NCBI GenBank assembly: GCA_014189435.1
Contig: CP050293.1
Location: 2,299,001 to 2,363,000, forward strand
Reading direction: 5' to 3'
Length of the DNA stretch: 64,000 nt
DNA from: Mesorhizobium loti
GTDB taxonomy: Bacteria; Pseudomonadota; Alphaproteobacteria; Rhizobiales; Rhizobiaceae
This document shows, piece by piece, positions 1-64,000 of this stretch. Under the pieces are notes generated by a model. That model did no database searches, was not told where the DNA came from, and worked only from the letters and a program-made list of their open reading frames with translations. The translations under genes and the position numbers were made by a program. Each line of letters opens with the position of its first letter. The first letter of the stretch is position 1.

Positions 1-1412
1 ACGGCGCGCGCCCGGCCGGCGCCGGCGGCATGCAGGATGTCCAGCCGCGTGCCGTCGCCATAATAGACCTTGAAGCCGAAATCGGCCGCCGCCTGGATCA
101 TTTCGACATCATTGTCGATGATCGAGACGTCGATGCCGCGCAGCAGCAGCGGCTGGCTGGCGATCTGGCCGAAGCGGCCGAAACCGATGACCAGCACGCT
201 GCCGGTCAGGCCATCGGCGACATCGACCCCGTCGAGCGACTGCTCGTCGCGCGGTGTCAGATAGCGCAGCGCGATGATCGCCAGCGGCGTCAGCACCATG
301 GAGATGATGACGATCGCCGTCAGCGTCGCGTTGGCGTTGCCGTCGATGATGCCGACTGCCGCGGCCGCCGAATAAAGGACGAACGCGAATTCGCCGCCTT
401 GCGCCATGAAGACCGCGCGCTCAAGCGCTTCGCGGTGGCCTGACTTCAGGATACGGGCGACGATGTAGATGCCGAACGCCTTCATCACCATGTAGGCGAC
501 GACATAGATGGCGATCAGCCGCCAGTTCGCGGCGACCACGTGCAGGTCGAGCGACATGCCGACGGCAAGGAAGAACAGACCGAGCAGGATGCCGCGGAAG
601 GGTTCGATGTCGGCTTCGAGCTGATGGCGGAAGGTCGATTCGGACAAAAGCACGCCGGCCAGGAAGGCGCCCATCGCCATCGACAGGCCGCTGAGTTGCA
701 TGGCGAGCGCGGATCCCAGAACGACCAGAAGTGCCGCCGCCGTCATCACCTCACGGGCACGGGCATCTGCCAGGATGCGGAAGAACGGATTGAGCAGATA
801 CCGGCCGGCCACCACCAGGCCGACGATCGCGGCGAGGCCAATGCCGACCTCGGTCAGCCGCTCCGACAGGCTGGTGTCGGCACCACCGGGCGCCAGAAAC
901 GCGATCAGGGCCAGCAACGGCACGATGGCCAGATCCTCGAGCAGCAGGACCGATACGATGCGCTGGCCTTTCGGTGCTGCGATTTCGCCGCGTTCCTCGA
1001 GAAGCTGCATGACGATCGCCGTCGAAGTCAGCACGAAGCCGGCGCCGGCGACGAAGGATTGCGCGATCGGAAACCCTCCCGCCACGCCGACACCGGTCAG
1101 CAGCAGCGCGCAGACGCCGACCTGCAGCGCGCCGAGGCCGAAGATCTCGCGGCGCAGGCCCCACAGCCGCGACGGCTGCATTTCCAGCCCGATGATGAAC
1201 AGGAACATTACCACGCCGAGCTCGGCGACATGAAGAATGGCTTCCGATTCGGAAAAGACGCCGAGGCCGAATGGGCCGATGACCACGCCCGCGGCCAGAT
1301 AGCCGAGGATCGAGCCGAGGCCCATGCGCTTGAAGATCGGAACGGCGACGACGCCGGCCGCAAGCAGCGCCACCACTTGAACCAGATCGCTGCTCGATGC
1401 CTCTACCGCCAT
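1..1412 (-). CDS. Kef-type K+/H+ antiporter (CPA2 family), 3' end outside window
   Basis: Reads MAVEASSSDLVQ from an ATG at 1412 and stays open to the window edge, giving about 470 residues of a family normally near 600. About twelve hydrophobic segments form a Na+/H+-exchanger domain. A Rossmann motif VLVIGFGRFGQ near residue 405 opens a TrkA-N (RCK) nucleotide-binding domain, as in KefB/KefC. The expected role is monovalent-cation/proton exchange at the inner membrane, gated through the RCK domain. No ancillary KefF/KefG gene is visible upstream, so whether it responds to glutathione adducts cannot be judged. The C-terminal part of the RCK domain is missing only because the window ends. Confidence 0.88.
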   Translation of the reverse strand, partial: MAVEASSSDLVQVVALLAAGVVAVPIFKRMGLGSILGYLAAGVVIGPFGLGVFSESEAILHVAELGVVMFLFIIGLEMQPSRLWGLRREIFGLGALQVGVCALLLTGVGVAGGFPIAQSFVAGAGFVLTSTAIVMQLLEERGEIAAPKGQRIVSVLLLEDLAIVPLLALIAFLAPGGADTSLSERLTEVGIGLAAIVGLVVAGRYLLNPFFRILADARAREVMTAAALLVVLGSALAMQLSGLSMAMGAFLAGVLLSESTFRHQLEADIEPFRGILLGLFFLAVGMSLDLHVVAANWRLIAIYVVAYMVMKAFGIYIVARILKSGHREALERAVFMAQGGEFAFVLYSAAAAVGIIDGNANATLTAIVIISMVLTPLAIIALRYLTPRDEQSLDGVDVADGLTGSVLVIGFGRFGQIASQPLLLRGIDVSIIDNDVEMIQAAADFGFKVYYGDGTRLDILHAAGAGRARA

Positions 1413-1576
1413 GCCGCCATTCCGCTTGTTCGAGGGCCGATTCGTTCATTTAGATTACTACAGCATCTTCTTGGGCTCATAATCTCAGTTTGTTCTCATT
1501 AAACCTATGGTCTGGAAGCGTTTTGTCGCCGCCCCAAAGGACTGCCAGACACGCGCTGGCGCATTCCTGCGTTTAA

Positions 1577-1592
1577 CCCGTCCTATTCACGA
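1577..1592 (+). repeat. IS1380 terminal inverted repeat, left
   Basis: CCCGTCCTATTCACGA pairs with the inverted copy at 3177-3192 with two mismatches. It is preceded by TTAA at 1573-1576. Confidence 0.82.
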
Positions 1593-1727
1593 GCGGCCTG
1601 GTTCCTTGCCGCTTGGCGTTCGGTCATGAAGGTGTGAGGCGTCTTTTTCACCGCAGCTGAGACTGGACTTTGGAACGCGCTGGAGGGTCAAGGTATCGGG
1701 TTCGGTGGGGCTTTGATGCCCCGGCGC

Positions 1728-3071
1728 TCATGGCCCTGCGGGCTGCAGCGTGATGGCGATCGTTCGGAACAGACTTGCTTCGGGACAGGCGGCGGCGAAG
1801 GCCAGACGGATGCGCGAGACGGTTTCGGTGACGCGGGCGCCGAGCTTGAGAAGCCTGAGCCGCAGTGTAGAGAACTCGGCGTTGCACAGATGATGGGTCG
1901 TGGGCACTGCCTCGCGCAGGGTGAGCATCAACCAGTATGCGGCGGTGTGCAGGACGAGACGGACCTGGTTGGCAATCGGTGAGCGGCAGCTGGTGCGGTC
2001 GGAGGCGAGCTGGCTCTTGTGCATCTTGATCAGGTTTTCGGCCTGGCCGCGGGCGCAGTAGATCACATCGTAGACATGCTCGGCGGAGCCTTTGTCGAGA
2101 TTGGTGACGACGAAGCGGATGTCGAGGCCGAGGGTGGTTGCCTCGATGCGGGCGCAGGCGCGGCGTTCCGTCCTCCAGGATTTCGCCTTGTATCGGGTCT
2201 CGGCATAGCCGCGCAGCACCGGCTTCTGCTCGAGCGCGCGGCGGGTGCGGATATCGTCGGCGGCTTCATCAACGAGACGCTGGAGAACCTTGTTGCCGGG
2301 CAATCCGAAGAGGTAGTCGACCGCATTGTCCTCGCACCATGCCATGACTTGCGCCCGGCCATAGTGGCCATCGCCGCGGATCAGAATGCGGGTGGTCGGC
2401 CAGCGGGCGCGGATGCGCCGGACAAGCCGGCGCAGATGGCCGCGGATCTCCTTGCCCGCCGGGGTCCTGCCAGGACGCAGGATCATGGCGACCGGGCGTC
2501 CTGTCGCGGCGTCGTAGATGTGGATCGGCAGGAAGCAACGCTCGTCGTAATGGGCGTTGAACAGCGAGAGCTGCTGATGGCCGTGAACGACATCCACCGT
2601 GTCGTCGATGTCGAGCGTGACGCTTTTGGGCGGCGCGGCATAGCTCGACAGCCACAGATCGACCAGCACCCAGCCGAGCCGGATGACGGTGCGCAGGTCG
2701 GGCAGGTTCTCGAGGCGCGAGCATGTCGGCTGCGAGCACAGATCAATCCCGCTGTCGGGCAGCCGCCCGCAGGCGAGCTTGAAGGCCGGGTCGGTGCGCA
2801 GCCGGTCGAGATCGTTGGCATCCTCGTAGCCGCATGCGATCGCAAAGATGCGGGCGCGCACAATGTCGGCCATGGCGTGCGTCACCCGCGCTGGATCGCG
2901 CGGATCGTGGATCGCGGCGGCCAGCCTGTCGGCCAGTTGCAGGCGTCGCTCGGCCGCTGCCAAAAGCATGACGCCACCATCCGAGGTGATGCGTCCGCCG
3001 TCAAACGCAGCTGTGATCTTCTTGCGTCCAACGGCTGGAAATGAGAGCGGCAGCAACGTATCATCGGTCAT
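1728..3071 (-). CDS. IS1380-family DDE transposase
   Basis: 447 residues starting MTDDTLLPLSFPAVG, a typical IS1380 transposase length. The N-terminal half carries the conserved block around FDGGRITSDGGVMLL. DDE catalytic residues can be placed at LDIDDTVD (residues 153-160), IRGDGHYGR (D234) and GQAENLIK (E345), in the order expected of the IS4-like DDE fold. The enzyme would cut and rejoin the element ends. No frameshift or internal stop is present, so the gene looks functional. It is the only gene of the element. Confidence 0.93.
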   Translation of the reverse strand: MTDDTLLPLSFPAVGRKKITAAFDGGRITSDGGVMLLAAAERRLQLADRLAAAIHDPRDPARVTHAMADIVRARIFAIACGYEDANDLDRLRTDPAFKLACGRLPDSGIDLCSQPTCSRLENLPDLRTVIRLGWVLVDLWLSSYAAPPKSVTLDIDDTVDVVHGHQQLSLFNAHYDERCFLPIHIYDAATGRPVAMILRPGRTPAGKEIRGHLRRLVRRIRARWPTTRILIRGDGHYGRAQVMAWCEDNAVDYLFGLPGNKVLQRLVDEAADDIRTRRALEQKPVLRGYAETRYKAKSWRTERRACARIEATTLGLDIRFVVTNLDKGSAEHVYDVIYCARGQAENLIKMHKSQLASDRTSCRSPIANQVRLVLHTAAYWLMLTLREAVPTTHHLCNAEFSTLRLRLLKLGARVTETVSRIRLAFAAACPEASLFRTIAITLQPAGP

Positions 3072-3176
3072 GGCGGGTGTGGCTCGCGAGAGGCGGTGGC
3101 AGGGTTGGCTTAGACAACCGAATCCTACGCTAAATCAATCGCTTAGGCTACATCCGCCAACCTCTCAGACGCAACG

Positions 3177-3192
3177 TCGTGCATAAGACGGG
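3177..3192 (-). repeat. IS1380 terminal inverted repeat, right
   Basis: TCGTGCATAAGACGGG is the inverted partner of 1577-1592 and is followed by TTAA at 3193-3196. It lies 105 bp upstream of the transposase start. Confidence 0.82.
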
Positions 3193-3305
3193 TTAAGTAC
3201 GGCGCGCGCTGAAAGTGGCCGGAAAGACGATTGTGTAGAACAGGTCGGGGCAAACGCCTCAGGTCTCCGCTTGCCTGCCGGACGTTCGGTATCTATAATT
3301 ATGAA

Positions 3306-4295
3306 ATGCCTGACTATTCGTCCCGACCGTCTTCGGCGCCACATATTCCGATGGATGCGCTCAGCGAAGTCCTACAAGACTTTCGCTTGAGTGGCGTCAG
3401 CTATGGCCGCTGCGAGCTTCGACATCCATGGAGCATCGCCTTCCCGGAACAACCGCTGCTTCGTTTTCACTTTGTCGGTCAGGGTCCATGCTGGATCCAT
3501 AGCGAAGCGCAAGGCTGGCAGGAGTTGCGCGATGGCGATCTGGCGCTGCTGCCGCAAGGCATCGCCCATCGGCTGGCCAGCGCGCCGGACGTTGCAGGCG
3601 GCTCGCTCGATGATTGCCAGGTGACCAAGTTGGGAAGCAACGTCTGCGAAGTGGTACGGGAAGGCACAGGCGCGACAAGCACCCTCTTCTGCGGCTCCAT
3701 GGCCTTGGGCGCCTGTGCGCTTAACCCATTGATCATGTTGATGCCGCCTATCATCAAGGGTTGCGACGTGGCCGGCAATGACCCGGTCGTTGGTCCTTTG
3801 CTGGCGGCTATGACCGTGGAGGCCGCGCAACCGCAGATGGGCAGCGCCACCATCTTGTCGCGTATGGCGGACTTGCTGACAGCCCGGCTCATTCGCTGCT
3901 GGGTCAATTGCACGGGAGCCTCGACCACCGGTTGGCTCGCAGCCATCCGCGACCCTCATATTGGCCGCGCTCTGGCAGCCATGCACCGAGACCCCGGCCA
4001 TAACTGGACGCTGGAAAGCCTCGCCAGCCTGGCAGGCCAATCGCGCTCGATTTTCGCCGAACGCTTCAGCGCTGTATTGGGGGAGGGTGCTGCACGCTAT
4101 CTCGCCCGTCTGCGCATGCAGCTTGCCCGCGAGTTGTTAGGGCAAAACGGCTTGTCGGTGGCCGAGGTCGCTACCCGTTTAGGCTATGATTCCGAGGCAT
4201 CCTTCGCTCGCGCGTTCAAGCGCATCACCAGTGTCTCGCCGGGCGTTGTGCGTCGCACAATTCCCGGACGAATAGACATGAATTTCGGATTTTGA
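3306..4295 (+). CDS. AraC-family transcriptional regulator with cupin N-terminus
   Basis: 329 residues from ATG 3306 (MPDYSSRPSS); a TTG at 3231 would add 25 residues that look non-homologous, and another ATG lies at 3351. The N-terminal half resembles the AraC-binding cupin type 6 domain (LRFHFVGQGPCWIH, DGDLALLPQGIAHRL). The C-terminal third carries two helix-turn-helix units (LESLASLAGQSRSIFAERF, then LSVAEVATRLGYDSEASFARAF). It lies 60 bp upstream of an MFS exporter on the same strand, the common arrangement in which such a regulator controls its adjacent efflux gene. The inducer is unknown. Confidence 0.87.
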   Translation: MPDYSSRPSSAPHIPMDALSEVLQDFRLSGVSYGRCELRHPWSIAFPEQPLLRFHFVGQGPCWIHSEAQGWQELRDGDLALLPQGIAHRLASAPDVAGGSLDDCQVTKLGSNVCEVVREGTGATSTLFCGSMALGACALNPLIMLMPPIIKGCDVAGNDPVVGPLLAAMTVEAAQPQMGSATILSRMADLLTARLIRCWVNCTGASTTGWLAAIRDPHIGRALAAMHRDPGHNWTLESLASLAGQSRSIFAERFSAVLGEGAARYLARLRMQLARELLGQNGLSVAEVATRLGYDSEASFARAFKRITSVSPGVVRRTIPGRIDMNFGF

Positions 4296-4331
4296 GGTAC
4301 ATATCATCCGAAGTGGCTCGTCTATGAAGAC

Positions 4332-4346
4332 CTCCAAACTTTGGAG
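4332..4346. promoter_or_regulatory. Palindrome overlapping the Shine-Dalgarno site of the MFS gene
   Basis: CTCCAAACTTTGGAG is a perfect 7-1-7 inverted repeat. Its right arm ends in GGAG, the ribosome-binding site 8 bases before GTG 4355. As DNA it could be an operator. As RNA, CTCCA pairs with TGGAG around a 5-base loop and would hide the ribosome-binding site. Both readings are inference. Confidence 0.45.
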
Positions 4347-4354
4347 ATCTTTCC

Positions 4355-5563
4355 GTGACAGACACAACATTACAGCTTGAAGACGCGGCGATAGACGTCG
4401 ATGCCGGTGCGCCAGCCGCGTGGAGCGCAGCCACCTGGTTCGCGGTCGTTTCATTGGCGGCCACCAGCTTTGCCCTGGTGTCGGCCGAATTCCTGCCCGC
4501 AGGTCTGCTGACGCCAATGGCACGCGATCTCGGCATCAGCGAGGGGACGGCCGGGCAGGTCGTCACCGCCACCGCTTCCGTCGGCGCCGTGACGGCCATG
4601 TTGAGCAATGTTCTCATCGGCCGATTGAACCGCAAGACGGTGCTGGTTGGCCTTAGCGCCTTGGCAGTCGGTTCCAATGTTCTCGCAGCGCTGGCGCCCA
4701 ATTTCTGGCTGTTGTTGCTGGGCCGGGCCGGGCTGGGAATCGCTCTCAGCGCTTTCTGGGCACTTTCGGTCGCCGTCGTGGCAAGGCTGGTTGGCGCGAA
4801 TGCGACAGGGCGGGGCATGGCTATCGTCACCCTCGGCGTCTCGCTCGCAACCATTGCCGCACCGTCGATGGGCGCGTTGATCAGCGACTGGCTGGGTTGG
4901 CGCAGCGCCATGGCCATGACAGCGGGGTTGGCCTTGCTTGCCATGCTGCTGCAATTGCTTAGTCTGCCGACCTTGCCTGCAACAGCAAGCAATAGTCTTG
5001 CAGACGTCCTTCGGCTGACACGGCGGCGTGGCATTCAACTCGGTATGCTTGCTATCCTTTTGCTGATGACGGGGCATTTTGCCGGCTCGGTTTATGTGCG
5101 TCCTTTCCTCGAACACGTGACTCTCCTTGCAACCGGGCCAATTGCCCTGGCGTTGCTGGGATTTGGCATCGCCGCTGTGATCGGCAACATTGCCGGTGGC
5201 CGCATGGCCGACGCCAATATCCACGTTGCTCTCGTGGCTACCGCCGCATTGATGGCGTTTGCGGCGCTGGCATTGGTTCTCTGGGGCGTGCACATTGGCG
5301 TTGCCTTTGGCTTCGCTACGCTGTGGGGCTTCGCCTTCGGCATGGCGCCGGTGGTGCTGCCGACAAATTTGTCTCGCGCAGCTCCTGACGCGCTGGAAGC
5401 GGCGGGCAGCCTGATGGTCGCCTCTTTCCAGATCGCCATCACCATCGGCGCGGTTGTCGGCGGCTATGTTGTGGACACCTATGGCCCTACAGCGCCTTTG
5501 ACTCTGACTGCTATCCTTGCCGCATCGACAGCCGTCTTGGCGCTGCTGCAGCCACGCAGCTGA
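4355..5563 (+). CDS. MFS transporter, NepI/AraJ-like efflux permease
   Basis: 402 residues with about twelve hydrophobic segments, starting at GTG 4355 behind GGAG at 4343-4346. The segment SAEFLPAGLLTPMARDLGIS followed by the loop motif GRLNRKTVL is typical of the drug/proton antiporter (DHA1) branch of MFS that includes NepI, AraJ and YdhP, which export purine ribonucleosides, sugars or drugs. It follows an AraC-type regulator, so regulated efflux of a small molecule is likely. The substrate cannot be read from sequence. Confidence 0.88.
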   Translation: MTDTTLQLEDAAIDVDAGAPAAWSAATWFAVVSLAATSFALVSAEFLPAGLLTPMARDLGISEGTAGQVVTATASVGAVTAMLSNVLIGRLNRKTVLVGLSALAVGSNVLAALAPNFWLLLLGRAGLGIALSAFWALSVAVVARLVGANATGRGMAIVTLGVSLATIAAPSMGALISDWLGWRSAMAMTAGLALLAMLLQLLSLPTLPATASNSLADVLRLTRRRGIQLGMLAILLLMTGHFAGSVYVRPFLEHVTLLATGPIALALLGFGIAAVIGNIAGGRMADANIHVALVATAALMAFAALALVLWGVHIGVAFGFATLWGFAFGMAPVVLPTNLSRAAPDALEAAGSLMVASFQIAITIGAVVGGYVVDTYGPTAPLTLTAILAASTAVLALLQPRS

Positions 5564-5743
5564 ACTTTGCTGCCGCCGACACAATAGCCTGAATCCTGCC
5601 GCTGGCGATGTTGCAGGCGCGATACACAAGTTGACACCGGGAACACGTTGCATCTTGCCACAATCGAAGGCTAAGGACGCTCGGCTTCGGCCATTGGAGG
5701 GTGAGCGACGATCAAGTCGCGCCCTTTTGAGGAGATGACTGAC

Positions 5744-6010
5744 ATGAAGAAGTTTTTGTTTGTTGCCGTCGGCCTGGCGGTGCTTGCCGGTTCGGCTTGC
5801 TCGAAGGCGCCTGAGTGCACGGCGGAGATCGCGACCAAGAAGGCGCAGGACATGGCTGCCGCGCTGCAGGAAGCGATCACCAAGGACCCGTCCAAGGCGG
5901 CTGATCTGACCGCCAAGGTCCAGGCGGTGACAACCAAGTATCAGGGCGCCACGACGTTGGCCGACGCCTGCAAGGCGTATGACGAAGTGACGGCCGCAAT
6001 CAAGGGCTAA
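5744..6010 (+). CDS. Small secreted or lipoprotein-like hypothetical protein
   Basis: 88 residues. ATG 5744 is preferred over ATG 5735 because GAGGAG at 5729-5734 is then 9 bases away instead of touching the start. MKKFLFVAVGLAVLAGSAC is a signal peptide ending in a loose lipobox around Cys19. The mature part is helical and Ala/Lys-rich, with two further cysteines (PECTAE, DACKAYDE) that could form a disulfide. No family is recognised. A strong terminator follows 28 bp after the stop. Confidence 0.68.
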   Translation: MKKFLFVAVGLAVLAGSACSKAPECTAEIATKKAQDMAAALQEAITKDPSKAADLTAKVQAVTTKYQGATTLADACKAYDEVTAAIKG

Positions 6011-6037
6011 CGCCCTGATTCTACCGGTTCAAACGAG

Positions 6038-6070
6038 GCGGCGACCGTTGGGTCGCCGCTTCTTTGTTTT
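6038..6070 (+). terminator. Rho-independent terminator after the 5744 gene
   Basis: GCGGCGACC-GTTG-GGTCGCCGC forms a perfect 9-bp stem (6038-6059), followed by TTCTTTGTTTT. It lies between two convergent genes; the T-rich run follows on the plus strand, so it mainly serves the upstream small gene. Confidence 0.8.
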
Positions 6071-6087
6071 CAGGGATCGATGATTGT

Positions 6088-6642
6088 TCAGTTCGGCGTG
6101 ATGGAGCCGACTTCGACGGCGTCGACGCGCTTCAGGCTCATGCCGATCACCGGCACCAACTGGTCGTCGACGCGCACTGCAATGGTCACCGTCATCGAAT
6201 TGTCGTCGGGGATGCGAGCCTGCATGACGCCGCGCAGCTGGTTGCGGTTGATGGTGAAGACCACCTTGCGGGCATCGACGACGTTGCCGCCGATGATGTC
6301 GAGGCCCGAACCGGTCGCGCCACCCATGAAGCTGCCCTTGTAGCCCTCGCGGCCCTTGCGCTCGATCTTGGCCGACATCGGCTGGGTGAACATGCCGACC
6401 CGGCAGCCGCCGTCGAGCGACATGCCGACCTTGCCGTCCGGCGTCGAGCCGGTGAAGCTGCAGTTGAACTTGGTGCCCTTGTACTTGCCGGCGACGATTT
6501 CGCCGGGACCGATCCATTTGCCTTCCGCCGACTGGAAGAACTGCTTGTCCGGCTCCGCCGCGGAGGCCGCTCCGGCAATGCCGACGAGAGCTGTGATCAC
6601 GGTTGCCAGGGGCAGGACGCTGGATAGTATTACACTTTTCAT
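6088..6642 (-). CDS. Exported hypothetical protein
   Basis: 184 residues from ATG 6642 (MKSVILSSVLPLATVITALV); an in-frame start at 6762 would place 40 non-signal residues before the obvious signal peptide, so it is disfavoured. Cleavage is expected after AGAASAAEP. The mature protein is glycine-rich beta-type sequence with GKWIGPGEIVAGKYKGTKF near its start and a conserved-looking MTVTIAVRVDDQLVPVIGMS near its end. It resembles unnamed periplasmic proteins of rhizobia; no function is recognised. It stands alone on this strand and converges with the 5744 gene. Confidence 0.68.
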   Translation of the reverse strand: MKSVILSSVLPLATVITALVGIAGAASAAEPDKQFFQSAEGKWIGPGEIVAGKYKGTKFNCSFTGSTPDGKVGMSLDGGCRVGMFTQPMSAKIERKGREGYKGSFMGGATGSGLDIIGGNVVDARKVVFTINRNQLRGVMQARIPDDNSMTVTIAVRVDDQLVPVIGMSLKRVDAVEVGSITPN

Positions 6643-6777
6643 CGACGACACCCGGCAACAAAGAGGCTGTTTGGAACCCGTCTGACCATGAACAAGATTG
6701 GTTAATGCTTCGTCACCGCGGCGCCGCCGCAAAGCAGTCCGGTGACAATTCCGCAGGTCCAAACGCTCCAGCCCGGC

Positions 6778-7887
6778 TCACTTGCCGGACGAGGTTGTTT
6801 CACCATCTTTCCTGGTTGCAAACGATGTCAGCGCCGAGAGGAAATCGCCCAGTCCGGGACGCTTCGCGGCGCTGAAGGGCAGGGGGCGCGCCGTCTCCAT
6901 CGCCGCGATGCCGATGCGCGCCGTCATCATGCCGTTGACGACGCCCTCGCCGAGCTTGGCCGAAAGGCGCGCCGCCAGGCCGTGACCAACGATCTGCTGG
7001 ACGAAACTGTCGCCGACCGCGATCGAACCGGTGACCGCCAGATGCGCCAGCACGCTGCGCGCCAGGCGGAAGAAACCCAGCGTTCCTGGCCGTCCGCCAT
7101 AGAGCTCCGACAGGCGGCGAATGAGCCGCCCGGCCTCGAACACGACGTAGGCGACATCGACAAGTGCGCGCGGACTGACCGCCGTCACCAGCGAGACGCG
7201 TTTGGCGGCCTCGAGAATCATCACCCTTGCCTTGGCATCGAGTGGCCCGAGAATTTCGGCTTCGGCCAGACGCACCAGGTTACCGCCGTCGATGATTTCG
7301 CCGCGCAGTTCGGCCAGCGCGCGCCGGCCGGCCGCGGTCTCGGGTTTGGCCGCGACAAAGGCCGACAATTCGTCGACGACCGATCGTGCCGCCTTGGGAT
7401 CGTCACGGGCGATCGCATCGAGCGCCCGCTTCTGTAGCTTTTCGACCTCGGCGAGGCGGGCGATGGCCAGGAACTCGCGAATCAGGATCACCACAAGCGC
7501 CAGCACGGCGATGGCGGCCATGCCCGCGGCCAGCCAGCCCAGCCATTCGGCGCGTGCAAAGAGGTCGCGTATGAGCTGATCGGTCCACAGGCCGACAGCC
7601 AGCGAAACCAGCACACCAAAGGCGCCGAAGAAGATGCTGCCAAGCAGCGAGCGTTTCCTGGGGGCGACGGCCGGTGGCGGCTCCGCGGCAATGATGTCAG
7701 GCTCGTCGAAGACGTCGACTTCCGCCGGTATGACCATCGCGACATCGGTCTTCATCGCGCGGGGTTTGCGCTGGGTGTCGGCCTGGACACGGCTACCGGT
7801 CTGGGCGCGGTGCGTCTCCGGCGCTTCTTGTCTCGATGTGGCTTCCGGCTCGATGCGGAATGCAGCCGGCTTGCGGGGCGCGGTCAT
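6778..7887 (-). CDS. ycjF: YcjF-family inner-membrane protein (TIGR01620)
   Basis: 369 residues. A charged N-terminal region of about 75 residues precedes two transmembrane segments (LLGSIFFGAFGVLVSLAVGL and a second near residues 115-140), then a helical domain with VTAVSPRALVDVAYVVFEAG and a DUF697-type C-terminus (SVLAHLAVTGSIAVGDSF). The ATG overlaps the stop of ycjX by four bases, as in the conserved ycjX-ycjF pair of proteobacteria, which is linked to envelope stress. The biochemical function is unknown. Confidence 0.88.
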   Translation of the reverse strand: MTAPRKPAAFRIEPEATSRQEAPETHRAQTGSRVQADTQRKPRAMKTDVAMVIPAEVDVFDEPDIIAAEPPPAVAPRKRSLLGSIFFGAFGVLVSLAVGLWTDQLIRDLFARAEWLGWLAAGMAAIAVLALVVILIREFLAIARLAEVEKLQKRALDAIARDDPKAARSVVDELSAFVAAKPETAAGRRALAELRGEIIDGGNLVRLAEAEILGPLDAKARVMILEAAKRVSLVTAVSPRALVDVAYVVFEAGRLIRRLSELYGGRPGTLGFFRLARSVLAHLAVTGSIAVGDSFVQQIVGHGLAARLSAKLGEGVVNGMMTARIGIAAMETARPLPFSAAKRPGLGDFLSALTSFATRKDGETTSSGK

Positions 7888-9361
7888 GCCAGATGATCTC
7901 CGATCAGGAACTGCAAGGCACGGTCGAGCCTGATATGCGGCAGCGACAGCGTAACGCCTTCGGCCGTGCGTTCGAGCTTTGGGGGACGGAAACGGACGAA
8001 GCGGATCGCCGGGTCCGCGGAGTCCTGCTTGTGATCGGCTCCCGAAACATCGAAAACAGCATCAATGTTTTCCGGTAAGTCACCGGGAAATATGGCTGTT
8101 TCTGTCTTTCCATCAAAGGTTTCACCGTTGATCCTCTCGCCGGCGATCGGCGTGCCGATGATGACGGGAAGCGTCTCCCGGCCCTGCTTGACGGTGCCTT
8201 CGCGCGTCGCGCGCACCGCCGCCATGGCCACGACATCGACATCGGCGCCGGTGAAATTCGCCCGGGCCACGGCGCGGTCGGCAAGCCGCCGCACGATCGC
8301 CTGCAGGCGGTCATGGCTTTCGTGATGCAGATGGTCGGCCTTGGTCGCGGCAACCAGTATGCGGTCGATGCGCCGCGAGAACAGGTCGGTGAGGAAGCTG
8401 CCCCGGCCGGGACGGAAACAGCTGAGGATCTCGGTCACCGCGCGCTCCAGGTCGGCCATGGCGCCGGGGCCGGCATTCAGCGCCTGCATGGCGTCGATCA
8501 GCACAATCTGGCGATCGAGGCGGGTGATGTGTTCGCGGAAGAAGGGTTTGACGACATGCGTCTTATAGGCCTCGTAGCGCCTGTCCATCATGGCGTGCAG
8601 CGACCCTGGGCGCGGACGCCTGTCGCCAATCCCAGCCAGGGGCGCGAAGGTCAGCGCCGGCGAGCCTTCGAGATCGCCGGGCATCAGGAAGCGGCCGGGC
8701 GGCAAGGTCGAAAGCGCGCGCTCGTCGAGCTTGCACGCCTTCAGATAGGCGGCGAAGCTCTCGGCCAACCGGCGCGCCGTCATTTCGTCGGCATCGGCGT
8801 TCGGGTCGATCCCGGCCGACAGCCCTCGCCAGGCCTGCGACAGGTCCTCGCGCACCGGCAGAACGGCCATTTCGAAGGCTTCGTGCGAAAAATCGGCGAA
8901 GGATTTGCCGAGCAGCGGCAGATCGAGCAGCCATTCGCCGGGATAATCAACGATATCGACCGACAGTCTGCCTGAGGAAAACATGCGGCTCCAGCCGGAG
9001 GCCGATTCATATTCGATGGTCAGCCGCAGTTCCGAAATGGCGCGCGTCGAATCGGGCCAGGCGCGGTCGTTGACCAGAGCGGCGATGTGATCCTCGTACT
9101 GGAAGCGCGGCACGGCGTCGTCCGGCTGCTGCTCGAGAAAGGCGCGGGCGATGCGCCCCGATTTCTGCGCCTCGAACAGCGGCAGGCGCCCGCCATGGAT
9201 CAGATTGTGGACAAGGGCCGATATGAACACCGTCTTGCCGGCGCGGGACAATCCGGTCACGCCGAGGCGCAGCGATGGGGAAAAAGCCCGGTGGCGCGGC
9301 CCGATAGCGTGTCGAGGGCAATCCTCGCCTCGTCGGTGAAGGTGGTCAGCGATGATGCCAA
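7884..9361 (-). CDS. ycjX: YcjX-family P-loop protein, frameshifted near its 5' end
   Basis: The main open frame (7884-9260) gives 458 residues beginning at the Walker A motif GLSRAGKTVFISALVHN and continuing with the DUF463/YcjX body (DIVDYPGEWLLDLPLLGKSF; ATKADHLHHE). A bare start at the P-loop would remove the beta strand before it. Reading upstream in another frame from TTG 9361 gives LASSLTTFTDEARIALDTL and then ATGLF, the usual N-terminus of the family, which goes out of frame at the run GGGGAAAAA (plus strand 9277-9285). Adding one A there restores ATGLFSPSLRLGVTGLSRAG. The gene is therefore disrupted by a one-base deletion, either real or a sequencing error. Confidence 0.82.
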
Positions 9362-9424
9362 AATATGCTCTCTCGGACTTCGGTCCGTCCGATATAGGCT
9401 CTGTATCAGGGCTTTGAAATGGCT

Positions 9425-9928
9425 TCAGAGATCGGCCGGCGTCAGGAACGCTTCGAGATAGCCGGCGCCCTGGGCGGCTTTTGCGAGGTCACCGTCGAAG
9501 CGCACGACCGCCAGGCCCGAGGTCGGGAACCCATGGTTGAGCGTGACCCGCGCCGTCTCTTCGCCGTCGCCCGAAACCGCCATGGCAAGATCTTCCGTCA
9601 TCGGGTTGTGGCCGATGACCAGCAATGAACCCACCCCGCCATTGTCCCTGATAAGGTGGAGGTAACCGGCCGCGTCCGCGCTGTAGAGCGTGTCGAAGAA
9701 CAGGACCCGGCCGGTGTCGGTCTGGCCGGCCAGGCCTTCCAGCGTCTCCTTGGCACGTTTGGCATTGGAGCACAGCGTCAGGTCCGGAACATAGAAGCGG
9801 GAGCGCATGGCGGCGCCCATCATTTCGGCATCGGCGCGGCCGGATGCATCGAGCGGGCGATCGAAATCGCGCATGCCGGGCAGCGCCCAGCCAGCCTTGG
9901 CATGTCGCAACAAATAAAGCCTGCTCAC
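9425..9928 (-). CDS. SixA-like histidine phosphatase
   Basis: 167 residues of the histidine phosphatase superfamily. The catalytic RHG-type motif is LYLLRHAKAGW at residues 4-14, with a second catalytic His in VIGHNPMTEDLA near residue 125. Size and motif variant (RHA) match SixA, which removes phosphate from the HPt domain of ArcB-type kinases; the substrate here is unknown. It lies 63 bp upstream of ycjX on the same strand and probably heads a sixA-ycjX-ycjF transcript. Confidence 0.85.
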   Translation of the reverse strand: MSRLYLLRHAKAGWALPGMRDFDRPLDASGRADAEMMGAAMRSRFYVPDLTLCSNAKRAKETLEGLAGQTDTGRVLFFDTLYSADAAGYLHLIRDNGGVGSLLVIGHNPMTEDLAMAVSGDGEETARVTLNHGFPTSGLAVVRFDGDLAKAAQGAGYLEAFLTPADL

Positions 9929-10261
9929 CCAACCTCCGAATGCCGAAGCCTTCCGGGATTAGCCACGAGAACGGCGTTGCGCACAATGGCCCGTGTGCTT
10001 CGAACACAGCGAATCACCATGCTGTGGTGCCGCAGAAGCGCCTGTGCATCGGCCCGAAGATCACGGTCGATCTTCGGAAAGCATGTTTCGCCGGATCCAA
10101 AGTGTCGCAGCGTAGTTTGGTACCAAAGCGACCGTACGCTGCTGCAAAGGCGCGCGCCGGTGCACATTAACAATTGCGTGAGACAGCGGCCGATTGCGCT
10201 TGTGCAGGCGTCGGGCGACGAATATATAGGCGCAAAATTTGGGGCAGTTTGGGTGAGTCGA
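9929..10261. other. Intergenic region between sixA and dksA
   Basis: 333 bp between divergent genes, so it must hold both promoters. AT-richer sequence (GACGAATATATAGG at about 10215-10228) lies 35-45 bp before dksA and could contain its -10 region. No conserved ORF, RNA gene or repeat is visible. Confidence 0.4.
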
Positions 10262-10678
10262 ATGAACGACATCGTTACCGCCGATTACGTACCCTCCGAA
10301 GACGAGCCGTTCATGAACGAGCGGCAGAAATCCTACTTCCGCTCAAAGCTCGTCACCTGGAAGAACGACATATTGCGCGAAGCGCGCGAAACACTGGAAA
10401 TCCTGCAGCAAGAGAACGCCAACCACCCCGATCTGGCCGATCGCGCCTCTTCGGAAACCGACCGTGCCATCGAACTCAGGGCCCGCGACCGTCAGCGAAA
10501 GCTCATTGCGAAGATCGATTCCGCCCTGCAGCGGATCGACGAAGGCACCTACGGCTATTGCGAGGAAACCGGCGAGCCGATCGCGCTGAAGCGGCTCGAT
10601 GCGCGTCCGATCGCGACGTTGTCGATCGAAGCGCAGGAGCGGCATGAGCGCCGCGAAAAAGTCTACCGCGACGACTGA
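10262..10678 (+). CDS. dksA: DksA-type RNA polymerase-binding regulator
   Basis: 138 residues from ATG 10262; longer readings of this frame upstream are not protein-like. A coiled coil spans roughly residues 18-90 (SYFRSKLVTWKNDILREARE ... RDRQRKLIAKIDSALQRIDE). The C-terminal zinc-finger region is GTYGYCEETGEPI with a later QERHERREK. Only Cys100 of the usual four zinc cysteines remains, the form common in alphaproteobacteria. DksA enters the secondary channel of RNA polymerase and, with ppGpp, adjusts rRNA and amino-acid gene transcription. A terminator follows. Confidence 0.92.
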   Translation: MNDIVTADYVPSEDEPFMNERQKSYFRSKLVTWKNDILREARETLEILQQENANHPDLADRASSETDRAIELRARDRQRKLIAKIDSALQRIDEGTYGYCEETGEPIALKRLDARPIATLSIEAQERHERREKVYRDD

Positions 10679-10728
10679 GGGCCAAGGTCGGCAGCGCACG
10701 ACCAGCCGTCATGAGCGACGTTGATTTT

Positions 10729-10758
10729 GAAATGGCCGGTTTTCCGGCCATTTCTTTT
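10729..10758 (+). terminator. Rho-independent terminator of dksA
   Basis: GAAATGGCCGG (10729-10739), loop TTTT, CCGGCCATTTC (10744-10754), then TTTT. A perfect 11-bp stem 50 bp after the dksA stop. Confidence 0.85.
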
Positions 10759-10881
10759 GGCGCGGCATCCACCGTTCAGGCGCACGAAATCCACAAGCCC
10801 TTGACGTATGGGCCTTCCAAAAGGTGGTTCGGCAGCCAAACCGGTTATGATTTTCGCGTGGGGTAGCGACTCAGCGGCCGC

Positions 10882-11634
10882 TCATCTCTTCTGGCTGGAG
10901 AGTTCGCCGAGAAGCTTGGTCATTTCATCGTCGAGCGATTGCGGCGCCTTCGCCACCGGTTTGCCCACCGGGCCGCCCGAACGGGGCTGGTCGAGCGACA
11001 CTTCGAGTTCCCTCATCAGCGTGTCGTCGATGCTGTCCTGCACAGGTGGAGGCGGTGGCGCGTGCCTGACGACATTGGCATTGGCGGAGCCGTATGCGGG
11101 CAGCGGCGTGACATTGGTCGGCTGGTAGCTTTGCTGCGCCACCGGCTTTGGCGCGGGTGCCGGTGCCGGTGCCATTTGGCGCGGGCGGGCGGGCGGCGCC
11201 GTGTTCACCGGCTGCGGAGCGGGTGCCTGTCTTGCCGGCGGTGGAGCGGGTTGCGGCGGACGCGGCCTTGCTGCCGGAGCCGCGGTGGCCGGGACCGGCT
11301 GCAAGCCGCCGTCTCCGGTCAGTGCCGGACGGCGTAGCGCCGAAAGACGGATATCGCGCTCGACGACGACGTCGGTCGGGCCGCCGATCAAGAGCAAGTG
11401 CTCGATGTCGTCGCGGCGCACCAGCACCAGCCGGCGATGGCTGTCGACGGCGGTGGCATCCATGACAGCCAGCCGCGTCTTGCGGTTCCGGCCGCCGGCA
11501 ACGAAGGTTCCGAACGTCAGATTGCGCACCAGCTTGATGATGATGAGAACGATGACCAGCAGGACAAGTGCTGCAAACGTCCACAACAGTGCTGCGGCAT
11601 AACCAGGGCCCGCCACGCTATCCAGCCATTGCAT
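10882..11634 (-). CDS. FliO-like membrane protein with proline-rich tail
   Basis: 250 residues. One N-terminal transmembrane segment (residues about 12-35, LLWTFAALVLLVIVLIIIKL) is followed by a FliO-type beta domain (RLAVMDATAVDSHRRLVLVRRDD, HLLLIGGPTDVVVE). From about residue 110 the protein is a long Pro/Ala-rich linker, ending in an acidic helix. FliO assists assembly of the flagellar type III export gate, but no other flagellar gene is near. It is divergent from cckA across 223 bp. The FliO assignment is by domain character; a separate role in rhizobia is possible. Confidence 0.65.
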   Translation of the reverse strand: MQWLDSVAGPGYAAALLWTFAALVLLVIVLIIIKLVRNLTFGTFVAGGRNRKTRLAVMDATAVDSHRRLVLVRRDDIEHLLLIGGPTDVVVERDIRLSALRRPALTGDGGLQPVPATAAPAARPRPPQPAPPPARQAPAPQPVNTAPPARPRQMAPAPAPAPKPVAQQSYQPTNVTPLPAYGSANANVVRHAPPPPPVQDSIDDTLMRELEVSLDQPRSGGPVGKPVAKAPQSLDDEMTKLLGELSSQKR

Positions 11635-11857
11635 CGGTTACCCCTGATTGCCCTTGGAAGTGATGCGACACTAGACCGTTGCGGCGGGCCACCGCAAGTT
11701 GCGTTTCACGCTGGTGAACAGCTAGAAAAACTCCGAAGGCCGCAAGACATCATTTTTATCCGACATTTGCCGCCCAGGCCTTTTCCGGACTAGGAGAATG
11801 TGATTCAACCCGGTACGGGCGGGTGTCGGAACACCGGAATTCACGAGCAGGGGGCAT

Positions 11858-14430
11858 ATGGCCAAGGAAGCGCGCGGCGATTTCTATCCGGTACCGATCG
11901 TCGACCAGAATACGCGACCGGGCGCGGTCACCCGGCTTATCATTTTCATCGTCGTTCTGACGGGGGCGGCGATCGTCTTCGGCCTGTTCCGCGAGCGCCT
12001 CGGCGATCCTTTCCTGCTCGGCATGCTCGGCGTGCTGGCGATGATCGGCGTCGGCTTCCTGTTTGCCACGGCGATCGGCTTCGTGCAGGTCACGCCGCGT
12101 TCGACAGGCGATGAACTGTCTAAATCCTTTGTCGATTCGATGTCGCAGGGCCTTCTCGTCACCGACACCAAGGGCCGTGTCGTCTACGCCAATCGCGCCT
12201 ATGCCGACATGACCGGAGCGTCGTCGGCGGCCGACCTGAAGACGGTCGAGGGGTTGCTCTCGGATGTTCCCGAAGCTTCGGTGACGATCTATCGCCTGGC
12301 CTCGGGCCTGCGCGACGCCCAACCGGGCGACGGCGAGTTTCGGCTCGCGCAATCCATTCGGCCCGGCGCCGAGCCCGGCGCCCGCTGGTACAGGGCGCGG
12401 GCGCGCACCTTCAGCGTTCCGGGCCAGCGGCTGCCGATGCTGGCCTGGCAATTGGCCGACATCTCGCAGGAGCGGGCCGAGCAGGAGCGTTTCTTCCTCG
12501 ATTTGCAAAAGGCGATCGACCATCTCGACCACGCGCCTGCCGGCTTCTTTTCGGCCGACCAGGAGGGCCGCGTCACCTACATCAACGCCACGCTCGCCGA
12601 ATGGCTGGGCATCGACCTCACCAGCTTCACGCCCGGCGCCGTCTCTCTTTCGGAGATCGTCGCCGGCGACGGCATGGCGCTGGTCCGCTCGGTCAAGGCC
12701 GATCCCGGCACGACACGCAACGCGGTGATCGATCTCGATTTGACGACGATGACGGGCGAGGCGCTGCCGGTGCGCTTCATGCATCGCGTTTCGGCCAGCC
12801 GCGAAGGCCTCAACGGGCCGACGCGCACGATCGTGCTCAACCGTACGCAAGGCGAGGACTCCTCGGCCGATTTGCGGGCCTCGGAAGTGCGCTTCACCCG
12901 CTTCTTCAACTCGACACCGATGGCGATAGCGGGCGTCGACCACAACGGGCGCATCCTGCGCACCAACGCGCCGTTCCTGTCGCTGTTTTCATCCGTCGTC
13001 GATCGCGACGCCGTCGATCGCCGTGTGCGGCTCGACACGGTGATCCATGAACGCGACCGGCCGGCCTTCGCGGCTGCCTTCGAAAAGGCGCAGCAGCGGC
13101 AGGCCGATATCGAGCCGATCGACACGCTTCTGCCCGGCAACGACGACCGGCACATCCGTTTCTACGTCAACGCGGTCGCCGACGGCACCGGCGGCGAGGG
13201 TGCCGAGGAGTCGGCCATCGTCTACGCCGTCGAGACGACGGAGCAGAAGGCGCTCGAAGGGCAGATGGCGCAAAGCCAGAAGATGCAGGCGGTCGGCCAG
13301 CTTGCCGGCGGCATCGCGCATGATTTCAACAATGTTCTGACCGCCATCATCATGGCGTCGGACCTTTGTTGACCAACCACCGTCCATCCGACCCGTCCTT
13401 CCCCGACATCATGAACATCAAGCAGAACGCCAACCGGGCGGCTTCGCTGGTGCGGCAGCTGCTCGCCTTCTCGCGCAAGCAGACATTGCGGCCGGAAGTG
13501 CTCAACCTGACCGACGTGCTCGCCGATCTCAGGATGCTGCTGGCCCGTCTTGTGGGTAACGACATCAAGCTGAAGGTCGACCATGGCCGCGACCTGTGGC
13601 CGGTCAAGGTCGATATCGGGCAGTTCGAACAGGTGGTGGTCAACCTTGCGGTCAACGCGCGCGACGCAATGCCGGCGGGTGGCGATCTCACCGTGCGCAC
13701 CCGCAATGTGACCGCCGACGAGTGCAAGGCCTTTTCCTACCGCGAACTCACCCCGGCGGACTATGTCGTGGTCGAAGTCGAGGACACCGGCAGCGGTATC
13801 GCGCCTGACGTGCTGAAGAAGATTTTCGAGCCCTTCTTCACGACGAAGGAAGTCGGCAAGGGCACCGGCCTTGGCCTGTCTATGGTCTACGGCATCATCA
13901 AGCAGACCGGCGGCTTCATCTTCTGCGATTCCGAAGTCGGCAAAGGCTCGACTTTCCGCATTTTCCTGCCGCGTCATATTGCGGAAGCGAAAAAAGCAGG
14001 AGAGCCCGGCGATGTGCCGGCGGCCCCGGCAAAGATCGCCGATGCGGCCAAGGATCTGTCCGGCTCGGCCACGGTGCTGCTCGTCGAAGACGAGGATGCC
14101 GTGCGCATGGGCGGCATGCGGGCGCTGACCTCGCGCGGCTACACCGTGCACGAGGCGTCGTCGGGCGTCGAGGCGCTGGAAGTGTTCGAGGCGCTGGGCG
14201 GCAAGGTCGACATCGTCGTTTCCGATGTGGTGATGCCGGAAATGGACGGACCGACGCTGCTTGGTGAATTGCGCAAGCGCCAGCCGGATATCAAGTTCGT
14301 TTTCGTGTCCGGTTATGCCGAGGACGCGTTCGCCAGAAACCTGCCGGCCGACGCGCATTTCGGCTTCCTGCCGAAGCCGTTCTCGCTCAAGCAACTGGCG
14401 ACGATCGTCAAGGACGTGCTGGAGTCCTAG
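11858..14430 (+). CDS. cckA: CckA-type cell-cycle hybrid histidine kinase, split by a frameshift
   Basis: Two overlapping frames (11858-13372 and 13366-14430) together encode one kinase of about 857 residues. Part one has two transmembrane segments (residues 25-75), PAS-type sensor regions (from about 85, again about 220 and 340) and the HisKA motif GGIAHDFNN with H488. Part two continues with [20 protein letters not shown], the N-box [11 protein letters not shown]-boxes DTGSGIAPD and [13 protein letters not shown], then a receiver domain with phosphoacceptor Asp in [12 protein letters not shown]. The break is at GGACCTTTGTTGACC (13360-13374): one more T gives MASDLLLTNHRP, the family sequence. 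CckA feeds phosphate to CtrA through ChpT and is essential in many relatives. Confidence 0.9.
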
Positions 14431-14515
14431 AACTTCCTTCAGTTCTTTCCTTGCGCTGCGCCGCGACAACGCCATGATTGCGGGTGAAACGGCAGGCGGC
14501 TTGGGGGAGCAACTG

Positions 14516-15226
14516 GTGACGCCACACAATGAAGCGGACAAGGACGACTACGCCGACACAGTGTTGTTGCCGGGTGATCCGCAGCGCGCCCAGTGGATGG
14601 CGCAAACGTTTCTGGAGGCGCCGCGCTGCATCAATCGCCGACGCGGCGCGCTTGGCTTCACCGGGCTGTTTGGCGGCAAACCCGTCAGCATTCAGGCGAC
14701 GGGCATCGGCGTTTCATCGTTTCTGATCTATGCGCATGAATTGCTGGAGCATTTTGGTGCGCGAACATTGATCCGCACCGGCACCTGCGGCAGCCTGACC
14801 GCCACGGCAAAACTGCGCAGCCTTGTCATCTCGCAATCGGCACAGGCGGAGAGCGCCCAGAGCGGTCAGGTTTTCGGCCTTTATGGAGCCGCCGGCCCGG
14901 ATCCGGCGCTTCTCGCCTGCGCGCTGGCCAAGGCAGCAGAGCTTGGCATCGACCATCATGCCGGCCTGACGGTTTGCAGCGACATCTTCTATCACCCTGA
15001 CGGACGCGGCCGCTTTGCCGACGCGCAGGCGGCCGGAGCTCTGGCCGTGGATATGGAGACCAGCGCACTCTATCGCATATCAGAGCATTTCGGGGCTCGT
15101 GCGCTGTCGATGTGTGTCGTGGTCGACAACATCGAGACCGGTGAACTGACCGATTATTCCGAGCGCCAGGCGCTTTTCACCGACATGAGCCGTCTGGCGC
15201 TCGCTGTCGCTGTGGAAGCGGGCTAG
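14516..15226 (+). CDS. deoD: Purine nucleoside phosphorylase, DeoD type
   Basis: 236 residues. GTG 14516 is chosen because GGGGGAG lies 6 bases upstream and the product then begins MTPHNEADKDDYADTVLLPG, which lines up with the ATPHI...VVLMPGDP start of DeoD; an ATG at 14474 is also open. The phosphate-binding GDPQRAQ, RTGTCGSL and the nucleoside/ribose loop VDMETSALY are present. It cleaves purine (deoxy)ribonucleosides with phosphate to free base and sugar-1-phosphate in salvage. The stop codon TAG lies inside a palindromic repeat element. Confidence 0.87.
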   Translation: MTPHNEADKDDYADTVLLPGDPQRAQWMAQTFLEAPRCINRRRGALGFTGLFGGKPVSIQATGIGVSSFLIYAHELLEHFGARTLIRTGTCGSLTATAKLRSLVISQSAQAESAQSGQVFGLYGAAGPDPALLACALAKAAELGIDHHAGLTVCSDIFYHPDGRGRFADAQAAGALAVDMETSALYRISEHFGARALSMCVVVDNIETGELTDYSERQALFTDMSRLALAVAVEAG

Positions 15227-15327
15227 AGCATTTCACCGTTTCACGGAAACGGCGAGCTGCTCTAACTCTTTGTTTGACGCAATTCTGGACGGAAAACCGC
15301 TTTACACTTTTCCTAGAATTGCTCTAG
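15223..15327. repeat. Palindromic intergenic repeat, family B, copy 1
   Basis: About 105 bp bounded by CTAGAGCA and TGCTCTAG. Inside are TTTCACCGTTTCACGG and GACGGAAAACCGCTTTACAC. A second copy is at 54887-54991. The TAG at its left edge is the stop of deoD and the CTA at its right edge is the stop of the convergent ribbon-helix-helix gene. Confidence 0.8.
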
Positions 15328-15629
15328 GCGGCTTCGCGCTTCGGCACCATCTGCTCATCCATCCCCGGCCGGTGGCCGCGCAGGTAGAGTGCGCAGGTGG
15401 TGCGCAGCATCGACGCAAAGTTTGGAATGGCGCCGTTGATCTCGATGGCTTCGTCGTAAAGTTTCGAGATGAATTTTGGCGTCGTCAAACCCTGGTTTTC
15501 GGCGATTTCGTCCAGCAAAGCCCAGAATGTCGCTTCAAGCTGGATGCTGGTCGAGTGGCCGTCGATGCGAATCGACCGGTTGATCTGGCGATAGCCTTCG
15601 GGATCCTGGCCCGCAAAAACCCTGCACAT
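15324..15629 (-). CDS. Ribbon-helix-helix domain protein
   Basis: 101 residues from ATG 15629, behind GGGAGG 7 bases upstream. The segment QINRSIRIDGHSTSIQLEAT followed by FWALLDEIAENQGLTTPKFI is a ribbon-helix-helix fold of the RHH_4 type (Pfam PF13467), found in small conserved proteins of Hyphomicrobiales. It probably binds DNA as a dimer; the target is unknown. It converges with deoD, and its stop codon is supplied by the repeat between the two genes. Confidence 0.72.
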   Translation of the reverse strand: MCRVFAGQDPEGYRQINRSIRIDGHSTSIQLEATFWALLDEIAENQGLTTPKFISKLYDEAIEINGAIPNFASMLRTTCALYLRGHRPGMDEQMVPKREAA

Positions 15630-15858
15630 CCGACAAACCTCCCATGATTGTTGGTCTTGGGTGGACGGGCGTTCAGCCTGACACTGCTCAACCTGTCCCC
15701 ACATGCATTGTCGGGCAAAATTGGTGGAACGGCAATCGGACTTTCGTCCGCGTCGCCGAAGCAGGACAATTCACGAGCCTTGAGCGTGGTAACCGGCTGC
15801 CACCACCTTTTTCCCGCGCTGCCCATAATCGTTTCCACACACCAGAGCGGAGACTGAT

Positions 15859-16254
15859 TTGGCAAAGGCGATCCATTCCATGATCCGGGTTCTCGATGAG
15901 GCCCGATCCGTCGATTTCTACAGAAATGCCTTCGGGCTCGATATCGCCGATAGGCTGGACTTCGAGACATTCACGCTCATTTACCTCAGCAATGCCGAAA
16001 CCGGATTCGAACTCGAACTGACCGTGAACAAGGATCGGCAGGGACCTTACGGGCTCGGCGATGGCTACGGCCACCTTGCGGTCTCGGTCGTCGATCTCGA
16101 CAGCGAACATGACCGTCTCGGCGCGCTCGGCCTCAGCCCGAAGAAGATCGTCGAGTTCAACCGCGACGGGTCGCTGATCGCTCGCTTTTTCTTCATCGAG
16201 GATCCGGACGGCTACAAGATCGAGGTTCTGCAACGCGCAGGTCGCTTCCAATAG
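15859..16254 (+). CDS. VOC-family glyoxalase-like protein
   Basis: 131 residues starting at TTG 15859, with GGAG 6 bases before it. The product MAKAIHSMIRVLDEARSVDF shows the paired beta-alpha-beta-beta-beta modules of the VOC superfamily, with metal-ligand-like positions at His6 or nearby, GYGHLAVSV and IEDPDGYKIEVLQ. It closely resembles lactoylglutathione lyase (glyoxalase I), which isomerises the methylglyoxal-glutathione hemithioacetal. Exact substrate specificity is not certain. Confidence 0.8.
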   Translation: MAKAIHSMIRVLDEARSVDFYRNAFGLDIADRLDFETFTLIYLSNAETGFELELTVNKDRQGPYGLGDGYGHLAVSVVDLDSEHDRLGALGLSPKKIVEFNRDGSLIARFFFIEDPDGYKIEVLQRAGRFQ

Positions 16255-16335
16255 GAGACATAGCCACCGCACCGGCAGGTGCGGCGCCAGCAACGGCACT
16301 CTCAAAAGTGCACATAGCAAGCAGGGAGGAATAAA

Positions 16336-16866
16336 ATGGTCACGATCTATGACGCGAAGCCCGGGCTTTCACGTCGCGAGCTTCTCAAACGTGGTGGCAT
16401 CGGCGCGCTGCTCGTCATCTCCGGCAGCGCCGTCATCAGCCCCGAACATGCCTGGGGGCTCGAGACATCGACGCTCAAGCCCGAAACCATGGCGACGCTG
16501 ATCCAGATGGCGCGCGACATCTATCCGCACGATCAGGTTCCCGACAAATATTACGCCATTGCCGTGAAAGGCCATGACGAGCAGGCCGGCAAGGACGCCG
16601 CCTACAAGGCGACGATCGAAGACGGCATCGCCGACCTCGACAAGAAGTCCGGTGACGGCGGCTACCGCGGCCTCGGCTGGGAGGACCAGCGCGTCGGCGT
16701 GCTGAAGCAGATCGAGGCGACGCCGTTCTTCCAGGCCATCCGTGGTGGCCTCGTCGTCAGCCTCTACAACCAGAAAGAGGTGTGGCCGATCTTCGGCTAC
16801 GAGGGCGAGTCCTACTCCAAGGGCGGCTACATCGCGCGCGGTTTCGACGACATCGAGTGGCTCTGA
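16336..16866 (+). CDS. Tat-exported small subunit of a GMC-type dehydrogenase
   Basis: 176 residues with a twin-arginine signal (LSRRELLKRG, R13-R14) followed by a hydrophobic stretch and a cleavage region near EHAWG. The mature part matches gluconate 2-dehydrogenase subunit 3-type proteins, the small partner of membrane-associated flavin dehydrogenases. It lies 46 bp before the GMC flavoprotein, which has no signal peptide of its own, so this subunit probably carries its partner across the membrane folded, as known for related complexes. No cytochrome c subunit gene is adjacent. Confidence 0.75.
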   Translation: MVTIYDAKPGLSRRELLKRGGIGALLVISGSAVISPEHAWGLETSTLKPETMATLIQMARDIYPHDQVPDKYYAIAVKGHDEQAGKDAAYKATIEDGIADLDKKSGDGGYRGLGWEDQRVGVLKQIEATPFFQAIRGGLVVSLYNQKEVWPIFGYEGESYSKGGYIARGFDDIEWL

Positions 16867-16912
16867 GCCCCGTCGTTCCCGAACCCGCAAACAGAAATCA
16901 TGGGAGGAAACC

Positions 16913-18484
16913 ATGGCAGCTTCATTTGATCTGAACAACGACGGCGTGGTCGTCATCATCGGCTCGGGCGCCGGCGGCGGCACGCTCGGAAACGAACTCG
17001 CCCAGAAGGGTGTCGACGTCGTCATCCTGGAAGCCGGCGCGCGCCACGAATATGAGGATTTCATCAATGACGAGTGGGGCTCGTTCGCCCAGCTCGCCTG
17101 GACGGACAAGCGCACCACCTCCGGCGACTGGCGTGTGGCCAAGGATTTTCCGAACCTGCCGGCCTGGATCGTCAAGTCGGTCGGCGGTTCCACCACGCAT
17201 TGGGCGGGAGCCTCGCTGCGCTTCCAGGAGCACGAGTTCAAGACGCTGTCGACCTATGGCAAACTGGAAGGCGCCAACCTGCTCGACTGGCCGATCACGC
17301 TGGCCGAGATGGAGCCTTATTACGCCAAGGCCGAAGCCAAGCTGGGCGTCACCGGCACCAATGACTGGCCGCGGCTGCCGGGCAACAACAATTTCAAGGT
17401 GTTGAAGGCCGGCGCCGACAAGCTCGGCTACAAGGAATGCCACACCGGCAACATGGCGATCAATTCGGTCGAGCGCGACGATCGTAATTCCTGCCAGCAG
17501 ACCGGCTTCTGCTTCCAGGGCTGCAAATGGGGCGCCAAATGGTCGACGCTCTACACCGAGATCCCCAAGGGCGAGGCGACAGGCCATCTCGAAGTCAGGC
17601 CGAACGCCATGGCGATCAAGATCAACCATGACGCCAGCGGAAAGGTGACGGGCGTCGTCTATGCCGACAAGGACGGCAAGCTGCAGGAGCAGAAGGCCCG
17701 CATCGTCGCCGTTGCCGGCAACTCGATCGAGAGCCCGCGGCTGCTGCTCAATTCAGCGTCGGGCAAATTCCCCAATGGTCTAGCCAACTCGTCGGGGCAG
17801 GTGGGAAAGAACTACATGCGCCACACCACCGGCTCGGTCTACGCCATCTTCGAAAAGCCGGTGCACATGTATCGCGGCACCACCATGGCCGGCATCATCC
17901 GCGACGAGGCGCGCCATGATCCGTCACGCGGGTTCGTCGGCGGCTACGAGTTCGAGACGCTGTCACTCGGCCTGCCGTTCATGGCGGCCTTCCTCGATCC
18001 CGGCGCCTGGGGCCGCTCGTTCACCACCGCACTCGACCACTACGACCACATGGCCGGCCTGTGGATCGTCGGCGAGGACATGCCGCGCGCGGAGAACCGC
18101 ATCGCGCTGCATGTCGACGAGAAGGACGCGCACGGCATGCCGATCGCCGACGTGCATTTCGACGACCATCCGAACGACACGGCGATGCGCAACCACGCCT
18201 ACAAGCAGGCCACGGCACTGTACGATGCGGTTGGCGCCACGCGCACCTTCCCGACGCCGCCCTATCCGTCGACCCACAATCTCGGCACCAACCGGATGAG
18301 CGAGAAGGCGGAAGACGGCGTCGTCAACAAGCACGGCCAGGCGCACGACATCAAGAACCTGTTCGTGTCGGATGGCAGCCAGTTCACGACCGGTGCGGCG
18401 GAAAATCCGACCCTGACGATCGTGTCGCTGGCGATCCGCCAGGCCGACTACATCGCCGCGCAGATGTCGGCCAAGACGATCTGA
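16913..18484 (+). CDS. GMC-family FAD dehydrogenase, catalytic subunit with 3Fe-4S-type cysteines
   Basis: 523 residues from ATG 16913 behind GGGAGG. The FAD-binding motif VVIIGSGAGGGTLGNELAQK is at residues 13-32. A GMC C-terminus is clear: STHNLGTNRMS holds the catalytic His, and FVSDGSQFTTGAAENPTLTI closes the flavin site. C194-X5-C200-X3-C204 matches the [3Fe-4S] cysteine spacing known in bacterial FAD-glucose dehydrogenases. It would oxidise a sugar, sugar acid or alcohol in the periplasm and pass electrons out. Tandem hairpins follow the gene. Confidence 0.83.
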   Translation: MAASFDLNNDGVVVIIGSGAGGGTLGNELAQKGVDVVILEAGARHEYEDFINDEWGSFAQLAWTDKRTTSGDWRVAKDFPNLPAWIVKSVGGSTTHWAGASLRFQEHEFKTLSTYGKLEGANLLDWPITLAEMEPYYAKAEAKLGVTGTNDWPRLPGNNNFKVLKAGADKLGYKECHTGNMAINSVERDDRNSCQQTGFCFQGCKWGAKWSTLYTEIPKGEATGHLEVRPNAMAIKINHDASGKVTGVVYADKDGKLQEQKARIVAVAGNSIESPRLLLNSASGKFPNGLANSSGQVGKNYMRHTTGSVYAIFEKPVHMYRGTTMAGIIRDEARHDPSRGFVGGYEFETLSLGLPFMAAFLDPGAWGRSFTTALDHYDHMAGLWIVGEDMPRAENRIALHVDEKDAHGMPIADVHFDDHPNDTAMRNHAYKQATALYDAVGATRTFPTPPYPSTHNLGTNRMSEKAEDGVVNKHGQAHDIKNLFVSDGSQFTTGAAENPTLTIVSLAIRQADYIAAQMSAKTI

Positions 18485-18493
18485 GCCGACAAA

Positions 18494-18520
18494 ACACCAC
18501 CCCGGTGACCGGGGTGGTGT
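18494..18520 (+). terminator. First hairpin after the GMC gene
   Basis: ACACCACCCC (18494-18503), loop GGTGACC, GGGGTGGTGT (18511-18520). A 10-bp perfect stem ten bases after the GMC stop; it lacks a T tract and may act with the next hairpin. Confidence 0.6.
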
Positions 18521-18548
18521 GGAATTCCAGCGTCCTCCCGGACCGCCA

Positions 18549-18580
18549 GGCGGAACGCGTAACGCGCGTTCCGCCTTTTT
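18549..18580 (+). terminator. Rho-independent terminator after the GMC gene
   Basis: GGCGGAACGCG (18549-18559), loop TAACG, CGCGTTCCGCC (18565-18575), TTTTT. The T tract follows on the plus strand, so it ends the dehydrogenase transcript and shields the convergent phoX. Confidence 0.85.
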
Positions 18581-18592
18581 GTGGGGGCAAGG

Positions 18593-20506
18593 CTAGGCGC
18601 CGACCGGCTGCCCGTCCTTGCGGCGGATGGCGACCACGGACGGGCGAGGCAACTGGCCATCCCTGAAGTCGGGCCACAGCGTTTGTACCTTGTCGAGCAT
18701 CTCGGCGTCTTCGGCCGGGTGCTGGACCGACAGGAACAAGGTCGTGCCGTCCGGCGTGAAACAGGGGCCGGTGGCCTCCGCGCCATGCGGGCAGGTGAAC
18801 AGCAGTTTCGGCAGGCCACGCGCCGGGCCTTCGGTGTCGACGCCATAGACGCCGTCCGGCAGGTCGAAATCATTGGCGCCGTCGGTCGCCACCCAGAGCC
18901 GGCCGGCCGGATCGAAGGTGATGTTGTCGGGGCAGACGAACCAGCCATTGTCCGATGTGTCCGGGTGGAAGGTGGCGCCGACTTTGGCGTCCTTCGGGTT
19001 GCCGCACAGCACGAACAGGTCCCAGGCATATTTGTCGGCCGTGTGGTCGGCGTCTGCGCCGCGGCCGCCGGGCGGGATCAGCTCGACAATGTGGCCCCAG
19101 AGGTTTTCCGGACGCGTGTTGGCCGGATTGACCTTCGACTGGTCGCGCTTCTTGTTCTTGGTCATAACCGCGTAGACGCGGCCGGTCACCGGATTGGTCT
19201 CGATGTCCTCGGGGCGGTCCATCGGCGTGGCGCCCAGTGCGTCCGCCGCCAGCCGTGTCTTCAGCAGCACTTCCGCCTGGTCGGCAAAGCCGTTTTCTGC
19301 GGTGAGCTTGCCCTGGCCGTGAACCAGCGGCAGCCAGGTCATGGAGCCATCGGCATCGTAACGGGCGACCGACAGCACGCCGTCATCCAGCAGGCCGTTG
19401 CCGGAGGCTGGTTTGGCTGGATCGTAGGCCTTGTTCGAGACGAAGCGGTACATGTATTCGAAATAGTCGTCGTCACCCATATAGACCACGACCCGGCCAT
19501 CCTTGTTGAGGACGACCGTGGATGCTTCGTGCGACATGCGACCAAGCGCCGTGCGCTTCACCGGCTTCGAAGCCGGATCGTAGGGGTCGATCTCGACCAC
19601 CCAGTCGAAGCGGTTTGGTTCATTCGGCTCCTTGTCGATGTTGAAGCGGTCATGAAAGCGACCGCGGCCATAGATGTCGGAACCGTCGAAGCCATAGCGG
19701 TCAAGAATGTCAGCGGCCGGCGCCTTCTTCGGGTCGCCGCCGAACAGGTCGGAAACGCCTTCCTCGCAGGTCAGCACCGTGCCCCAAGGGGTGAAGCCGC
19801 CGCTGCAATTGTAGCTGGTGCCGAGCACCTTCGTGCCGGTCGCGTCGGCAGATGTCTTCATCAGTGCGTGGCCGGCAACGGGGCCGGAAACGGTCATTTC
19901 GGTGTTTGCCGTGATGCGGCGGTTGAGCGGGCTGTCCTCGACGATTGCCCATTTGCCGTCCTTCAGCAGCACTTCGACGATCGAATGACCCATGGCGGCC
20001 ATGCCGAGGTCGACCTGTTCCTTGCTCATCGTCTTGCCGGCGTCGTCCTCGGTCATGCCGGGAAACATGACATTGGGCGAAATGTACTCGTTGTTGACGC
20101 AAAGCAGGCCGTGGTCGGAATTCACCGTGCCTTTCGGCAGTGGCAGGAAGGCGATGTAGTCGCAATTGTAGCCGAAACGCTTTTCCTGCTCGTCGGCGAC
20201 GACCTTGCTGCCGTCGAAATCCGGAAGGCCGGCGACGATCGGGTCGCCCCAGCGTGCGACGATCGTGGTCTCATAGCCCTCGGCGGCGGCGTGGGTCTTA
20301 TCGTAGACGCGCTTCAGTTCGGGAAAGCCGAGCGTGGAAAGCGCTGCCGCGGCATGGGTTTCGCCGGCAAACAATGAACCGACGAAGCTGCCGCCGGCAA
20401 TCAGCGCACCGGATGCAAGGCTGCCTTTCAGGAGATCCCGGCGCGAGACACGCTCGGCGATGACGTCGCGAATGACAGGGGAAGATGAAGACGGGGAATT
20501 GGCCAT
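18593..20506 (-). CDS. PhoX-family Tat-exported alkaline phosphatase
   Basis: 637 residues with a Tat signal (VSRRDLLKG, R22-R23; hydrophobic region to about residue 53). The body is PhoX/DUF839: HGLLCVNNEYISPNVMF, NCSGGFTPWGTVLTCEEGVS, and PEDIETNPVTGRVYAVMTKN, with acidic clusters typical of the Ca/Fe site. PhoX enzymes release phosphate from organic phosphomonoesters in the periplasm, usually under phosphate starvation. No obvious Pho box was identified. Other DUF839 members have unknown activity, so the phosphatase role is family-based. Confidence 0.85.
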   Translation of the reverse strand: MANSPSSSSPVIRDVIAERVSRRDLLKGSLASGALIAGGSFVGSLFAGETHAAAALSTLGFPELKRVYDKTHAAAEGYETTIVARWGDPIVAGLPDFDGSKVVADEQEKRFGYNCDYIAFLPLPKGTVNSDHGLLCVNNEYISPNVMFPGMTEDDAGKTMSKEQVDLGMAAMGHSIVEVLLKDGKWAIVEDSPLNRRITANTEMTVSGPVAGHALMKTSADATGTKVLGTSYNCSGGFTPWGTVLTCEEGVSDLFGGDPKKAPAADILDRYGFDGSDIYGRGRFHDRFNIDKEPNEPNRFDWVVEIDPYDPASKPVKRTALGRMSHEASTVVLNKDGRVVVYMGDDDYFEYMYRFVSNKAYDPAKPASGNGLLDDGVLSVARYDADGSMTWLPLVHGQGKLTAENGFADQAEVLLKTRLAADALGATPMDRPEDIETNPVTGRVYAVMTKNKKRDQSKVNPANTRPENLWGHIVELIPPGGRGADADHTADKYAWDLFVLCGNPKDAKVGATFHPDTSDNGWFVCPDNITFDPAGRLWVATDGANDFDLPDGVYGVDTEGPARGLPKLLFTCPHGAEATGPCFTPDGTTLFLSVQHPAEDAEMLDKVQTLWPDFRDGQLPRPSVVAIRRKDGQPVGA

Positions 20507-20626
20507 GGTGTCTGCCTCTCAAGGTGGATGGGACGGCGCACCGCTGCCTATCCAGCTTCAGCAACATCCAGATGACATGAGAGAAGGGCAGGCCGCTGAG
20601 GCAGCGGCTGTTGCCCAGGGAATCGC

Positions 20627-21046
20627 CTACTGGTTTCCTCTGGTGCAGGTCGAGGCGGTGAAGGCGCCGTCGGGTTGCTTCATGATGATGTCGAAGGAGG
20701 GCGTGCTCTGGCCGTCCAGCGTTGCCTGGGTCAGCGACAGCGCGTTGCCGCCGGCGGTGTAGCCGCCCAGTGGTCCCAGCCATGAGATCACGCCGTTCGC
20801 ATCCATTTGATAATTGTACCCCTGCTGCGCGGTCCCGAAGGTGCCGAGGCTGGTGTAGACCGGGCCGCTGTAGAGGCTCCCCTTGATGGTGATGTCGCCG
20901 AGGCTGAGGAACATGCCGAGCAGGTAGACCTCGCAGTGATAGGTGCCATCGGGCATCTTGCCGTCGCTGAAGTCGGCTCGTGCGGCCCCGGTTGCTGTCG
21001 CCAGAAGCAGTATGCCGATAAAGATGCGTGAAGTGCCTGAAGCCAT
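20627..21046 (-). CDS. Exported hypothetical protein
   Basis: 139 residues. A signal peptide (ASGTSRIFIGILLLATATGA) is cleaved near AARADFSDG. The mature protein is glycine/tyrosine-rich beta-type sequence with two cysteines (YHCEVYLL near residue 37 and STCTRGNQ at the end) that may form a disulfide. No family is recognised. It is 120 bp upstream of phoX on the same strand and divergent from the urt operon. Confidence 0.62.
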   Translation of the reverse strand: MASGTSRIFIGILLLATATGAARADFSDGKMPDGTYHCEVYLLGMFLSLGDITIKGSLYSGPVYTSLGTFGTAQQGYNYQMDANGVISWLGPLGGYTAGGNALSLTQATLDGQSTPSFDIIMKQPDGAFTASTCTRGNQ

Positions 21047-21300
21047 GACGTCGCTCGTTTGAGGAACGAGCTTGCCCTATTTTTGCGCCGTGCCGCAACA
21101 TCGGTCGTCGGTGATCCGTCTGCGAAGGTCAAAATCTAGGCATTTTGCAAAAATGGGCTAAAATTAGGCAAAAGGCACGTGCACTGCGCAAATTTCTCTC
21201 AATCAATTTTTAACCAGCTCTCTTTGCTTTTATAAACCTGATATTTCAAGCCGCTGATAATACTGGATTTATTGGCCCTCCTTTGGCGTCGCCAAGCGAT

Positions 21301-21317
21301 TGGCATGGGGGTTGCAT
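21301..21317 (+). promoter_or_regulatory. Sigma-54 (RpoN) promoter of the urt operon
   Basis: TGGCATGGGGGTTGCAT matches the -24/-12 consensus: GG at 21302-21303 and GC at 21314-21315 are separated by exactly 10 bases. The predicted start site near 21327 leaves a short leader before urtA (ATG 21360, GGGAG at 21347-21351). Sigma-54 promoters need an enhancer protein; NtrC is the natural candidate for urea uptake. The rest of the 313-bp gap (21047-21359) is AT-rich and contains a palindromic GCACGTGC (21175-21182), but no clear NtrC site was found. Confidence 0.78.
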
Positions 21318-21359
21318 TGTAGTGTTGCGGTGCAATCAACCAGCTTGGGAGTCTGTAAT

Positions 21360-22670
21360 ATGAGGGGTAATTTCTCGACCATAACAAAAATGTTTTCGGC
21401 GAGCGTGGTTGCCGCCGGCCTGTTGATGGCCGCTCCGGCCAGGGCGGCCGACGATACGATCAAGGTCGGCATTCTCCATTCGCTGTCGGGGACTATGGCG
21501 ATTTCGGAGACGACGCTGAAGGACGCCATGCTGATGCTCATCGACGAGCAGAACGCCAAAGGCGGCCTGCTCGGCAAGAAGCTCGAGGCGGTCGTCGTCG
21601 ATCCTGCTTCCAACTGGCCACTGTTTGCCGAAAAGGCGCGCGAGTTGATCTCCAAGGACAAGGTCGCGGCGGTGTTCGGCTGCTGGACCTCGGTGTCGCG
21701 CAAGTCGGTGCTGCCGGTGTTCTCCGAGCTCGACAACATCCTGTTCTATCCCGTCCAGTATGAGGGCGAGGAGAGCGAGCGCAACGTGTTCTACACGGGT
21801 GCGGCGCCGAACCAGCAGGCCATCCCGGCGGTCGACTACCTGATGAGCGAGGATGGCGGTTCGGTGAAGCGCTGGGTGCTCGAAGGCACCGACTACGTCT
21901 ATCCGCGCACCACCAACAAGATCCTCGAGGCCTATCTGAAGGCCAAGGGCGTCGCGGCGGAAGACATCATGGTCAATTACACGCCGTTCGGCTTCTCCGA
22001 CTGGCAGACCGAAGTGTCCGCGATCAAGAAGTTCGGTTCGGCCGGCAAGAAGACCGCCGTCGTCTCGACCGTCAACGGCGACGCCAACGTGCCGTTCTAC
22101 AAGGAACTCGGCAACCAGGGCATCAAGGCCGAGGACATTCCGGTCATGGCCTTCTCGGTTGGCGAGGAAGAGCTTGCCGGTCTCGACACCGCGCCGCTGG
22201 TCGGCCATCTCGCCGCCTGGAACTACTTTGAGAGCATCGACACGCCCGAGAACAAGAAGTTCATCGCCGACTGGCACAAGTTCATCAAGAACGACAAGCG
22301 CACCACCAACGACCCGATGGAAGCCCACTATATCGGCTTCAACATGTGGGTGAAGGCGGTCGAAAAGGCCGGCACCACCGATCCGGACAAGGTCATCGAC
22401 GCCATGATCGGTGTGTCGGTGCCGAACCTGACCGGCGGCTATTCGACGATGATGCCGAACCACCACATCACCAAGCCGGTGCTGATCGGTGAAATCCAGG
22501 CCGACGGCCAGTTCGAAACCGTGTCGCGGACGCCGGGTCTGGTGATGGGCGACGAATGGTCCGACTATTTGCCGGATTCCAAGGACCTGATCTCCGATTG
22601 GCGTGCGCCTCTGTCGTGCGGCAACTTCAACGTTGCCACCGGCAAGTGCGGCGGCAAGGGAACGAACTGA
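21360..22670 (+). CDS. urtA: Urea ABC transporter substrate-binding protein
   Basis: 436 residues from ATG 21360 (MRGNFSTITKMFSASVV; TTG 21300 would lie upstream of the promoter's start site). A signal peptide is cleaved after PARAADD. The mature protein is a type I periplasmic binding protein: IKVGILHSLSGTMAISE, AVFGCWTSVSRKSVLPVF, LFYPVQYEGEE and PMEAHYIGFNMW are hallmark UrtA segments. It captures urea (or short amides) and delivers it to UrtBC. First gene of urtABCDE, controlled by the sigma-54 promoter. Confidence 0.95.
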   Translation: MRGNFSTITKMFSASVVAAGLLMAAPARAADDTIKVGILHSLSGTMAISETTLKDAMLMLIDEQNAKGGLLGKKLEAVVVDPASNWPLFAEKARELISKDKVAAVFGCWTSVSRKSVLPVFSELDNILFYPVQYEGEESERNVFYTGAAPNQQAIPAVDYLMSEDGGSVKRWVLEGTDYVYPRTTNKILEAYLKAKGVAAEDIMVNYTPFGFSDWQTEVSAIKKFGSAGKKTAVVSTVNGDANVPFYKELGNQGIKAEDIPVMAFSVGEEELAGLDTAPLVGHLAAWNYFESIDTPENKKFIADWHKFIKNDKRTTNDPMEAHYIGFNMWVKAVEKAGTTDPDKVIDAMIGVSVPNLTGGYSTMMPNHHITKPVLIGEIQADGQFETVSRTPGLVMGDEWSDYLPDSKDLISDWRAPLSCGNFNVATGKCGGKGTN

Positions 22671-22682
22671 TCCTCCCCGGGC

Positions 22683-22746
22683 TGGACCTTCAGGTCCATG
22701 CCCATGACCGCGCGCGTCCGGACGGCTTTTCCCGTCGTCCGGACGC
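22683..22746 (+). promoter_or_regulatory. Two intercistronic hairpins between urtA and urtB
   Basis: TGGACC-TTCA-GGTCCA (22683-22698) and a larger GCGTCCGGACG ... CGTCCGGACGC (22714-22746, 11-bp stem, 11-base loop). No T tract follows. Such hairpins after a binding-protein gene often stabilise its mRNA or partly stop transcription so that more UrtA than UrtB is made; here this is inference. Confidence 0.55.
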
Positions 22747-22779
22747 CCATTCAAACCTTCAAGGGGCTAATAGAAGCCG

Positions 22780-24393
22780 ATGACCTTTATCCGCGCAGGC
22801 TTGACGCTGCTGTTCCTGCTGGCGACGCTGTCGTCATCGGGCGCTGGCGAAGCCGATCTGCGCGGCATCATCGCCAAATTCGCGACGGCCAAGGGTTTTT
22901 CGGAGATCGGAGCCGTCGTCCATGAACTGGCGGCTACAGGCGATCCGGCGGTGGAACGGCCGCTTGCGGCGCTCGCCGACGGCAACCTCTATGTCCGCAA
23001 GGCCGATTCCCTGGTGTTTACCGGCAAGGAAGCGGGCGAGAGCGTTCAGCTCTCCGACCCGTTGAGCGGCGAGGCCTCGGGCGAGGCGGCCAAGGACGAC
23101 ATCACCAAGATCAAGGTCAACAACACGCTGCGTCGCGTCATCCGCGACGCGTTGGGCACGCTGACGCTTGGCGCCAAGGACCCGGCGGTGCGCATTGCCG
23201 CCGCCGACACCATGTTCAAGACACCCGATGCCGCAAACATCGGACCGCTCGACGCGGCCATTGCCAACGAGACCGTGGCCAGCGTCAAGGCGCTGCTCGA
23301 ACAGGCCCGTGCCGCCTCCGTACTGGTTTCCGACCGCCCGGATGCCGACAAGCTGGCTGCCATCGCGCTGATCGGTGCGCGCGGCGACCGCGATGCGGTT
23401 TCGCTGCTCACGTCTGTCGAGGCGAATTCCACTGACGCGGTCAAGGAAGCTGCCACGGCCGCGATCGCCAACATCAATTCGACACTGGCCTTCTGGGATG
23501 CCGGGCAGAACATCTGGTACGGCATTTCGTTGGGCTCGGTGCTGTTGCTGGCGGCGATCGGCCTTGCCATCACCTTCGGCGTCATGGGCGTCATCAACAT
23601 GGCGCATGGCGAGATGGTCATGCTGGGCGCCTACACGACCTTCGTCGTCCAGCAAGTGATCCGCACGTCCTTTCCCGACCTGTTCGACTGGTCGCTGGTC
23701 ATCGCGCTGCCGCTGGCTTTCCTCGTCTCGGCTCTGGTTGGCCTGATCATCGAGCGCGGCGTCATCCGCTTCCTCTACGGGCGGCCGCTGGAAACTCTGC
23801 TGGCGACATGGGGCGTTTCGCTGATCCTGCAGCAAGCAGTGCGCTCGATCTTCGGGCCGACCAACCAGGAGGTCGGCAACCCCTCCTGGATGTCGGGCTC
23901 GTTCAATATCGGGCAACTGGCGATCACCTGGAACCGGCTGTGGATCCTGGTTTTCGCGCTTACCGTGTTCGCGGTGCTGCTCTATGTGATGAAGCGCACG
24001 CCCTGGGGCCTGCAGATGCGCGCCGTCACCGCCAACCGGCGCATGGCGGCTTCCATGGGCATCAAAACGCCATGGGTCGACGCGCTGACCTTCGCGCTTG
24101 GCTCTGGCATTGCCGGCATTGCCGGCGTCGCGCTCAGCCAGATCGACAATGTCTCGCCCAATCTCGGCCGCGGCTACATCATCGACAGTTTCATGGTCGT
24201 CGTCTTCGGCGGTGTCGGCAATCTGTGGGGCACGCTGGTCGGCGCGTTCTCGCTCGGCATCGTCAACAAGTTCCTCGAGCCCTATGCCGGCGCGGTGCTC
24301 GGCAAGATCGTCGTGCTGGTGCTGATCATCCTGTTCATCCAGAAGCGCCCGCGCGGCCTGTTCGCGCTCAAGGGCAGGGCGGTGGAAGCATGA
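22780..24393 (+). CDS. urtB: Urea ABC transporter permease UrtB
   Basis: 537 residues. A signal-like N-terminus (MTFIRAGLTLLFLLATLSSS) and about 215 residues of alpha-helical extracytoplasmic sequence precede the membrane domain, which begins near residue 245 (WYGISLGSVLLLAAIGLAIT). The LivH-like core carries FGVMGVINMAHGEMVMLGAY and GYIIDSFMVVVFGGVGNLWG. This extended N-terminus is characteristic of UrtB as opposed to LivH. With UrtC it forms the membrane channel. Its stop overlaps the urtC start (ATGA). Confidence 0.94.
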   Translation: MTFIRAGLTLLFLLATLSSSGAGEADLRGIIAKFATAKGFSEIGAVVHELAATGDPAVERPLAALADGNLYVRKADSLVFTGKEAGESVQLSDPLSGEASGEAAKDDITKIKVNNTLRRVIRDALGTLTLGAKDPAVRIAAADTMFKTPDAANIGPLDAAIANETVASVKALLEQARAASVLVSDRPDADKLAAIALIGARGDRDAVSLLTSVEANSTDAVKEAATAAIANINSTLAFWDAGQNIWYGISLGSVLLLAAIGLAITFGVMGVINMAHGEMVMLGAYTTFVVQQVIRTSFPDLFDWSLVIALPLAFLVSALVGLIIERGVIRFLYGRPLETLLATWGVSLILQQAVRSIFGPTNQEVGNPSWMSGSFNIGQLAITWNRLWILVFALTVFAVLLYVMKRTPWGLQMRAVTANRRMAASMGIKTPWVDALTFALGSGIAGIAGVALSQIDNVSPNLGRGYIIDSFMVVVFGGVGNLWGTLVGAFSLGIVNKFLEPYAGAVLGKIVVLVLIILFIQKRPRGLFALKGRAVEA

Positions 24394-25622
24394 TCACGGG
24401 ACGCTTCTTCGCCGCCGGCGCGGACCGCCGCATCGCCATCACGATCTTCATCCTGCTGGCGGTGGCCGTCATCGTGCCGCTGCTGAACCTGGCTGTTTCG
24501 CCGACCAGCGCGTTCTACGTACCATCCTACATCGTCGCGCTGACCGGCAAATATCTCTGCTATGCGCTGCTCGCCTTGGCGCTCGATCTCGTCTGGGGCT
24601 ATTGCGGCATTCTCTCGCTCGGGCACGGCGCCTTCTTCGCGCTCGGCGGCTATGCGATGGGCATGTATCTGATGCGCCAGATCGGCTCGCGCGGCGTCTA
24701 TGGCAACCCCATCCTGCCCGACTTCATGGTGTTCCTGAACTACAAGGAACTGCCGTGGTTCTGGACCGGTTTCGACCATTTCTGGTTTGCGGCGATCATG
24801 GTGCTGGCGGTGCCTGGGCTGCTCGCTTTCGTCTTCGGCTGGTTCGCCTTCCGCAGCCGCGTGACCGGCGTCTATCTTTCGATCATCACCCAGGCGATGA
24901 CCTATGCGCTGTTGCTTGCCTTTTTCCGCAACGACATGGGTTTCGGTGGCAACAACGGCCTGACCGATTTCAAGGACATTCTTGGCTTCAACGTGCAGGC
25001 CGACGCGACGCGTTCGGCGCTGTTCGCGGCCAGCGCCGTGATGCTCGCGCTCGCCGTCTTCGTCACCTGGGCCATCGTCGGCTCGAAATACGGCAAGCTG
25101 TTGATGGCGGTGCGCGATGCCGAGAGCCGCACGCGCTTCCTTGGCTGGCGGGCGGAGAATGTAAAACTGTTCGCCTTCACCGTCTCGGCCGTCATGGCCG
25201 GCATTGCCGGCGCGCTCTACGTGCCGCAGGTCGGCATCATCAACCCCGGCGAGTTCGAGCCGGCCAATTCGATCGAGGTCGTCGTGTGGGCCGCCGTCGG
25301 CGGACGCGGCACCATTGTCGGGCCGATCATCGGTGCGCTGCTGGTCAATGCCGGCAAATCCTGGTTCACCGGCGTGCTGCCGGAATTCTGGCTGTTTGCC
25401 TTGGGTGGGCTGTTCGTCGCCGTCACGCTTCTGCTGCCCAAGGGCATCATCGGCATGTGGGATTCCTGGCGCGGCAACGCCAGGGCGTTGCGGGCAGCCT
25501 CGATTGCCGAGGAAACCGGCACCGATGCCGACGTCCCGCCGCCGGCGAAAATCGTTCGCAGCGCGGCGACAAAGCCCGGCGACTGGTCCGCATCCAGCCC
25601 CGAACCGCAGCCGGCGGAGTGA
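24390..25622 (+). CDS. urtC: Urea ABC transporter permease UrtC
   Basis: 410 residues from ATG 24390, overlapping the urtB stop by four bases, which supports translational coupling. LivM-like membrane protein with about ten hydrophobic segments; family motifs DLVWGYCGILSLGHGAFFAL, FRNDMGFGGNNGLTDFKDIL and FEPANSIEVVVWAAVGGRGT. The C-terminal 45 residues are polar and probably cytoplasmic. Longer readings of this frame upstream lie inside urtB and are not real. Confidence 0.94.
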   Translation: MITGRFFAAGADRRIAITIFILLAVAVIVPLLNLAVSPTSAFYVPSYIVALTGKYLCYALLALALDLVWGYCGILSLGHGAFFALGGYAMGMYLMRQIGSRGVYGNPILPDFMVFLNYKELPWFWTGFDHFWFAAIMVLAVPGLLAFVFGWFAFRSRVTGVYLSIITQAMTYALLLAFFRNDMGFGGNNGLTDFKDILGFNVQADATRSALFAASAVMLALAVFVTWAIVGSKYGKLLMAVRDAESRTRFLGWRAENVKLFAFTVSAVMAGIAGALYVPQVGIINPGEFEPANSIEVVVWAAVGGRGTIVGPIIGALLVNAGKSWFTGVLPEFWLFALGGLFVAVTLLLPKGIIGMWDSWRGNARALRAASIAEETGTDADVPPPAKIVRSAATKPGDWSASSPEPQPAE

Positions 25623-25628
25623 GCGGCC

Positions 25629-26375
25629 ATGTCAAAGTCGAACACCATCCTCTATCTCGACGGCGTCTCGGTCTCCTTCGATGGCTTTCGCGCCATCAAC
25701 AGTCTGTCGCTGGTGCTCGACAAGGGTGAGATGCGCGCCATCATCGGCCCCAACGGCGCCGGCAAGACGACGATGATGGACATCGTCACCGGCAAGACGC
25801 GGCCCGACGAGGGCGAGGTGTTCTTCGACGGCCATGTCGATCTCACCAAGCATGACGAGGCCGAGATCGCCATGATGGGCATCGGCCGCAAGTTCCAGAA
25901 GCCGACCGTGTTCGAAAGCCACACGATCGAGGAAAACCTGATGCTGGCGCTGAAGGGGCCGCGCTCGATCTTCCCGGCGCTGTTTCATCGCCGCTCGGCC
26001 GCCGAGGCGCGGCAGATCGACGACATCCTCGGCATCATCCGGCTTGGCGACAAACGTGCCGAATTGGCGGCCAATCTCAGCCATGGACAAAAGCAGTGGC
26101 TCGAGATCGGCATGCTCTTGGCGCAGGATCCGAAGCTGCTTCTGGTCGACGAACCGGTCGCAGGCATGACCGACGCAGAGACCGAGGAAACAGCACGGCT
26201 GCTCAAGGATATCGCGCGCGACCATTCGGTCATCGTCGTCGAGCACGACATGCATTTCGTGCGCGAGCTCGGCGTCAAGGTCACCTGCCTCCATGAGGGC
26301 TCGGTGCTTAGCGAAGGCACACTTGATTTCGTATCGGCCGACGAGCGCGTCGTCGAAGTCTATCTGGGGAGATGA
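25629..26375 (+). CDS. urtD: Urea ABC transporter ATPase UrtD
   Basis: 248 residues. Walker A GPNGAGKTT, Q-loop region GRKFQKPTVFESHTIEENL, a signature NLSHGQKQWLEIGMLLAQ (SHGQ variant usual in UrtD), Walker B LLLVDEPVAGM and switch His in VIVVEHDMHFVREL. LivG-like. Pairs with UrtE to power UrtBC. Starts six bases after urtC. Confidence 0.94.
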   Translation: MSKSNTILYLDGVSVSFDGFRAINSLSLVLDKGEMRAIIGPNGAGKTTMMDIVTGKTRPDEGEVFFDGHVDLTKHDEAEIAMMGIGRKFQKPTVFESHTIEENLMLALKGPRSIFPALFHRRSAAEARQIDDILGIIRLGDKRAELAANLSHGQKQWLEIGMLLAQDPKLLLVDEPVAGMTDAETEETARLLKDIARDHSVIVVEHDMHFVRELGVKVTCLHEGSVLSEGTLDFVSADERVVEVYLGR

Positions 26376-26444
26376 ATATGGTCTGGCGGGTGCAATTCCA
26401 TCGCTTCGATCTGTCGTTTCTCCGATTCTGGAGAAGGCGCTGAC

Positions 26445-27140
26445 ATGCTCGAAGTTTCCAATGCCACGCTGCACTACGGCGCCGCCCAGGCGCTGCGCGG
26501 CGTGTCGCTGAAGGCCGGCGCCGGCAAGATCACCTGCGTGCTCGGCCGCAACGGCGTCGGCAAGACCAGTTTGATGAGATCGATCGTCGGCCACCACCGG
26601 CTGACGAGCGGAAGCGTTGCCTTCGAGGGGAAGGCGCTCGACCGGAGCGCGGCGTATGACCGCGCCCGGTCGGGCATCGCATTCGTGCCGCAGGGCAGGG
26701 AAATCTTTCCGCTGCTCACCGTGCGGGAGAACCTGGAATCAGGTTTTGCGCCGCTGAAGCGCGCCGACCGCAACATACCGGCGCATGTCTTCGAGCTGTT
26801 TCCGGTGTTGAAGCAGATGCTCGGCCGCCGTGGCGGCGATCTTTCCGGCGGGCAGCAGCAGCAGCTTGCCATCGGCAGGGCGTTGGTGATGCGGCCGAAG
26901 CTGCTGGTGCTCGACGAGCCGACGGAAGGCATCCAGCCATCGATCATCAAGGATATCGGCCGCGCCATCCGCTATCTGCGCGACCAGGCCGGCATCGCCG
27001 TGCTTTTGGTCGAACAATATCTCGATTTCTGCCGCGAGCTCGCCGACGAGGTCAACATCATGGACCGGGGTCTGATCGTCCATACCGGCCCGGCGGAAGA
27101 TTTGGACCGTGCTGATGTCAGGAAGTTCCTGACGGTCTAG
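26445..27140 (+). CDS. urtE: Urea ABC transporter ATPase UrtE
   Basis: 231 residues, LivF-like. Walker A GRNGVGKTS, signature LSGGQQQQLAIGRALVMRP, Walker B LLVLDEPTEGIQPS and switch His position replaced by Gln in VLLVEQYLDFCREL, as is normal for LivF/UrtE proteins. Last gene of the operon, 69 bp after urtD. Urease genes, which often follow, are not in the window. Confidence 0.94.
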   Translation: MLEVSNATLHYGAAQALRGVSLKAGAGKITCVLGRNGVGKTSLMRSIVGHHRLTSGSVAFEGKALDRSAAYDRARSGIAFVPQGREIFPLLTVRENLESGFAPLKRADRNIPAHVFELFPVLKQMLGRRGGDLSGGQQQQLAIGRALVMRPKLLVLDEPTEGIQPSIIKDIGRAIRYLRDQAGIAVLLVEQYLDFCRELADEVNIMDRGLIVHTGPAEDLDRADVRKFLTV

Positions 27141-27410
27141 AATCGGCATTGGACTTCAGTTGACGGTCCGAAATCCTTGGCAAGTCTAATATTTCTCCGA
27201 TCCAGCCATCCGCGTCACTGGCGCACCATGGGCTGCGTGCTAGTCTTTCCCAAGGCTTTTGTGAGTCGGCCGCTTCCGTATCAGTCTGGTTATCGCAGAT
27301 CGAGGGCGCGGCTAGCACCGGGCAAGTTTCACGCAAGCAAGGCTTCCTAGCTTCCCTCCTGCGATCTCTGTCGTTCAAACGCGTTTGGGCACACAGGCTA
27401 AGGGACAGCC

Positions 27411-27587
27411 ATGGAACGTTACGTCGAGGACTACCAAAAGCGGCGGCTTACCGAACGCGTCGACATCATCGCTGCCATCAACATCTTGAGGTCACAGGGC
27501 TGCGATTACGACGACCTGATCGAGGAGATCACCAAGGTCTTCTATGTCGACCTGGATGCCTTCAATGAAATCGTCATGGCGGCGTAA
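27411..27587 (+). CDS. Small acidic conserved-type hypothetical protein (58 aa)
   Basis: ATG 27411 with AGGGA five bases upstream; 58 residues MERYVEDYQKRRLTERVD ... FNEIVMAA, ending TAA at 27585-27587. Helical, soluble, no signal peptide; the last half (YDDLIEEITKVFYVDLDAFN) is strongly acidic. Codon positions look like a real gene rather than chance. It converges with the diguanylate cyclase 21 bp away. The 270 bp before it hold no other recognised feature. Function unknown. Confidence 0.62.
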   Translation: MERYVEDYQKRRLTERVDIIAAINILRSQGCDYDDLIEEITKVFYVDLDAFNEIVMAA

Positions 27588-27608
27588 GGCAGCCTTCTCT
27601 TCTCAGGA

Positions 27609-28760
27609 CTAGCCCGCGCGCCGGAATGCCGAAGCGGTGACGCGGTTGCGGCCGCCGCGCTTGGCGGCATAGAGCGCCTTGTCGGCGGCGCTGAGCACCT
27701 TATCGAAGCTGAGACCCTCCTTGGTGCCGAAGGCAAATCCGGCACTGACCGTGCATGTCAGTGAACCCATCTCGGTTTCGATGCGACGCGCGGCAAAAGC
27801 TGCCCGTATGGCCTCGGCGGCGGCTTCCACCGTTTCGGGCAAGGTCCGCTTCAACACCAGCGCGAATTCCTCGCCGCCCATGCGTGCTGCGACGTCGGCG
27901 GGGCGAAGATTGCCGGCGAGCTCCCTGGCGAACACCTTCAGCACTTCATCACCGGCGGCGTGGCCGAATTCGTCGTTGATGGCCTTGAAGCTGTCGAGGT
28001 CGAAGACGACCACGGCCGTGAAGGCGCCGACCGGGGCACCGCCGTGCAGGTCGAACAGGGCGCGGCGGTTGAGCAGGCCGGTCAGCGGGTCGGTCAGCGC
28101 ATTGTGGCGGTGATGCCTGGCCAGGCGCCCCTGATTGAGCGCCAGGGAAAGCGCTCCGATACCGGTCATGCTGGCGATGACGATGATGAGGCTCAGCTCC
28201 TCGGCCCAATTGCTGGGCGCATGGCCAAGGATCAGCTTTCCATCCCAGACGAGAACCATGGCGCACAGAGCGAAGGACGTGGCCGTGGCCGAATAGAGCG
28301 CGGTGATGCCGATCGTCAGGGCAGGGGCTTCGTCGCGGCCTTTCCAGTATTCGAGCGCCGTTGCGAACAGAAGCAATGCGGCGAAGGCGTTTTCGAACAT
28401 GAAGCCCAGCCCGTCATAGCCAAGAGCCATGGGAGGCAACGTCACCACCAGTGAAATGACGCTGACAAGCACCAGTCGCGGCATTGGCGAGCCGCCGGTT
28501 CTGAACTGGTAAGCGGCGCCCAGCATTGTCGAAAAACCGAGCAGAAGGAAAGCCAGCGTGGCGATGCCCAGCAGGCGCCCGGGCATGTCGATATAGGCGT
28601 CATAGACAAAAATATCGCCGACCACGAACACCAGGCTGATCGCCCATGTCAGCAGGAACTTCTCCGTGCGAGCGGTCAGCCACATGCCAAACAATGTCAG
28701 GCTCAGGCAGGCGGCGGAAAAACCGACAGCCAGCAGAAGTGAAGTGTAGTCGAGCGACAT
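27609..28760 (-). CDS. GGDEF-domain diguanylate cyclase, membrane-bound
   Basis: 383 residues from ATG 28760 (MSLDYTSLLLAVGFSAACL); a start at 28826 would add 22 polar residues before the membrane domain. About six transmembrane segments occupy residues 5-200. The C-terminal GGDEF domain runs from ALTDPLTGLLNRRALFDL to ADKALYAAKRGGRNRV with active-site motif MGGEEFALVL. It should make cyclic di-GMP, which shifts cells between motile and surface life. A canonical RxxD inhibitory site is not obvious just before the motif. Confidence 0.88.
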   Translation of the reverse strand: MSLDYTSLLLAVGFSAACLSLTLFGMWLTARTEKFLLTWAISLVFVVGDIFVYDAYIDMPGRLLGIATLAFLLLGFSTMLGAAYQFRTGGSPMPRLVLVSVISLVVTLPPMALGYDGLGFMFENAFAALLLFATALEYWKGRDEAPALTIGITALYSATATSFALCAMVLVWDGKLILGHAPSNWAEELSLIIVIASMTGIGALSLALNQGRLARHHRHNALTDPLTGLLNRRALFDLHGGAPVGAFTAVVVFDLDSFKAINDEFGHAAGDEVLKVFARELAGNLRPADVAARMGGEEFALVLKRTLPETVEAAAEAIRAAFAARRIETEMGSLTCTVSAGFAFGTKEGLSFDKVLSAADKALYAAKRGGRNRVTASAFRRAG

Positions 28761-28916
28761 GCCCCTCGTTTCCTTGCCGGCGGCGGTTCCAGCTCTGCAA
28801 CTTGGCGTGCCGGATTCATGCAGCAAGGAAGTGTCGATATGGTTACGATGGCGCTGAATGCGCCACGATCAGGCGCTTTGCTACGCGCAAAACGCATAGG
28901 AGACGCGCTTTGCTCG

Positions 28917-29729
28917 TCAGTCTGCCACGCGCTTCATCAGCGCCATGGCGCCGAACGGCGCGCGCACCTTGCCCTCGGTGATGAAGTAGACGAACACGTC
29001 GCGCGGCTTGACCGGCGCCTCGGTCGAAGGATCGGCGCGCCGCAGGTCCGCAGGAACCTTGCCTTCCGCCCAGACCTTCGCACGTGCGGCCCATTCATCG
29101 AGGCCCTTCGGAGTGTAGCAGTCGGGATTGTCGTCGCTGCCGGTCTGCAGCCGGGCATAAACGAAATCGCCGGTGATGTCGGCAATATCAGGATATTTGG
29201 CATGGTCGGCATAGACGATTGCCGTCTTGTATTTGCGCGCCAGGGCAGCGAATTCCGGCACGATGAAACTGTCGTTGCGTACTTCAAGCGCATGGCGCAG
29301 CGCAACGCCGTCCTGCTTTTCCGGCAAGAGTTTCAGGAAGGCTTCGAAATCGTCGGGATCGAATTTCTTGGTCGGCGCGAACTGCCACAGGATCGGCCCG
29401 AGCTTTTCGCCGAGTGCGGCCACGCCCGAGCCGAGGAAACGCATCATCGATTCGCCGGCCTCGCCGAGCACGCGCCGGTTGGTGACGAAGCGGTTGCCCT
29501 TCAGCGCATAGACGAAACCGTCTGGCGCCTCGCTGGCCCATTTGACGAAGGTCGGCTCCTTGAAGCTGGAATAATAAGTGCCGTTGACCTCGATGCTCGG
29601 CACCTGGCGAGTGGCGTAGTTCAGCTGCTTGGCCTTGGAAAGCTTGTCGGGATAGAAGGACGTATCCCAGGGCTCGAAGGTCCAGCCGCCCATGCCGGCG
29701 CGGATTGTTCCCGATGTGCTCATTGTCAT
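28917..29729 (-). CDS. DUF72-domain protein (YecE-like)
   Basis: 270 residues forming a TIM-barrel-like DUF72 protein: IRAGMGGWTFEPWDTSFYP at the start, VEVNGTYYSSF-like segment (VPSIEVNGTYYSSFKEPTF), GFVYALKGNRFVTNRRVL, then LGPILWQFAPTKKF and EVRNDSF. The family is widespread and its function unknown. It lies 21 bp upstream of nothing on its strand but downstream of the GNAT and uvrA genes, possibly sharing their transcript. Confidence 0.85.
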   Translation of the reverse strand: MTMSTSGTIRAGMGGWTFEPWDTSFYPDKLSKAKQLNYATRQVPSIEVNGTYYSSFKEPTFVKWASEAPDGFVYALKGNRFVTNRRVLGEAGESMMRFLGSGVAALGEKLGPILWQFAPTKKFDPDDFEAFLKLLPEKQDGVALRHALEVRNDSFIVPEFAALARKYKTAIVYADHAKYPDIADITGDFVYARLQTGSDDNPDCYTPKGLDEWAARAKVWAEGKVPADLRRADPSTEAPVKPRDVFVYFITEGKVRAPFGAMALMKRVAD

Positions 29730-29750
29730 CCTCCCAAATGCTGAAAAAGA

Positions 29751-30221
29751 TCAGGCCGCGGTGATCTCATCGACGGTTTTGGCCATGTCGACGAGCACCC
29801 ATCCTGGCCGGTAGGGATTGGGCCGGCGACCCGTTTCGTGGAAACCATAGGCCAGATAGAGCGCGATGTTCCGCTCCATCCTGGCGTTGGTGTAGAGCCG
29901 CACCTCGGGCAGGCGCCACAGCCGCGTCTGTTCGTCCGCGTGTTTCAGCAACGCAATGCCGAAGCCTTTGCCCTGAAAGTCAGGGGAGACCGCGATGGAG
30001 AAGATCATCGCGTGGTCGTCGTGCCGCTCCAGGGTGAGCAGTCCGGCTAACCTGTCGCCGTCCTCGAGAAGCCAGACTTCGCCGCCCTCGATGCGCGGCG
30101 CATAGTCTTCGGTGACCGGGATCGGCGGCGCGCCGAACAAGGCGGTGTAGGGCGCATAGGCCGCTTCCGTCAGCGAGACGATAGCTTGGAGATCACCGGC
30201 AAGCGCTCTTCTGATTGTCAT
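29751..30221 (-). CDS. GNAT-family N-acetyltransferase
   Basis: 156 residues with the GNAT fold. The acetyl-CoA-binding motif A is SIAVSPDFQGKGFGIALLKH around residue 90 (Q/RxxGxG/A pattern), and the C-terminal MERNIALYLAYGFHETGRRP is typical motif B. Substrate unknown. It lies 34 bp after uvrA on the same strand, so it may be co-transcribed. Confidence 0.83.
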   Translation of the reverse strand: MTIRRALAGDLQAIVSLTEAAYAPYTALFGAPPIPVTEDYAPRIEGGEVWLLEDGDRLAGLLTLERHDDHAMIFSIAVSPDFQGKGFGIALLKHADEQTRLWRLPEVRLYTNARMERNIALYLAYGFHETGRRPNPYRPGWVLVDMAKTVDEITAA

Positions 30222-30255
30222 TCAAAAGCTCTCCAGGCGCCAACCGGTCCGATCA

Positions 30256-33177
30256 TCACTCCGCCGCTTCGCGCTTGCCTCCGGGGCGCCGCTCCAGCAG
30301 TTCCTTGAGGAACTGGCCGGTGTAGCTGCGCTTTTCGCGCACGATGGCTTCCGGTGTGCCCTGTGCGACCAGTTCGCCGCCGCCGTCGCCGCCTTCGGGG
30401 CCGAGGTCGAGCACCCAGTCGGCGGTCTTGATCACCTCGAGATTGTGCTCGATGACGACCACCGTGTTGCCCTGGTCGACCAGTTCATGCAGCACTTCCA
30501 ACAGCTTGGCGACGTCGTGGAAATGCAGGCCGGTGGTCGGCTCGTCCAGGATGTACAGCGTCTTGCCGGTCGCCTTGCGCGACAGTTCCTTGGCCAGCTT
30601 GATGCGCTGCGCCTCGCCGCCCGACAGCGTCGTCGCCTGCTGGCCGATGTGGATGTAGCCGAGGCCGACCTGCTTCAGCGTTTCGAGCTTGTCGCGCACG
30701 CCGGGCACGGCGGCGAAGAAGTCGACGCCTTCCTCGACCGTCATGTCGAGCACGTCGGCGATCGACTTGCCCTTGAACACGACATCGAGCGTCTCTCTGT
30801 TATAGCGCTTGCCGTGACAGACGTCGCAAGTGACGTAGACGTCGGGGAGGAAATGCATCTCGATCTTGATGACGCCGTCGCCCTGGCAGGCCTCGCAGCG
30901 ACCGCCCTTGACGTTGAACGAGAAGCGTCCCGGCTGATAGCCGCGCGCCTTGGCTTCGGGCAGGCCAGCGAACCAGTCGCGGATTGGCGTGAAGGCGCCG
31001 GTATAGGTGGCGGGGTTCGAACGCGGCGTGCGCCCGATCGGCGACTGGTCGATGTCGATGACCTTGTCGAGGAATTCGAGGCCCTCGATGCGGTCATGAT
31101 CGGCAGGATGTTCGCGCGAACCCATGATGCGGCGCGACGCAGCCTTGAATAGCGTCTCGATCAGGAAGGTCGACTTGCCGCCGCCCGACACGCCGGTCAC
31201 GGCGGTGAAGGTGCCGAGCGGGATTTCGGCGGTGACGTTCTTCAGATTGTTGCCGCGCGCACCGACGATTTTCAGGCGCCGGTTCTTCTTGGCTTCGCGC
31301 CGCACGCCGGGCGTCGCCACTTCGAGTGCGCCCGACAGATATTTGCCGGTGATCGAATTGGGATTGGCCATCACCTGCTGCGGCGTGCCCTGGGCGATGA
31401 TCTCGCCGCCATGGATACCGGCGGCCGGACCCATGTCGACGACATAGTCGGCATGCAGGATGGCGTCCTCGTCGTGCTCGACGACGATCACCGTGTTGCC
31501 GATGTCGCGCAGGTGCTTGAGCGTATCGAGCAGGCGGGCATTGTCGCGCTGATGCAGGCCGATCGACGGCTCGTCCAGCACATAGAGCACGCCGGTAAGG
31601 CCGGAGCCGATCTGCGACGCCAGCCGGATGCGTTGGCTCTCGCCGCCCGACAGCGTGCCGGAATTGCGCGACAGCGTCAGATAGTCGAGCCCGACATCGT
31701 TGAGGAAGCGCAGCCGCTCACGGATCTCCTTCAAGACCCGCACCGCGATCTCGTTCTGCTTGTCGTTGAGCGACGCGGGCAGGTCGGTGAACCACTGGTC
31801 GGCCTTGCGGATGGACAGCTCGGTGACTTCGCCGATGTGCTTGCCGGCGATTTTCACCGCCAGCGACTCGGGCTTCAGCCGATACCCCTTGCAGACCGGG
31901 CATGGGGTGGCCGACATGAAGCGCTCGATCTCCTCGCGCATCCAGGCGGATTCGGTCTCTTTCCAGCGCCGCTCGAGATTGGGGATGACGCCTTCAAAGG
32001 TTTTCGTCGTCTTGTAGGAGCGCAGGCCGTCATCATACTGGAAGGTGATCTCGCGCTCGCCGGTGCCGCGCAGGATGGCCTCCTGCGCTTCCGTGGTCAG
32101 ATCCTTGAACTTGTCGCCGAGCTTGAAGCCATAGGCCTTGCCCAGCGCTTCAAGCGTCTGCGCGTAGTAGGGCGAGGTCGACTTCGCCCACGGGCTGACG
32201 GCGCCGTCGCGCAGCGAGATGTTTTCGTCCGGCACGATCAGATTGCCGTCGATGGCGCGCTGGCTGCCGAGACCGTCGCAGGTCGGGCAGGCGCCGAACG
32301 GGTTGTTGAACGAGAACAGCCGGGGTTCGATTTCCGGAATGGTGAAGCCGGAGACCGGGCAAGCGAACTTTTCCGAGAACAGGATGCGCTCATGCGTCTC
32401 GTTCTTCGATTTGTTGACCGAGTCCTCGCCGGTCTGGCTGGAATCGAGCGGCTTGTCGGCGAATTCGGCGACCGCCAGCCCATCGGCCAGTTTCAGCGCC
32501 GTCTCGATGGAATCGGCGAGCCGCGTCGCCAGATCGCCGCGCACGACGATACGGTCGACGACGACGTCGAGGTCATGCTTGTACTTCTTGTCGAGCGCCG
32601 GCACGTCGGCGATCTCATAGAAGACGCCGTCAACCTTGACGCGCTGAAAGCCCTTCTTCTGCAGTTCCAGCAATTCCTTGCGGTACTCGCCTTTGCGGCC
32701 GCGCACCATCGGCGCCAGGATGAACAGGCGCGTGCCTTCCTCGACCGCCAGCACGCGGTCGACCATCTGGGAAACCGTCTGGCTCTCGATCGGCAGGCCG
32801 GTGGCCGGCGAATAGGGAATGCCGACGCGGGCGAACAGAAGCCGCATGTAGTCGTAGATCTCGGTGACGGTGCCGACGGTCGAACGCGGGTTCTTCGAGG
32901 TGGTCTTCTGCTCGATGGAAATGGCAGGCGACAGGCCGTCGATCTGGTCGACATCAGGCTTCTGCATCATTTCGAGGAATTGCCGCGCATAGGCGGACAG
33001 GCTTTCGACATAGCGGCGCTGGCCTTCGGCGTAGATGGTGTCGAAGGCAAGCGACGATTTGCCGGAACCCGACAGGCCGGTCATGACAATCAGGCTGTCA
33101 CGCGGCAGGTCGAGATCGACATTCTTCAGATTGTGTTCGCGCGCCCCGCGAATGGAAAGATATTTATGGTCGGCCAT
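30256..33177 (-). CDS. uvrA: Excinuclease ABC subunit A
   Basis: 973 residues from ATG 33177 ([20 protein letters not shown]); in-frame sequence to 33234 is not conserved in style. Two ABC modules: Walker [13 protein letters not shown] with signature [14 protein letters not shown], and [11 protein letters not shown] with [14 protein letters not shown]. The DNA-binding zinc module [16 protein letters not shown] ... [16 protein letters not shown] is intact. The first zinc site reads [10 protein letters not shown] ... CPTCDGLG, so one of its four cysteines is Ser. UvrA finds bulky lesions and loads UvrB in nucleotide excision repair. An SOS box lies 152 bp upstream. Confidence 0.97.
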
Positions 33178-33328
33178 AGCCGGTCGCCGCCTCAGAATCT
33201 GGAATTTCCTGGAATGGCGGGTTTTCCCGGCCATCCCCTATGTAGGTAGTTTTGCCGCCACGTCGAGAGACGCCACAATTCCCGACAAAAGCGTTTAACC
33301 GTCTTTCGCGTGCACGGGCAAGCGGAAA

Positions 33329-33343
33329 GAACAAAGGCCGAAC
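33329..33343. promoter_or_regulatory. LexA (SOS) box upstream of uvrA
   Basis: GAAC-AAAGGCC-GAAC is an exact match to the alphaproteobacterial LexA site GAAC-N7-GAAC. It sits 152 bp before the uvrA start in the direction of uvrA transcription. Confidence 0.83.
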
Positions 33344-33583
33344 ACGCTCCTGACAAAGCTGTGCAAAAAACTTGACTTGTACGTAACCTCCCGGCGATCA
33401 CGTTTTTCGGTAACCGGCTATTGATGGTTGACGTCCCCGACTCAGGGGAGCAGACTCCAACAGTCAACGAAGCCGGCCGTCTTTCGATGGCCTCGCCGCC
33501 CACAGGCGGCCTGCGAGACGCCGCAGGCATTTGCGATTTGTGCTTCGGGACAACAACGTCGCAACGGACACAGGAGCGGAGCC

Positions 33584-33643
33584 ATGACGCCACCGGATCG
33601 TCCCCTAGGGTTCCAGTTGTCACTGGAGCCGCGGCAGGCATAA
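33584..33643 (+). CDS. Candidate micro-ORF (19 aa)
   Basis: ATG 33584 with AGGAG ten bases upstream encodes MTPPDRPLGFQLSLEPRQA and stops at TAA 33641-33643. GGTTCCAGT-TGTC-ACTGGAGCC inside it forms a hairpin. A terminator-like hairpin lies 160 bp downstream. Could be a leader peptide, a small protein or part of an sRNA; chance occurrence is possible. Confidence 0.35.
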   Translation: MTPPDRPLGFQLSLEPRQA

Positions 33644-33803
33644 GTGCCAGGGTTTAGCGTTTTCGCCAGCCGGCAAACCGTGACCTGCCATCTCCCGTAA
33701 AAATCAGAGACTGCTAGTCGGATCGACGGCGGAATGCCGCGATGCATCCGAAATCAAACGCCGGCAGTACACTCCCGGCAAAATTGGATTTGAGATCCAA
33801 AAG

Positions 33804-33843
33804 GCCCCGTCCGTTTGCGCAAAGCACGGCGGGGCCGTTTTTA
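33804..33843 (+). terminator. Terminator-like hairpin in the uvrA-clpP region
   Basis: GGCCCCG at 33804-33810 pairs with CGGGGCC at 33831-33837 (G-T and C-G pairs extend the stem), followed by GTTTTT. On the opposite strand the hairpin is followed by TTTT as well, so it may work both ways. No annotated gene ends here, so it may close a non-coding RNA. Confidence 0.6.
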
Positions 33844-33908
33844 TGTTCGAGATCATCTCGTGCCTGCGCAGCAATCGCGTAATCAAATTTCATTGAGGCA
33901 GCCAATTG

Positions 33909-34107
33909 CGAGCGTCGGCGCCGCCCCTCATTGCCCTGTCGGGCATTTCTCCCCGTATAGTGACGGGGAGAAAGACGCTGGCCGCAACCTTGGTACCCTT
34001 CTTGCAGCGCTGGCGATTGGCGAAAGCGTCGATGATAGCGTCCCTCTCCCCGTCACTATACGGGGAGAGGATGCCGGCAGGCAGGTGAGGGGCGGCGCCG
34101 ACGCTCG
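33909..34107. repeat. 199-bp inverted repeat with internal palindromes
   Basis: The outer arms are perfect over 22 bp (33909-33930 against 34086-34107, beginning CGAGCGTCGGCGCC). Inner arms share CTCCCCGTATAGTGACGGGG at 33950-33969 and its inverse at 34045-34065, each itself a palindrome (CTCCCCGT/ACGGGGAG). The whole can fold into a long cruciform or hairpin. Resembles a miniature mobile or REP-type element of rhizobial chromosomes. Confidence 0.75.
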
Positions 34108-34120
34108 TAAGGTTCAAACC

Positions 34121-34420
34121 CTACCGATTGGACGGCTTGATCGCGCCCACCCCGACATCAACCGTGATGCTGCCGGAAATCCTGACATCCGTATCGCCGA
34201 TCTTGAACTGGCCGTTACCGTTGCTGGGAAACGCGTCGTCGGGTTCGGGCTTGGGAGCCGGCTTGGCGATGCGATAGTCGCCGGTCACGCCGGGCAGGGC
34301 GCCTTTCTGTGCCGGCGAACTGTCCTCTGCAAAAGCCGCGGCGCTCACGAGGCCGGCAAAAGCGAGCAGCCCGACGGCGATGACGCGGTGCAATGGTCTG
34401 GACGGATGAGTGTCGGTCAT
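34121..34420 (-). CDS. Small exported hypothetical protein
   Basis: 99 residues from ATG 34420 (MTDTHPSRPLHRVIAVGLLA); the frame is open to 34540 but those 40 residues precede the signal peptide. Cleavage is likely after AAAFAEDS. The mature part is short, with a Pro-rich linker (PAPKPEPDDAFPSNGNG) and a beta-type end (DTDVRISGSITVDVGVGAIK). No family recognised. It adjoins the 199-bp inverted repeat. Confidence 0.6.
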   Translation of the reverse strand: MTDTHPSRPLHRVIAVGLLAFAGLVSAAAFAEDSSPAQKGALPGVTGDYRIAKPAPKPEPDDAFPSNGNGQFKIGDTDVRISGSITVDVGVGAIKPSNR

Positions 34421-34508
34421 CGCCTGATTATAGTGGCGCGCCGCCGATGGAACCAGACCGGCATCGTCAAATCTTCGGCAACCAGCCGGATTCCTATCCG
34501 GCCTGGCT

Positions 34509-35114
34509 TTATGCCGCCTTTTTGCGGGTGTCGAAAACATGGTCGACGATGCCCCATGCCTGGGCCTCTCTGGCCGTCATGAAGTGGTCGCGGTCCAGCG
34601 TGCGCTCGACCTCTTCATAGCTGCGGCCGCAATGCTGCGCGTAGAGTTCGGCCATATGCCGTTTCGTCTGGCCGATGCGCTCGGCATGGCGCTGGATGTC
34701 GGAGGCCTGGCCCTGGAACCCGCCCAGCGGCTGATGCAGCAGGATGGTGGCGTTCGGCAGCGAGATGCGACGCCCCGGCGTGCCGGCCATCAACAGGAAC
34801 GAACCCATCGAGGCGGCAAAGCCCATGCACACGGTGGATACCGGGCAGCTGATATATTGCATCGTGTCGTAGATGGCGAAACCACTGGTGACCACGCCGC
34901 CCGGCGAATTGATATAGAGCGAGATCTCCTTATCGGGGTTGTCGGATTCCAGCGACAGCAGCTGCGCGCAGACCAGCGCCGAGATGTCGTCGTTGATCTC
35001 GCCGTTGATGAAGACGATGCGCTCGCGCAGCAGCCGAGAAAAGATGTCGAAGGCACGTTCGCCGCGGCTCGATTGCTCGATCACCATCGGCACCAGATTG
35101 GCAACACCGCTCAT
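34509..35114 (-). CDS. clpP: ClpP-type ATP-dependent protease catalytic subunit
   Basis: 201 residues. The serine-protease triad is visible: S102 in [10 protein letters not shown]127 in ILLHQPLGG and D176 in TLDRDHFM, with spacing equal to E. coli ClpP. No clpX or tig gene lies beside it, so this is probably one of the several ClpP paralogues of rhizobia rather than the housekeeping copy. It degrades unfolded or tagged proteins with a Clp ATPase. Confidence 0.92.
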
Positions 35115-35138
35115 TGTCTCTCTCCGTCTGTTTTGTTT

Positions 35139-35615
35139 TCAGGCCGCGCGCAGCAGGAGGCGAGGCGTGTTTGCGGCGATTGGCCTAGGTGACCTGTTTG
35201 CATCGAGCGAAAGCCGGCAGCCGGCGCCTGCCATGGCGACGGCAGGCATGGCCTTGCGGGCAAAGCCGTCATGGACGATGCGCAGATGCGTCCCGCCGGA
35301 AACGGTGCGCGCAAGCGTAAAGGTGACGGTGCTGTCGAGCGGATCTTGCCGCGCGGCGTCGCCCGGCTGCTCCCGCCAAGAATAGCGCAGCAGCTTCTCG
35401 GGCTCGGCGTCGAGGATTTCGCATTCGATCGGCGCATCCGGACCGGCGAAGGCAAAATGGTTGCCGATCTCGGGGCGGATGTCGTTCGGCATCATCCAGG
35501 CGGCGAGCAGCTCCGGCACTGTCAGGGCCCGCCAGACCTTTTCCGGCGGCTCGGCAAGGTCGTACTCGAACTCGAGTGCGTCCGGGCTTATTTCGCTCGG
35601 GCCTTCGTGGGTCAT
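35139..35615 (-). CDS. SRPBCC/AHSA1-domain protein
   Basis: 158 residues. An AHSA1-like fold is indicated by FEYDLAEPPEKVWRALTVPE, AAWMMPNDIRPEIGNHFAF, and LRYSWREQ. Its start overlaps the ArsR gene by four bases (ATGA), the familiar ArsR-AHSA1 two-gene module in which both are co-expressed. Ligand unknown. Confidence 0.8.
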   Translation of the reverse strand: MTHEGPSEISPDALEFEYDLAEPPEKVWRALTVPELLAAWMMPNDIRPEIGNHFAFAGPDAPIECEILDAEPEKLLRYSWREQPGDAARQDPLDSTVTFTLARTVSGGTHLRIVHDGFARKAMPAVAMAGAGCRLSLDANRSPRPIAANTPRLLLRAA

Positions 35616-35926
35616 TGATCCATGTCCTTCAAAACCGTCTTCAGCCTTTCGATGCGTTCCGGCCAGAAGGTCCGGTAGCGTTCGATCCAGGAGAGCAAGG
35701 GGGCGAGCCCCTGCGGGTCGGCGCGGTAAAAGGCGTTGCGGCCGGCACGCCGCTCGACCACCAGGCCGGCGCCGCGCAGCACCGCCAGATGCTGCGACAC
35801 CGCCGGCTGCGACACCGTCATGCCGGTGCGCAATTCCGATACGCTCATCTCGCCGGCGGCGAGCCGCTCAAAGACGGCGCGACGCGTCGGGTCGGCCAGG
35901 GCGCGGAAAATCTCTGCTTCGATCAT
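35612..35926 (-). CDS. ArsR-family transcriptional regulator
   Basis: 104 residues from ATG 35926 (MIEAEIFRALADPTRRAVFE); an ATG two codons upstream is also possible. Winged helix-turn-helix with recognition segment MTVSQPAVSQHLAVLRGAGL and wing VVERRAGRNAFYRADPQGL. No CxC metal site is present, so it is not a classic metal sensor. It probably represses its own operon with the AHSA1 gene. Confidence 0.87.
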   Translation of the reverse strand: MIEAEIFRALADPTRRAVFERLAAGEMSVSELRTGMTVSQPAVSQHLAVLRGAGLVVERRAGRNAFYRADPQGLAPLLSWIERYRTFWPERIERLKTVLKDMDQ

Positions 35927-36036
35927 GACCAAAGCATAAGTCTACACTTATTGATTTGGCAAGCGTTCTTTTCGGACCCATATGAGGGCTTCGGACATTG
36001 CTGCCATTCCTTGACAATATGCAGGGATGCGGATAA

Positions 36037-36051
36037 GAACGAACAGGGAAC
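36037..36051. promoter_or_regulatory. LexA (SOS) box upstream of ssb
   Basis: GAAC-GAACAGG-GAAC, exact GAAC-N7-GAAC, 102 bp before the ssb start, in the divergent ArsR/ssb region. Confidence 0.8.
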
Positions 36052-36152
36052 AAAAACCTTGTGGGTAAAGGCAGCCATGGCAGGCGGCTGACGTCTGCAG
36101 CCTGTAAGGTGCTGCGACAAAAATTTGTTTCGGATGAGCGCGGAGAAATATC

Positions 36153-36680
36153 ATGGCGGGTAGCGTCAACAAGGTCATTCTGGTCGGCAACCTCGGTGCG
36201 GACCCTGAAATCCGCCGGCTGAACTCGGGAGAGCCGGTCGTCAACATCCGTATTGCGACGTCGGAAAGCTGGCGCGACAAGAATTCGGGCGAGCGCAAGG
36301 AAAAGACCGAGTGGCACAACGTCGTCATCTTCAACGAGGGCATCGCCAAGGTCGCCGAGCAGTATCTGAAGAAGGGCATGAAGGTCTATGTCGAGGGCCA
36401 GTTGCAGACGCGCAAATGGCAGGACCAGACCGGCGCCGACAAGTACACGACCGAAGTCGTGCTGCAGAAATTCCGCGGCGAGCTTCAGATGCTCGACGCG
36501 CGCGGACAGGGTGAGGGCGGTCAGGTCGGCGGCTATGCCGGCGGCGGCAGCAGCCGTGGTTCCGATTTCGGCCAGTCCAGCCCGAGTGAAGGCTTCAATC
36601 GTGGTGGCGGCGGCAGCGCGCCGAGGGGCGGCGGCGGTGGCGGCTCGTCGCGCGAACTGGACGACGAAATCCCGTTCTGA
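36153..36680 (+). CDS. ssb: Single-stranded DNA-binding protein
   Basis: 175 residues. The OB-fold spans residues 1-112 ([40 protein letters not shown]). A glycine-rich flexible linker ([16 protein letters not shown]...) leads to the acidic tip DDEIPF that recruits repair and replication partners. An SOS box upstream ties it to DNA damage, together with uvrA. A strong terminator follows. Confidence 0.96.
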
Positions 36681-36723
36681 TCGCAACAGCAGATGTTATT
36701 TTTGGCTTAAGTCAAACATTGCG

Positions 36724-36756
36724 CCCCGAGAGTCCGTCATGGACTTTCGGGGTTTT
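36724..36756 (+). terminator. Rho-independent terminator of ssb
   Basis: CCCCGAGAGTCC (36724-36735), loop GTCAT, GGACTTTCGGGG (36741-36752), TTTT; one G-T pair in a 12-bp stem. Confidence 0.83.
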
Positions 36757-36815
36757 GCATTGTCGAATTGAACCCTGACTTGGCGATCAACGAAATATGG
36801 CGAAGGACGAGTTCG

Positions 36816-37241
36816 ATGAAAGCACGCGTAAAATGGGTCGAGGAGCGCACCTTCGTCGGCGAGTCCGGCAGCGGCCACAAGGTCGTGCTCGGAACCGCCC
36901 ACGGACCGGACGGCAAGACGCCGGGACCGAGCCCGATGGAGCTGGTGCTGATCGGCACCGGCGGCTGTTCGGCCTATGATGTCGTCCATATCCTGGAAAA
37001 GGGGCGTGAGGCGATCGAGGACTGCGTCGTCGAACTCGACTCCGACCGGGCCGAAACCGAGCCCAGGGTTTTTACACGCATCCACATGCATTTCATCGTC
37101 AAGGGCAGGGCGCTCTCGCCCGACAAGGTCAAACGGGCAATCGACCTCTCGATCGAAAAATATTGCTCGGCCTCGGCGATGTTGGCCAAGACCGCCACGA
37201 TCACGCATGATTTTGAAGTGATCGACACGACGGTGAAGTAG
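36816..37241 (+). CDS. OsmC-family protein
   Basis: 141 residues from ATG 36816 behind AAGGA 8 bases upstream. OsmC fold: GHKVVLGTAHGPDGKTPGPS, then MELVLIGTGGCSAYDVV with one redox Cys, and IEKYCSASAMLAKT with the second. The two cysteines fit an OsmC/YhfA-type peroxide or thiol function. YhfA-like members are less characterised than Ohr. Its TAG stop falls in a tandem heptamer. Confidence 0.83.
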   Translation: MKARVKWVEERTFVGESGSGHKVVLGTAHGPDGKTPGPSPMELVLIGTGGCSAYDVVHILEKGREAIEDCVVELDSDRAETEPRVFTRIHMHFIVKGRALSPDKVKRAIDLSIEKYCSASAMLAKTATITHDFEVIDTTVK

Positions 37242-37264
37242 GCAGTAGGCAGTAGGCAGTAGGC
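37237..37264 (+). repeat. Tandem heptamer AGTAGGC x4
   Basis: Four perfect copies of AGTAGGC in a row. The first contains the stop codon of the OsmC gene (TAG 37239-37241), and the array ends nine bases before the end of marC on the other strand. Confidence 0.85.
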
Positions 37265-37272
37265 ACTATCGG

Positions 37273-37902
37273 TCAGCCGGCCATCAGCGCCTTGATGCCA
37301 TCCGCCACGAACTGCACGGCAAGTGCCGCCAGGATGACGCCGAGCAGCCGGGTCAGGATCGAGCGGCCGGTCTGGCCGAGGATGCGGTCGATCCGTTCCG
37401 ACAGCACGAACACCAGATAGGTGATGGCGAGGCAGACGAAGATGATGCCGACAAGTGCGGCCTGCGCGGCAAAGCCCTGGAACGAACCGGAGAGCAGCAC
37501 CGTCGCCGAAATGGCGCCGGGTCCGGCAATCAGCGGGATCGCCAGCGGGAAGGCGGCGATGTTGTGGATCATGTCCTTGGTGATGGCGACGTCGCCGATC
37601 TTCTCCTTGCGGTCCTGCCGACGCTCGAACACCATTTCGAAGGCGATGAAGAACAAGAGAAAACCGCCGGCGACGCGGAAGGCCGGCAGCGTGATGCCGA
37701 ACACCGACAGGATCGAGGCGCCGGCAACCGCAAACAGTGCCATCACCAGGAAACCGATGATCGAGGCGCGGACGGAAACCTGCTGGCGCTCCTCGCGGTT
37801 CATGCCTCGCGTCACGGCGAGGAACAGCGGCGCCAGGCCGGGCGGATCGATGGTCACGAGAATGGTGACGAAGGCGTTGAACAGGCTGTCGAAACTCGGC
37901 AT
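37273..37902 (-). CDS. MarC-family integral membrane protein
   Basis: 209 residues with six hydrophobic segments. The N-terminus FVTILVTIDPPGLAPLFLAV and PLAIPLIAGPGAISATVLL carry the two conserved proline-containing motifs of MarC/UPF0056. Despite the name, MarC is not shown to be an antibiotic efflux pump; function is unknown. Monocistronic, converging with the OsmC gene. Confidence 0.87.
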   Translation of the reverse strand: MPSFDSLFNAFVTILVTIDPPGLAPLFLAVTRGMNREERQQVSVRASIIGFLVMALFAVAGASILSVFGITLPAFRVAGGFLLFFIAFEMVFERRQDRKEKIGDVAITKDMIHNIAAFPLAIPLIAGPGAISATVLLSGSFQGFAAQAALVGIIFVCLAITYLVFVLSERIDRILGQTGRSILTRLLGVILAALAVQFVADGIKALMAG

Positions 37903-37992
37903 CTCTGACCCTCCCGCCGGGCCGAGCCCGTACCAGCATATTGGTAGAGCAAAGCCCGGTCGGTGGGAACTGTCAGGACAACGAAACCGGGT

Positions 37993-38370
37993 TTATCCGG
38001 CAGCGCCGCAATAGGCCTCGATGCGATAGCCGTCCGGGTCGACGACAAAGGCGGCATAGTAATTGTCGCCATAGTCGGCGCGCAGGCCCGGCGCGCCATT
38101 GTCACTGGCGCCTTCGCGCAAGGCGCCGGCATGGAAAGCGTCGACGCTGGCCCGCGTTGGCGCGGCGAAGCAGAAATGCAGGCCTGATTTATCGTCTGAC
38201 GGCACAGGCCGAGCCGCTTCGTTCACCCATAACACGACGTTTTGAGCGCCATAACCAAGCGAGCCCGGTGACTGGCTCAGACAGCTGTAGCCGAGCGGCT
38301 TCAGGGCAGCGTCGTAGAAACGCTTGGAGGCAGCGGCATCGCGGACACCGATCGAGATATGATCGAACAT
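37993..38370 (-). CDS. VOC-family protein
   Basis: 125 residues from ATG 38370 (MFDHISIGVRDAAASKRFYD) with GGAG 9 bases upstream; an in-frame start at 38451 is less likely. Glyoxalase/bleomycin-resistance fold: HISIGV, GLHFCFAAPTRASVDAFHAG and VVDPDGYRIEAYCG. Probably an enzyme or binding protein of unknown substrate. Follows the 38403 gene on the same strand. Confidence 0.8.
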   Translation of the reverse strand: MFDHISIGVRDAAASKRFYDAALKPLGYSCLSQSPGSLGYGAQNVVLWVNEAARPVPSDDKSGLHFCFAAPTRASVDAFHAGALREGASDNGAPGLRADYGDNYYAAFVVDPDGYRIEAYCGAAG

Positions 38371-38402
38371 GATTTTCTCCATTGTTACAATGTTTTGCGG
38401 CA

Positions 38403-38933
38403 TCAGCTTGTTGTTGCTTTGCGCGCCAGGAACTCGACTTCCAGCCGCCATGTCGCGCCATTGTCGTTCGAGCGCTCGCCAAGCCAGCGGAAGCTGTCTT
38501 CGGTGATGCGGGAAAAGCTCCAGCGCACCGATGAACCGGTGCCGTCGGCGCCCACTTGCACGATCCTGTCGCCCTCGGCGCGGCCGAGCTGGCGGCTGAA
38601 ATACTGGTTGCGCGGATCGCTCCAGAAGATGTGCCAGGCATCCACGCCGGGATCATAGACGCGCAGCGTCGTGCCATAGAAAGTCCATTTGCCGAGCGAA
38701 GGCTGGGAGCCAGTGTTTCGCGCGGGCAGGATCCAGACATCCTGGATCGCCCGGCCTTCGAGCACCCAGCCGAAATGCACCTCACCACGCCCGGTCAGCA
38801 CCGTGCCGTCCTCGAGATGGCGCGAGGCGTCGAATGTCCAGGCGCCGACGAAGCGGCCGTAAAGGCTCAGTTTTTCGGCAAGCCCTTCTGCCGGTCCGGG
38901 GCTGTGCAGGGCTTCGGCAAAGGGGTCGGACAT
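38403..38933 (-). CDS. Conserved-type hypothetical protein
   Basis: 176 residues, soluble, no signal peptide. Contains FVGAWTFDASRHLEDGTVLT, HFGWVLEGRAIQDVWILP and WHIFWSDPRNQYFSRQ, a lipocalin-like beta pattern seen in DUF1579-like proteins, but no family is assigned with confidence. It is divergent from an AraC-type regulator 86 bp away, which may control it together with the VOC gene. Confidence 0.65.
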   Translation of the reverse strand: MSDPFAEALHSPGPAEGLAEKLSLYGRFVGAWTFDASRHLEDGTVLTGRGEVHFGWVLEGRAIQDVWILPARNTGSQPSLGKWTFYGTTLRVYDPGVDAWHIFWSDPRNQYFSRQLGRAEGDRIVQVGADGTGSSVRWSFSRITEDSFRWLGERSNDNGATWRLEVEFLARKATTS

Positions 38934-39019
38934 GGCTTGCGGTCTCTTCTTGTCAGGAGACCATTAGGAGTAGGCCGTGACGGGGTTCTGGGCTTGGGAA
39001 AAATTGCTATATTCCGGCC

Positions 39020-39850
39020 ATGACAGCGACCACGCATACGCTCGCATCCGGACCCGGCTGGCACGTGACGGATGTGGTCTGCACGGCTGGCGCCGGCGAC
39101 CGACCGTTCGAGGAAGCGCATCAGGATTTCTGCATCGCTGCGGTCACCAGCGGCACGTTTCGCTACCGCGCCCAACAGGGCACGGCGATGCTGGCGCCGG
39201 GTGCGCTCCTGCTCGGCAATCCCGGCACCTGTTACGAATGCGGGCACGAGCATGGCAGCGGCGACCGTTGCCTCTCGTTCCATTTCGGGCCGTCCTACAT
39301 GGAACGGATCGCGGCCGGCGTGCCGGGCGCCAGGACGCTGGCCTTCGAGGCGGCGCGCCTGCCGCCTTTGCCGGTCCTGGCGCCCTTGCTGGCCGAGGCG
39401 GAAACCGCACGCGACATGGCCGACACCGACGCCTTCGAGGAACTTTCCCTGCGCATTTCCGGTGCTGCCGTGACGGCTGCCACCGGCGCTACGCATGTCA
39501 GGCGCGCGCCGAGCCGCCGCGACCAGAAACGGGTTGCCGAGGCCGTGCGGCGGATCGAACTGGACGCCGACGGATCGGTCTCGCTTTCGGCGCTTGCCGG
39601 CGAAACGGCGACCAGCCCCTATCATTTCCTGCGCATTTTCCGGCAGGTCGCGGGCATGACGCCCTACCAATTCCTGCTCAAGACGCGGCTGCACAGGGCC
39701 GCGGTGCGGCTGCGCATGTCTGACGATGCGGTCTCGGCGATCGCCTTCGAGGCCGGCTTCAACGATCTGTCGACCTTCAATCGTCGTTTTCGGCGGATCA
39801 TGGGGGAGACGCCGGGCCAGTATCGCAGCCGTCGCGCGGCGGCCCGCTGA
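39020..39850 (+). CDS. AraC-family transcriptional regulator
   Basis: 276 residues. A cupin-like N-terminus (FCIAAVTSGTFRYRAQQGTA, LLGNPGTCYECGHEHG) has two cysteines and two histidines close together. The DNA-binding domain has helix-turn-helix units LSALAGETATSPYHFLRIFR and VSAIAFEAGFNDLSTFNRRF ending RIMGETPGQYR. The divergent neighbours at 37993-38933 are its likely targets. Confidence 0.87.
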   Translation: MTATTHTLASGPGWHVTDVVCTAGAGDRPFEEAHQDFCIAAVTSGTFRYRAQQGTAMLAPGALLLGNPGTCYECGHEHGSGDRCLSFHFGPSYMERIAAGVPGARTLAFEAARLPPLPVLAPLLAEAETARDMADTDAFEELSLRISGAAVTAATGATHVRRAPSRRDQKRVAEAVRRIELDADGSVSLSALAGETATSPYHFLRIFRQVAGMTPYQFLLKTRLHRAAVRLRMSDDAVSAIAFEAGFNDLSTFNRRFRRIMGETPGQYRSRRAAAR

Positions 39851-39914
39851 AGCTTGCAGCATAAGCTGCGTTGAGATTCAGGTCAGGCCGGCATCACCTG
39901 AATATCATTGCAGC

Positions 39915-40538
39915 TTAGTCCGATGTCGGCCCGCACCAGCCCGGCAGATAGTCCGCGTCCTTGCCCTTGGCGAGCGCCAACGCCTCTTTCATCGCCTTGT
40001 CGAAGTTCTTCGCCACCGCATCGCGGTCGATGCGCCGACGAAGGAAATCCGCCCAGATGAATTCGCTGAACGGCGTCGTGTCCTTAGCAAAGCCGCCCAT
40101 CCGACGTAGTTCGCCCGCCATGCTCCGGTAGGGATCATCGATCAGCTCGCCGATTGTCTTCGGAATTGCCGCGTAATCGCGGCGCCGGCCGTTCTCATCG
40201 AACGGGTGCATCCAGCCTCTGTTATCGAGCACGAAAAGAAACGCGTCCTTGTCGAGCGCGGACAGGTCGCTGATCACGGTCACAAGCACGTCCTTGACGC
40301 CTTCCTCGAGCAGAGCGCGAGCGAGGTGATGGTGATCGGTAACGTAGTTGCGATTTTTGGGACCCAATACGACCGGCACCATGTGTTTGCCGAGAAAAGT
40401 GCCGGTCTTCTTCTTGGCGTCTTGCGCCCGGATCATCTGGCGCTTCAACGCAACTTCTCTCATGCCGACCGTTATCTGCGTCGGCCTCAGTTCCTCGACG
40501 GGAACCGGTGTGACAATGGGTTCTCGGGGGTCAATCAT
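39915..40538 (-). CDS. ParB-like nuclease-fold protein (PF08857 type)
   Basis: 207 residues. Begins with VPVEELRPTQITVGMREVAL and continues to VPVVLGPKNRNYVTDHHHLA, the ParB/Srx-type core as found in Pfam ParBc_2. The triple His motif DHHHLARAL is characteristic. The ATG overlaps the SulP stop (TCAT, 40535-40538), so the two are translationally coupled. A role in plasmid or chromosome partition is unlikely; function unknown. Confidence 0.8.
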   Translation of the reverse strand: MIDPREPIVTPVPVEELRPTQITVGMREVALKRQMIRAQDAKKKTGTFLGKHMVPVVLGPKNRNYVTDHHHLARALLEEGVKDVLVTVISDLSALDKDAFLFVLDNRGWMHPFDENGRRRDYAAIPKTIGELIDDPYRSMAGELRRMGGFAKDTTPFSEFIWADFLRRRIDRDAVAKNFDKAMKEALALAKGKDADYLPGWCGPTSD

Positions 40539-42238
40539 GGCACTCCATCCTGTTCTTGCTGCTGCTGTTTCCCCGGACCAAGTGATTTAATCGCCGCGTC
40601 GACGCTGTGGAATATGCGTTGCGTGCCGACCATTTCAGCAATGCCAAATCGTGCCAGCGCCGCCTGGGCACGCAGCGATTCCAATCGCGCGATAGCAAAG
40701 ATCGCGCCCGACTGGCGGCAATGGGTGATGGTGTCTATCAGGGCTTGCGCGGCGGTATAGTCGATCTCGACGATATTGCTGGCCTCCAGCACGACCAGCT
40801 TCACGGTTTCGCTCCTGGCGTCGATGAGATCGCAAAGGCCGCGCTTGAAGCGGTCAGCGTTGACGAAGGACAGCGGCGCCTGGAATGCCGCGACCAACAC
40901 GCCGGAGAGCTGTTCGCCGACAGCCGGGGTGCCGGGCGGCCACCACACCGAAGTGCCCGGCACCTGTTCCAGTTCGATCGGAAGCGTGCGGGTCGCGCTC
41001 CAGATTCCGTGCAGCAGTGACAGCCCGATGCCGATCGCCACGCCAGTCTCGATCGGCAGCACGACGATGGCCGCCATGGTGATGAGGATCAGTGCGAATT
41101 CGACCGGCGCCTGCCGATAGACATTGGCGAATACCTTCCAGCGCAGAATGTGTTGCGCCACGAACAACAGAACACCGGCAAGGGCGGCTTGCGGAACATC
41201 GGCAAGCAGGCCGCCGCCGAAAGCACCGAGCGCCAGCACGATGGCCGCGGCAATGAGGCCGGACAATTGCGAGCGGCCGCCCGACTGGGCGACGATTGCG
41301 GTGCGCGGCGGACTGGCATTGACGGCAAAGGCGCCGAACAGGCTGGATGCGATGCTGCCGGCGCCAACACCGACGAAATCGCGATTGACGTCGGGAGCCT
41401 CGCCCTGCTGCGGCGCGAAGGAGCGGGAGGTGGCCGCCGTCTGGACCATGACGACGATGGCGATCAGCAATGCCAGTGGAAACAGCGCCTGCACATCGTC
41501 GAGGCTGGCAAGCGGCAGGCCGGCCCGTGGCAGGCCGTTGGGCAAGGCGCCGAGCACCTCGACGCCGCGATCCCTAAGGCCGAAGGCGGCAACCGCTGAT
41601 GTGGCGAGCACCATTCCGATCAGCGCGCCGGGGATGCGGGCGCTGATCCGGTCGGCGCAGAAGACGATCGCGAACACGCTGAGACCAAGCCCGAGGCTCC
41701 AGGGGTTGGTCAGATGGAGATTGCCGGCGATCTCACCGATGCGCCGCAAGGTTCCGCCGCTCTCGGAGGGCAGGCCGAGCAGTCCAGGCAATTGCGAAAC
41801 GATGATGTGGACGGCGATGCCGGCCAGGAAACCCGTCGTGACCGGCACCGACAAAAGGTCGGCGATCCAGCCAAGGCGGAAGACACCGCTCAGGGTTACG
41901 ATCAGCCCGACCATCAGCGCCAGCATGGCTGCCAACGCCAGATAATGCGGCGACCCGGATGCCGCGAGCATCGCGAGGCCACCGGCAAACAAGGGCGTGA
42001 TGGTCGAATCCGCACCGGACGAGAGATGCCGATTGGCCCCGAACAGGGCAAATGCCACCGAACCAGCAACAAAGGCGAAGAAACCGATCTCTGGGGCAAA
42101 GCCGCCCAGCCGGGCCGTTGCCATCTGTTCGGGAATGGCGATCGCCGCCAGTGTCACGCCCGCGACCAGATCGCTGTTGAGGTCCCGCGCTCGCCAACCG
42201 CTCAGTGCTCGCAAAGGCAGCCACGGGGTCCAATTCAT
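40535..42238 (-). CDS. SulP-family anion transporter with STAS domain
   Basis: 567 residues from ATG 42238 (MNWTPWLPLRALSGWRARDL); an in-frame start at 42325 adds 29 residues of poor character. About eleven to twelve transmembrane segments: DLVAGVTLAAIAIPEQMATA is the SulP signature region. A STAS domain occupies the last 130 residues (LSFVNADRFKRGLCDLID, LVVLEASNIVEIDYTAAQAL). Moves sulfate, bicarbonate or another anion; specificity is unknown. Followed by a coupled ParB-like gene. Confidence 0.9.
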   Translation of the reverse strand: MNWTPWLPLRALSGWRARDLNSDLVAGVTLAAIAIPEQMATARLGGFAPEIGFFAFVAGSVAFALFGANRHLSSGADSTITPLFAGGLAMLAASGSPHYLALAAMLALMVGLIVTLSGVFRLGWIADLLSVPVTTGFLAGIAVHIIVSQLPGLLGLPSESGGTLRRIGEIAGNLHLTNPWSLGLGLSVFAIVFCADRISARIPGALIGMVLATSAVAAFGLRDRGVEVLGALPNGLPRAGLPLASLDDVQALFPLALLIAIVVMVQTAATSRSFAPQQGEAPDVNRDFVGVGAGSIASSLFGAFAVNASPPRTAIVAQSGGRSQLSGLIAAAIVLALGAFGGGLLADVPQAALAGVLLFVAQHILRWKVFANVYRQAPVEFALILITMAAIVVLPIETGVAIGIGLSLLHGIWSATRTLPIELEQVPGTSVWWPPGTPAVGEQLSGVLVAAFQAPLSFVNADRFKRGLCDLIDARSETVKLVVLEASNIVEIDYTAAQALIDTITHCRQSGAIFAIARLESLRAQAALARFGIAEMVGTQRIFHSVDAAIKSLGPGKQQQQEQDGVP

Positions 42239-42447
42239 CGCGCTCGTGGCTTTCGCAGGGGAAAACGGTCCATTGCAGGCTTTTGCCTCAGTGCGGCGAA
42301 AACCGCCTTGGCCATATCGTCGCAATCAGTGGTATCCATTTGAAATTACCACCAAAAATGACACTGGAAAAGTGCCTGACATGTTGGAGTTTCAGCCTTG
42401 CTTCCTATATAAGCACCAAGTGATTCCTGATTAGATTGTGATCCGAT

Positions 42448-45252
<2,805 letters not shown>

Positions 45253-45280
45253 GTCCGGCACCCAGGTTTTGACATAGCAA

Positions 45281-45300
45281 CGCCGGCCCATCGGCCGGCG
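45281..45300. promoter_or_regulatory. GC-rich hairpin after gyrA
   Basis: CGCCGGCC-CATC-GGCCGGCG, a perfect 8-bp stem between the ends of two convergent genes. No T tract on the plus strand, so it is a weak terminator candidate or mRNA 3' end. Confidence 0.5.
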
Positions 45301-45321
45301 CGGCAGCAAGTTCAGGCTTTA

Positions 45322-45474
45322 TCAGTAGTGACGATACGGCTTGCGGGGGCCGAAGCCTTCGAAGCGCTTGGTGTTTGCCCTGACGCGGACGCGCTGTGCC
45401 TCCTGGTGCAGCCCAAATACGGTGGCGATCAGCATGGCGACGGTCATTGCGGTGGCGAGCATGTAGATCAGCAT
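45322..45474 (-). CDS. Small membrane protein (50 aa)
   Basis: ATG 45474 with AGGAG nine bases upstream. The 50 residues start MLIYMLATAMTVAMLIATVF, a single transmembrane helix, then a basic tail (RVRVRANTKRFEGFGPRKPY) that should face the cytoplasm. Ends TGA at 45322-45324. A good ribosome-binding site and membrane/basic pattern support it as a real gene; function unknown. Confidence 0.6.
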   Translation of the reverse strand: MLIYMLATAMTVAMLIATVFGLHQEAQRVRVRANTKRFEGFGPRKPYRHY

Positions 45475-45653
45475 GTGCGTGTTCTCCTGCGCCTAACAAC
45501 GGGTAGATGGGATTTTGGTTTCATCTTATTAAGGTGCAACCTAGTGAACGCTGCGTGAAGGCTTCGTGATCAGCGTGTTCATCTGTCGTTCATGTGCCGG
45601 AAAAGGTTCACGGCCGGCGCGCCGATCGGATTTGCCTTTGCGAGAGAGGCTCG

Positions 45654-45756
45654 CTAGAGCCTGTCCCATCTTGATGGACGGAAGATGGAACAGGCTCTAG
45701 CTTTCATTTGAGCATGATCTTTTCCAAAAACCGGTTTCCACTTTTTGGGATCATGC
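45654..45756. repeat. Palindromic intergenic repeat, family A, copy 1
   Basis: Two palindromes in tandem: CTAGAGCCTGT ... AACAGGCTCTAG (45654-45700) and GCATGATC ... GATCATGC with an AAAACCGG core (45712-45756). A second copy is at 51296-51395 and a remnant at 54028-54054. The element ends 16 bp before the coaD start. Architecture resembles rhizobial RIME-like mosaics. Confidence 0.8.
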
Positions 45757-45772
45757 ATTAGAAGCACCTGCC

Positions 45773-46273
45773 ATGACTGAACGCATCGCCCTCTATGCCG
45801 GCTCCTTCGACCCGCTGACCAATGGCCATCTCGACGTGCTGAAGGCGTCGCTGGCCGTGGCCGACATCGTCTATGCGGCGATCGGCATCCATCCAGGCAA
45901 GCAACCGCTGTTTTCCTTTGAGGAGCGGGTGAAGCTGATCGAGACGGCGACGAAGGCGGAATTCGGCAGCGACGGCGCCCGCATCAAGGTCGTCGCCTTC
46001 GACGGGCTGGTCATCGACGCGGCCAGGAAGCAGGGCGCCTCGATCATGATCCGCGGCCTGCGCGACGGCACCGACCTCGACTATGAGATGCAGATGGCCG
46101 GCATGAACGAGACCATGGCGCCTGAACTGCAGACGGTTTTTCTGCCCGCCAGCCCTTCCGTGCGCACCATTACCGCCACACTTGTCCGCCAGATTGCCTC
46201 GATGGGAGGCGACATCCGCCCCTTCGTGCCGGCGGCTGTCGCTGGCGCGCTCACCGCCAAATTCACGAAATAA
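45773..46273 (+). CDS. coaD: Phosphopantetheine adenylyltransferase
   Basis: 166 residues. The nucleotidyltransferase motif [14 protein letters not shown] (T/HxGH) is at residues 10-23, and the second motif lies at [14 protein letters not shown]. Joins ATP and 4'-phosphopantetheine to dephospho-CoA, the fourth step of CoA synthesis. The ribosome-binding site is weak (AGAAGC) because a palindromic repeat ends just before the gene. Confidence 0.95.
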
Positions 46274-46289
46274 GACCCCGGAGACAGAT

Positions 46290-46877
46290 ATGCAGCTGAA
46301 AAAGCTCGCCTCGTTCCTCATTGTGCTTGCCGGTCTTGTGACCGCATCGGTCTCGGCTTTCGCCGCCGACCCGGAAAACACCATGATCATCACGCTGAAG
46401 GACGGCGACGTCACCATTGCGCTGAGGCCCGATCTGGCGCCCAAGCATGTCGAGCAGATCAAGAAGCTGGTGCGCCAGGGCGCCTATGACAATGTCGCCT
46501 TCCATCGCGTCATCGACGGTTTCATGGCGCAGACCGGCGACGTCAAGTTCGGCAATATGAAAAAGGGTTTCAGCGCCGAGGCCGTCGGCACCGGCGGTTC
46601 CGACCTGCCCGACCTGCCGGCTGAATTCTCGCAGACCGAACACTACAAGCGCGGGGTGGTCGGCATGGCCCGCTCGCAGGACCCCAACTCCGCCAATTCG
46701 CAGTTCTTCATCATGTTCGCGCCGGCGCCGCCGCTCGATGGCCAGTACACCATCGTCGGCAATGTCGTCAGCGGCATGGAACTGGTGGACCACATCAAGA
46801 AGGGCGACCAGGCGGACAACGGCACGGTCAGCGACCCCGACCGGATGATCAAGGTGCGCATCGCCGCAGACAAGTAA
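46290..46877 (+). CDS. Periplasmic cyclophilin-type peptidyl-prolyl isomerase
   Basis: 195 residues from ATG 46290. Signal peptide MQLKKLASFLIVLAGLVTAS cleaved near SAFAADPE. Cyclophilin core: NVAFHRVIDGFMAQTGDVKF (catalytic Arg in FHRV), GVVGMARSQDPNSANSQFFI. Accelerates proline cis-trans changes in exported proteins. Paired with a cytoplasmic paralogue 42 bp downstream. Confidence 0.92.
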   Translation: MQLKKLASFLIVLAGLVTASVSAFAADPENTMIITLKDGDVTIALRPDLAPKHVEQIKKLVRQGAYDNVAFHRVIDGFMAQTGDVKFGNMKKGFSAEAVGTGGSDLPDLPAEFSQTEHYKRGVVGMARSQDPNSANSQFFIMFAPAPPLDGQYTIVGNVVSGMELVDHIKKGDQADNGTVSDPDRMIKVRIAADK

Positions 46878-46919
46878 AATTGTCAAATAACTCTGTTTTT
46901 CTGAAAAAGGATATCTGAC

Positions 46920-47432
46920 ATGGCTGAGATCAAGGATCGCGAGAACGCGCTCATTCTGGAAACGACCAAGGGCAAGGTCGTCATCGAACTTTTCCCCGAC
47001 CTGGCGCCCGGCCATGTCGCCCGCATCAAGGAACTGGCTAGGGAAGGCGCCTATGACGGCGTGGTCTTCCACCGCGTCATCGAGGGCTTCATGGCGCAGA
47101 CCGGCGACGTCAAGTTTGGCAATTCCAGCAAGCCCTCCTTCGCGCCGTCGCGCGCGGGCATGGGCGGTTCGGAAAAGCCCGACCTGAAGGCCGAATTCTC
47201 CAACGCCAACCATGGCCGCGGCACCTGCTCGATGGCCCGGTCGCAGAACCCGAACTCGGCCAATTCGCAGTTCTTCATCTGCTTCGACGATGCCGCCTTC
47301 CTCAACCGTCAGTATACGGTCTGGGGCCAGGTCATCGAAGGCATGGACAATGTCGACAAGATCAAGCGCGGCGAGCCGGTGCAGGACCCCGACAAGATCG
47401 TGTCGCTGAAGGTCGCGGCCGACGTCAAGTAA
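46920..47432 (+). CDS. Cytoplasmic cyclophilin-type peptidyl-prolyl isomerase
   Basis: 170 residues without signal peptide. Same active-site segments as its neighbour (GVVFHRVIEGFMAQTGDVKF; CSMARSQNPNSANSQFFICF), but with the EKPDLKAEFSNANHGRGTCS loop of PpiB-type enzymes. The pair probably arose by duplication, one copy gaining an export signal. Confidence 0.92.
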   Translation: MAEIKDRENALILETTKGKVVIELFPDLAPGHVARIKELAREGAYDGVVFHRVIEGFMAQTGDVKFGNSSKPSFAPSRAGMGGSEKPDLKAEFSNANHGRGTCSMARSQNPNSANSQFFICFDDAAFLNRQYTVWGQVIEGMDNVDKIKRGEPVQDPDKIVSLKVAADVK

Positions 47433-47444
47433 GGGTAAACGACA

Positions 47445-47894
47445 ATGATGGGCGTCGTCTGGTCGCTTCTCGGCATCCTGTCCGGCGCCTTCATTGCCAT
47501 TCAGGCGCCGATCAATTCGCAGCTGGCGCGCGGCCTGGGTCTCCCGGTCGCGGCGGCTGCGTTTTCGTTCCTGTCGGGCGCGATCGTGCTCGGTATCATC
47601 TCCGTCACGGTGGTGAAGCTGCAAGGCATCTCGCTCGACTGGAAGGCCCCGGCGCCCTGGCTGTTCGTGGCCGGCGGCATGCTCGGCGGCTTCTATGTCA
47701 CGCTGTCGACGATTCTGACGCCACGCATCGGCGCTGCCGCGCTGATGGCATTTCTGGTCGCTGGCCAGTTGCTGGCCGGCATGCTCATCGACCGCATCGG
47801 CTTCCTTGGCGTTGCGGTGCGTGAAATCTCGCTCGGCCGCGTCGCCGGCGCGGTGCTGCTGCTGGCCGGAGCGCTGCTCGTCCGGCTCTACTGA
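47445..47894 (+). CDS. DMT-type small membrane protein (DUF606/YdcZ family)
   Basis: 149 residues with five hydrophobic segments. Family motifs [19 protein letters not shown] and [20 protein letters not shown]. The stop TGA overlaps the queA ATG (47892-47896), suggesting coupling. A transporter for an unknown substrate. Confidence 0.84.
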
Positions 47895-48982
47895 TGCGCG
47901 TCGATCTTTTCGACTTCGACCTGCCGGAGGAGCGCATCGCACTGCGCCCGGCAGAGCCGCGCGACAGTGCCAAAATGCTGGTGGTCGAACCCGGCGAAGA
48001 GCTCGACGACCGCAGGGTTGGCGACCTGCCGTCCTTGCTCAGGGCTGGCGACGTGCTGGTGTTCAACGACACCAAGGTCATTCCGGCGCAGCTCAAGGGC
48101 GTCAGGCGACGCGGCGAGGCGGCGGCGCAGGTCGAAGCCACGCTGCACATGCGCATGGCGCCGGACCGCTGGCTGGCCTTCATGCGGCCGGGCAAGCGCA
48201 TTGCCGCCGGCGATCGCATCCATTTCGGCCATGACGGCAATTCCTGTTTCCTTGGCCAGCTCGACGCCACGGTGATCGAGAAAGGCGAGGGCGGCGAAGC
48301 ACTGCTCGGCTTCGACCTGTCGGGGCCTTTCCTTGATGAGGCGCTGCACGCGGTAGGCCACATTCCGCTGCCGCCCTACATCGCCTCGAAGCGCGACGAC
48401 GACGAACGCGACCGGGCCGACTACCAGACCATCTATGCCCGCGAGGAAGGCGCCGTCGCGGCACCGACAGCGGGCCTGCATTTCACGCCGGAGCTTTTTG
48501 CAGCGCTTGACGCCAAGGGCATCGAACGCCGCTTTGTCACCTTGCATGTCGGCGCCGGTACGTTCCTGCCGGTGAAGGCGGACGACACCGCCGACCACAA
48601 GATGCATGCCGAGACCGGTTCGGTCAGTCAGGCAACCGCTGACGCGCTCAATGCGGCCAAGGCGAGGGGCGGACGCATCATTGCCGTCGGCACGACCTCG
48701 CTGCGCCTGCTGGAGAGTGCCGCCCTGACAGATGGCACGCTCGCCGAATGGTCCGGCCCGACCGATATCTTCATCACGCCCGGCTATCGTTTTCGCACCG
48801 CCGACATGCTGATGACCAATTTCCATCTACCGCGCTCGACGCTGTTCATGCTGGTTTCGGCCTTCAGCGGCCTCGACACGATGCGTGCGGCCTATGCGCA
48901 TGCGATCGAGAACCGCTACAGATTCTATTCCTATGGCGACGCAAGCCTGCTTTTCCGAGCGGAGACGAGCGATGGACGATGA
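47894..48982 (+). CDS. queA: S-adenosylmethionine:tRNA ribosyltransferase-isomerase
   Basis: 362 residues. QueA motifs: [49 protein letters not shown] and [11 protein letters not shown]. Converts preQ1 at tRNA position 34 to epoxyqueuosine. With tgt 250 bp downstream it forms the queuosine part of an operon. Confidence 0.96.
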
Positions 48983-49241
48983 TCTCGAGAGCCTGGACCG
49001 CGATGCCCTGATCGCGGAGGTGAAAAAACTGCGCGCCGGCATTCGCCAGCATCGCGATGCGACCGGCCATGATCTGTGCTGGCACCACCCCGATCTGTGG
49101 GACCTTTTGCCGGAGAAGACCGAACCATCGATCGCCGTGCCGCCCTGGCCCAAATTCATGCGCGGCTGCATCCAATACCGCCAGTCGCTCGACAAGCAGG
49201 CACCGGGCACTCCGGTCCACGACAAGGAATTCAATGACTAA
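48972..49241 (+). CDS. Small conserved protein between queA and tgt
   Basis: 89 residues from ATG 48972, overlapping queA by 11 bases and tgt by 8, so it is clearly part of the operon. [20 protein letters not shown] is helical; the second half has [16 protein letters not shown] and a Trp/Pro-rich [16 protein letters not shown]. Two Cys and three His could bind metal. Similar small proteins occur at this position in rhizobia; function unknown. Confidence 0.75.
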
Positions 49242-50364
49242 GCCGTTCAGCTTCAAGGTTCTGGCGACTGACGGCAAGGCGCGGCGCGGTGTGATCGACA
49301 TGCCGCGCGGCGAAATCCGCACGCCGGCCTTCATGCCGGTCGGCACCGGCGGCACCGTCAAGGCGATGTATATGGACCAGGTGCGCGGTGTCGGCGCCGA
49401 CATCATCCTGGGCAACACCTACCATCTGATGCTGCGGCCCGGCGCCGAGCGTGTGGCGCGGCTCGGCGGCTTGCATGAATTCGCCCGCTGGCCGCATCCG
49501 ATCCTGACCGATAGCGGCGGTTTCCAGGTGATGTCGCTGTCGAAGCTGAGAAAGCTGACCGAAAAGGGCGTCACCTTCCGCTCGCATATCGACGGCGCCG
49601 CCTACGAGATGTCGCCGGAGCGCTCGATCGAGATTCAAGGACTGCTCGATTCCGATATCCAGATGCAGCTCGACGAATGCACGGCGCTGCCGGCCGAGGT
49701 GAAGGAGATCGAGCGCGCCATGGAGCTGTCGCTGCGCTGGGCCGAGCGCTGCAAGACGGCGTTTGGCGACCAGCCGGGCAAGGCGATGTTCGGTATCGTG
49801 CAGGGCGGCGACAACGCGGCGTTGCGGGTGCGTTCGGCGCAGGCGCTGAGCGCCATGGAGCTGAAGGGCTATGCGGTTGGCGGCCTGGCCGTTGGTGAGC
49901 CGCAAGCGGTGATGCTCGAAATGCTCGACATCACCTGTCCGGAATTGCCTGATGACAAGCCTCGCTATCTGATGGGCGTCGGCACGCCTGACGATATCCT
50001 GAAATCGGTGGCGCGCGGCATCGACATGTTCGACTGCGTGATGCCGACGCGGGCCGGTCGGCACGGCCTTGCCTACACAAGGCGCGGCAAGGTCAATCTG
50101 CGCAACGCCCGCCATGCCGACGATCCGCGTCCATTGGACGAGGAAAGCGACTGCCCGGCCGCGCGGGACTATTCGCGCGCCTACCTGCACCATCTGGTGC
50201 GCTCGCAGGAGGCGCTCGGCGCCATGCTTTTGACGTGGAACAACCTTTCCTACTATCAAAAGCTGATGCAGGACATCCGCGCCGCCATCGAGGCCGGCAC
50301 CTTCGAAGCGCGCGGCGCGGAAATCACCGAGGGCTGGGCGAAGGGCGATATCCCGTTGCTGTGA
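49234..50364 (+). CDS. tgt: tRNA-guanine transglycosylase with degenerate zinc site
   Basis: 376 residues. Catalytic aspartates lie in [13 protein letters not shown] and [14 protein letters not shown]; the substrate loop LAVGEP is present. It swaps guanine 34 for preQ1 in tRNAs with GUN anticodons. The usual zinc motif CxCxxC is S305-D-C307-P-A-A310, and the fourth ligand His is Asn336 by alignment with the Zymomonas enzyme, so three of four ligands are gone. The rest of the protein is intact and the operon context is normal. Confidence 0.94.
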
Positions 50365-50368
50365 GACT

Positions 50369-50788
50369 TCAAGTGCTGAGCGAATTCGAGGCGCGCAGGC
50401 TGCAGCCGGTGATCTGGAACGTGCCGTCGGGCTGTTGCTGCAACGTATAGACCGCTTCGTAGTCCTTGCCGTCGGGGCCGACGATCAGCACCTGCTGGAC
50501 GATCGAACCCGGAGCCGTCTCCTCGACCTTGCCGAAGGAATAGGTTTGCGGCTTGCGCACCGGCGGGTAGCCGTTTGTCACCATGTTCATGAAGGCGTCG
50601 ACGGTCGGGAAAATCCGTTTCACATTCGGGGCGGCGAAGCTGTAGGCGGTGGCGCCGTCATTGGCGATAAGGGCCTTCAACTGGCCATCGATGACGGACT
50701 GCCCTGCCTTGATCTCGGCATCACCGGCGAATGCCGACGACGCCATAATGAGTGGAACGAACGCGAACGCGAAAAACATGCGGCGCAT
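50369..50788 (-). CDS. DUF4864-domain exported protein
   Basis: 139 residues with signal peptide MRRMFFAFAFVPLIMASSAF cleaved near AFAGDAE. The mature region (IDGQLKALIANDGATAYSFA, FMNMVTNGYPPVRKPQTYSF, YTLQQQPDGTFQITGC) matches DUF4864, an NTF2-like family of unknown role. Its end is only four bases from the end of convergent tgt. Confidence 0.8.
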   Translation of the reverse strand: MRRMFFAFAFVPLIMASSAFAGDAEIKAGQSVIDGQLKALIANDGATAYSFAAPNVKRIFPTVDAFMNMVTNGYPPVRKPQTYSFGKVEETAPGSIVQQVLIVGPDGKDYEAVYTLQQQPDGTFQITGCSLRASNSLST

Positions 50789-51062
50789 GGCCTGTCTCCG
50801 TTGTCCCTCGAAGGCTGCCTCTCCAAAAAATGCCGTCCAGGAGGCATTCTAACATACGCTTGGCGGTGCTTCGCGGTTTCAGCGATGGCGAATATTCGTC
50901 TCGCCTCGACGGATTCCGAGCATCGCGCGGCATGTCGGTGGCGGAGCTGCGCGAGGTCGTAGCCCAGGTCCGAGCCGGCTGAGCATTCATTCCAGCGCTT
51001 GAAAGCCCGCCTCCAGTCTGCCAGAAGGGCCGCTGGACTTGGACGTTTAGCGGGACGAAGCC

Positions 51063-51299
51063 ATGAAGGCGTTTTTCGTGCAGATCAAATGCGAGCTCGG
51101 CAAATCCTATGAGGTTGCCAGCGCGCTTGCCGATGCCGAGATCGCTTCGGAAATCTACTCCACTGCCGGCAACTACGATCTGCTCGCCAAATTCTATGTC
51201 GACGACGAGGAAGATGTCGGCCATTTCGTCAACGAGAAGGTGCAGATTCTCCCCGGCATCAAGGACACGTTCACCGTGGTGACGTTCCGCGCTTTCTAG
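51063..51299 (+). CDS. Stand-alone Lrp/AsnC ligand-binding (RAM) domain protein
   Basis: 78 residues. MKAFFVQIKCELGKSYEVAS to VQILPGIKDTFTVVTFRAF is a complete alpha-beta sandwich RAM domain without a DNA-binding part. Such proteins assemble as rings and may sense amino acids, or modulate full-length Lrp proteins. Its TAG stop (51297-51299) lies in a palindromic repeat. The 274 bp before it hold no recognised gene. Confidence 0.83.
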   Translation: MKAFFVQIKCELGKSYEVASALADAEIASEIYSTAGNYDLLAKFYVDDEEDVGHFVNEKVQILPGIKDTFTVVTFRAF

Positions 51300-51395
51300 A
51301 GCCCGTTCCATCCCGATAGAATCGGGATGGGGCTCTATCTGTTTGTTTGAGCATGATCTTCTCCGAAAACCGGATTCCACTTTTCGGGATCATGC
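51296..51395. repeat. Palindromic intergenic repeat, family A, copy 2
   Basis: Starts CTAGAGCCCGTTCCATCCCG with GATAGAATCGGGATGGGGCT closing the first palindrome, then GCATGATCTTCTCCGAAAAC ... TTTTCGGGATCATGC. Closely matches 45654-45756. Its first TAG is the stop of the 51063 gene. Confidence 0.82.
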
Positions 51396-51572
51396 CCCAG
51401 CCGCCAAAACGCACTTGCCCGGACACGAGGCAAAGCCTGATTACTGTCATATTTCGACTGCCTCAATTTTAGGCAGGCGCAACATACTGATCGCCCGTAT
51501 CTCCCAAATCACCGATTGCGCTTGATTTTCTCCGGCGACGCCAGTGAAATGGCGTCACAGGGGAGTATGCGA

Positions 51573-52986
51573 TTGGCAGCGTTCGATGAAATGCTTCCGG
51601 AAGTCTCCGGATTGAGAAGACCGTATTCGGCTTATGATCGCTGGCTGAAGGAGCAGGATCCGGCCAGGCTGACCGAGAAAATGCAGGACGCCGAACGCGT
51701 CTTCCGCAAGACCGGCATCACCTTCGCCGTCTATGGCGAGCAGGAAGCCTCCGAGCGGTTGATCCCGTTCGACATCGTTCCCCGCATCATTTCAGGCAAT
51801 GAATGGCGCCGCCTCACGCAAGGCATCGAGCAGCGTGTGCAGGCGCTGAACGCCTTCCTCGACGACATCTACCATCGCCAGGAGATCCTGCGGGCAGGGC
51901 GCGTTCCCAGGGAATTGATCGCCAGGAACGAGGCATTCCTGCCGGAAATGATAGGGGTCAGGCCGCCGGCCGGCGTCTATACCCACATTATCGGCGTCGA
52001 CATCGTTCGCATCTCAGAGGACGAATTCTACGTGCTGGAAGACAATGCACGCACGCCGTCGGGCGTCTCCTACATGCTGGAGAACCGCGAGACGATGATG
52101 CAGCTGTTCCCCGAGCTGTTCCAGAAGATCAAGGTGCGGCCGGTGGAGAACTACCCGCAGCTTCTGCGCCAGTCGCTGGCCGCCGTGCGGCCGCAAAGCA
52201 CCAAGGGCGCGCCGACCATCGCGGTGCTGACGCCCGGCAGTTACAACTCCGCCTATTTCGAACACGCCTTCCTTGCCGACCAGATGGGCGTGCAACTGGT
52301 CGAGGGCCAGGATCTGCGCGTCGTCGATGGCCATGTCGCCATGCGCACGACCGAAGGCTACAAGCAGATCGATGTGCTCTACCGGCGCGTGGACGATTCT
52401 GTATCTGGACCCGCTGACGTTCCGGCCCGACTCGGCGCTTGGCGTGCCCGGCATCATGGATGTCTACCGCGCCGGCAACATCACCATCGCCAACGCGCCG
52501 GGCACCGGCATCGCCGACGACAAGGCGATCTATTCCTACATGCCCGAGATCATCGAATTCTACACCGGCCGCAAGGCGATCCTCGGCAACATTCCGACCT
52601 GGCGCTGCTCGGAGCCGGACAGCCTGAAATATGTGCTCGAACACATCGACGAGCTGGTGATCAAGGAAGTGCACGGTTCCGGCGGTTACGGCATGCTGGT
52701 CGGGCCGGCGGCAACCAAGAAGGAATGCGAGACGTTTGCCAAGAAACTGGCGGCAAAACCCTCGAATTACATCGCCCAGCCAACGCTGGCTCTGTCGACA
52801 TGCCCGATCCTGACGGAAAAGGGGCTGGCGCCACGCCATGTCGATCTCAGGCCTTATGTGCTGGTCTCCGACCGCATCCAGATCGTGCCCGGGGGCCTCA
52901 CACGTGTCGCGCTGAAGGAAGGTTCGCTGGTTGTGAACTCGTCTCAGGGCGGCGGGACGAAAGATACTTGGGTGTTGGATGATTGA
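51573..52986 (+). CDS. Circularly permuted ATP-grasp protein, frameshifted
   Basis: About 470 residues in two frames. TTG 51573 ([20 protein letters not shown]) has GGGGAG 7 bases upstream; ATGs at 51549 and 51567 are alternatives. Part one runs to DVLYRRVDD. The frame then breaks within about 52396-52403 and resumes as [20 protein letters not shown], ending [16 protein letters not shown]. The length (1414 bp) fits one extra base. The family (DUF404/DUF407 type) is a predicted peptide ligase using ATP, with binding residues in [14 protein letters not shown] and [17 protein letters not shown]. First gene of the alpha-E, transglutaminase, Anbu cluster. Confidence 0.88.
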
Positions 52987-53026
52987 GACGAGCAGGGGGG
53001 ACGCAGCAATCATGAGACGCATTCTT

Positions 53027-53054
53027 CCCTATTCGCTACTCCCTATTCGCTACT
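53027..53054 (+). repeat. 14-bp tandem duplication
   Basis: CCCTATTCGCTACT occurs twice head to tail, in the gap between the ATP-grasp and alpha-E genes. Confidence 0.85.
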
Positions 53055-53078
53055 CGCTCAAAATCGGGGCACGTTGAC

Positions 53079-54020
53079 ATGCTTCTCGGCCGCACCGCCA
53101 ACGGGCTCTACTGGATGAACCGCTACATCGAGCGGGCCGAGAATATGGCGCGGCTGGTCGATGCCGGCCTGCGCATGGCGCTGACTCGTACCCAGAGCGC
53201 CTCGGAAGAGTGGAATTCGGTGCTGCTCAGCGCTGGTTCCGACGTCACTTTCAGCCAGAAATATTCTGACTATACCGCCGCCAATGTCGCTGACTTCCTG
53301 TTGCGCGACACGTCGAACCCGTCGAGCACGATGGCGTCGATCGAGACGGCCCGCAACAACGCCCGCATGGTGCGCACGGCGCTGACGCGCGAGACCTGGG
53401 AAAGCATCAACGAGGCCTGGATGGCGCTGAAGCGGATGCTGGCCAGGCCGATCGACGAGCGCGACCTGCCCAGCGTGCTCGACGCCATCAAGCGCGAGAC
53501 GGCGCTGATCCGCGGCTCATTCTACGGCACCATGCTGCGCAACGAGATTTTCGATTTCTCGCAGCTCGGTACCTATGTCGAGCGCGCCGACAACACGGCG
53601 CGCATCCTCGACGTGAAATACTACGTGCTCCTGCCCTCGATCTCCTGGGTCGGCTCGACACTCGACAATTACCAGTGGGAATCGATCCTGCGCTCTGTGT
53701 CGGCACATCGCTCCTATCGCTGGGTCTATGATGCCGACTACAAGCCGACCAACATCGCCGACTATCTGATCCTCAATGTCCGCATGCCGCGCTCGCTGAC
53801 CTTCTGCTATCGCTTCCTGTCTGAGCATCTGAAGTTCCTCGGCGACGACTACGGCGAGCGCCATGCCTGCCACGCAACGGCCGAGAAGACGCAGACAATG
53901 CTGAGAGCCGGGTCGATCAAGGATATTTTCGATACCGGCCTGCATGAATTCCTGGCCAATTTCATCCGCGACAACACCAAGCTTGGCGAAGAAATCGCGC
54001 AAGATTACCGGTTCAATTGA
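53079..54020 (+). CDS. Alpha-E domain protein
   Basis: 313 residues, nearly all alpha-helical, matching the bacterial alpha-E (DUF403) family: LLGRTANGLYWMNRYIERAE at the start, then FDFSQLGTYVERADNTARIL and PRSLTFCYRFLSEHL. The conserved Arg/Glu helices (YIERAEN, YVERADN) are repeated. Always found beside the ATP-grasp/transglutaminase genes; role unknown, presumably a partner in peptide formation. Confidence 0.9.
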   Translation: MLLGRTANGLYWMNRYIERAENMARLVDAGLRMALTRTQSASEEWNSVLLSAGSDVTFSQKYSDYTAANVADFLLRDTSNPSSTMASIETARNNARMVRTALTRETWESINEAWMALKRMLARPIDERDLPSVLDAIKRETALIRGSFYGTMLRNEIFDFSQLGTYVERADNTARILDVKYYVLLPSISWVGSTLDNYQWESILRSVSAHRSYRWVYDADYKPTNIADYLILNVRMPRSLTFCYRFLSEHLKFLGDDYGERHACHATAEKTQTMLRAGSIKDIFDTGLHEFLANFIRDNTKLGEEIAQDYRFN

Positions 54021-54027
54021 GAATGGC

Positions 54028-54054
54028 TCCGAAAAGTGGGACAAGATCATGCTC
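54028..54054. repeat. Remnant of family A repeat
   Basis: TCCGAAAAGTGGGACAAGAT plus CATGCTC corresponds to the inverted second palindrome of family A with the middle deleted. Lies just after the alpha-E stop. Confidence 0.6.
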
Positions 54055-54072
54055 ACAAGCGAGACATAGCGC

Positions 54073-54867
54073 ATGCGACTGAAGATCACCCACCGGACCG
54101 AATACCGCTACGATGCGCCGGTGCACTATCTGTTGCAGCGGCTGCGGCTGCTTCCGGTCAGCGGATCGACGCAGACCGTTCTGTCCTGGGCGTTGACCAT
54201 CGAAGGCGCGCGCGAAGAGGTTCGCTTTGTCGACCATTTCGGCAACGACACAAGGCTGCTGAGCGTCGAGGGCGAGCGCGACTTCATCACGGTGGAAGCA
54301 TCGGGCGAAGTGGTGACGCGCGACACCGCGGGTGTCTCGGGACCACACCAGGGCTTTACGCCGCTCTGGCTGTACAGCCATGAAACACCATTGACGACGA
54401 TTGGCAGCGGTGTTCGCGAACTTGCGGCATCGATCGGCAAGGGCACCGACATTGAAAGACTTCACCGGCTGATGGCTGTCATCGGCGAGCGCGTTGCCTA
54501 CACGCCCGGCACCACCAATGCGGCGACGCCTGCGGAGGAAGCCTTGGCGCTCAAGACCGGTGTCTGCCAGGATCACACGCATATCTTTGCCGCCGCGGCG
54601 CGCGCCATGGGCTTTCCGGCCCGCTATGTCAGCGGCTACCTGATGCTGGATGCGACAGTCGAGCAGGCCGCAAGTCACGCCTGGGCCGAAGCGCATGTAT
54701 CTGGTCTCGGCTGGGTTGCCTTCGATGCCGCCAATGGCATTTCGCCCGACGAGCGCTATGTAAAGGTGGCAACCGGCCGCGACTACCGCGACGCCACGCC
54801 GGTGTCGGGAATTCGGCTGGGACTGGCGGAAGAACGGCTTGCGGTCACCGTCACGGTGGAGCAGTAA
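54073..54867 (+). CDS. Transglutaminase-like cysteine peptidase family protein
   Basis: 264 residues. N-terminal beta domain (LKITHRTEYRYDAPVHYLLQ) typical of bacterial transglutaminase-like proteins, then the core with catalytic C165 (TGVCQDHTHIF), H202 (ASHAWAEAHV) and D218 (AFDAANG). In this cluster it may trim or cross-link peptides made by the ATP-grasp enzyme; this is inference. Confidence 0.9.
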   Translation: MRLKITHRTEYRYDAPVHYLLQRLRLLPVSGSTQTVLSWALTIEGAREEVRFVDHFGNDTRLLSVEGERDFITVEASGEVVTRDTAGVSGPHQGFTPLWLYSHETPLTTIGSGVRELAASIGKGTDIERLHRLMAVIGERVAYTPGTTNAATPAEEALALKTGVCQDHTHIFAAAARAMGFPARYVSGYLMLDATVEQAASHAWAEAHVSGLGWVAFDAANGISPDERYVKVATGRDYRDATPVSGIRLGLAEERLAVTVTVEQ

Positions 54868-54886
54868 TCCTTCGCAAGATTGCTGC

Positions 54887-54991
54887 CAGAGCGATTCATC
54901 GTTTCAAGGAAACGCCGAACCGCTCTATCCCTTTGTTTTAACGCAATTCCGGACGGAAAACCGCTTCACACTTCTCCTGGAATTGCTCTAG
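54887..54991. repeat. Palindromic intergenic repeat, family B, copy 2
   Basis: CAGAGCGATTCATCGTTTCA ... GAATTGCTCTAG, sharing GACGGAAAACCGCTT and flanks with 15223-15327. It lies 10 bp before the anbu start, so the ribosome-binding site (AGAAGAGA) is directly at its edge. Confidence 0.8.
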
Positions 54992-55001
54992 AAGAGATTT
55001 C

Positions 55002-55733
55002 ATGACTTATTGCGTTGGCCTGAAGATCGATCGCGGGCTCGTGTTCATGTCGGACACCCGCACCAATGCCGGCATGGATTCGATTTCCACCTTCCGCAAG
55101 ATGCATATCTGGGAGCAGCCGGGCGAGCGCGTCATCGTTTTGATGTCGGCTGGCAATCTGGCGACGACGCAGGCCGTGGTCAGCCTGCTCGACGAACGCA
55201 CCAAGGCAATTGCCGACCGTCACGCCACGCTTCTGGAGACGCCGTCGATGTATCAGACGGTGCGGCTGGTCGGCGATACGGTCAAGGAGGTCATCGCCAG
55301 CTCGTCGCCTGCCGGCGAGAAGGCGGATTCCTACTTCAACGCTTCCTTCATCCTCGGCGGCCAGATCAAGGGCAGCGAACCGCGCCTGTTCATGATCTAT
55401 CCCGAGGGTAATTTCATCGAATCGACCGATGACACGCCGTTTTTCCAGATCGGCGAGACCAAATACGGCAAACCGATCATCATCCGCGCCTACGAAAAGA
55501 CGATGAGCCTCGCCGAGACGGTGAAGCTGCTTTTGGTGTCGTTCGATTCGACGTTGAAGTCGAACCTGTCCGTCGGCCTGCCGCTCGATCTGCTCTTCCT
55601 GGAGAAGGACGCCTTCAAGGTCGGATTGAAGAAGCGGATCAGCCAGGACGACCAGTATTATCGCACGATCTCGGACGGCTGGTCGAACGCGCTGAAGACG
55701 GCTTTTGCCAGCCTGCCGGATTTCCCTGGCTGA
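55002..55733 (+). CDS. Anbu-type proteasome-like peptidase
   Basis: 243 residues. MTYCVGLKIDRGLVFMSDTR exposes Thr2 as the N-terminal nucleophile after Met removal, and Lys/Asp positions follow the 20S proteasome beta fold (MSDTRTNAG, MSAGNLATTQAVV). This is the bacterial Anbu family, distinct from HslV. It completes the ATP-grasp, alpha-E, transglutaminase, Anbu set. No ATPase partner is nearby. Physiological substrates are unknown. Confidence 0.92.
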   Translation: MTYCVGLKIDRGLVFMSDTRTNAGMDSISTFRKMHIWEQPGERVIVLMSAGNLATTQAVVSLLDERTKAIADRHATLLETPSMYQTVRLVGDTVKEVIASSSPAGEKADSYFNASFILGGQIKGSEPRLFMIYPEGNFIESTDDTPFFQIGETKYGKPIIIRAYEKTMSLAETVKLLLVSFDSTLKSNLSVGLPLDLLFLEKDAFKVGLKKRISQDDQYYRTISDGWSNALKTAFASLPDFPG

Positions 55734-55842
55734 CGCGTGCCGCATTCGCTGGCGATTGCATATATTTCACATGTTAAATAGTGTTGGATCTTAAGAAGCC
55801 AGCCCAGCGGTTGGCGATGATGGATCGCGTCGGGAGGACAGG

Positions 55843-57255
55843 ATGAACAACGATGATTTCCGGCAATGGTCGCGGCGCGCCGCCGACTGGGGCGCCGACT
55901 ACCGCGACACACTGCGCGACCGTCCGGTGCGACCGCTGGTCGAACCCGGTGACATCTTCAAAAGTATCGAGGCTTCGCCGCCCGAAGACGCCGAACCGAT
56001 GGACCGGATCTTCGCCGATTTCGAAGAGAAGATTTTGCCGGGGATGACGCATTGGCAGCATCCGCGCTTTTTCGCCTATTTCCCGGCCAATGCGGCGCCG
56101 GTTTCGGTGGTGGCGGAATATCTGGTTTCGGCGATGGCCGCACAGTGCATGCTTTGGCAGACGTCGCCGGCGGCGACCGAGCTGGAAACGCGCACCGTCG
56201 ACTGGATGCGCCAGGCGCTCGGCCTGCCGGAAGGTTTTTCCGGGGTGATCCAGGATTCGGCCTCGTCGGCGACACTGGCCGCGGTGCTGACCATGCGCGA
56301 GCGGGCACTCGAGTGGCAAGGCAACAAACAAGGCCTGGCGGGGCAGGCGCGGCTGCGCATCTATTCCTCCGACCAGGTGCACACCTCGATCGACCGGGCC
56401 ATCTGGGTGTCCGGCATCGGCGAGGACAATCTCGTGCGCATTCCTGTCGACGGCCGCTTTCGCGCCATGGATACGGCGGCGCTCGAGGCGGCAATCGTCG
56501 CCGACCGGGAAGCCGGCATGCTGCCGGCGGGCATCATCGCTTGCGTCGGCGGCACCAGCACCGGCGGCACCGACGACATTGCCGCGGTGGCAGAGGTGGC
56601 GCGGCGGCATGGGCTCTATCTCCACGTCGATGCCGCCTGGGCGGGATCGGCGATGATCTGTCCGGAGTATCGGCATTTCTGGACAGGCGTCGAAGGCGCT
56701 GATTCGATCGTCTTCAACCCGCACAAATGGCTGGGCGCCCAGTTCGACTGCTCGATCCAGTTCCTGCGCGACCCCGAAAGCCATGTGAAGACGCTGGCCA
56801 TCAAGCCGGATTATCTGAAGACGCACGGTCATGACGGCATCATCAACTATTCGGAATGGTCGGTGCCGCTCGGCAGGCGCTTCCGCGCCCTGAAATTGTG
56901 GTTTCTGTTGCGCGCCCATGGTCTGGAAAACCTGCGCATGATGATCCGCAATCATGTCGCGTGGAGCGAAGGGCTTGCCGCGCGGTTGGCAAGGGAGCCC
57001 GATTTCGAGATCGTCAGCGAGCCGATGCTGTCGCTGTTTTCCTTCCGGCACAAGACCGCAACTGGCACTGACGCAGACGCGCACAATCTGCTGCTGGTCA
57101 ATGCAATCAACGACGATGGCCGCATCTACCTGACGCAGACGAAGGTCGATGGACTGATAGCGATCCGTTTCCAGGTCGGCCAGTTCGAGGCGGCCGCCGC
57201 CGATGTCGATATGGCCTTCACCGTCATCACGGAGATCGCGCGCGCAATAGCCTGA
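55843..57255 (+). CDS. PLP-dependent aromatic L-amino acid decarboxylase-type enzyme
   Basis: 470 residues. The PLP lysine is K295 in VFNPHKWLGAQ; HVDAAWAGSAMI holds the cofactor-binding Asp, and MTHWQHPRFFAYFPANAA plus SSATLAAVLTMRERA are hallmark group II decarboxylase segments. Related to tryptophan, tyrosine or DOPA decarboxylases. Substrate choice cannot be read. Divergence from Anbu function is likely; it stands 109 bp after it. Confidence 0.9.
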   Translation: MNNDDFRQWSRRAADWGADYRDTLRDRPVRPLVEPGDIFKSIEASPPEDAEPMDRIFADFEEKILPGMTHWQHPRFFAYFPANAAPVSVVAEYLVSAMAAQCMLWQTSPAATELETRTVDWMRQALGLPEGFSGVIQDSASSATLAAVLTMRERALEWQGNKQGLAGQARLRIYSSDQVHTSIDRAIWVSGIGEDNLVRIPVDGRFRAMDTAALEAAIVADREAGMLPAGIIACVGGTSTGGTDDIAAVAEVARRHGLYLHVDAAWAGSAMICPEYRHFWTGVEGADSIVFNPHKWLGAQFDCSIQFLRDPESHVKTLAIKPDYLKTHGHDGIINYSEWSVPLGRRFRALKLWFLLRAHGLENLRMMIRNHVAWSEGLAARLAREPDFEIVSEPMLSLFSFRHKTATGTDADAHNLLLVNAINDDGRIYLTQTKVDGLIAIRFQVGQFEAAAADVDMAFTVITEIARAIA

Positions 57256-57335
57256 TCAGGCACAATCTGGTTTGCGTTGGTGTTTGCCTTGGCAATCATA
57301 TGTATTTCATTAGCCGGCTTATGCCTTTTCATCGG

Positions 57336-57368
57336 TTTCGTTTTCGACTATAGACAAGAAAAACGAAA
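57336..57368. promoter_or_regulatory. Inverted repeat before glpR, likely autoregulatory operator
   Basis: TTTCGTTTT (57336-57344) and AAAACGAAA (57360-57368) form a perfect 9-bp inverted repeat, 15 bp apart, ending two bases before the glpR ribosome-binding site. The TTCG core recurs in the array before glpD. Confidence 0.6.
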
Positions 57369-57382
57369 ACGGGAGGTTGCCT

Positions 57383-58150
57383 ATGTATCTGTCGCCACGC
57401 CATGCCGAAATCATCCAGATGGCCAAGGACCATGGTCGCGTGCTGGTCGACGACCTGGCCAGCCACTTCAATGTGACGCCGCAGACCATACGCAAGGATC
57501 TCAACGATCTGTGCGACCAGCGGCTGCTTTCGCGCATCCATGGCGGCGCGTTGTTCCCGTCCGGCATTGAGAACATGGAGTATGAGGCAAGGCGCAAGAT
57601 CGCCGCTGACGAGAAGGAGGCGATCGGCCGTGCGGCAGCCAGGCTGATCCCCGACAATGCCTCGCTGTTCATCAACATCGGCACCACGACTGAGTCGGTC
57701 AGCAAGGCGCTGCTCGATCACAACGGCCTCATGGTCATCACCAATAACATCAATGTTGCCAATAGGATGCGGATATACCCGTCGATCGAGGTGGTGATCG
57801 CCGGCGGGGTTGTGCGCGGTTCCGATGGCGGTGTGGTCGGCGAAGCGGCGGTCGACTTCATCAGGCAGTTCAAGGTCGATTATGCGGTGATCGGAGCGTC
57901 GGCGATCGACCATGACGGCGCGCTGCTCGACTTCGATTTTCGCGAGGTCAAGGTGGCGCAGGCGATCATCGCCAATGCAAGGCATGTCATCCTGGTTTCC
58001 GACCAGACCAAATTCGAGCGAACCGCACCGGTGCGCATCGGCCACCTGTCGCAGGTCAACACCTTCATCACCGACCGTTGCGACATCCCGTCGGTGCGTA
58101 AGATCTGCCAGGAAGCCGAGGTTCAACTGATCGAAACGTCGCTCGCCTAG
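57383..58150 (+). CDS. glpR: DeoR-family regulator of glycerol genes
   Basis: 255 residues from ATG 57383 behind GGGAGG. Winged helix-turn-helix VLVDDLASHFNVTPQTIRKD followed by LCDQRLLSRIHGGAL, the DeoR signature; the C-terminal effector domain has FINIGTTTESVSKAL and DFDFREVKVAQAI. Placed directly before glpD and the glycerol transporter genes, it is the probable GlpR, responding to glycerol-3-phosphate. Putative operators flank it on both sides. Confidence 0.88.
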   Translation: MYLSPRHAEIIQMAKDHGRVLVDDLASHFNVTPQTIRKDLNDLCDQRLLSRIHGGALFPSGIENMEYEARRKIAADEKEAIGRAAARLIPDNASLFINIGTTTESVSKALLDHNGLMVITNNINVANRMRIYPSIEVVIAGGVVRGSDGGVVGEAAVDFIRQFKVDYAVIGASAIDHDGALLDFDFREVKVAQAIIANARHVILVSDQTKFERTAPVRIGHLSQVNTFITDRCDIPSVRKICQEAEVQLIETSLA

Positions 58151-58184
58151 GCGGTTTCCACCTGATATCACGCGCTCGTGATAT

Positions 58185-58232
58185 TTCGTTTGACATTCGT
58201 TATCATTTCGAAATAATTCCGACACGGTTTCG
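58185..58232. promoter_or_regulatory. Array of five TTCG boxes at 11-bp spacing before glpD
   Basis: TTCG begins at 58185, 58196, 58207 and 58229, and TCCG at 58218, each 11 bp from the next. One helical turn spacing puts all five on the same face of the DNA. Direct TTCG repeats suit a DeoR-type repressor such as GlpR. The array ends 44 bp before the glpD start. Confidence 0.65.
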
Positions 58233-58276
58233 TAAAAGCCCAAAAATGGTGCAATGCGAAATCGCTGGAGGAATTT

Positions 58277-59803
58277 GTGGACGCATCTCCGATCCGTGAC
58301 ATTTTCGTCATAGGTGGCGGCATCAATGGCTGCGGCATTGCCCGCGATGCCGTCGGGCGTGGCTTTTCCGTCTTTCTCGCCGAAATGAACGACCTCGCCA
58401 GCGGGACCTCCTCGGGCTCGACCAAGTTGATCCATGGCGGCCTTCGCTATCTCGAATTCTACGAATTCCGCCTGGTGCGCGAGGCGCTGATGGAGCGCGA
58501 GGTTCTGTGGAAGAACGCGCCGCACATCATCTGGCCGATGCGCTTCGTGCTGCCCTATGCCAAGGGCCTGCGCCCGGCCTGGCTGATCAGGCTCGGTCTC
58601 TTCCTCTACGACCACATTGGCGGACGCAAATTGCTGCCGGCGACCCGGACGCTGGACATGGCCAGGGACCCGGCCGGCAAGCCTTTGAAGCCGTTGTTCA
58701 AAAAGGCCTTCGAGTATTCGGATGGCTGGGTCAACGATGCACGGCTGGTGGCGCTGAACGCGCGTGATGCCGCCGATCGCGGCGCGACGATCCGCACCCG
58801 CACGAAAGTGGTCGGCGCGCGCCGCGAAAACGGTCTGTGGACGATCCAGATCGAGGACCTGCAAACCGGCGAGACCGAGGAGATCAAGGCGCGCCTGCTG
58901 GTCAATGCCGCTGGACCCTGGGTCGATCATGTGCTTTCCGGCGTCGTTGGCCTCAACGATGTGCACAATGTCCGCCTCGTGCAGGGCAGCCACATCGTCA
59001 TCGCCAAGAAATTCGACGATCCGCGCGCCTATTTCTTCCAGAACAGGGATGGCCGCATCATCTTCGCCATTCCCTATGAGGAAGAGTTCACCCTGATCGG
59101 CACCACCGACCAGGATTACCCCGGCGATCCGCATGATGTGAAGATCAGCGACACCGAGATCGATTACCTCTGCGCCGCGGCAAGCGAATATTTCGCGCAA
59201 CCGGTCAAACGCTCGGACATCGTGTGGACCTATTCGGCCGTCCGCCCGCTCTATGATGACGGCGCCTCCAAGGCGCAGGAAGCGACGCGCGACTATGTGA
59301 TCAAGGCCGATGGCGGCGAGGGCGCTGCCCCGATCGTCAACGCCTTTGGCGGCAAGATCACCACCTATCGCCGGCTGGCGGAATCGATGCTGGAAAAGAT
59401 CGAGGGTTTTCTCGGCAAGCGCGGCAAGCCGTGGACGGCAAGCGCGCCGCTGCCGGGCGGCGATTTCCCGGCCACCGGTTTCGATGCCGAGGTGGCGAAA
59501 CTAAAGACCGCCTATCCGTTCCTCGACGCGCGCCTGGCCCGCCGGCTGACCCGGCTCTACGGCACCCGCGCAAGGATGCTGCTGGGGCTGGCCAAATCGA
59601 ATGCTGATCTGGGCCGTAACTTCGGCGCCGATCTCTATGAGGCCGAGGTGCGCTACCTCGTTCAAAACGAATGGGCTGTCACATCAGAAGATGTATTGTG
59701 GCGCCGGACCAAGCGCGGTCTGCATCTCAGCCGCGAGCAGGTGGCGGCTCTCGATGAATTCATGCGCGGCATAAGCCGGCGACATGTCGCGGCTGCCGAA
59801 TGA
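58277..59803 (+). CDS. glpD: Glycerol-3-phosphate dehydrogenase (FAD, aerobic)
   Basis: 508 residues starting at GTG 58277 after GGAGG. FAD motif IFVIGGGINGCGIARDA near residue 10, SGTSSGSTKLIHGGLRYLE, and YSAVRPLYDDG are GlpD landmarks. It oxidises sn-glycerol-3-phosphate to dihydroxyacetone phosphate and feeds electrons to quinone at the membrane. First structural gene after glpR; controlled by the TTCG array. Confidence 0.96.
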   Translation: MDASPIRDIFVIGGGINGCGIARDAVGRGFSVFLAEMNDLASGTSSGSTKLIHGGLRYLEFYEFRLVREALMEREVLWKNAPHIIWPMRFVLPYAKGLRPAWLIRLGLFLYDHIGGRKLLPATRTLDMARDPAGKPLKPLFKKAFEYSDGWVNDARLVALNARDAADRGATIRTRTKVVGARRENGLWTIQIEDLQTGETEEIKARLLVNAAGPWVDHVLSGVVGLNDVHNVRLVQGSHIVIAKKFDDPRAYFFQNRDGRIIFAIPYEEEFTLIGTTDQDYPGDPHDVKISDTEIDYLCAAASEYFAQPVKRSDIVWTYSAVRPLYDDGASKAQEATRDYVIKADGGEGAAPIVNAFGGKITTYRRLAESMLEKIEGFLGKRGKPWTASAPLPGGDFPATGFDAEVAKLKTAYPFLDARLARRLTRLYGTRARMLLGLAKSNADLGRNFGADLYEAEVRYLVQNEWAVTSEDVLWRRTKRGLHLSREQVAALDEFMRGISRRHVAAAE

Positions 59804-59845
59804 AGAGGGGTTTGAGCTGATGCAGAAAGCCTGGGAGGAGGCGTC

Positions 59846-60925
59846 ATGCTGGAACTGAGAAACGTCACCAAGACGGTCGGTGCGGTCGAGCATATCCGCG
59901 ACGTGTCGCTGACGCTCCAGCACGGCTCGCTCAACGTTCTGCTCGGACCGACGCTGTCCGGCAAGACCAGCCTGATGCGGCTGATGGCCGGCCTTGATGT
60001 GCCGACATCCGGTTCGATCTGGTTCGACGGCCAGAATGTCACCGGCGTGCCGGTACAGAAGCGCAAGATCGCCATGGTCTACCAGCAGTTCATCAACTAT
60101 CCGGCGATGACCGTCTATGAGAACATCGCTTCGCCGCTCAGGGTGGCCGGCACCGATCAGGCGACGATCGACAAGGAAGTGCGCAATGCCGCCGCACTTC
60201 TCAAGCTGACACCCTATCTCGACCGCACGCCGCTCAGCCTGTCCGGCGGCCAGCAGCAGCGCACCGCGCTGGCGCGCGCCATTGTCAAGAACGCCAGCCT
60301 GGTCCTGCTCGACGAGCCGCTCGCCAATCTCGACTACAAGTTGCGCGAGGAGCTGCGCGCCGAATTGCCCAGGATTTTTGCCGCTGCCGGCACCATCTTC
60401 GTTTATGCCACGACCGAGCCGCACGAGGCGCTGCTGCTCGGCGGCAACACGGCGACGCTTTCTGAGGGGCGTATCACCCAGTTCGGACCGACCATCGAGG
60501 TCTTCCGCAAGCCGGCCGACCTGGTGACAGCCCGGACGTTTTCCGATCCGCCGCTCAACACCATCGTGCTCGCCAAGAAGGGCCGGGATTTCCTGCTCGA
60601 GGGTGGCGTGAACCTGCCGGTGCCGGCCGAGCTCTCCGGCATTGCCGACGCCATCTACACGGTCGGCTTTCAGCCGCATCACTTGTCGCTCGATCGGCCC
60701 AACGCGGCGGCGGTGCCGGTGCGGGCCAAGGTGACGATCACCGAGATCACCGGGTCGGAGAGTTTCATCCATCTCGATTTCGCCGATGCGCGCTGGGTCA
60801 TGCTGACCCATGGTATCAGGCATTTCGAACCTGACGAAGTGGTCGAGGTGTTCATCGATCCGCGCCACATCATGGTTTTCGACGAGCACGGCCGCGCCGT
60901 GAGCGCGCCGAAGCTGGCGGCTTGA
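59846..60925 (+). CDS. glpS: Glycerol ABC transporter ATPase GlpS
   Basis: 359 residues of the MalK-like family. Walker A LLGPTLSGKTS (residues 32-42), signature LSGGQQQRTALARA (132-145), Walker B SLVLLDEPLANLD. The switch position that should read THDQ is T189-T190-E-P, so the H-loop His is missing. A regulatory OB-type C-terminus follows. It would pair with GlpT, whose defects are complementary. Confidence 0.93.
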   Translation: MLELRNVTKTVGAVEHIRDVSLTLQHGSLNVLLGPTLSGKTSLMRLMAGLDVPTSGSIWFDGQNVTGVPVQKRKIAMVYQQFINYPAMTVYENIASPLRVAGTDQATIDKEVRNAAALLKLTPYLDRTPLSLSGGQQQRTALARAIVKNASLVLLDEPLANLDYKLREELRAELPRIFAAAGTIFVYATTEPHEALLLGGNTATLSEGRITQFGPTIEVFRKPADLVTARTFSDPPLNTIVLAKKGRDFLLEGGVNLPVPAELSGIADAIYTVGFQPHHLSLDRPNAAAVPVRAKVTITEITGSESFIHLDFADARWVMLTHGIRHFEPDEVVEVFIDPRHIMVFDEHGRAVSAPKLAA

Positions 60926-60934
60926 GGGAAAAAG

Positions 60935-62002
60935 ATGGCGCGCATTGACGTCAACCATGTCAGGCATTCCTATCTGCCCAACCCGCAGAAGGATTCCGAT
61001 TTCGCGCTGCGGGAGGTGCATCACATCTTCGAGGACGGCGGCGCCTATGCGCTGCTCGGGCCCTCGGGCTGCGGCAAGACCACACTGCTCAACATCATTT
61101 CGGGATTGCTGCATCCCTCGCATGGCCAACTGCTGTTCAATGGCAAGGACGTGACCAATCTGTCGACGCAGGAACGCAACATCGCGCAGGTGTTCCAGTT
61201 CCCGGTCATCTACGACACCATGACCGTCTACGATAATCTGGCCTTCCCGCTGCGCAACCGCGGCGTGCCGGAAGCCGATGTCGACCGCAAGGTGCGCGAG
61301 ACGCTGGAGATGATCGACCTGGCGTCTTGGGCGAAGAAGAAGGCGAGGGGCCTGACCGCCGACCAGAAGCAGAAGATATCGCTCGGCCGTGGACTGGTGC
61401 GCTCCGACGTCAACGCCATCCTGTTCGACGAGCCGCTGACCGTCATCGACCCGCATATGAAATGGGTGCTGCGCTCGCAGCTGAAGCAGCTGCACCGCCG
61501 CTTCGGCTACACCATGGTCTATGTCACGCATGACCAGACCGAGGCGTTGACCTTCGCCGACCAGGTCGTGGTGATGTATGATGGCGGCATTGTGCAGATC
61601 GGCACGCCGGCCGAACTGTTCGAACGGCCGCGCCATACTTTTGTCGGTTATTTCATCGGCTCACCCGGCATGAACGTCATGCCGGTGGCGATCGACGGCA
61701 AGACGGCGACGCTCGGGTCGCAGCGGATCGAACTGCCGGGCGCACCCAAGGCAGGCAGCGGCGCCATCGAGCTCGGTATCCGTCCCGAATATGTCCGGCT
61801 TGGCCGCGACGGCATGGCCGTGCAGGTCAGCAAGGTCGAGGATCTCGGCCGTCACAAGGTGGTGCGCGCCAAACTCGAAGGCCGCGACATCGCGGCCGTC
61901 ATCGGCGAGGACGAGACGGTGCCGACCGATCCAAAGGTGCGGTTCGATCCGGCCGGCATCAACATCTATGCCGATTCCTGGCGCGTCGAGATGAGGGCAT
62001 AG
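60935..62002 (+). CDS. glpT: Glycerol ABC transporter ATPase GlpT
   Basis: 355 residues, MalK-like. Walker A LLGPSGCGKTTLLN and switch motif VYVTHDQTEAL (H199) are canonical. The signature is LTADQKQKISLGRG (from residue 140) in place of LSGGQQQR. Walker B AILFDEPLTVIDPH keeps its Glu. Not related to the GlpT antiporter of E. coli; the name follows the rhizobial glpSTPQUV system. Nine bases after glpS. Confidence 0.93.
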   Translation: MARIDVNHVRHSYLPNPQKDSDFALREVHHIFEDGGAYALLGPSGCGKTTLLNIISGLLHPSHGQLLFNGKDVTNLSTQERNIAQVFQFPVIYDTMTVYDNLAFPLRNRGVPEADVDRKVRETLEMIDLASWAKKKARGLTADQKQKISLGRGLVRSDVNAILFDEPLTVIDPHMKWVLRSQLKQLHRRFGYTMVYVTHDQTEALTFADQVVVMYDGGIVQIGTPAELFERPRHTFVGYFIGSPGMNVMPVAIDGKTATLGSQRIELPGAPKAGSGAIELGIRPEYVRLGRDGMAVQVSKVEDLGRHKVVRAKLEGRDIAAVIGEDETVPTDPKVRFDPAGINIYADSWRVEMRA

Positions 62003-62869
<867 letters not shown>

Positions 62870-62870
62870 G

Positions 62871-63790
<920 letters not shown>

Positions 63791-63794
<4 letters not shown>

Positions 63795-63859
63795 TGAAAC
63801 AAACGCACGAGTTCATCCGCAACACCATCGCCAAGGGCTTCGCCCTGGGGAGGGTATGA
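63791..63859 (+). CDS. Mini-ORF echoing the GlpQ C-terminus (22 aa)
   Basis: ATG 63791 overlaps the glpQ stop and has GGGGAGGG three bases before it (ATG 63794 gives better spacing). Product MMKQTHEFIRNTIAKGFALGRV ends with the same ten residues as GlpQ. It may be a by-product of the duplication that keeps the following gene coupled, and not a functional peptide. Confidence 0.4.
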
Positions 63860-63861
63860 TC

Positions 63862-64000
63862 ATGAATTTCGACCTCACCTGGATGGCGTGGACCTGGCCG
63901 ACTGCGGCCTTTTTCGGGACCATTCTTCTGTTGCTGTGCGGCATGGCGGCTTGGGAATACGCCTCGCCTGGCGGCAATCCGCGCGTCGGCGTGCTGCGCT
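63862..64000 (+). CDS. glpU: DUF2160-type small membrane protein of the glycerol operon, 3' end outside window
   Basis: ATG 63862 with GGGGAGGG 7 bases upstream. The visible 46 residues, MNFDLTWMAWTWPTAAFFGT then ILLLLCGMAAWEYASPGG, are the start of DUF2160, a small membrane protein sitting between glpQ and the binding-protein gene glpV in rhizobia. Cut by the window edge; glpV would follow. Confidence 0.8.
   Translation, partial: MNFDLTWMAWTWPTAAFFGTILLLLCGMAAWEYASPGGNPRVGVLR

Follow-up and report, generated by a model that had tools for sequence, protein, structure and literature searches.

The four genes at positions 51,567 to 55,733 of the 64,000-nucleotide stretch of Mesorhizobium loti DNA analysed here (the window) are the Anbu operon as it occurs in Mesorhizobium. 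An ATP-grasp/Alpha-E pair would form an amide-ligase core, and a transglutaminase-like protein and Anbu would process or turn over its small amide-linked product, a reading to which we assign a probability of about 0.55. Because the Anbu operon, its four members and Anbu structures are already published (PMC6376114, PMC5666114), the system is not new. The original prediction called it under-described. This does not hold for the operon, its members, the structures of Anbu or the release of phosphate by one ATP-grasp protein, but it does fit the product and the substrate, neither of which is established in the available text of the two papers.

Gene content of the operon

Open reading frames and Pfam matches agree with the predicted strand and order: all four genes lie on the plus strand, with circularly permuted (CP) ATP-grasp first, followed by Alpha-E, the transglutaminase-like gene and, last, Anbu. 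The CP ATP-grasp gene (51,567 to 52,986), whose start is more likely the ATG at 51,567 than that at 51,573, has a broken frame in this assembly, and both of its halves match CP_ATPgrasp_1/2 (PF04174/PF14403). The all-helical Alpha-E protein (DUF403) of 313 amino acids is encoded at 53,079 to 54,020 (PF04168, 2.5e-92), has R15, R19, R25, R99 and E168 as invariant residues, and has a predicted structure with a mean pLDDT of 90.5 and a pTM of 0.89; a fused model meant to place it on the ATP-grasp protein was poor (pLDDT 67.9, pTM 0.50). The transglutaminase-like protein (54,073 to 54,867; Bact_transglu_N and Transglut_core, PF08379/PF01841) has the intact triad claimed for it, which is conserved among aligned homologues (C165 in 119 of 122, H202 in 120 of 121, D218 in 119 of 120). 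Anbu (55,002 to 55,733) is a proteasome-like Ntn-hydrolase matching the Proteasome family (PF00227). Its threonine nucleophile is present as predicted, and T1, D17 and K32 (numbered after the Met) are found in 109/110, 110/110 and 110/110 aligned homologues, respectively. The homologues for both proteins were drawn from 140 loci (L106-L165 and L187-L266). The solved structures nearest to the window's Anbu are themselves Anbu entries (e.g., 5loy, 5nyj and 5nyf), and five distinct Anbu sequences are represented in nine PDB entries. What is seen bearing on co-transcription of the four genes is their spacing and common strand.

Unlike the 20S proteasome and HslV, the operon comes without an AAA+ unfoldase: a Pfam scan covering the four genes, the upstream RAM gene and the two annotated neighbours next in line detected none. 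Iyer et al. in 2009 reportedly described ATP-grasp/transglutaminase amidoligase systems in which CP ATP-grasp, Alpha-E and transglutaminase genes are linked; the linkage in the window is alike and adds no domain. The operons of Yersinia bercovieri, Pseudomonas aeruginosa and Hyphomicrobium, as far as the available text describes them (PMC6376114, PMC5666114), have the same four families, order, strand and Anbu residues, whereas the window has an ATP-grasp frame that is broken as assembled, repeats between genes and a RAM gene upstream. The Rlo operon of P. aeruginosa likewise combines a peptidase with an ATP-grasp and a transglutaminase-like protein; in the available account these are a RimK-like ATP-grasp, an inactive membrane transglutaminase and an aspartic peptidase, with neither Anbu nor Alpha-E (PMC12239564).

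Conservation and hierarchy of the four genes

The original prediction proposed comparing gene order across genomes, and the comparison bears out co-conservation of the four genes. At 60 distant Anbu loci outside the genus, our choice out of 94 non-genus Anbu matches, all four lie within 7 kb of Anbu in 44, and 43 of these are collinear on one strand as in the window (L162 deviates). Anbu lies away from the ATP-grasp/Alpha-E pair in 12 of the 60, and the pair is on the opposite strand in five more. These 12 loci are what adjacency by chance or by shared ancestry alone would have in its favour, but collinearity in 43 of 60 loci outside the genus and an association at the genome level that is strong even where the genes are unlinked make that explanation extremely improbable. 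Across 249 genomes, Anbu and Alpha-E occur together in 97, Anbu alone in 2, Alpha-E alone in 48 and neither in 102, with G188, a marginal Anbu match, counted as lacking Anbu. The co-occurrence greatly exceeds chance, with a Fisher p value of 1.6e-29 that is inflated because the genomes are related. In G236 and G385, Anbu is present but both Alpha-E and a CP ATP-grasp are missing.

Loci chosen by Alpha-E were taken as the best 80 of at least 593, a selection that leans toward close relatives. An ATP-grasp gene lies upstream in 80 of these, a transglutaminase gene is present in 77 and Anbu in 50. Absence here refers to the locus, and two of the 30 loci counted as lacking Anbu (L218 and L240) end too close behind the transglutaminase gene for an Anbu gene to be seen. 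Three Aureimonas loci show the transglutaminase gene to be separable from the ATP-grasp/Alpha-E pair.

Within the genus (146 genomes; E limits of 1e-150 for ATP-grasp and 1e-3 for Anbu), 136 genomes have both ATP-grasp and Anbu, five have ATP-grasp only, none has Anbu only and five have neither. The five congeners without Anbu form a single clade with a support of 1.0 and retain the other three genes, on which purifying selection is strong. Their core dN/dS values are 0.021, 0.027 and 0.089 at dS 0.59-0.80, against 0.046, 0.059 and 0.135 in ten Anbu-bearing relatives of our choosing, so that selection in the clade lacking Anbu is no weaker; L063 was excluded from the tree and from dN/dS owing to its own frame break. 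No consistent substitute peptidase emerged at loci without Anbu, since the ORFs after the transglutaminase gene differ across 14 loci; by Pfam, four of them have no match or match a dehydratase, a zinc-type dehydrogenase and LysR, respectively. On these patterns of gene occurrence, we read the ATP-grasp/Alpha-E pair as the core and Anbu as an optional member that rarely persists without it. The predicted joint module thus stands as an association, given the collinear distant loci and the strong co-occurrence, but not as four equal parts, as both Anbu and the transglutaminase are separable.

The broken ATP-grasp frame, the repeats and the RAM neighbour

The original prediction took the ATP-grasp gene as intact, and in this assembly its frame is broken. 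A frame shift at about 52,398-52,401 places the N half (51,567 to 52,397; profile positions 1-205) and the C half (52,402 to 52,986; 207-374) in different frames. All 40 congeneric loci fetched have both halves in one frame and need no programmed frameshift, an option that was rejected. Of the 141 congeneric genomes with an ATP-grasp gene, 139 have it at full length and free of stops, the exceptions being this genome and G064 (partial). The C half carries residues that are invariant across all 126-128 homologues compared, and no working enzyme could result from the gene as assembled. The break is probably an assembly error left uncorrected, since another gene in the window, for a hybrid kinase (11,858 to 14,427), has a similar break, an isolated one-base difference within a T run in a comparison made against one relative only (G035).

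A true break in this strain, with the module decaying and a second locus perhaps taking over its role, is possible but carries less weight. In its favour, the break removes the C half with its invariant residues and lies outside any single-base run, and two congeners have breaks of their own (in Alpha-E in L063, in Anbu in L072). The same genome also holds a second locus (L073), with a transglutaminase-DUF2126 protein, an ATP-grasp/Alpha-E fusion and another transglutaminase. Its domain kinds are shared with the window, but it differs in the fusion, in the DUF2126 domain and in that Anbu was not found there, and its proteins are about 24-32% identical to those of the window. Against decay, the Alpha-E, transglutaminase and Anbu genes are all intact, the module has no further signs of it, and the one-base difference in the hybrid kinase suggests residual assembly errors.

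Three intergenic palindromes lie in and beside the operon. Repeat A (51,296 to 51,400) has 38 matches in the genome including itself, and 6 of 40 gaps between the RAM and ATP-grasp genes match a repeat of the set. The short palindrome between Alpha-E and the transglutaminase gene (54,021 to 54,072) appears by eye to be a shortened version of one part of repeat A; at E<=0.001 it matches only itself in this genome, and the corresponding gap matches the repeat set in 25 of 41 congeners. Repeat B (54,885 to 54,998) has at least 41 genome matches, a lower bound with 40 of 92 candidates scored. The gap between the transglutaminase gene and Anbu matches a repeat in 15 of 41 congeners, measuring 132-157 nt with the repeat and about 30 nt without. 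None of the palindromes matches Rfam. Repeats A and B, both dispersed in many copies, presumably belong with the RIME-like dispersed palindromic repeats of rhizobia. These palindromes are insertions that some relatives carry and others lack. They exist as predicted, but they do not frame the module, being variable among relatives and, in two of three kinds, dispersed genome-wide.

The stand-alone RAM gene upstream (51,063 to 51,299, plus strand; AsnC-type ligand-binding, PF01037) is present as predicted and lies next to the operon in 39 of 40 congeneric loci. It occurs in 13 of the best 80 of at least 593 Alpha-E-chosen loci and in none of the 60 distant Anbu loci. We judge it a local neighbour restricted to the genus and close relatives, outside the wider association.

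Proposed function and alternatives

Most likely, the ATP-grasp protein with Alpha-E would activate a carboxylate with ATP and couple it in a peptide or isopeptide bond to an amine. Next, the transglutaminase-like enzyme would cleave or transfer an amide of this product, and Anbu, as an optional turnover enzyme, would trim or degrade it. Consistent with the first step, the Y. bercovieri ATP-grasp protein frees phosphate from ATP (PMC6376114, PMC5666114). In the available text of one study, Y. bercovieri Anbu cleaved none of three proteasome substrates and pull-downs gave no specific interaction among operon proteins (PMC6376114).

The product is probably tied to nitrogen economy, because several other lineages have sigma-54-type sites or published nitrogen control. 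Among 47 phylum-sample loci, 11 have an upstream sigma-54-like site with at most one mismatch, where letter shuffles give 0.30, and perfect sites number 5 against 0.00. No such site was found in the window or in 40 congeneric loci, and NtrC-like dyads are at chance level (2 of 166 loci against 2.2 shuffled). According to the available accounts, a DUF404/407-DUF403-transglutaminase cluster of Burkholderia cenocepacia is under NtrC, and Pseudomonas putida shows up-regulation under nitrogen limitation (cited in PMC6376114 and PMC5666114).

Two other functions deserve weighing. The ATP-grasp and transglutaminase could tag proteins that Anbu, acting as a small proteasome, destroys, as suggested in the accessible part of the literature (PMC6376114); the retained T1/D17/K32 and the proteasome family match agree with this. 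The four genes lack an AAA+ partner, though, and published peptidase assays on other Anbu proteins detected no activity against three substrates. Moreover, the core stays under purifying selection in the clade without Anbu, and Alpha-E lacks Anbu in 48 of 249 genomes; the core is often without Anbu, therefore the proposed tag would often be without its degrader. We consider this function unlikely. General nitrogen scavenging, with non-specific proteolysis by Anbu during nitrogen starvation and ammonia released by the transglutaminase, draws on the response in P. putida, the NtrC control in Burkholderia and the sigma-54-like sites of some lineages. It leaves unexplained the constancy of an ATP-consuming pair, it is at odds with those same assays and with the lack of a sigma-54-like site in Mesorhizobium, and we consider it slightly less likely still.

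Returning to the amide-ligase reading, we tentatively suggest that Anbu may be an optional recycling hydrolase for the ATP-grasp/Alpha-E product, which several lineages would make under nitrogen limitation, and not, functionally, a proteasome relative that degrades proteins. Lineages that lost Anbu (one Mesorhizobium clade, probably also the Rhizobium/Agrobacterium/Sinorhizobium and Burkholderia types) might then still make the product without recycling it. Structures of Anbu have been solved; if Anbu depends on the product of the pair, the search for its substrate should turn away from proteins and toward a small, amide-linked compound made by the pair. The Mesorhizobium clade without Anbu provides natural deletion strains that can be compared with Anbu-bearing relatives.

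Conservation of the operon and the place of Anbu

The operon (CP ATP-grasp 51567-52986, Alpha-E 53079-54020, transglutaminase-like 54073-54867 and Anbu 55002-55733, all on the plus strand) is a known system. The original prediction called it under-described, which holds for its product and substrate; the interest of the operon lies in its product. Our additions are a frame break in the assembly, the incidental repeats and RAM gene, and a quantified asymmetry in which Anbu is accessory-like. Comparison of gene order across genomes bore out the predicted co-conservation: among 60 Anbu loci fetched from outside the genus, all four genes are present in 44 and collinear in 43. In 4 further loci ATP-grasp and Alpha-E lie on the opposite strand, and 12 have neither nearby. 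The best 80 of at least 593 named loci found via Alpha-E have ATP-grasp upstream in 80, transglutaminase in 77 and Anbu in 50. Transglutaminase is missing in three Aureimonas loci (L232, L235, L239), where Anbu is directly 3' of Alpha-E. The 30 without Anbu, two of which stop too early after transglutaminase to judge, belong to Rhizobium, Agrobacterium, Sinorhizobium, Shinella, Ciceribacter, Neorhizobium, Martelella, Burkholderia, Caballeronia and further Rhizobiales.

Across a phylum sample of 249 genomes, 97 encode Anbu and Alpha-E, 48 Alpha-E without Anbu, 2 Anbu alone and 102 neither; the two Anbu-alone genomes (G236, G385) likewise lack CP ATP-grasp. The Anbu genes of these Alpha-E-less genomes are at loci L273 and L272, respectively, and the G385 copy adjoins sensor kinase genes. 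Among congeneric genomes, ATP-grasp accompanies Anbu in 136 and occurs without it in 5, and none has Anbu only. The five form one clade and keep the surrounding gene order, with no Anbu between transglutaminase and decarboxylase. Because of this order and the low dN/dS of the three core genes in the clade (0.021, 0.027 and 0.089), the unit of ATP-grasp, Alpha-E and transglutaminase is maintained without Anbu. From this asymmetry Anbu looks like an accessory.

Intergenic repeats and surroundings

Repeat A (51296-51400) has at least 38 matches in the window genome (40 of 52 candidates scored) and repeat B (54885-54998) at least 41 (40 of 92 scored). A third palindrome, at 54018-54078, resembles by eye the inner part of repeat A; searched against the window genome, it matched only itself at E<=0.001. 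Gaps were compared in the window and its relatives, the window being counted and matching itself. Repeats match in 15 of 41 transglutaminase-Anbu gaps (mean 136 nt with a match vs 39 without), 25 of 41 Alpha-E-transglutaminase gaps (79 vs 12 nt) and 6 of 40 RAM-ATP-grasp gaps (284 vs 171 nt); the ATP-grasp-Alpha-E gap, 21-491 nt across these loci, has no match to these repeats. Since repeat-matching gaps are longer and the repeats are variably present, they are insertions rather than the proposed borders framing a module, and look incidental to the operon.

The 78-residue RAM protein is indeed encoded upstream of the operon in the window, but at 0 of the 60 extra-genus Anbu loci, and its gene is incidental. 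A pyridoxal-dependent decarboxylase gene lies downstream. Searches of the whole window for tRNAs and Rfam families gave no match. The genome comprises 8.33 Mb in three contigs, and the closest named Anbu proteins are from Mesorhizobium.

The frame break in the ATP-grasp gene

The ATP-grasp domain of the window lies as two halves in different frames, with the junction at ~52,398-52,401; at all 40 congeneric loci compared, they share one frame and are one codon apart. A search of 146 congeneric genomes (E<=1e-150) found the gene in 141, full length without a stop in 139, the exceptions being the window genome (match over residues 1-283 only) and G064 (residues 2-369). Residues invariant among homologues sit in the half lost through the break. 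In a comparison with the syntenic contig of one relative, G035, a single frame of the window covers >90% of the ORF for 41 of 52 matched ORFs. Among the remaining 11 are the ATP-grasp gene, a PAS/hybrid histidine kinase (11858-14427) and matches shortened by divergence or by ends. The frame of the kinase, which has PAS, HisKA, HATPase and receiver domains in the relative, is split near 13,365 by an isolated difference of one base within a run of T. We consider a leftover assembly error likelier than loss as the explanation of the ATP-grasp break, at roughly 65 to 35.

A MarC-family gene (37276-38132) also differs from G035 by one base near 37,909, upstream of its Pfam domain, which may affect only the gene start. 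Two stretches, 1444-5582 (~4.1 kb) and 18483-20636 (~2.2 kb), are unmatched at the corresponding syntenic position in G035. Two congeners have frame breaks of their own, one in Alpha-E (L063) and one near the end of Anbu (L072).

Proposed chemistry and nitrogen link

ATP-grasp enzymes form amide bonds via acyl phosphates. As Anbu depends on the core of ATP-grasp and Alpha-E and not the reverse, it would act on the core's product. The Alpha-E model is a confident all-helical fold, and a search for solved relatives returned none that was clear. An ER motif occurs twice in the Alpha-E alignment (residues ~15-28 and ~166-178), which hints at an origin with internal duplication. For a natural ATP-grasp/Alpha-E fusion, model quality was too low for the domains to be placed. 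A second amidoligase locus (L073 1996-8725; C1 of the same genome, ~430-437 kb) encodes a transglutaminase-DUF2126 protein, an ATP-grasp/Alpha-E fusion and a transglutaminase. In the published excerpts (PMC6376114), one operon ATP-grasp protein released phosphate from ATP, and Anbu proteins assayed on three proteasome substrates had no activity.

Excerpts of the literature also report nitrogen control in Burkholderia cenocepacia (PMC5491218) and, as cited in PMC6376114 and PMC5666114, in Pseudomonas putida; in marine metagenomes the operon domains co-vary with urea metabolism (PMC3597751). No sigma-54-like site was seen in the window and 40 congeneric loci. In other lineages such sites lie upstream of the ATP-grasp gene (L127, L128, L132-L136, L138, L140, L144, L152, L209-L211, L255). 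They occur at 11 of 47 phylum-sample loci and at 4 of 77 named ones, where letter shuffles give 0.30 and 0.52, respectively. With triplet shuffles as the control, the total is 15 of 166 against 2.25, with 1 on the opposite strand.
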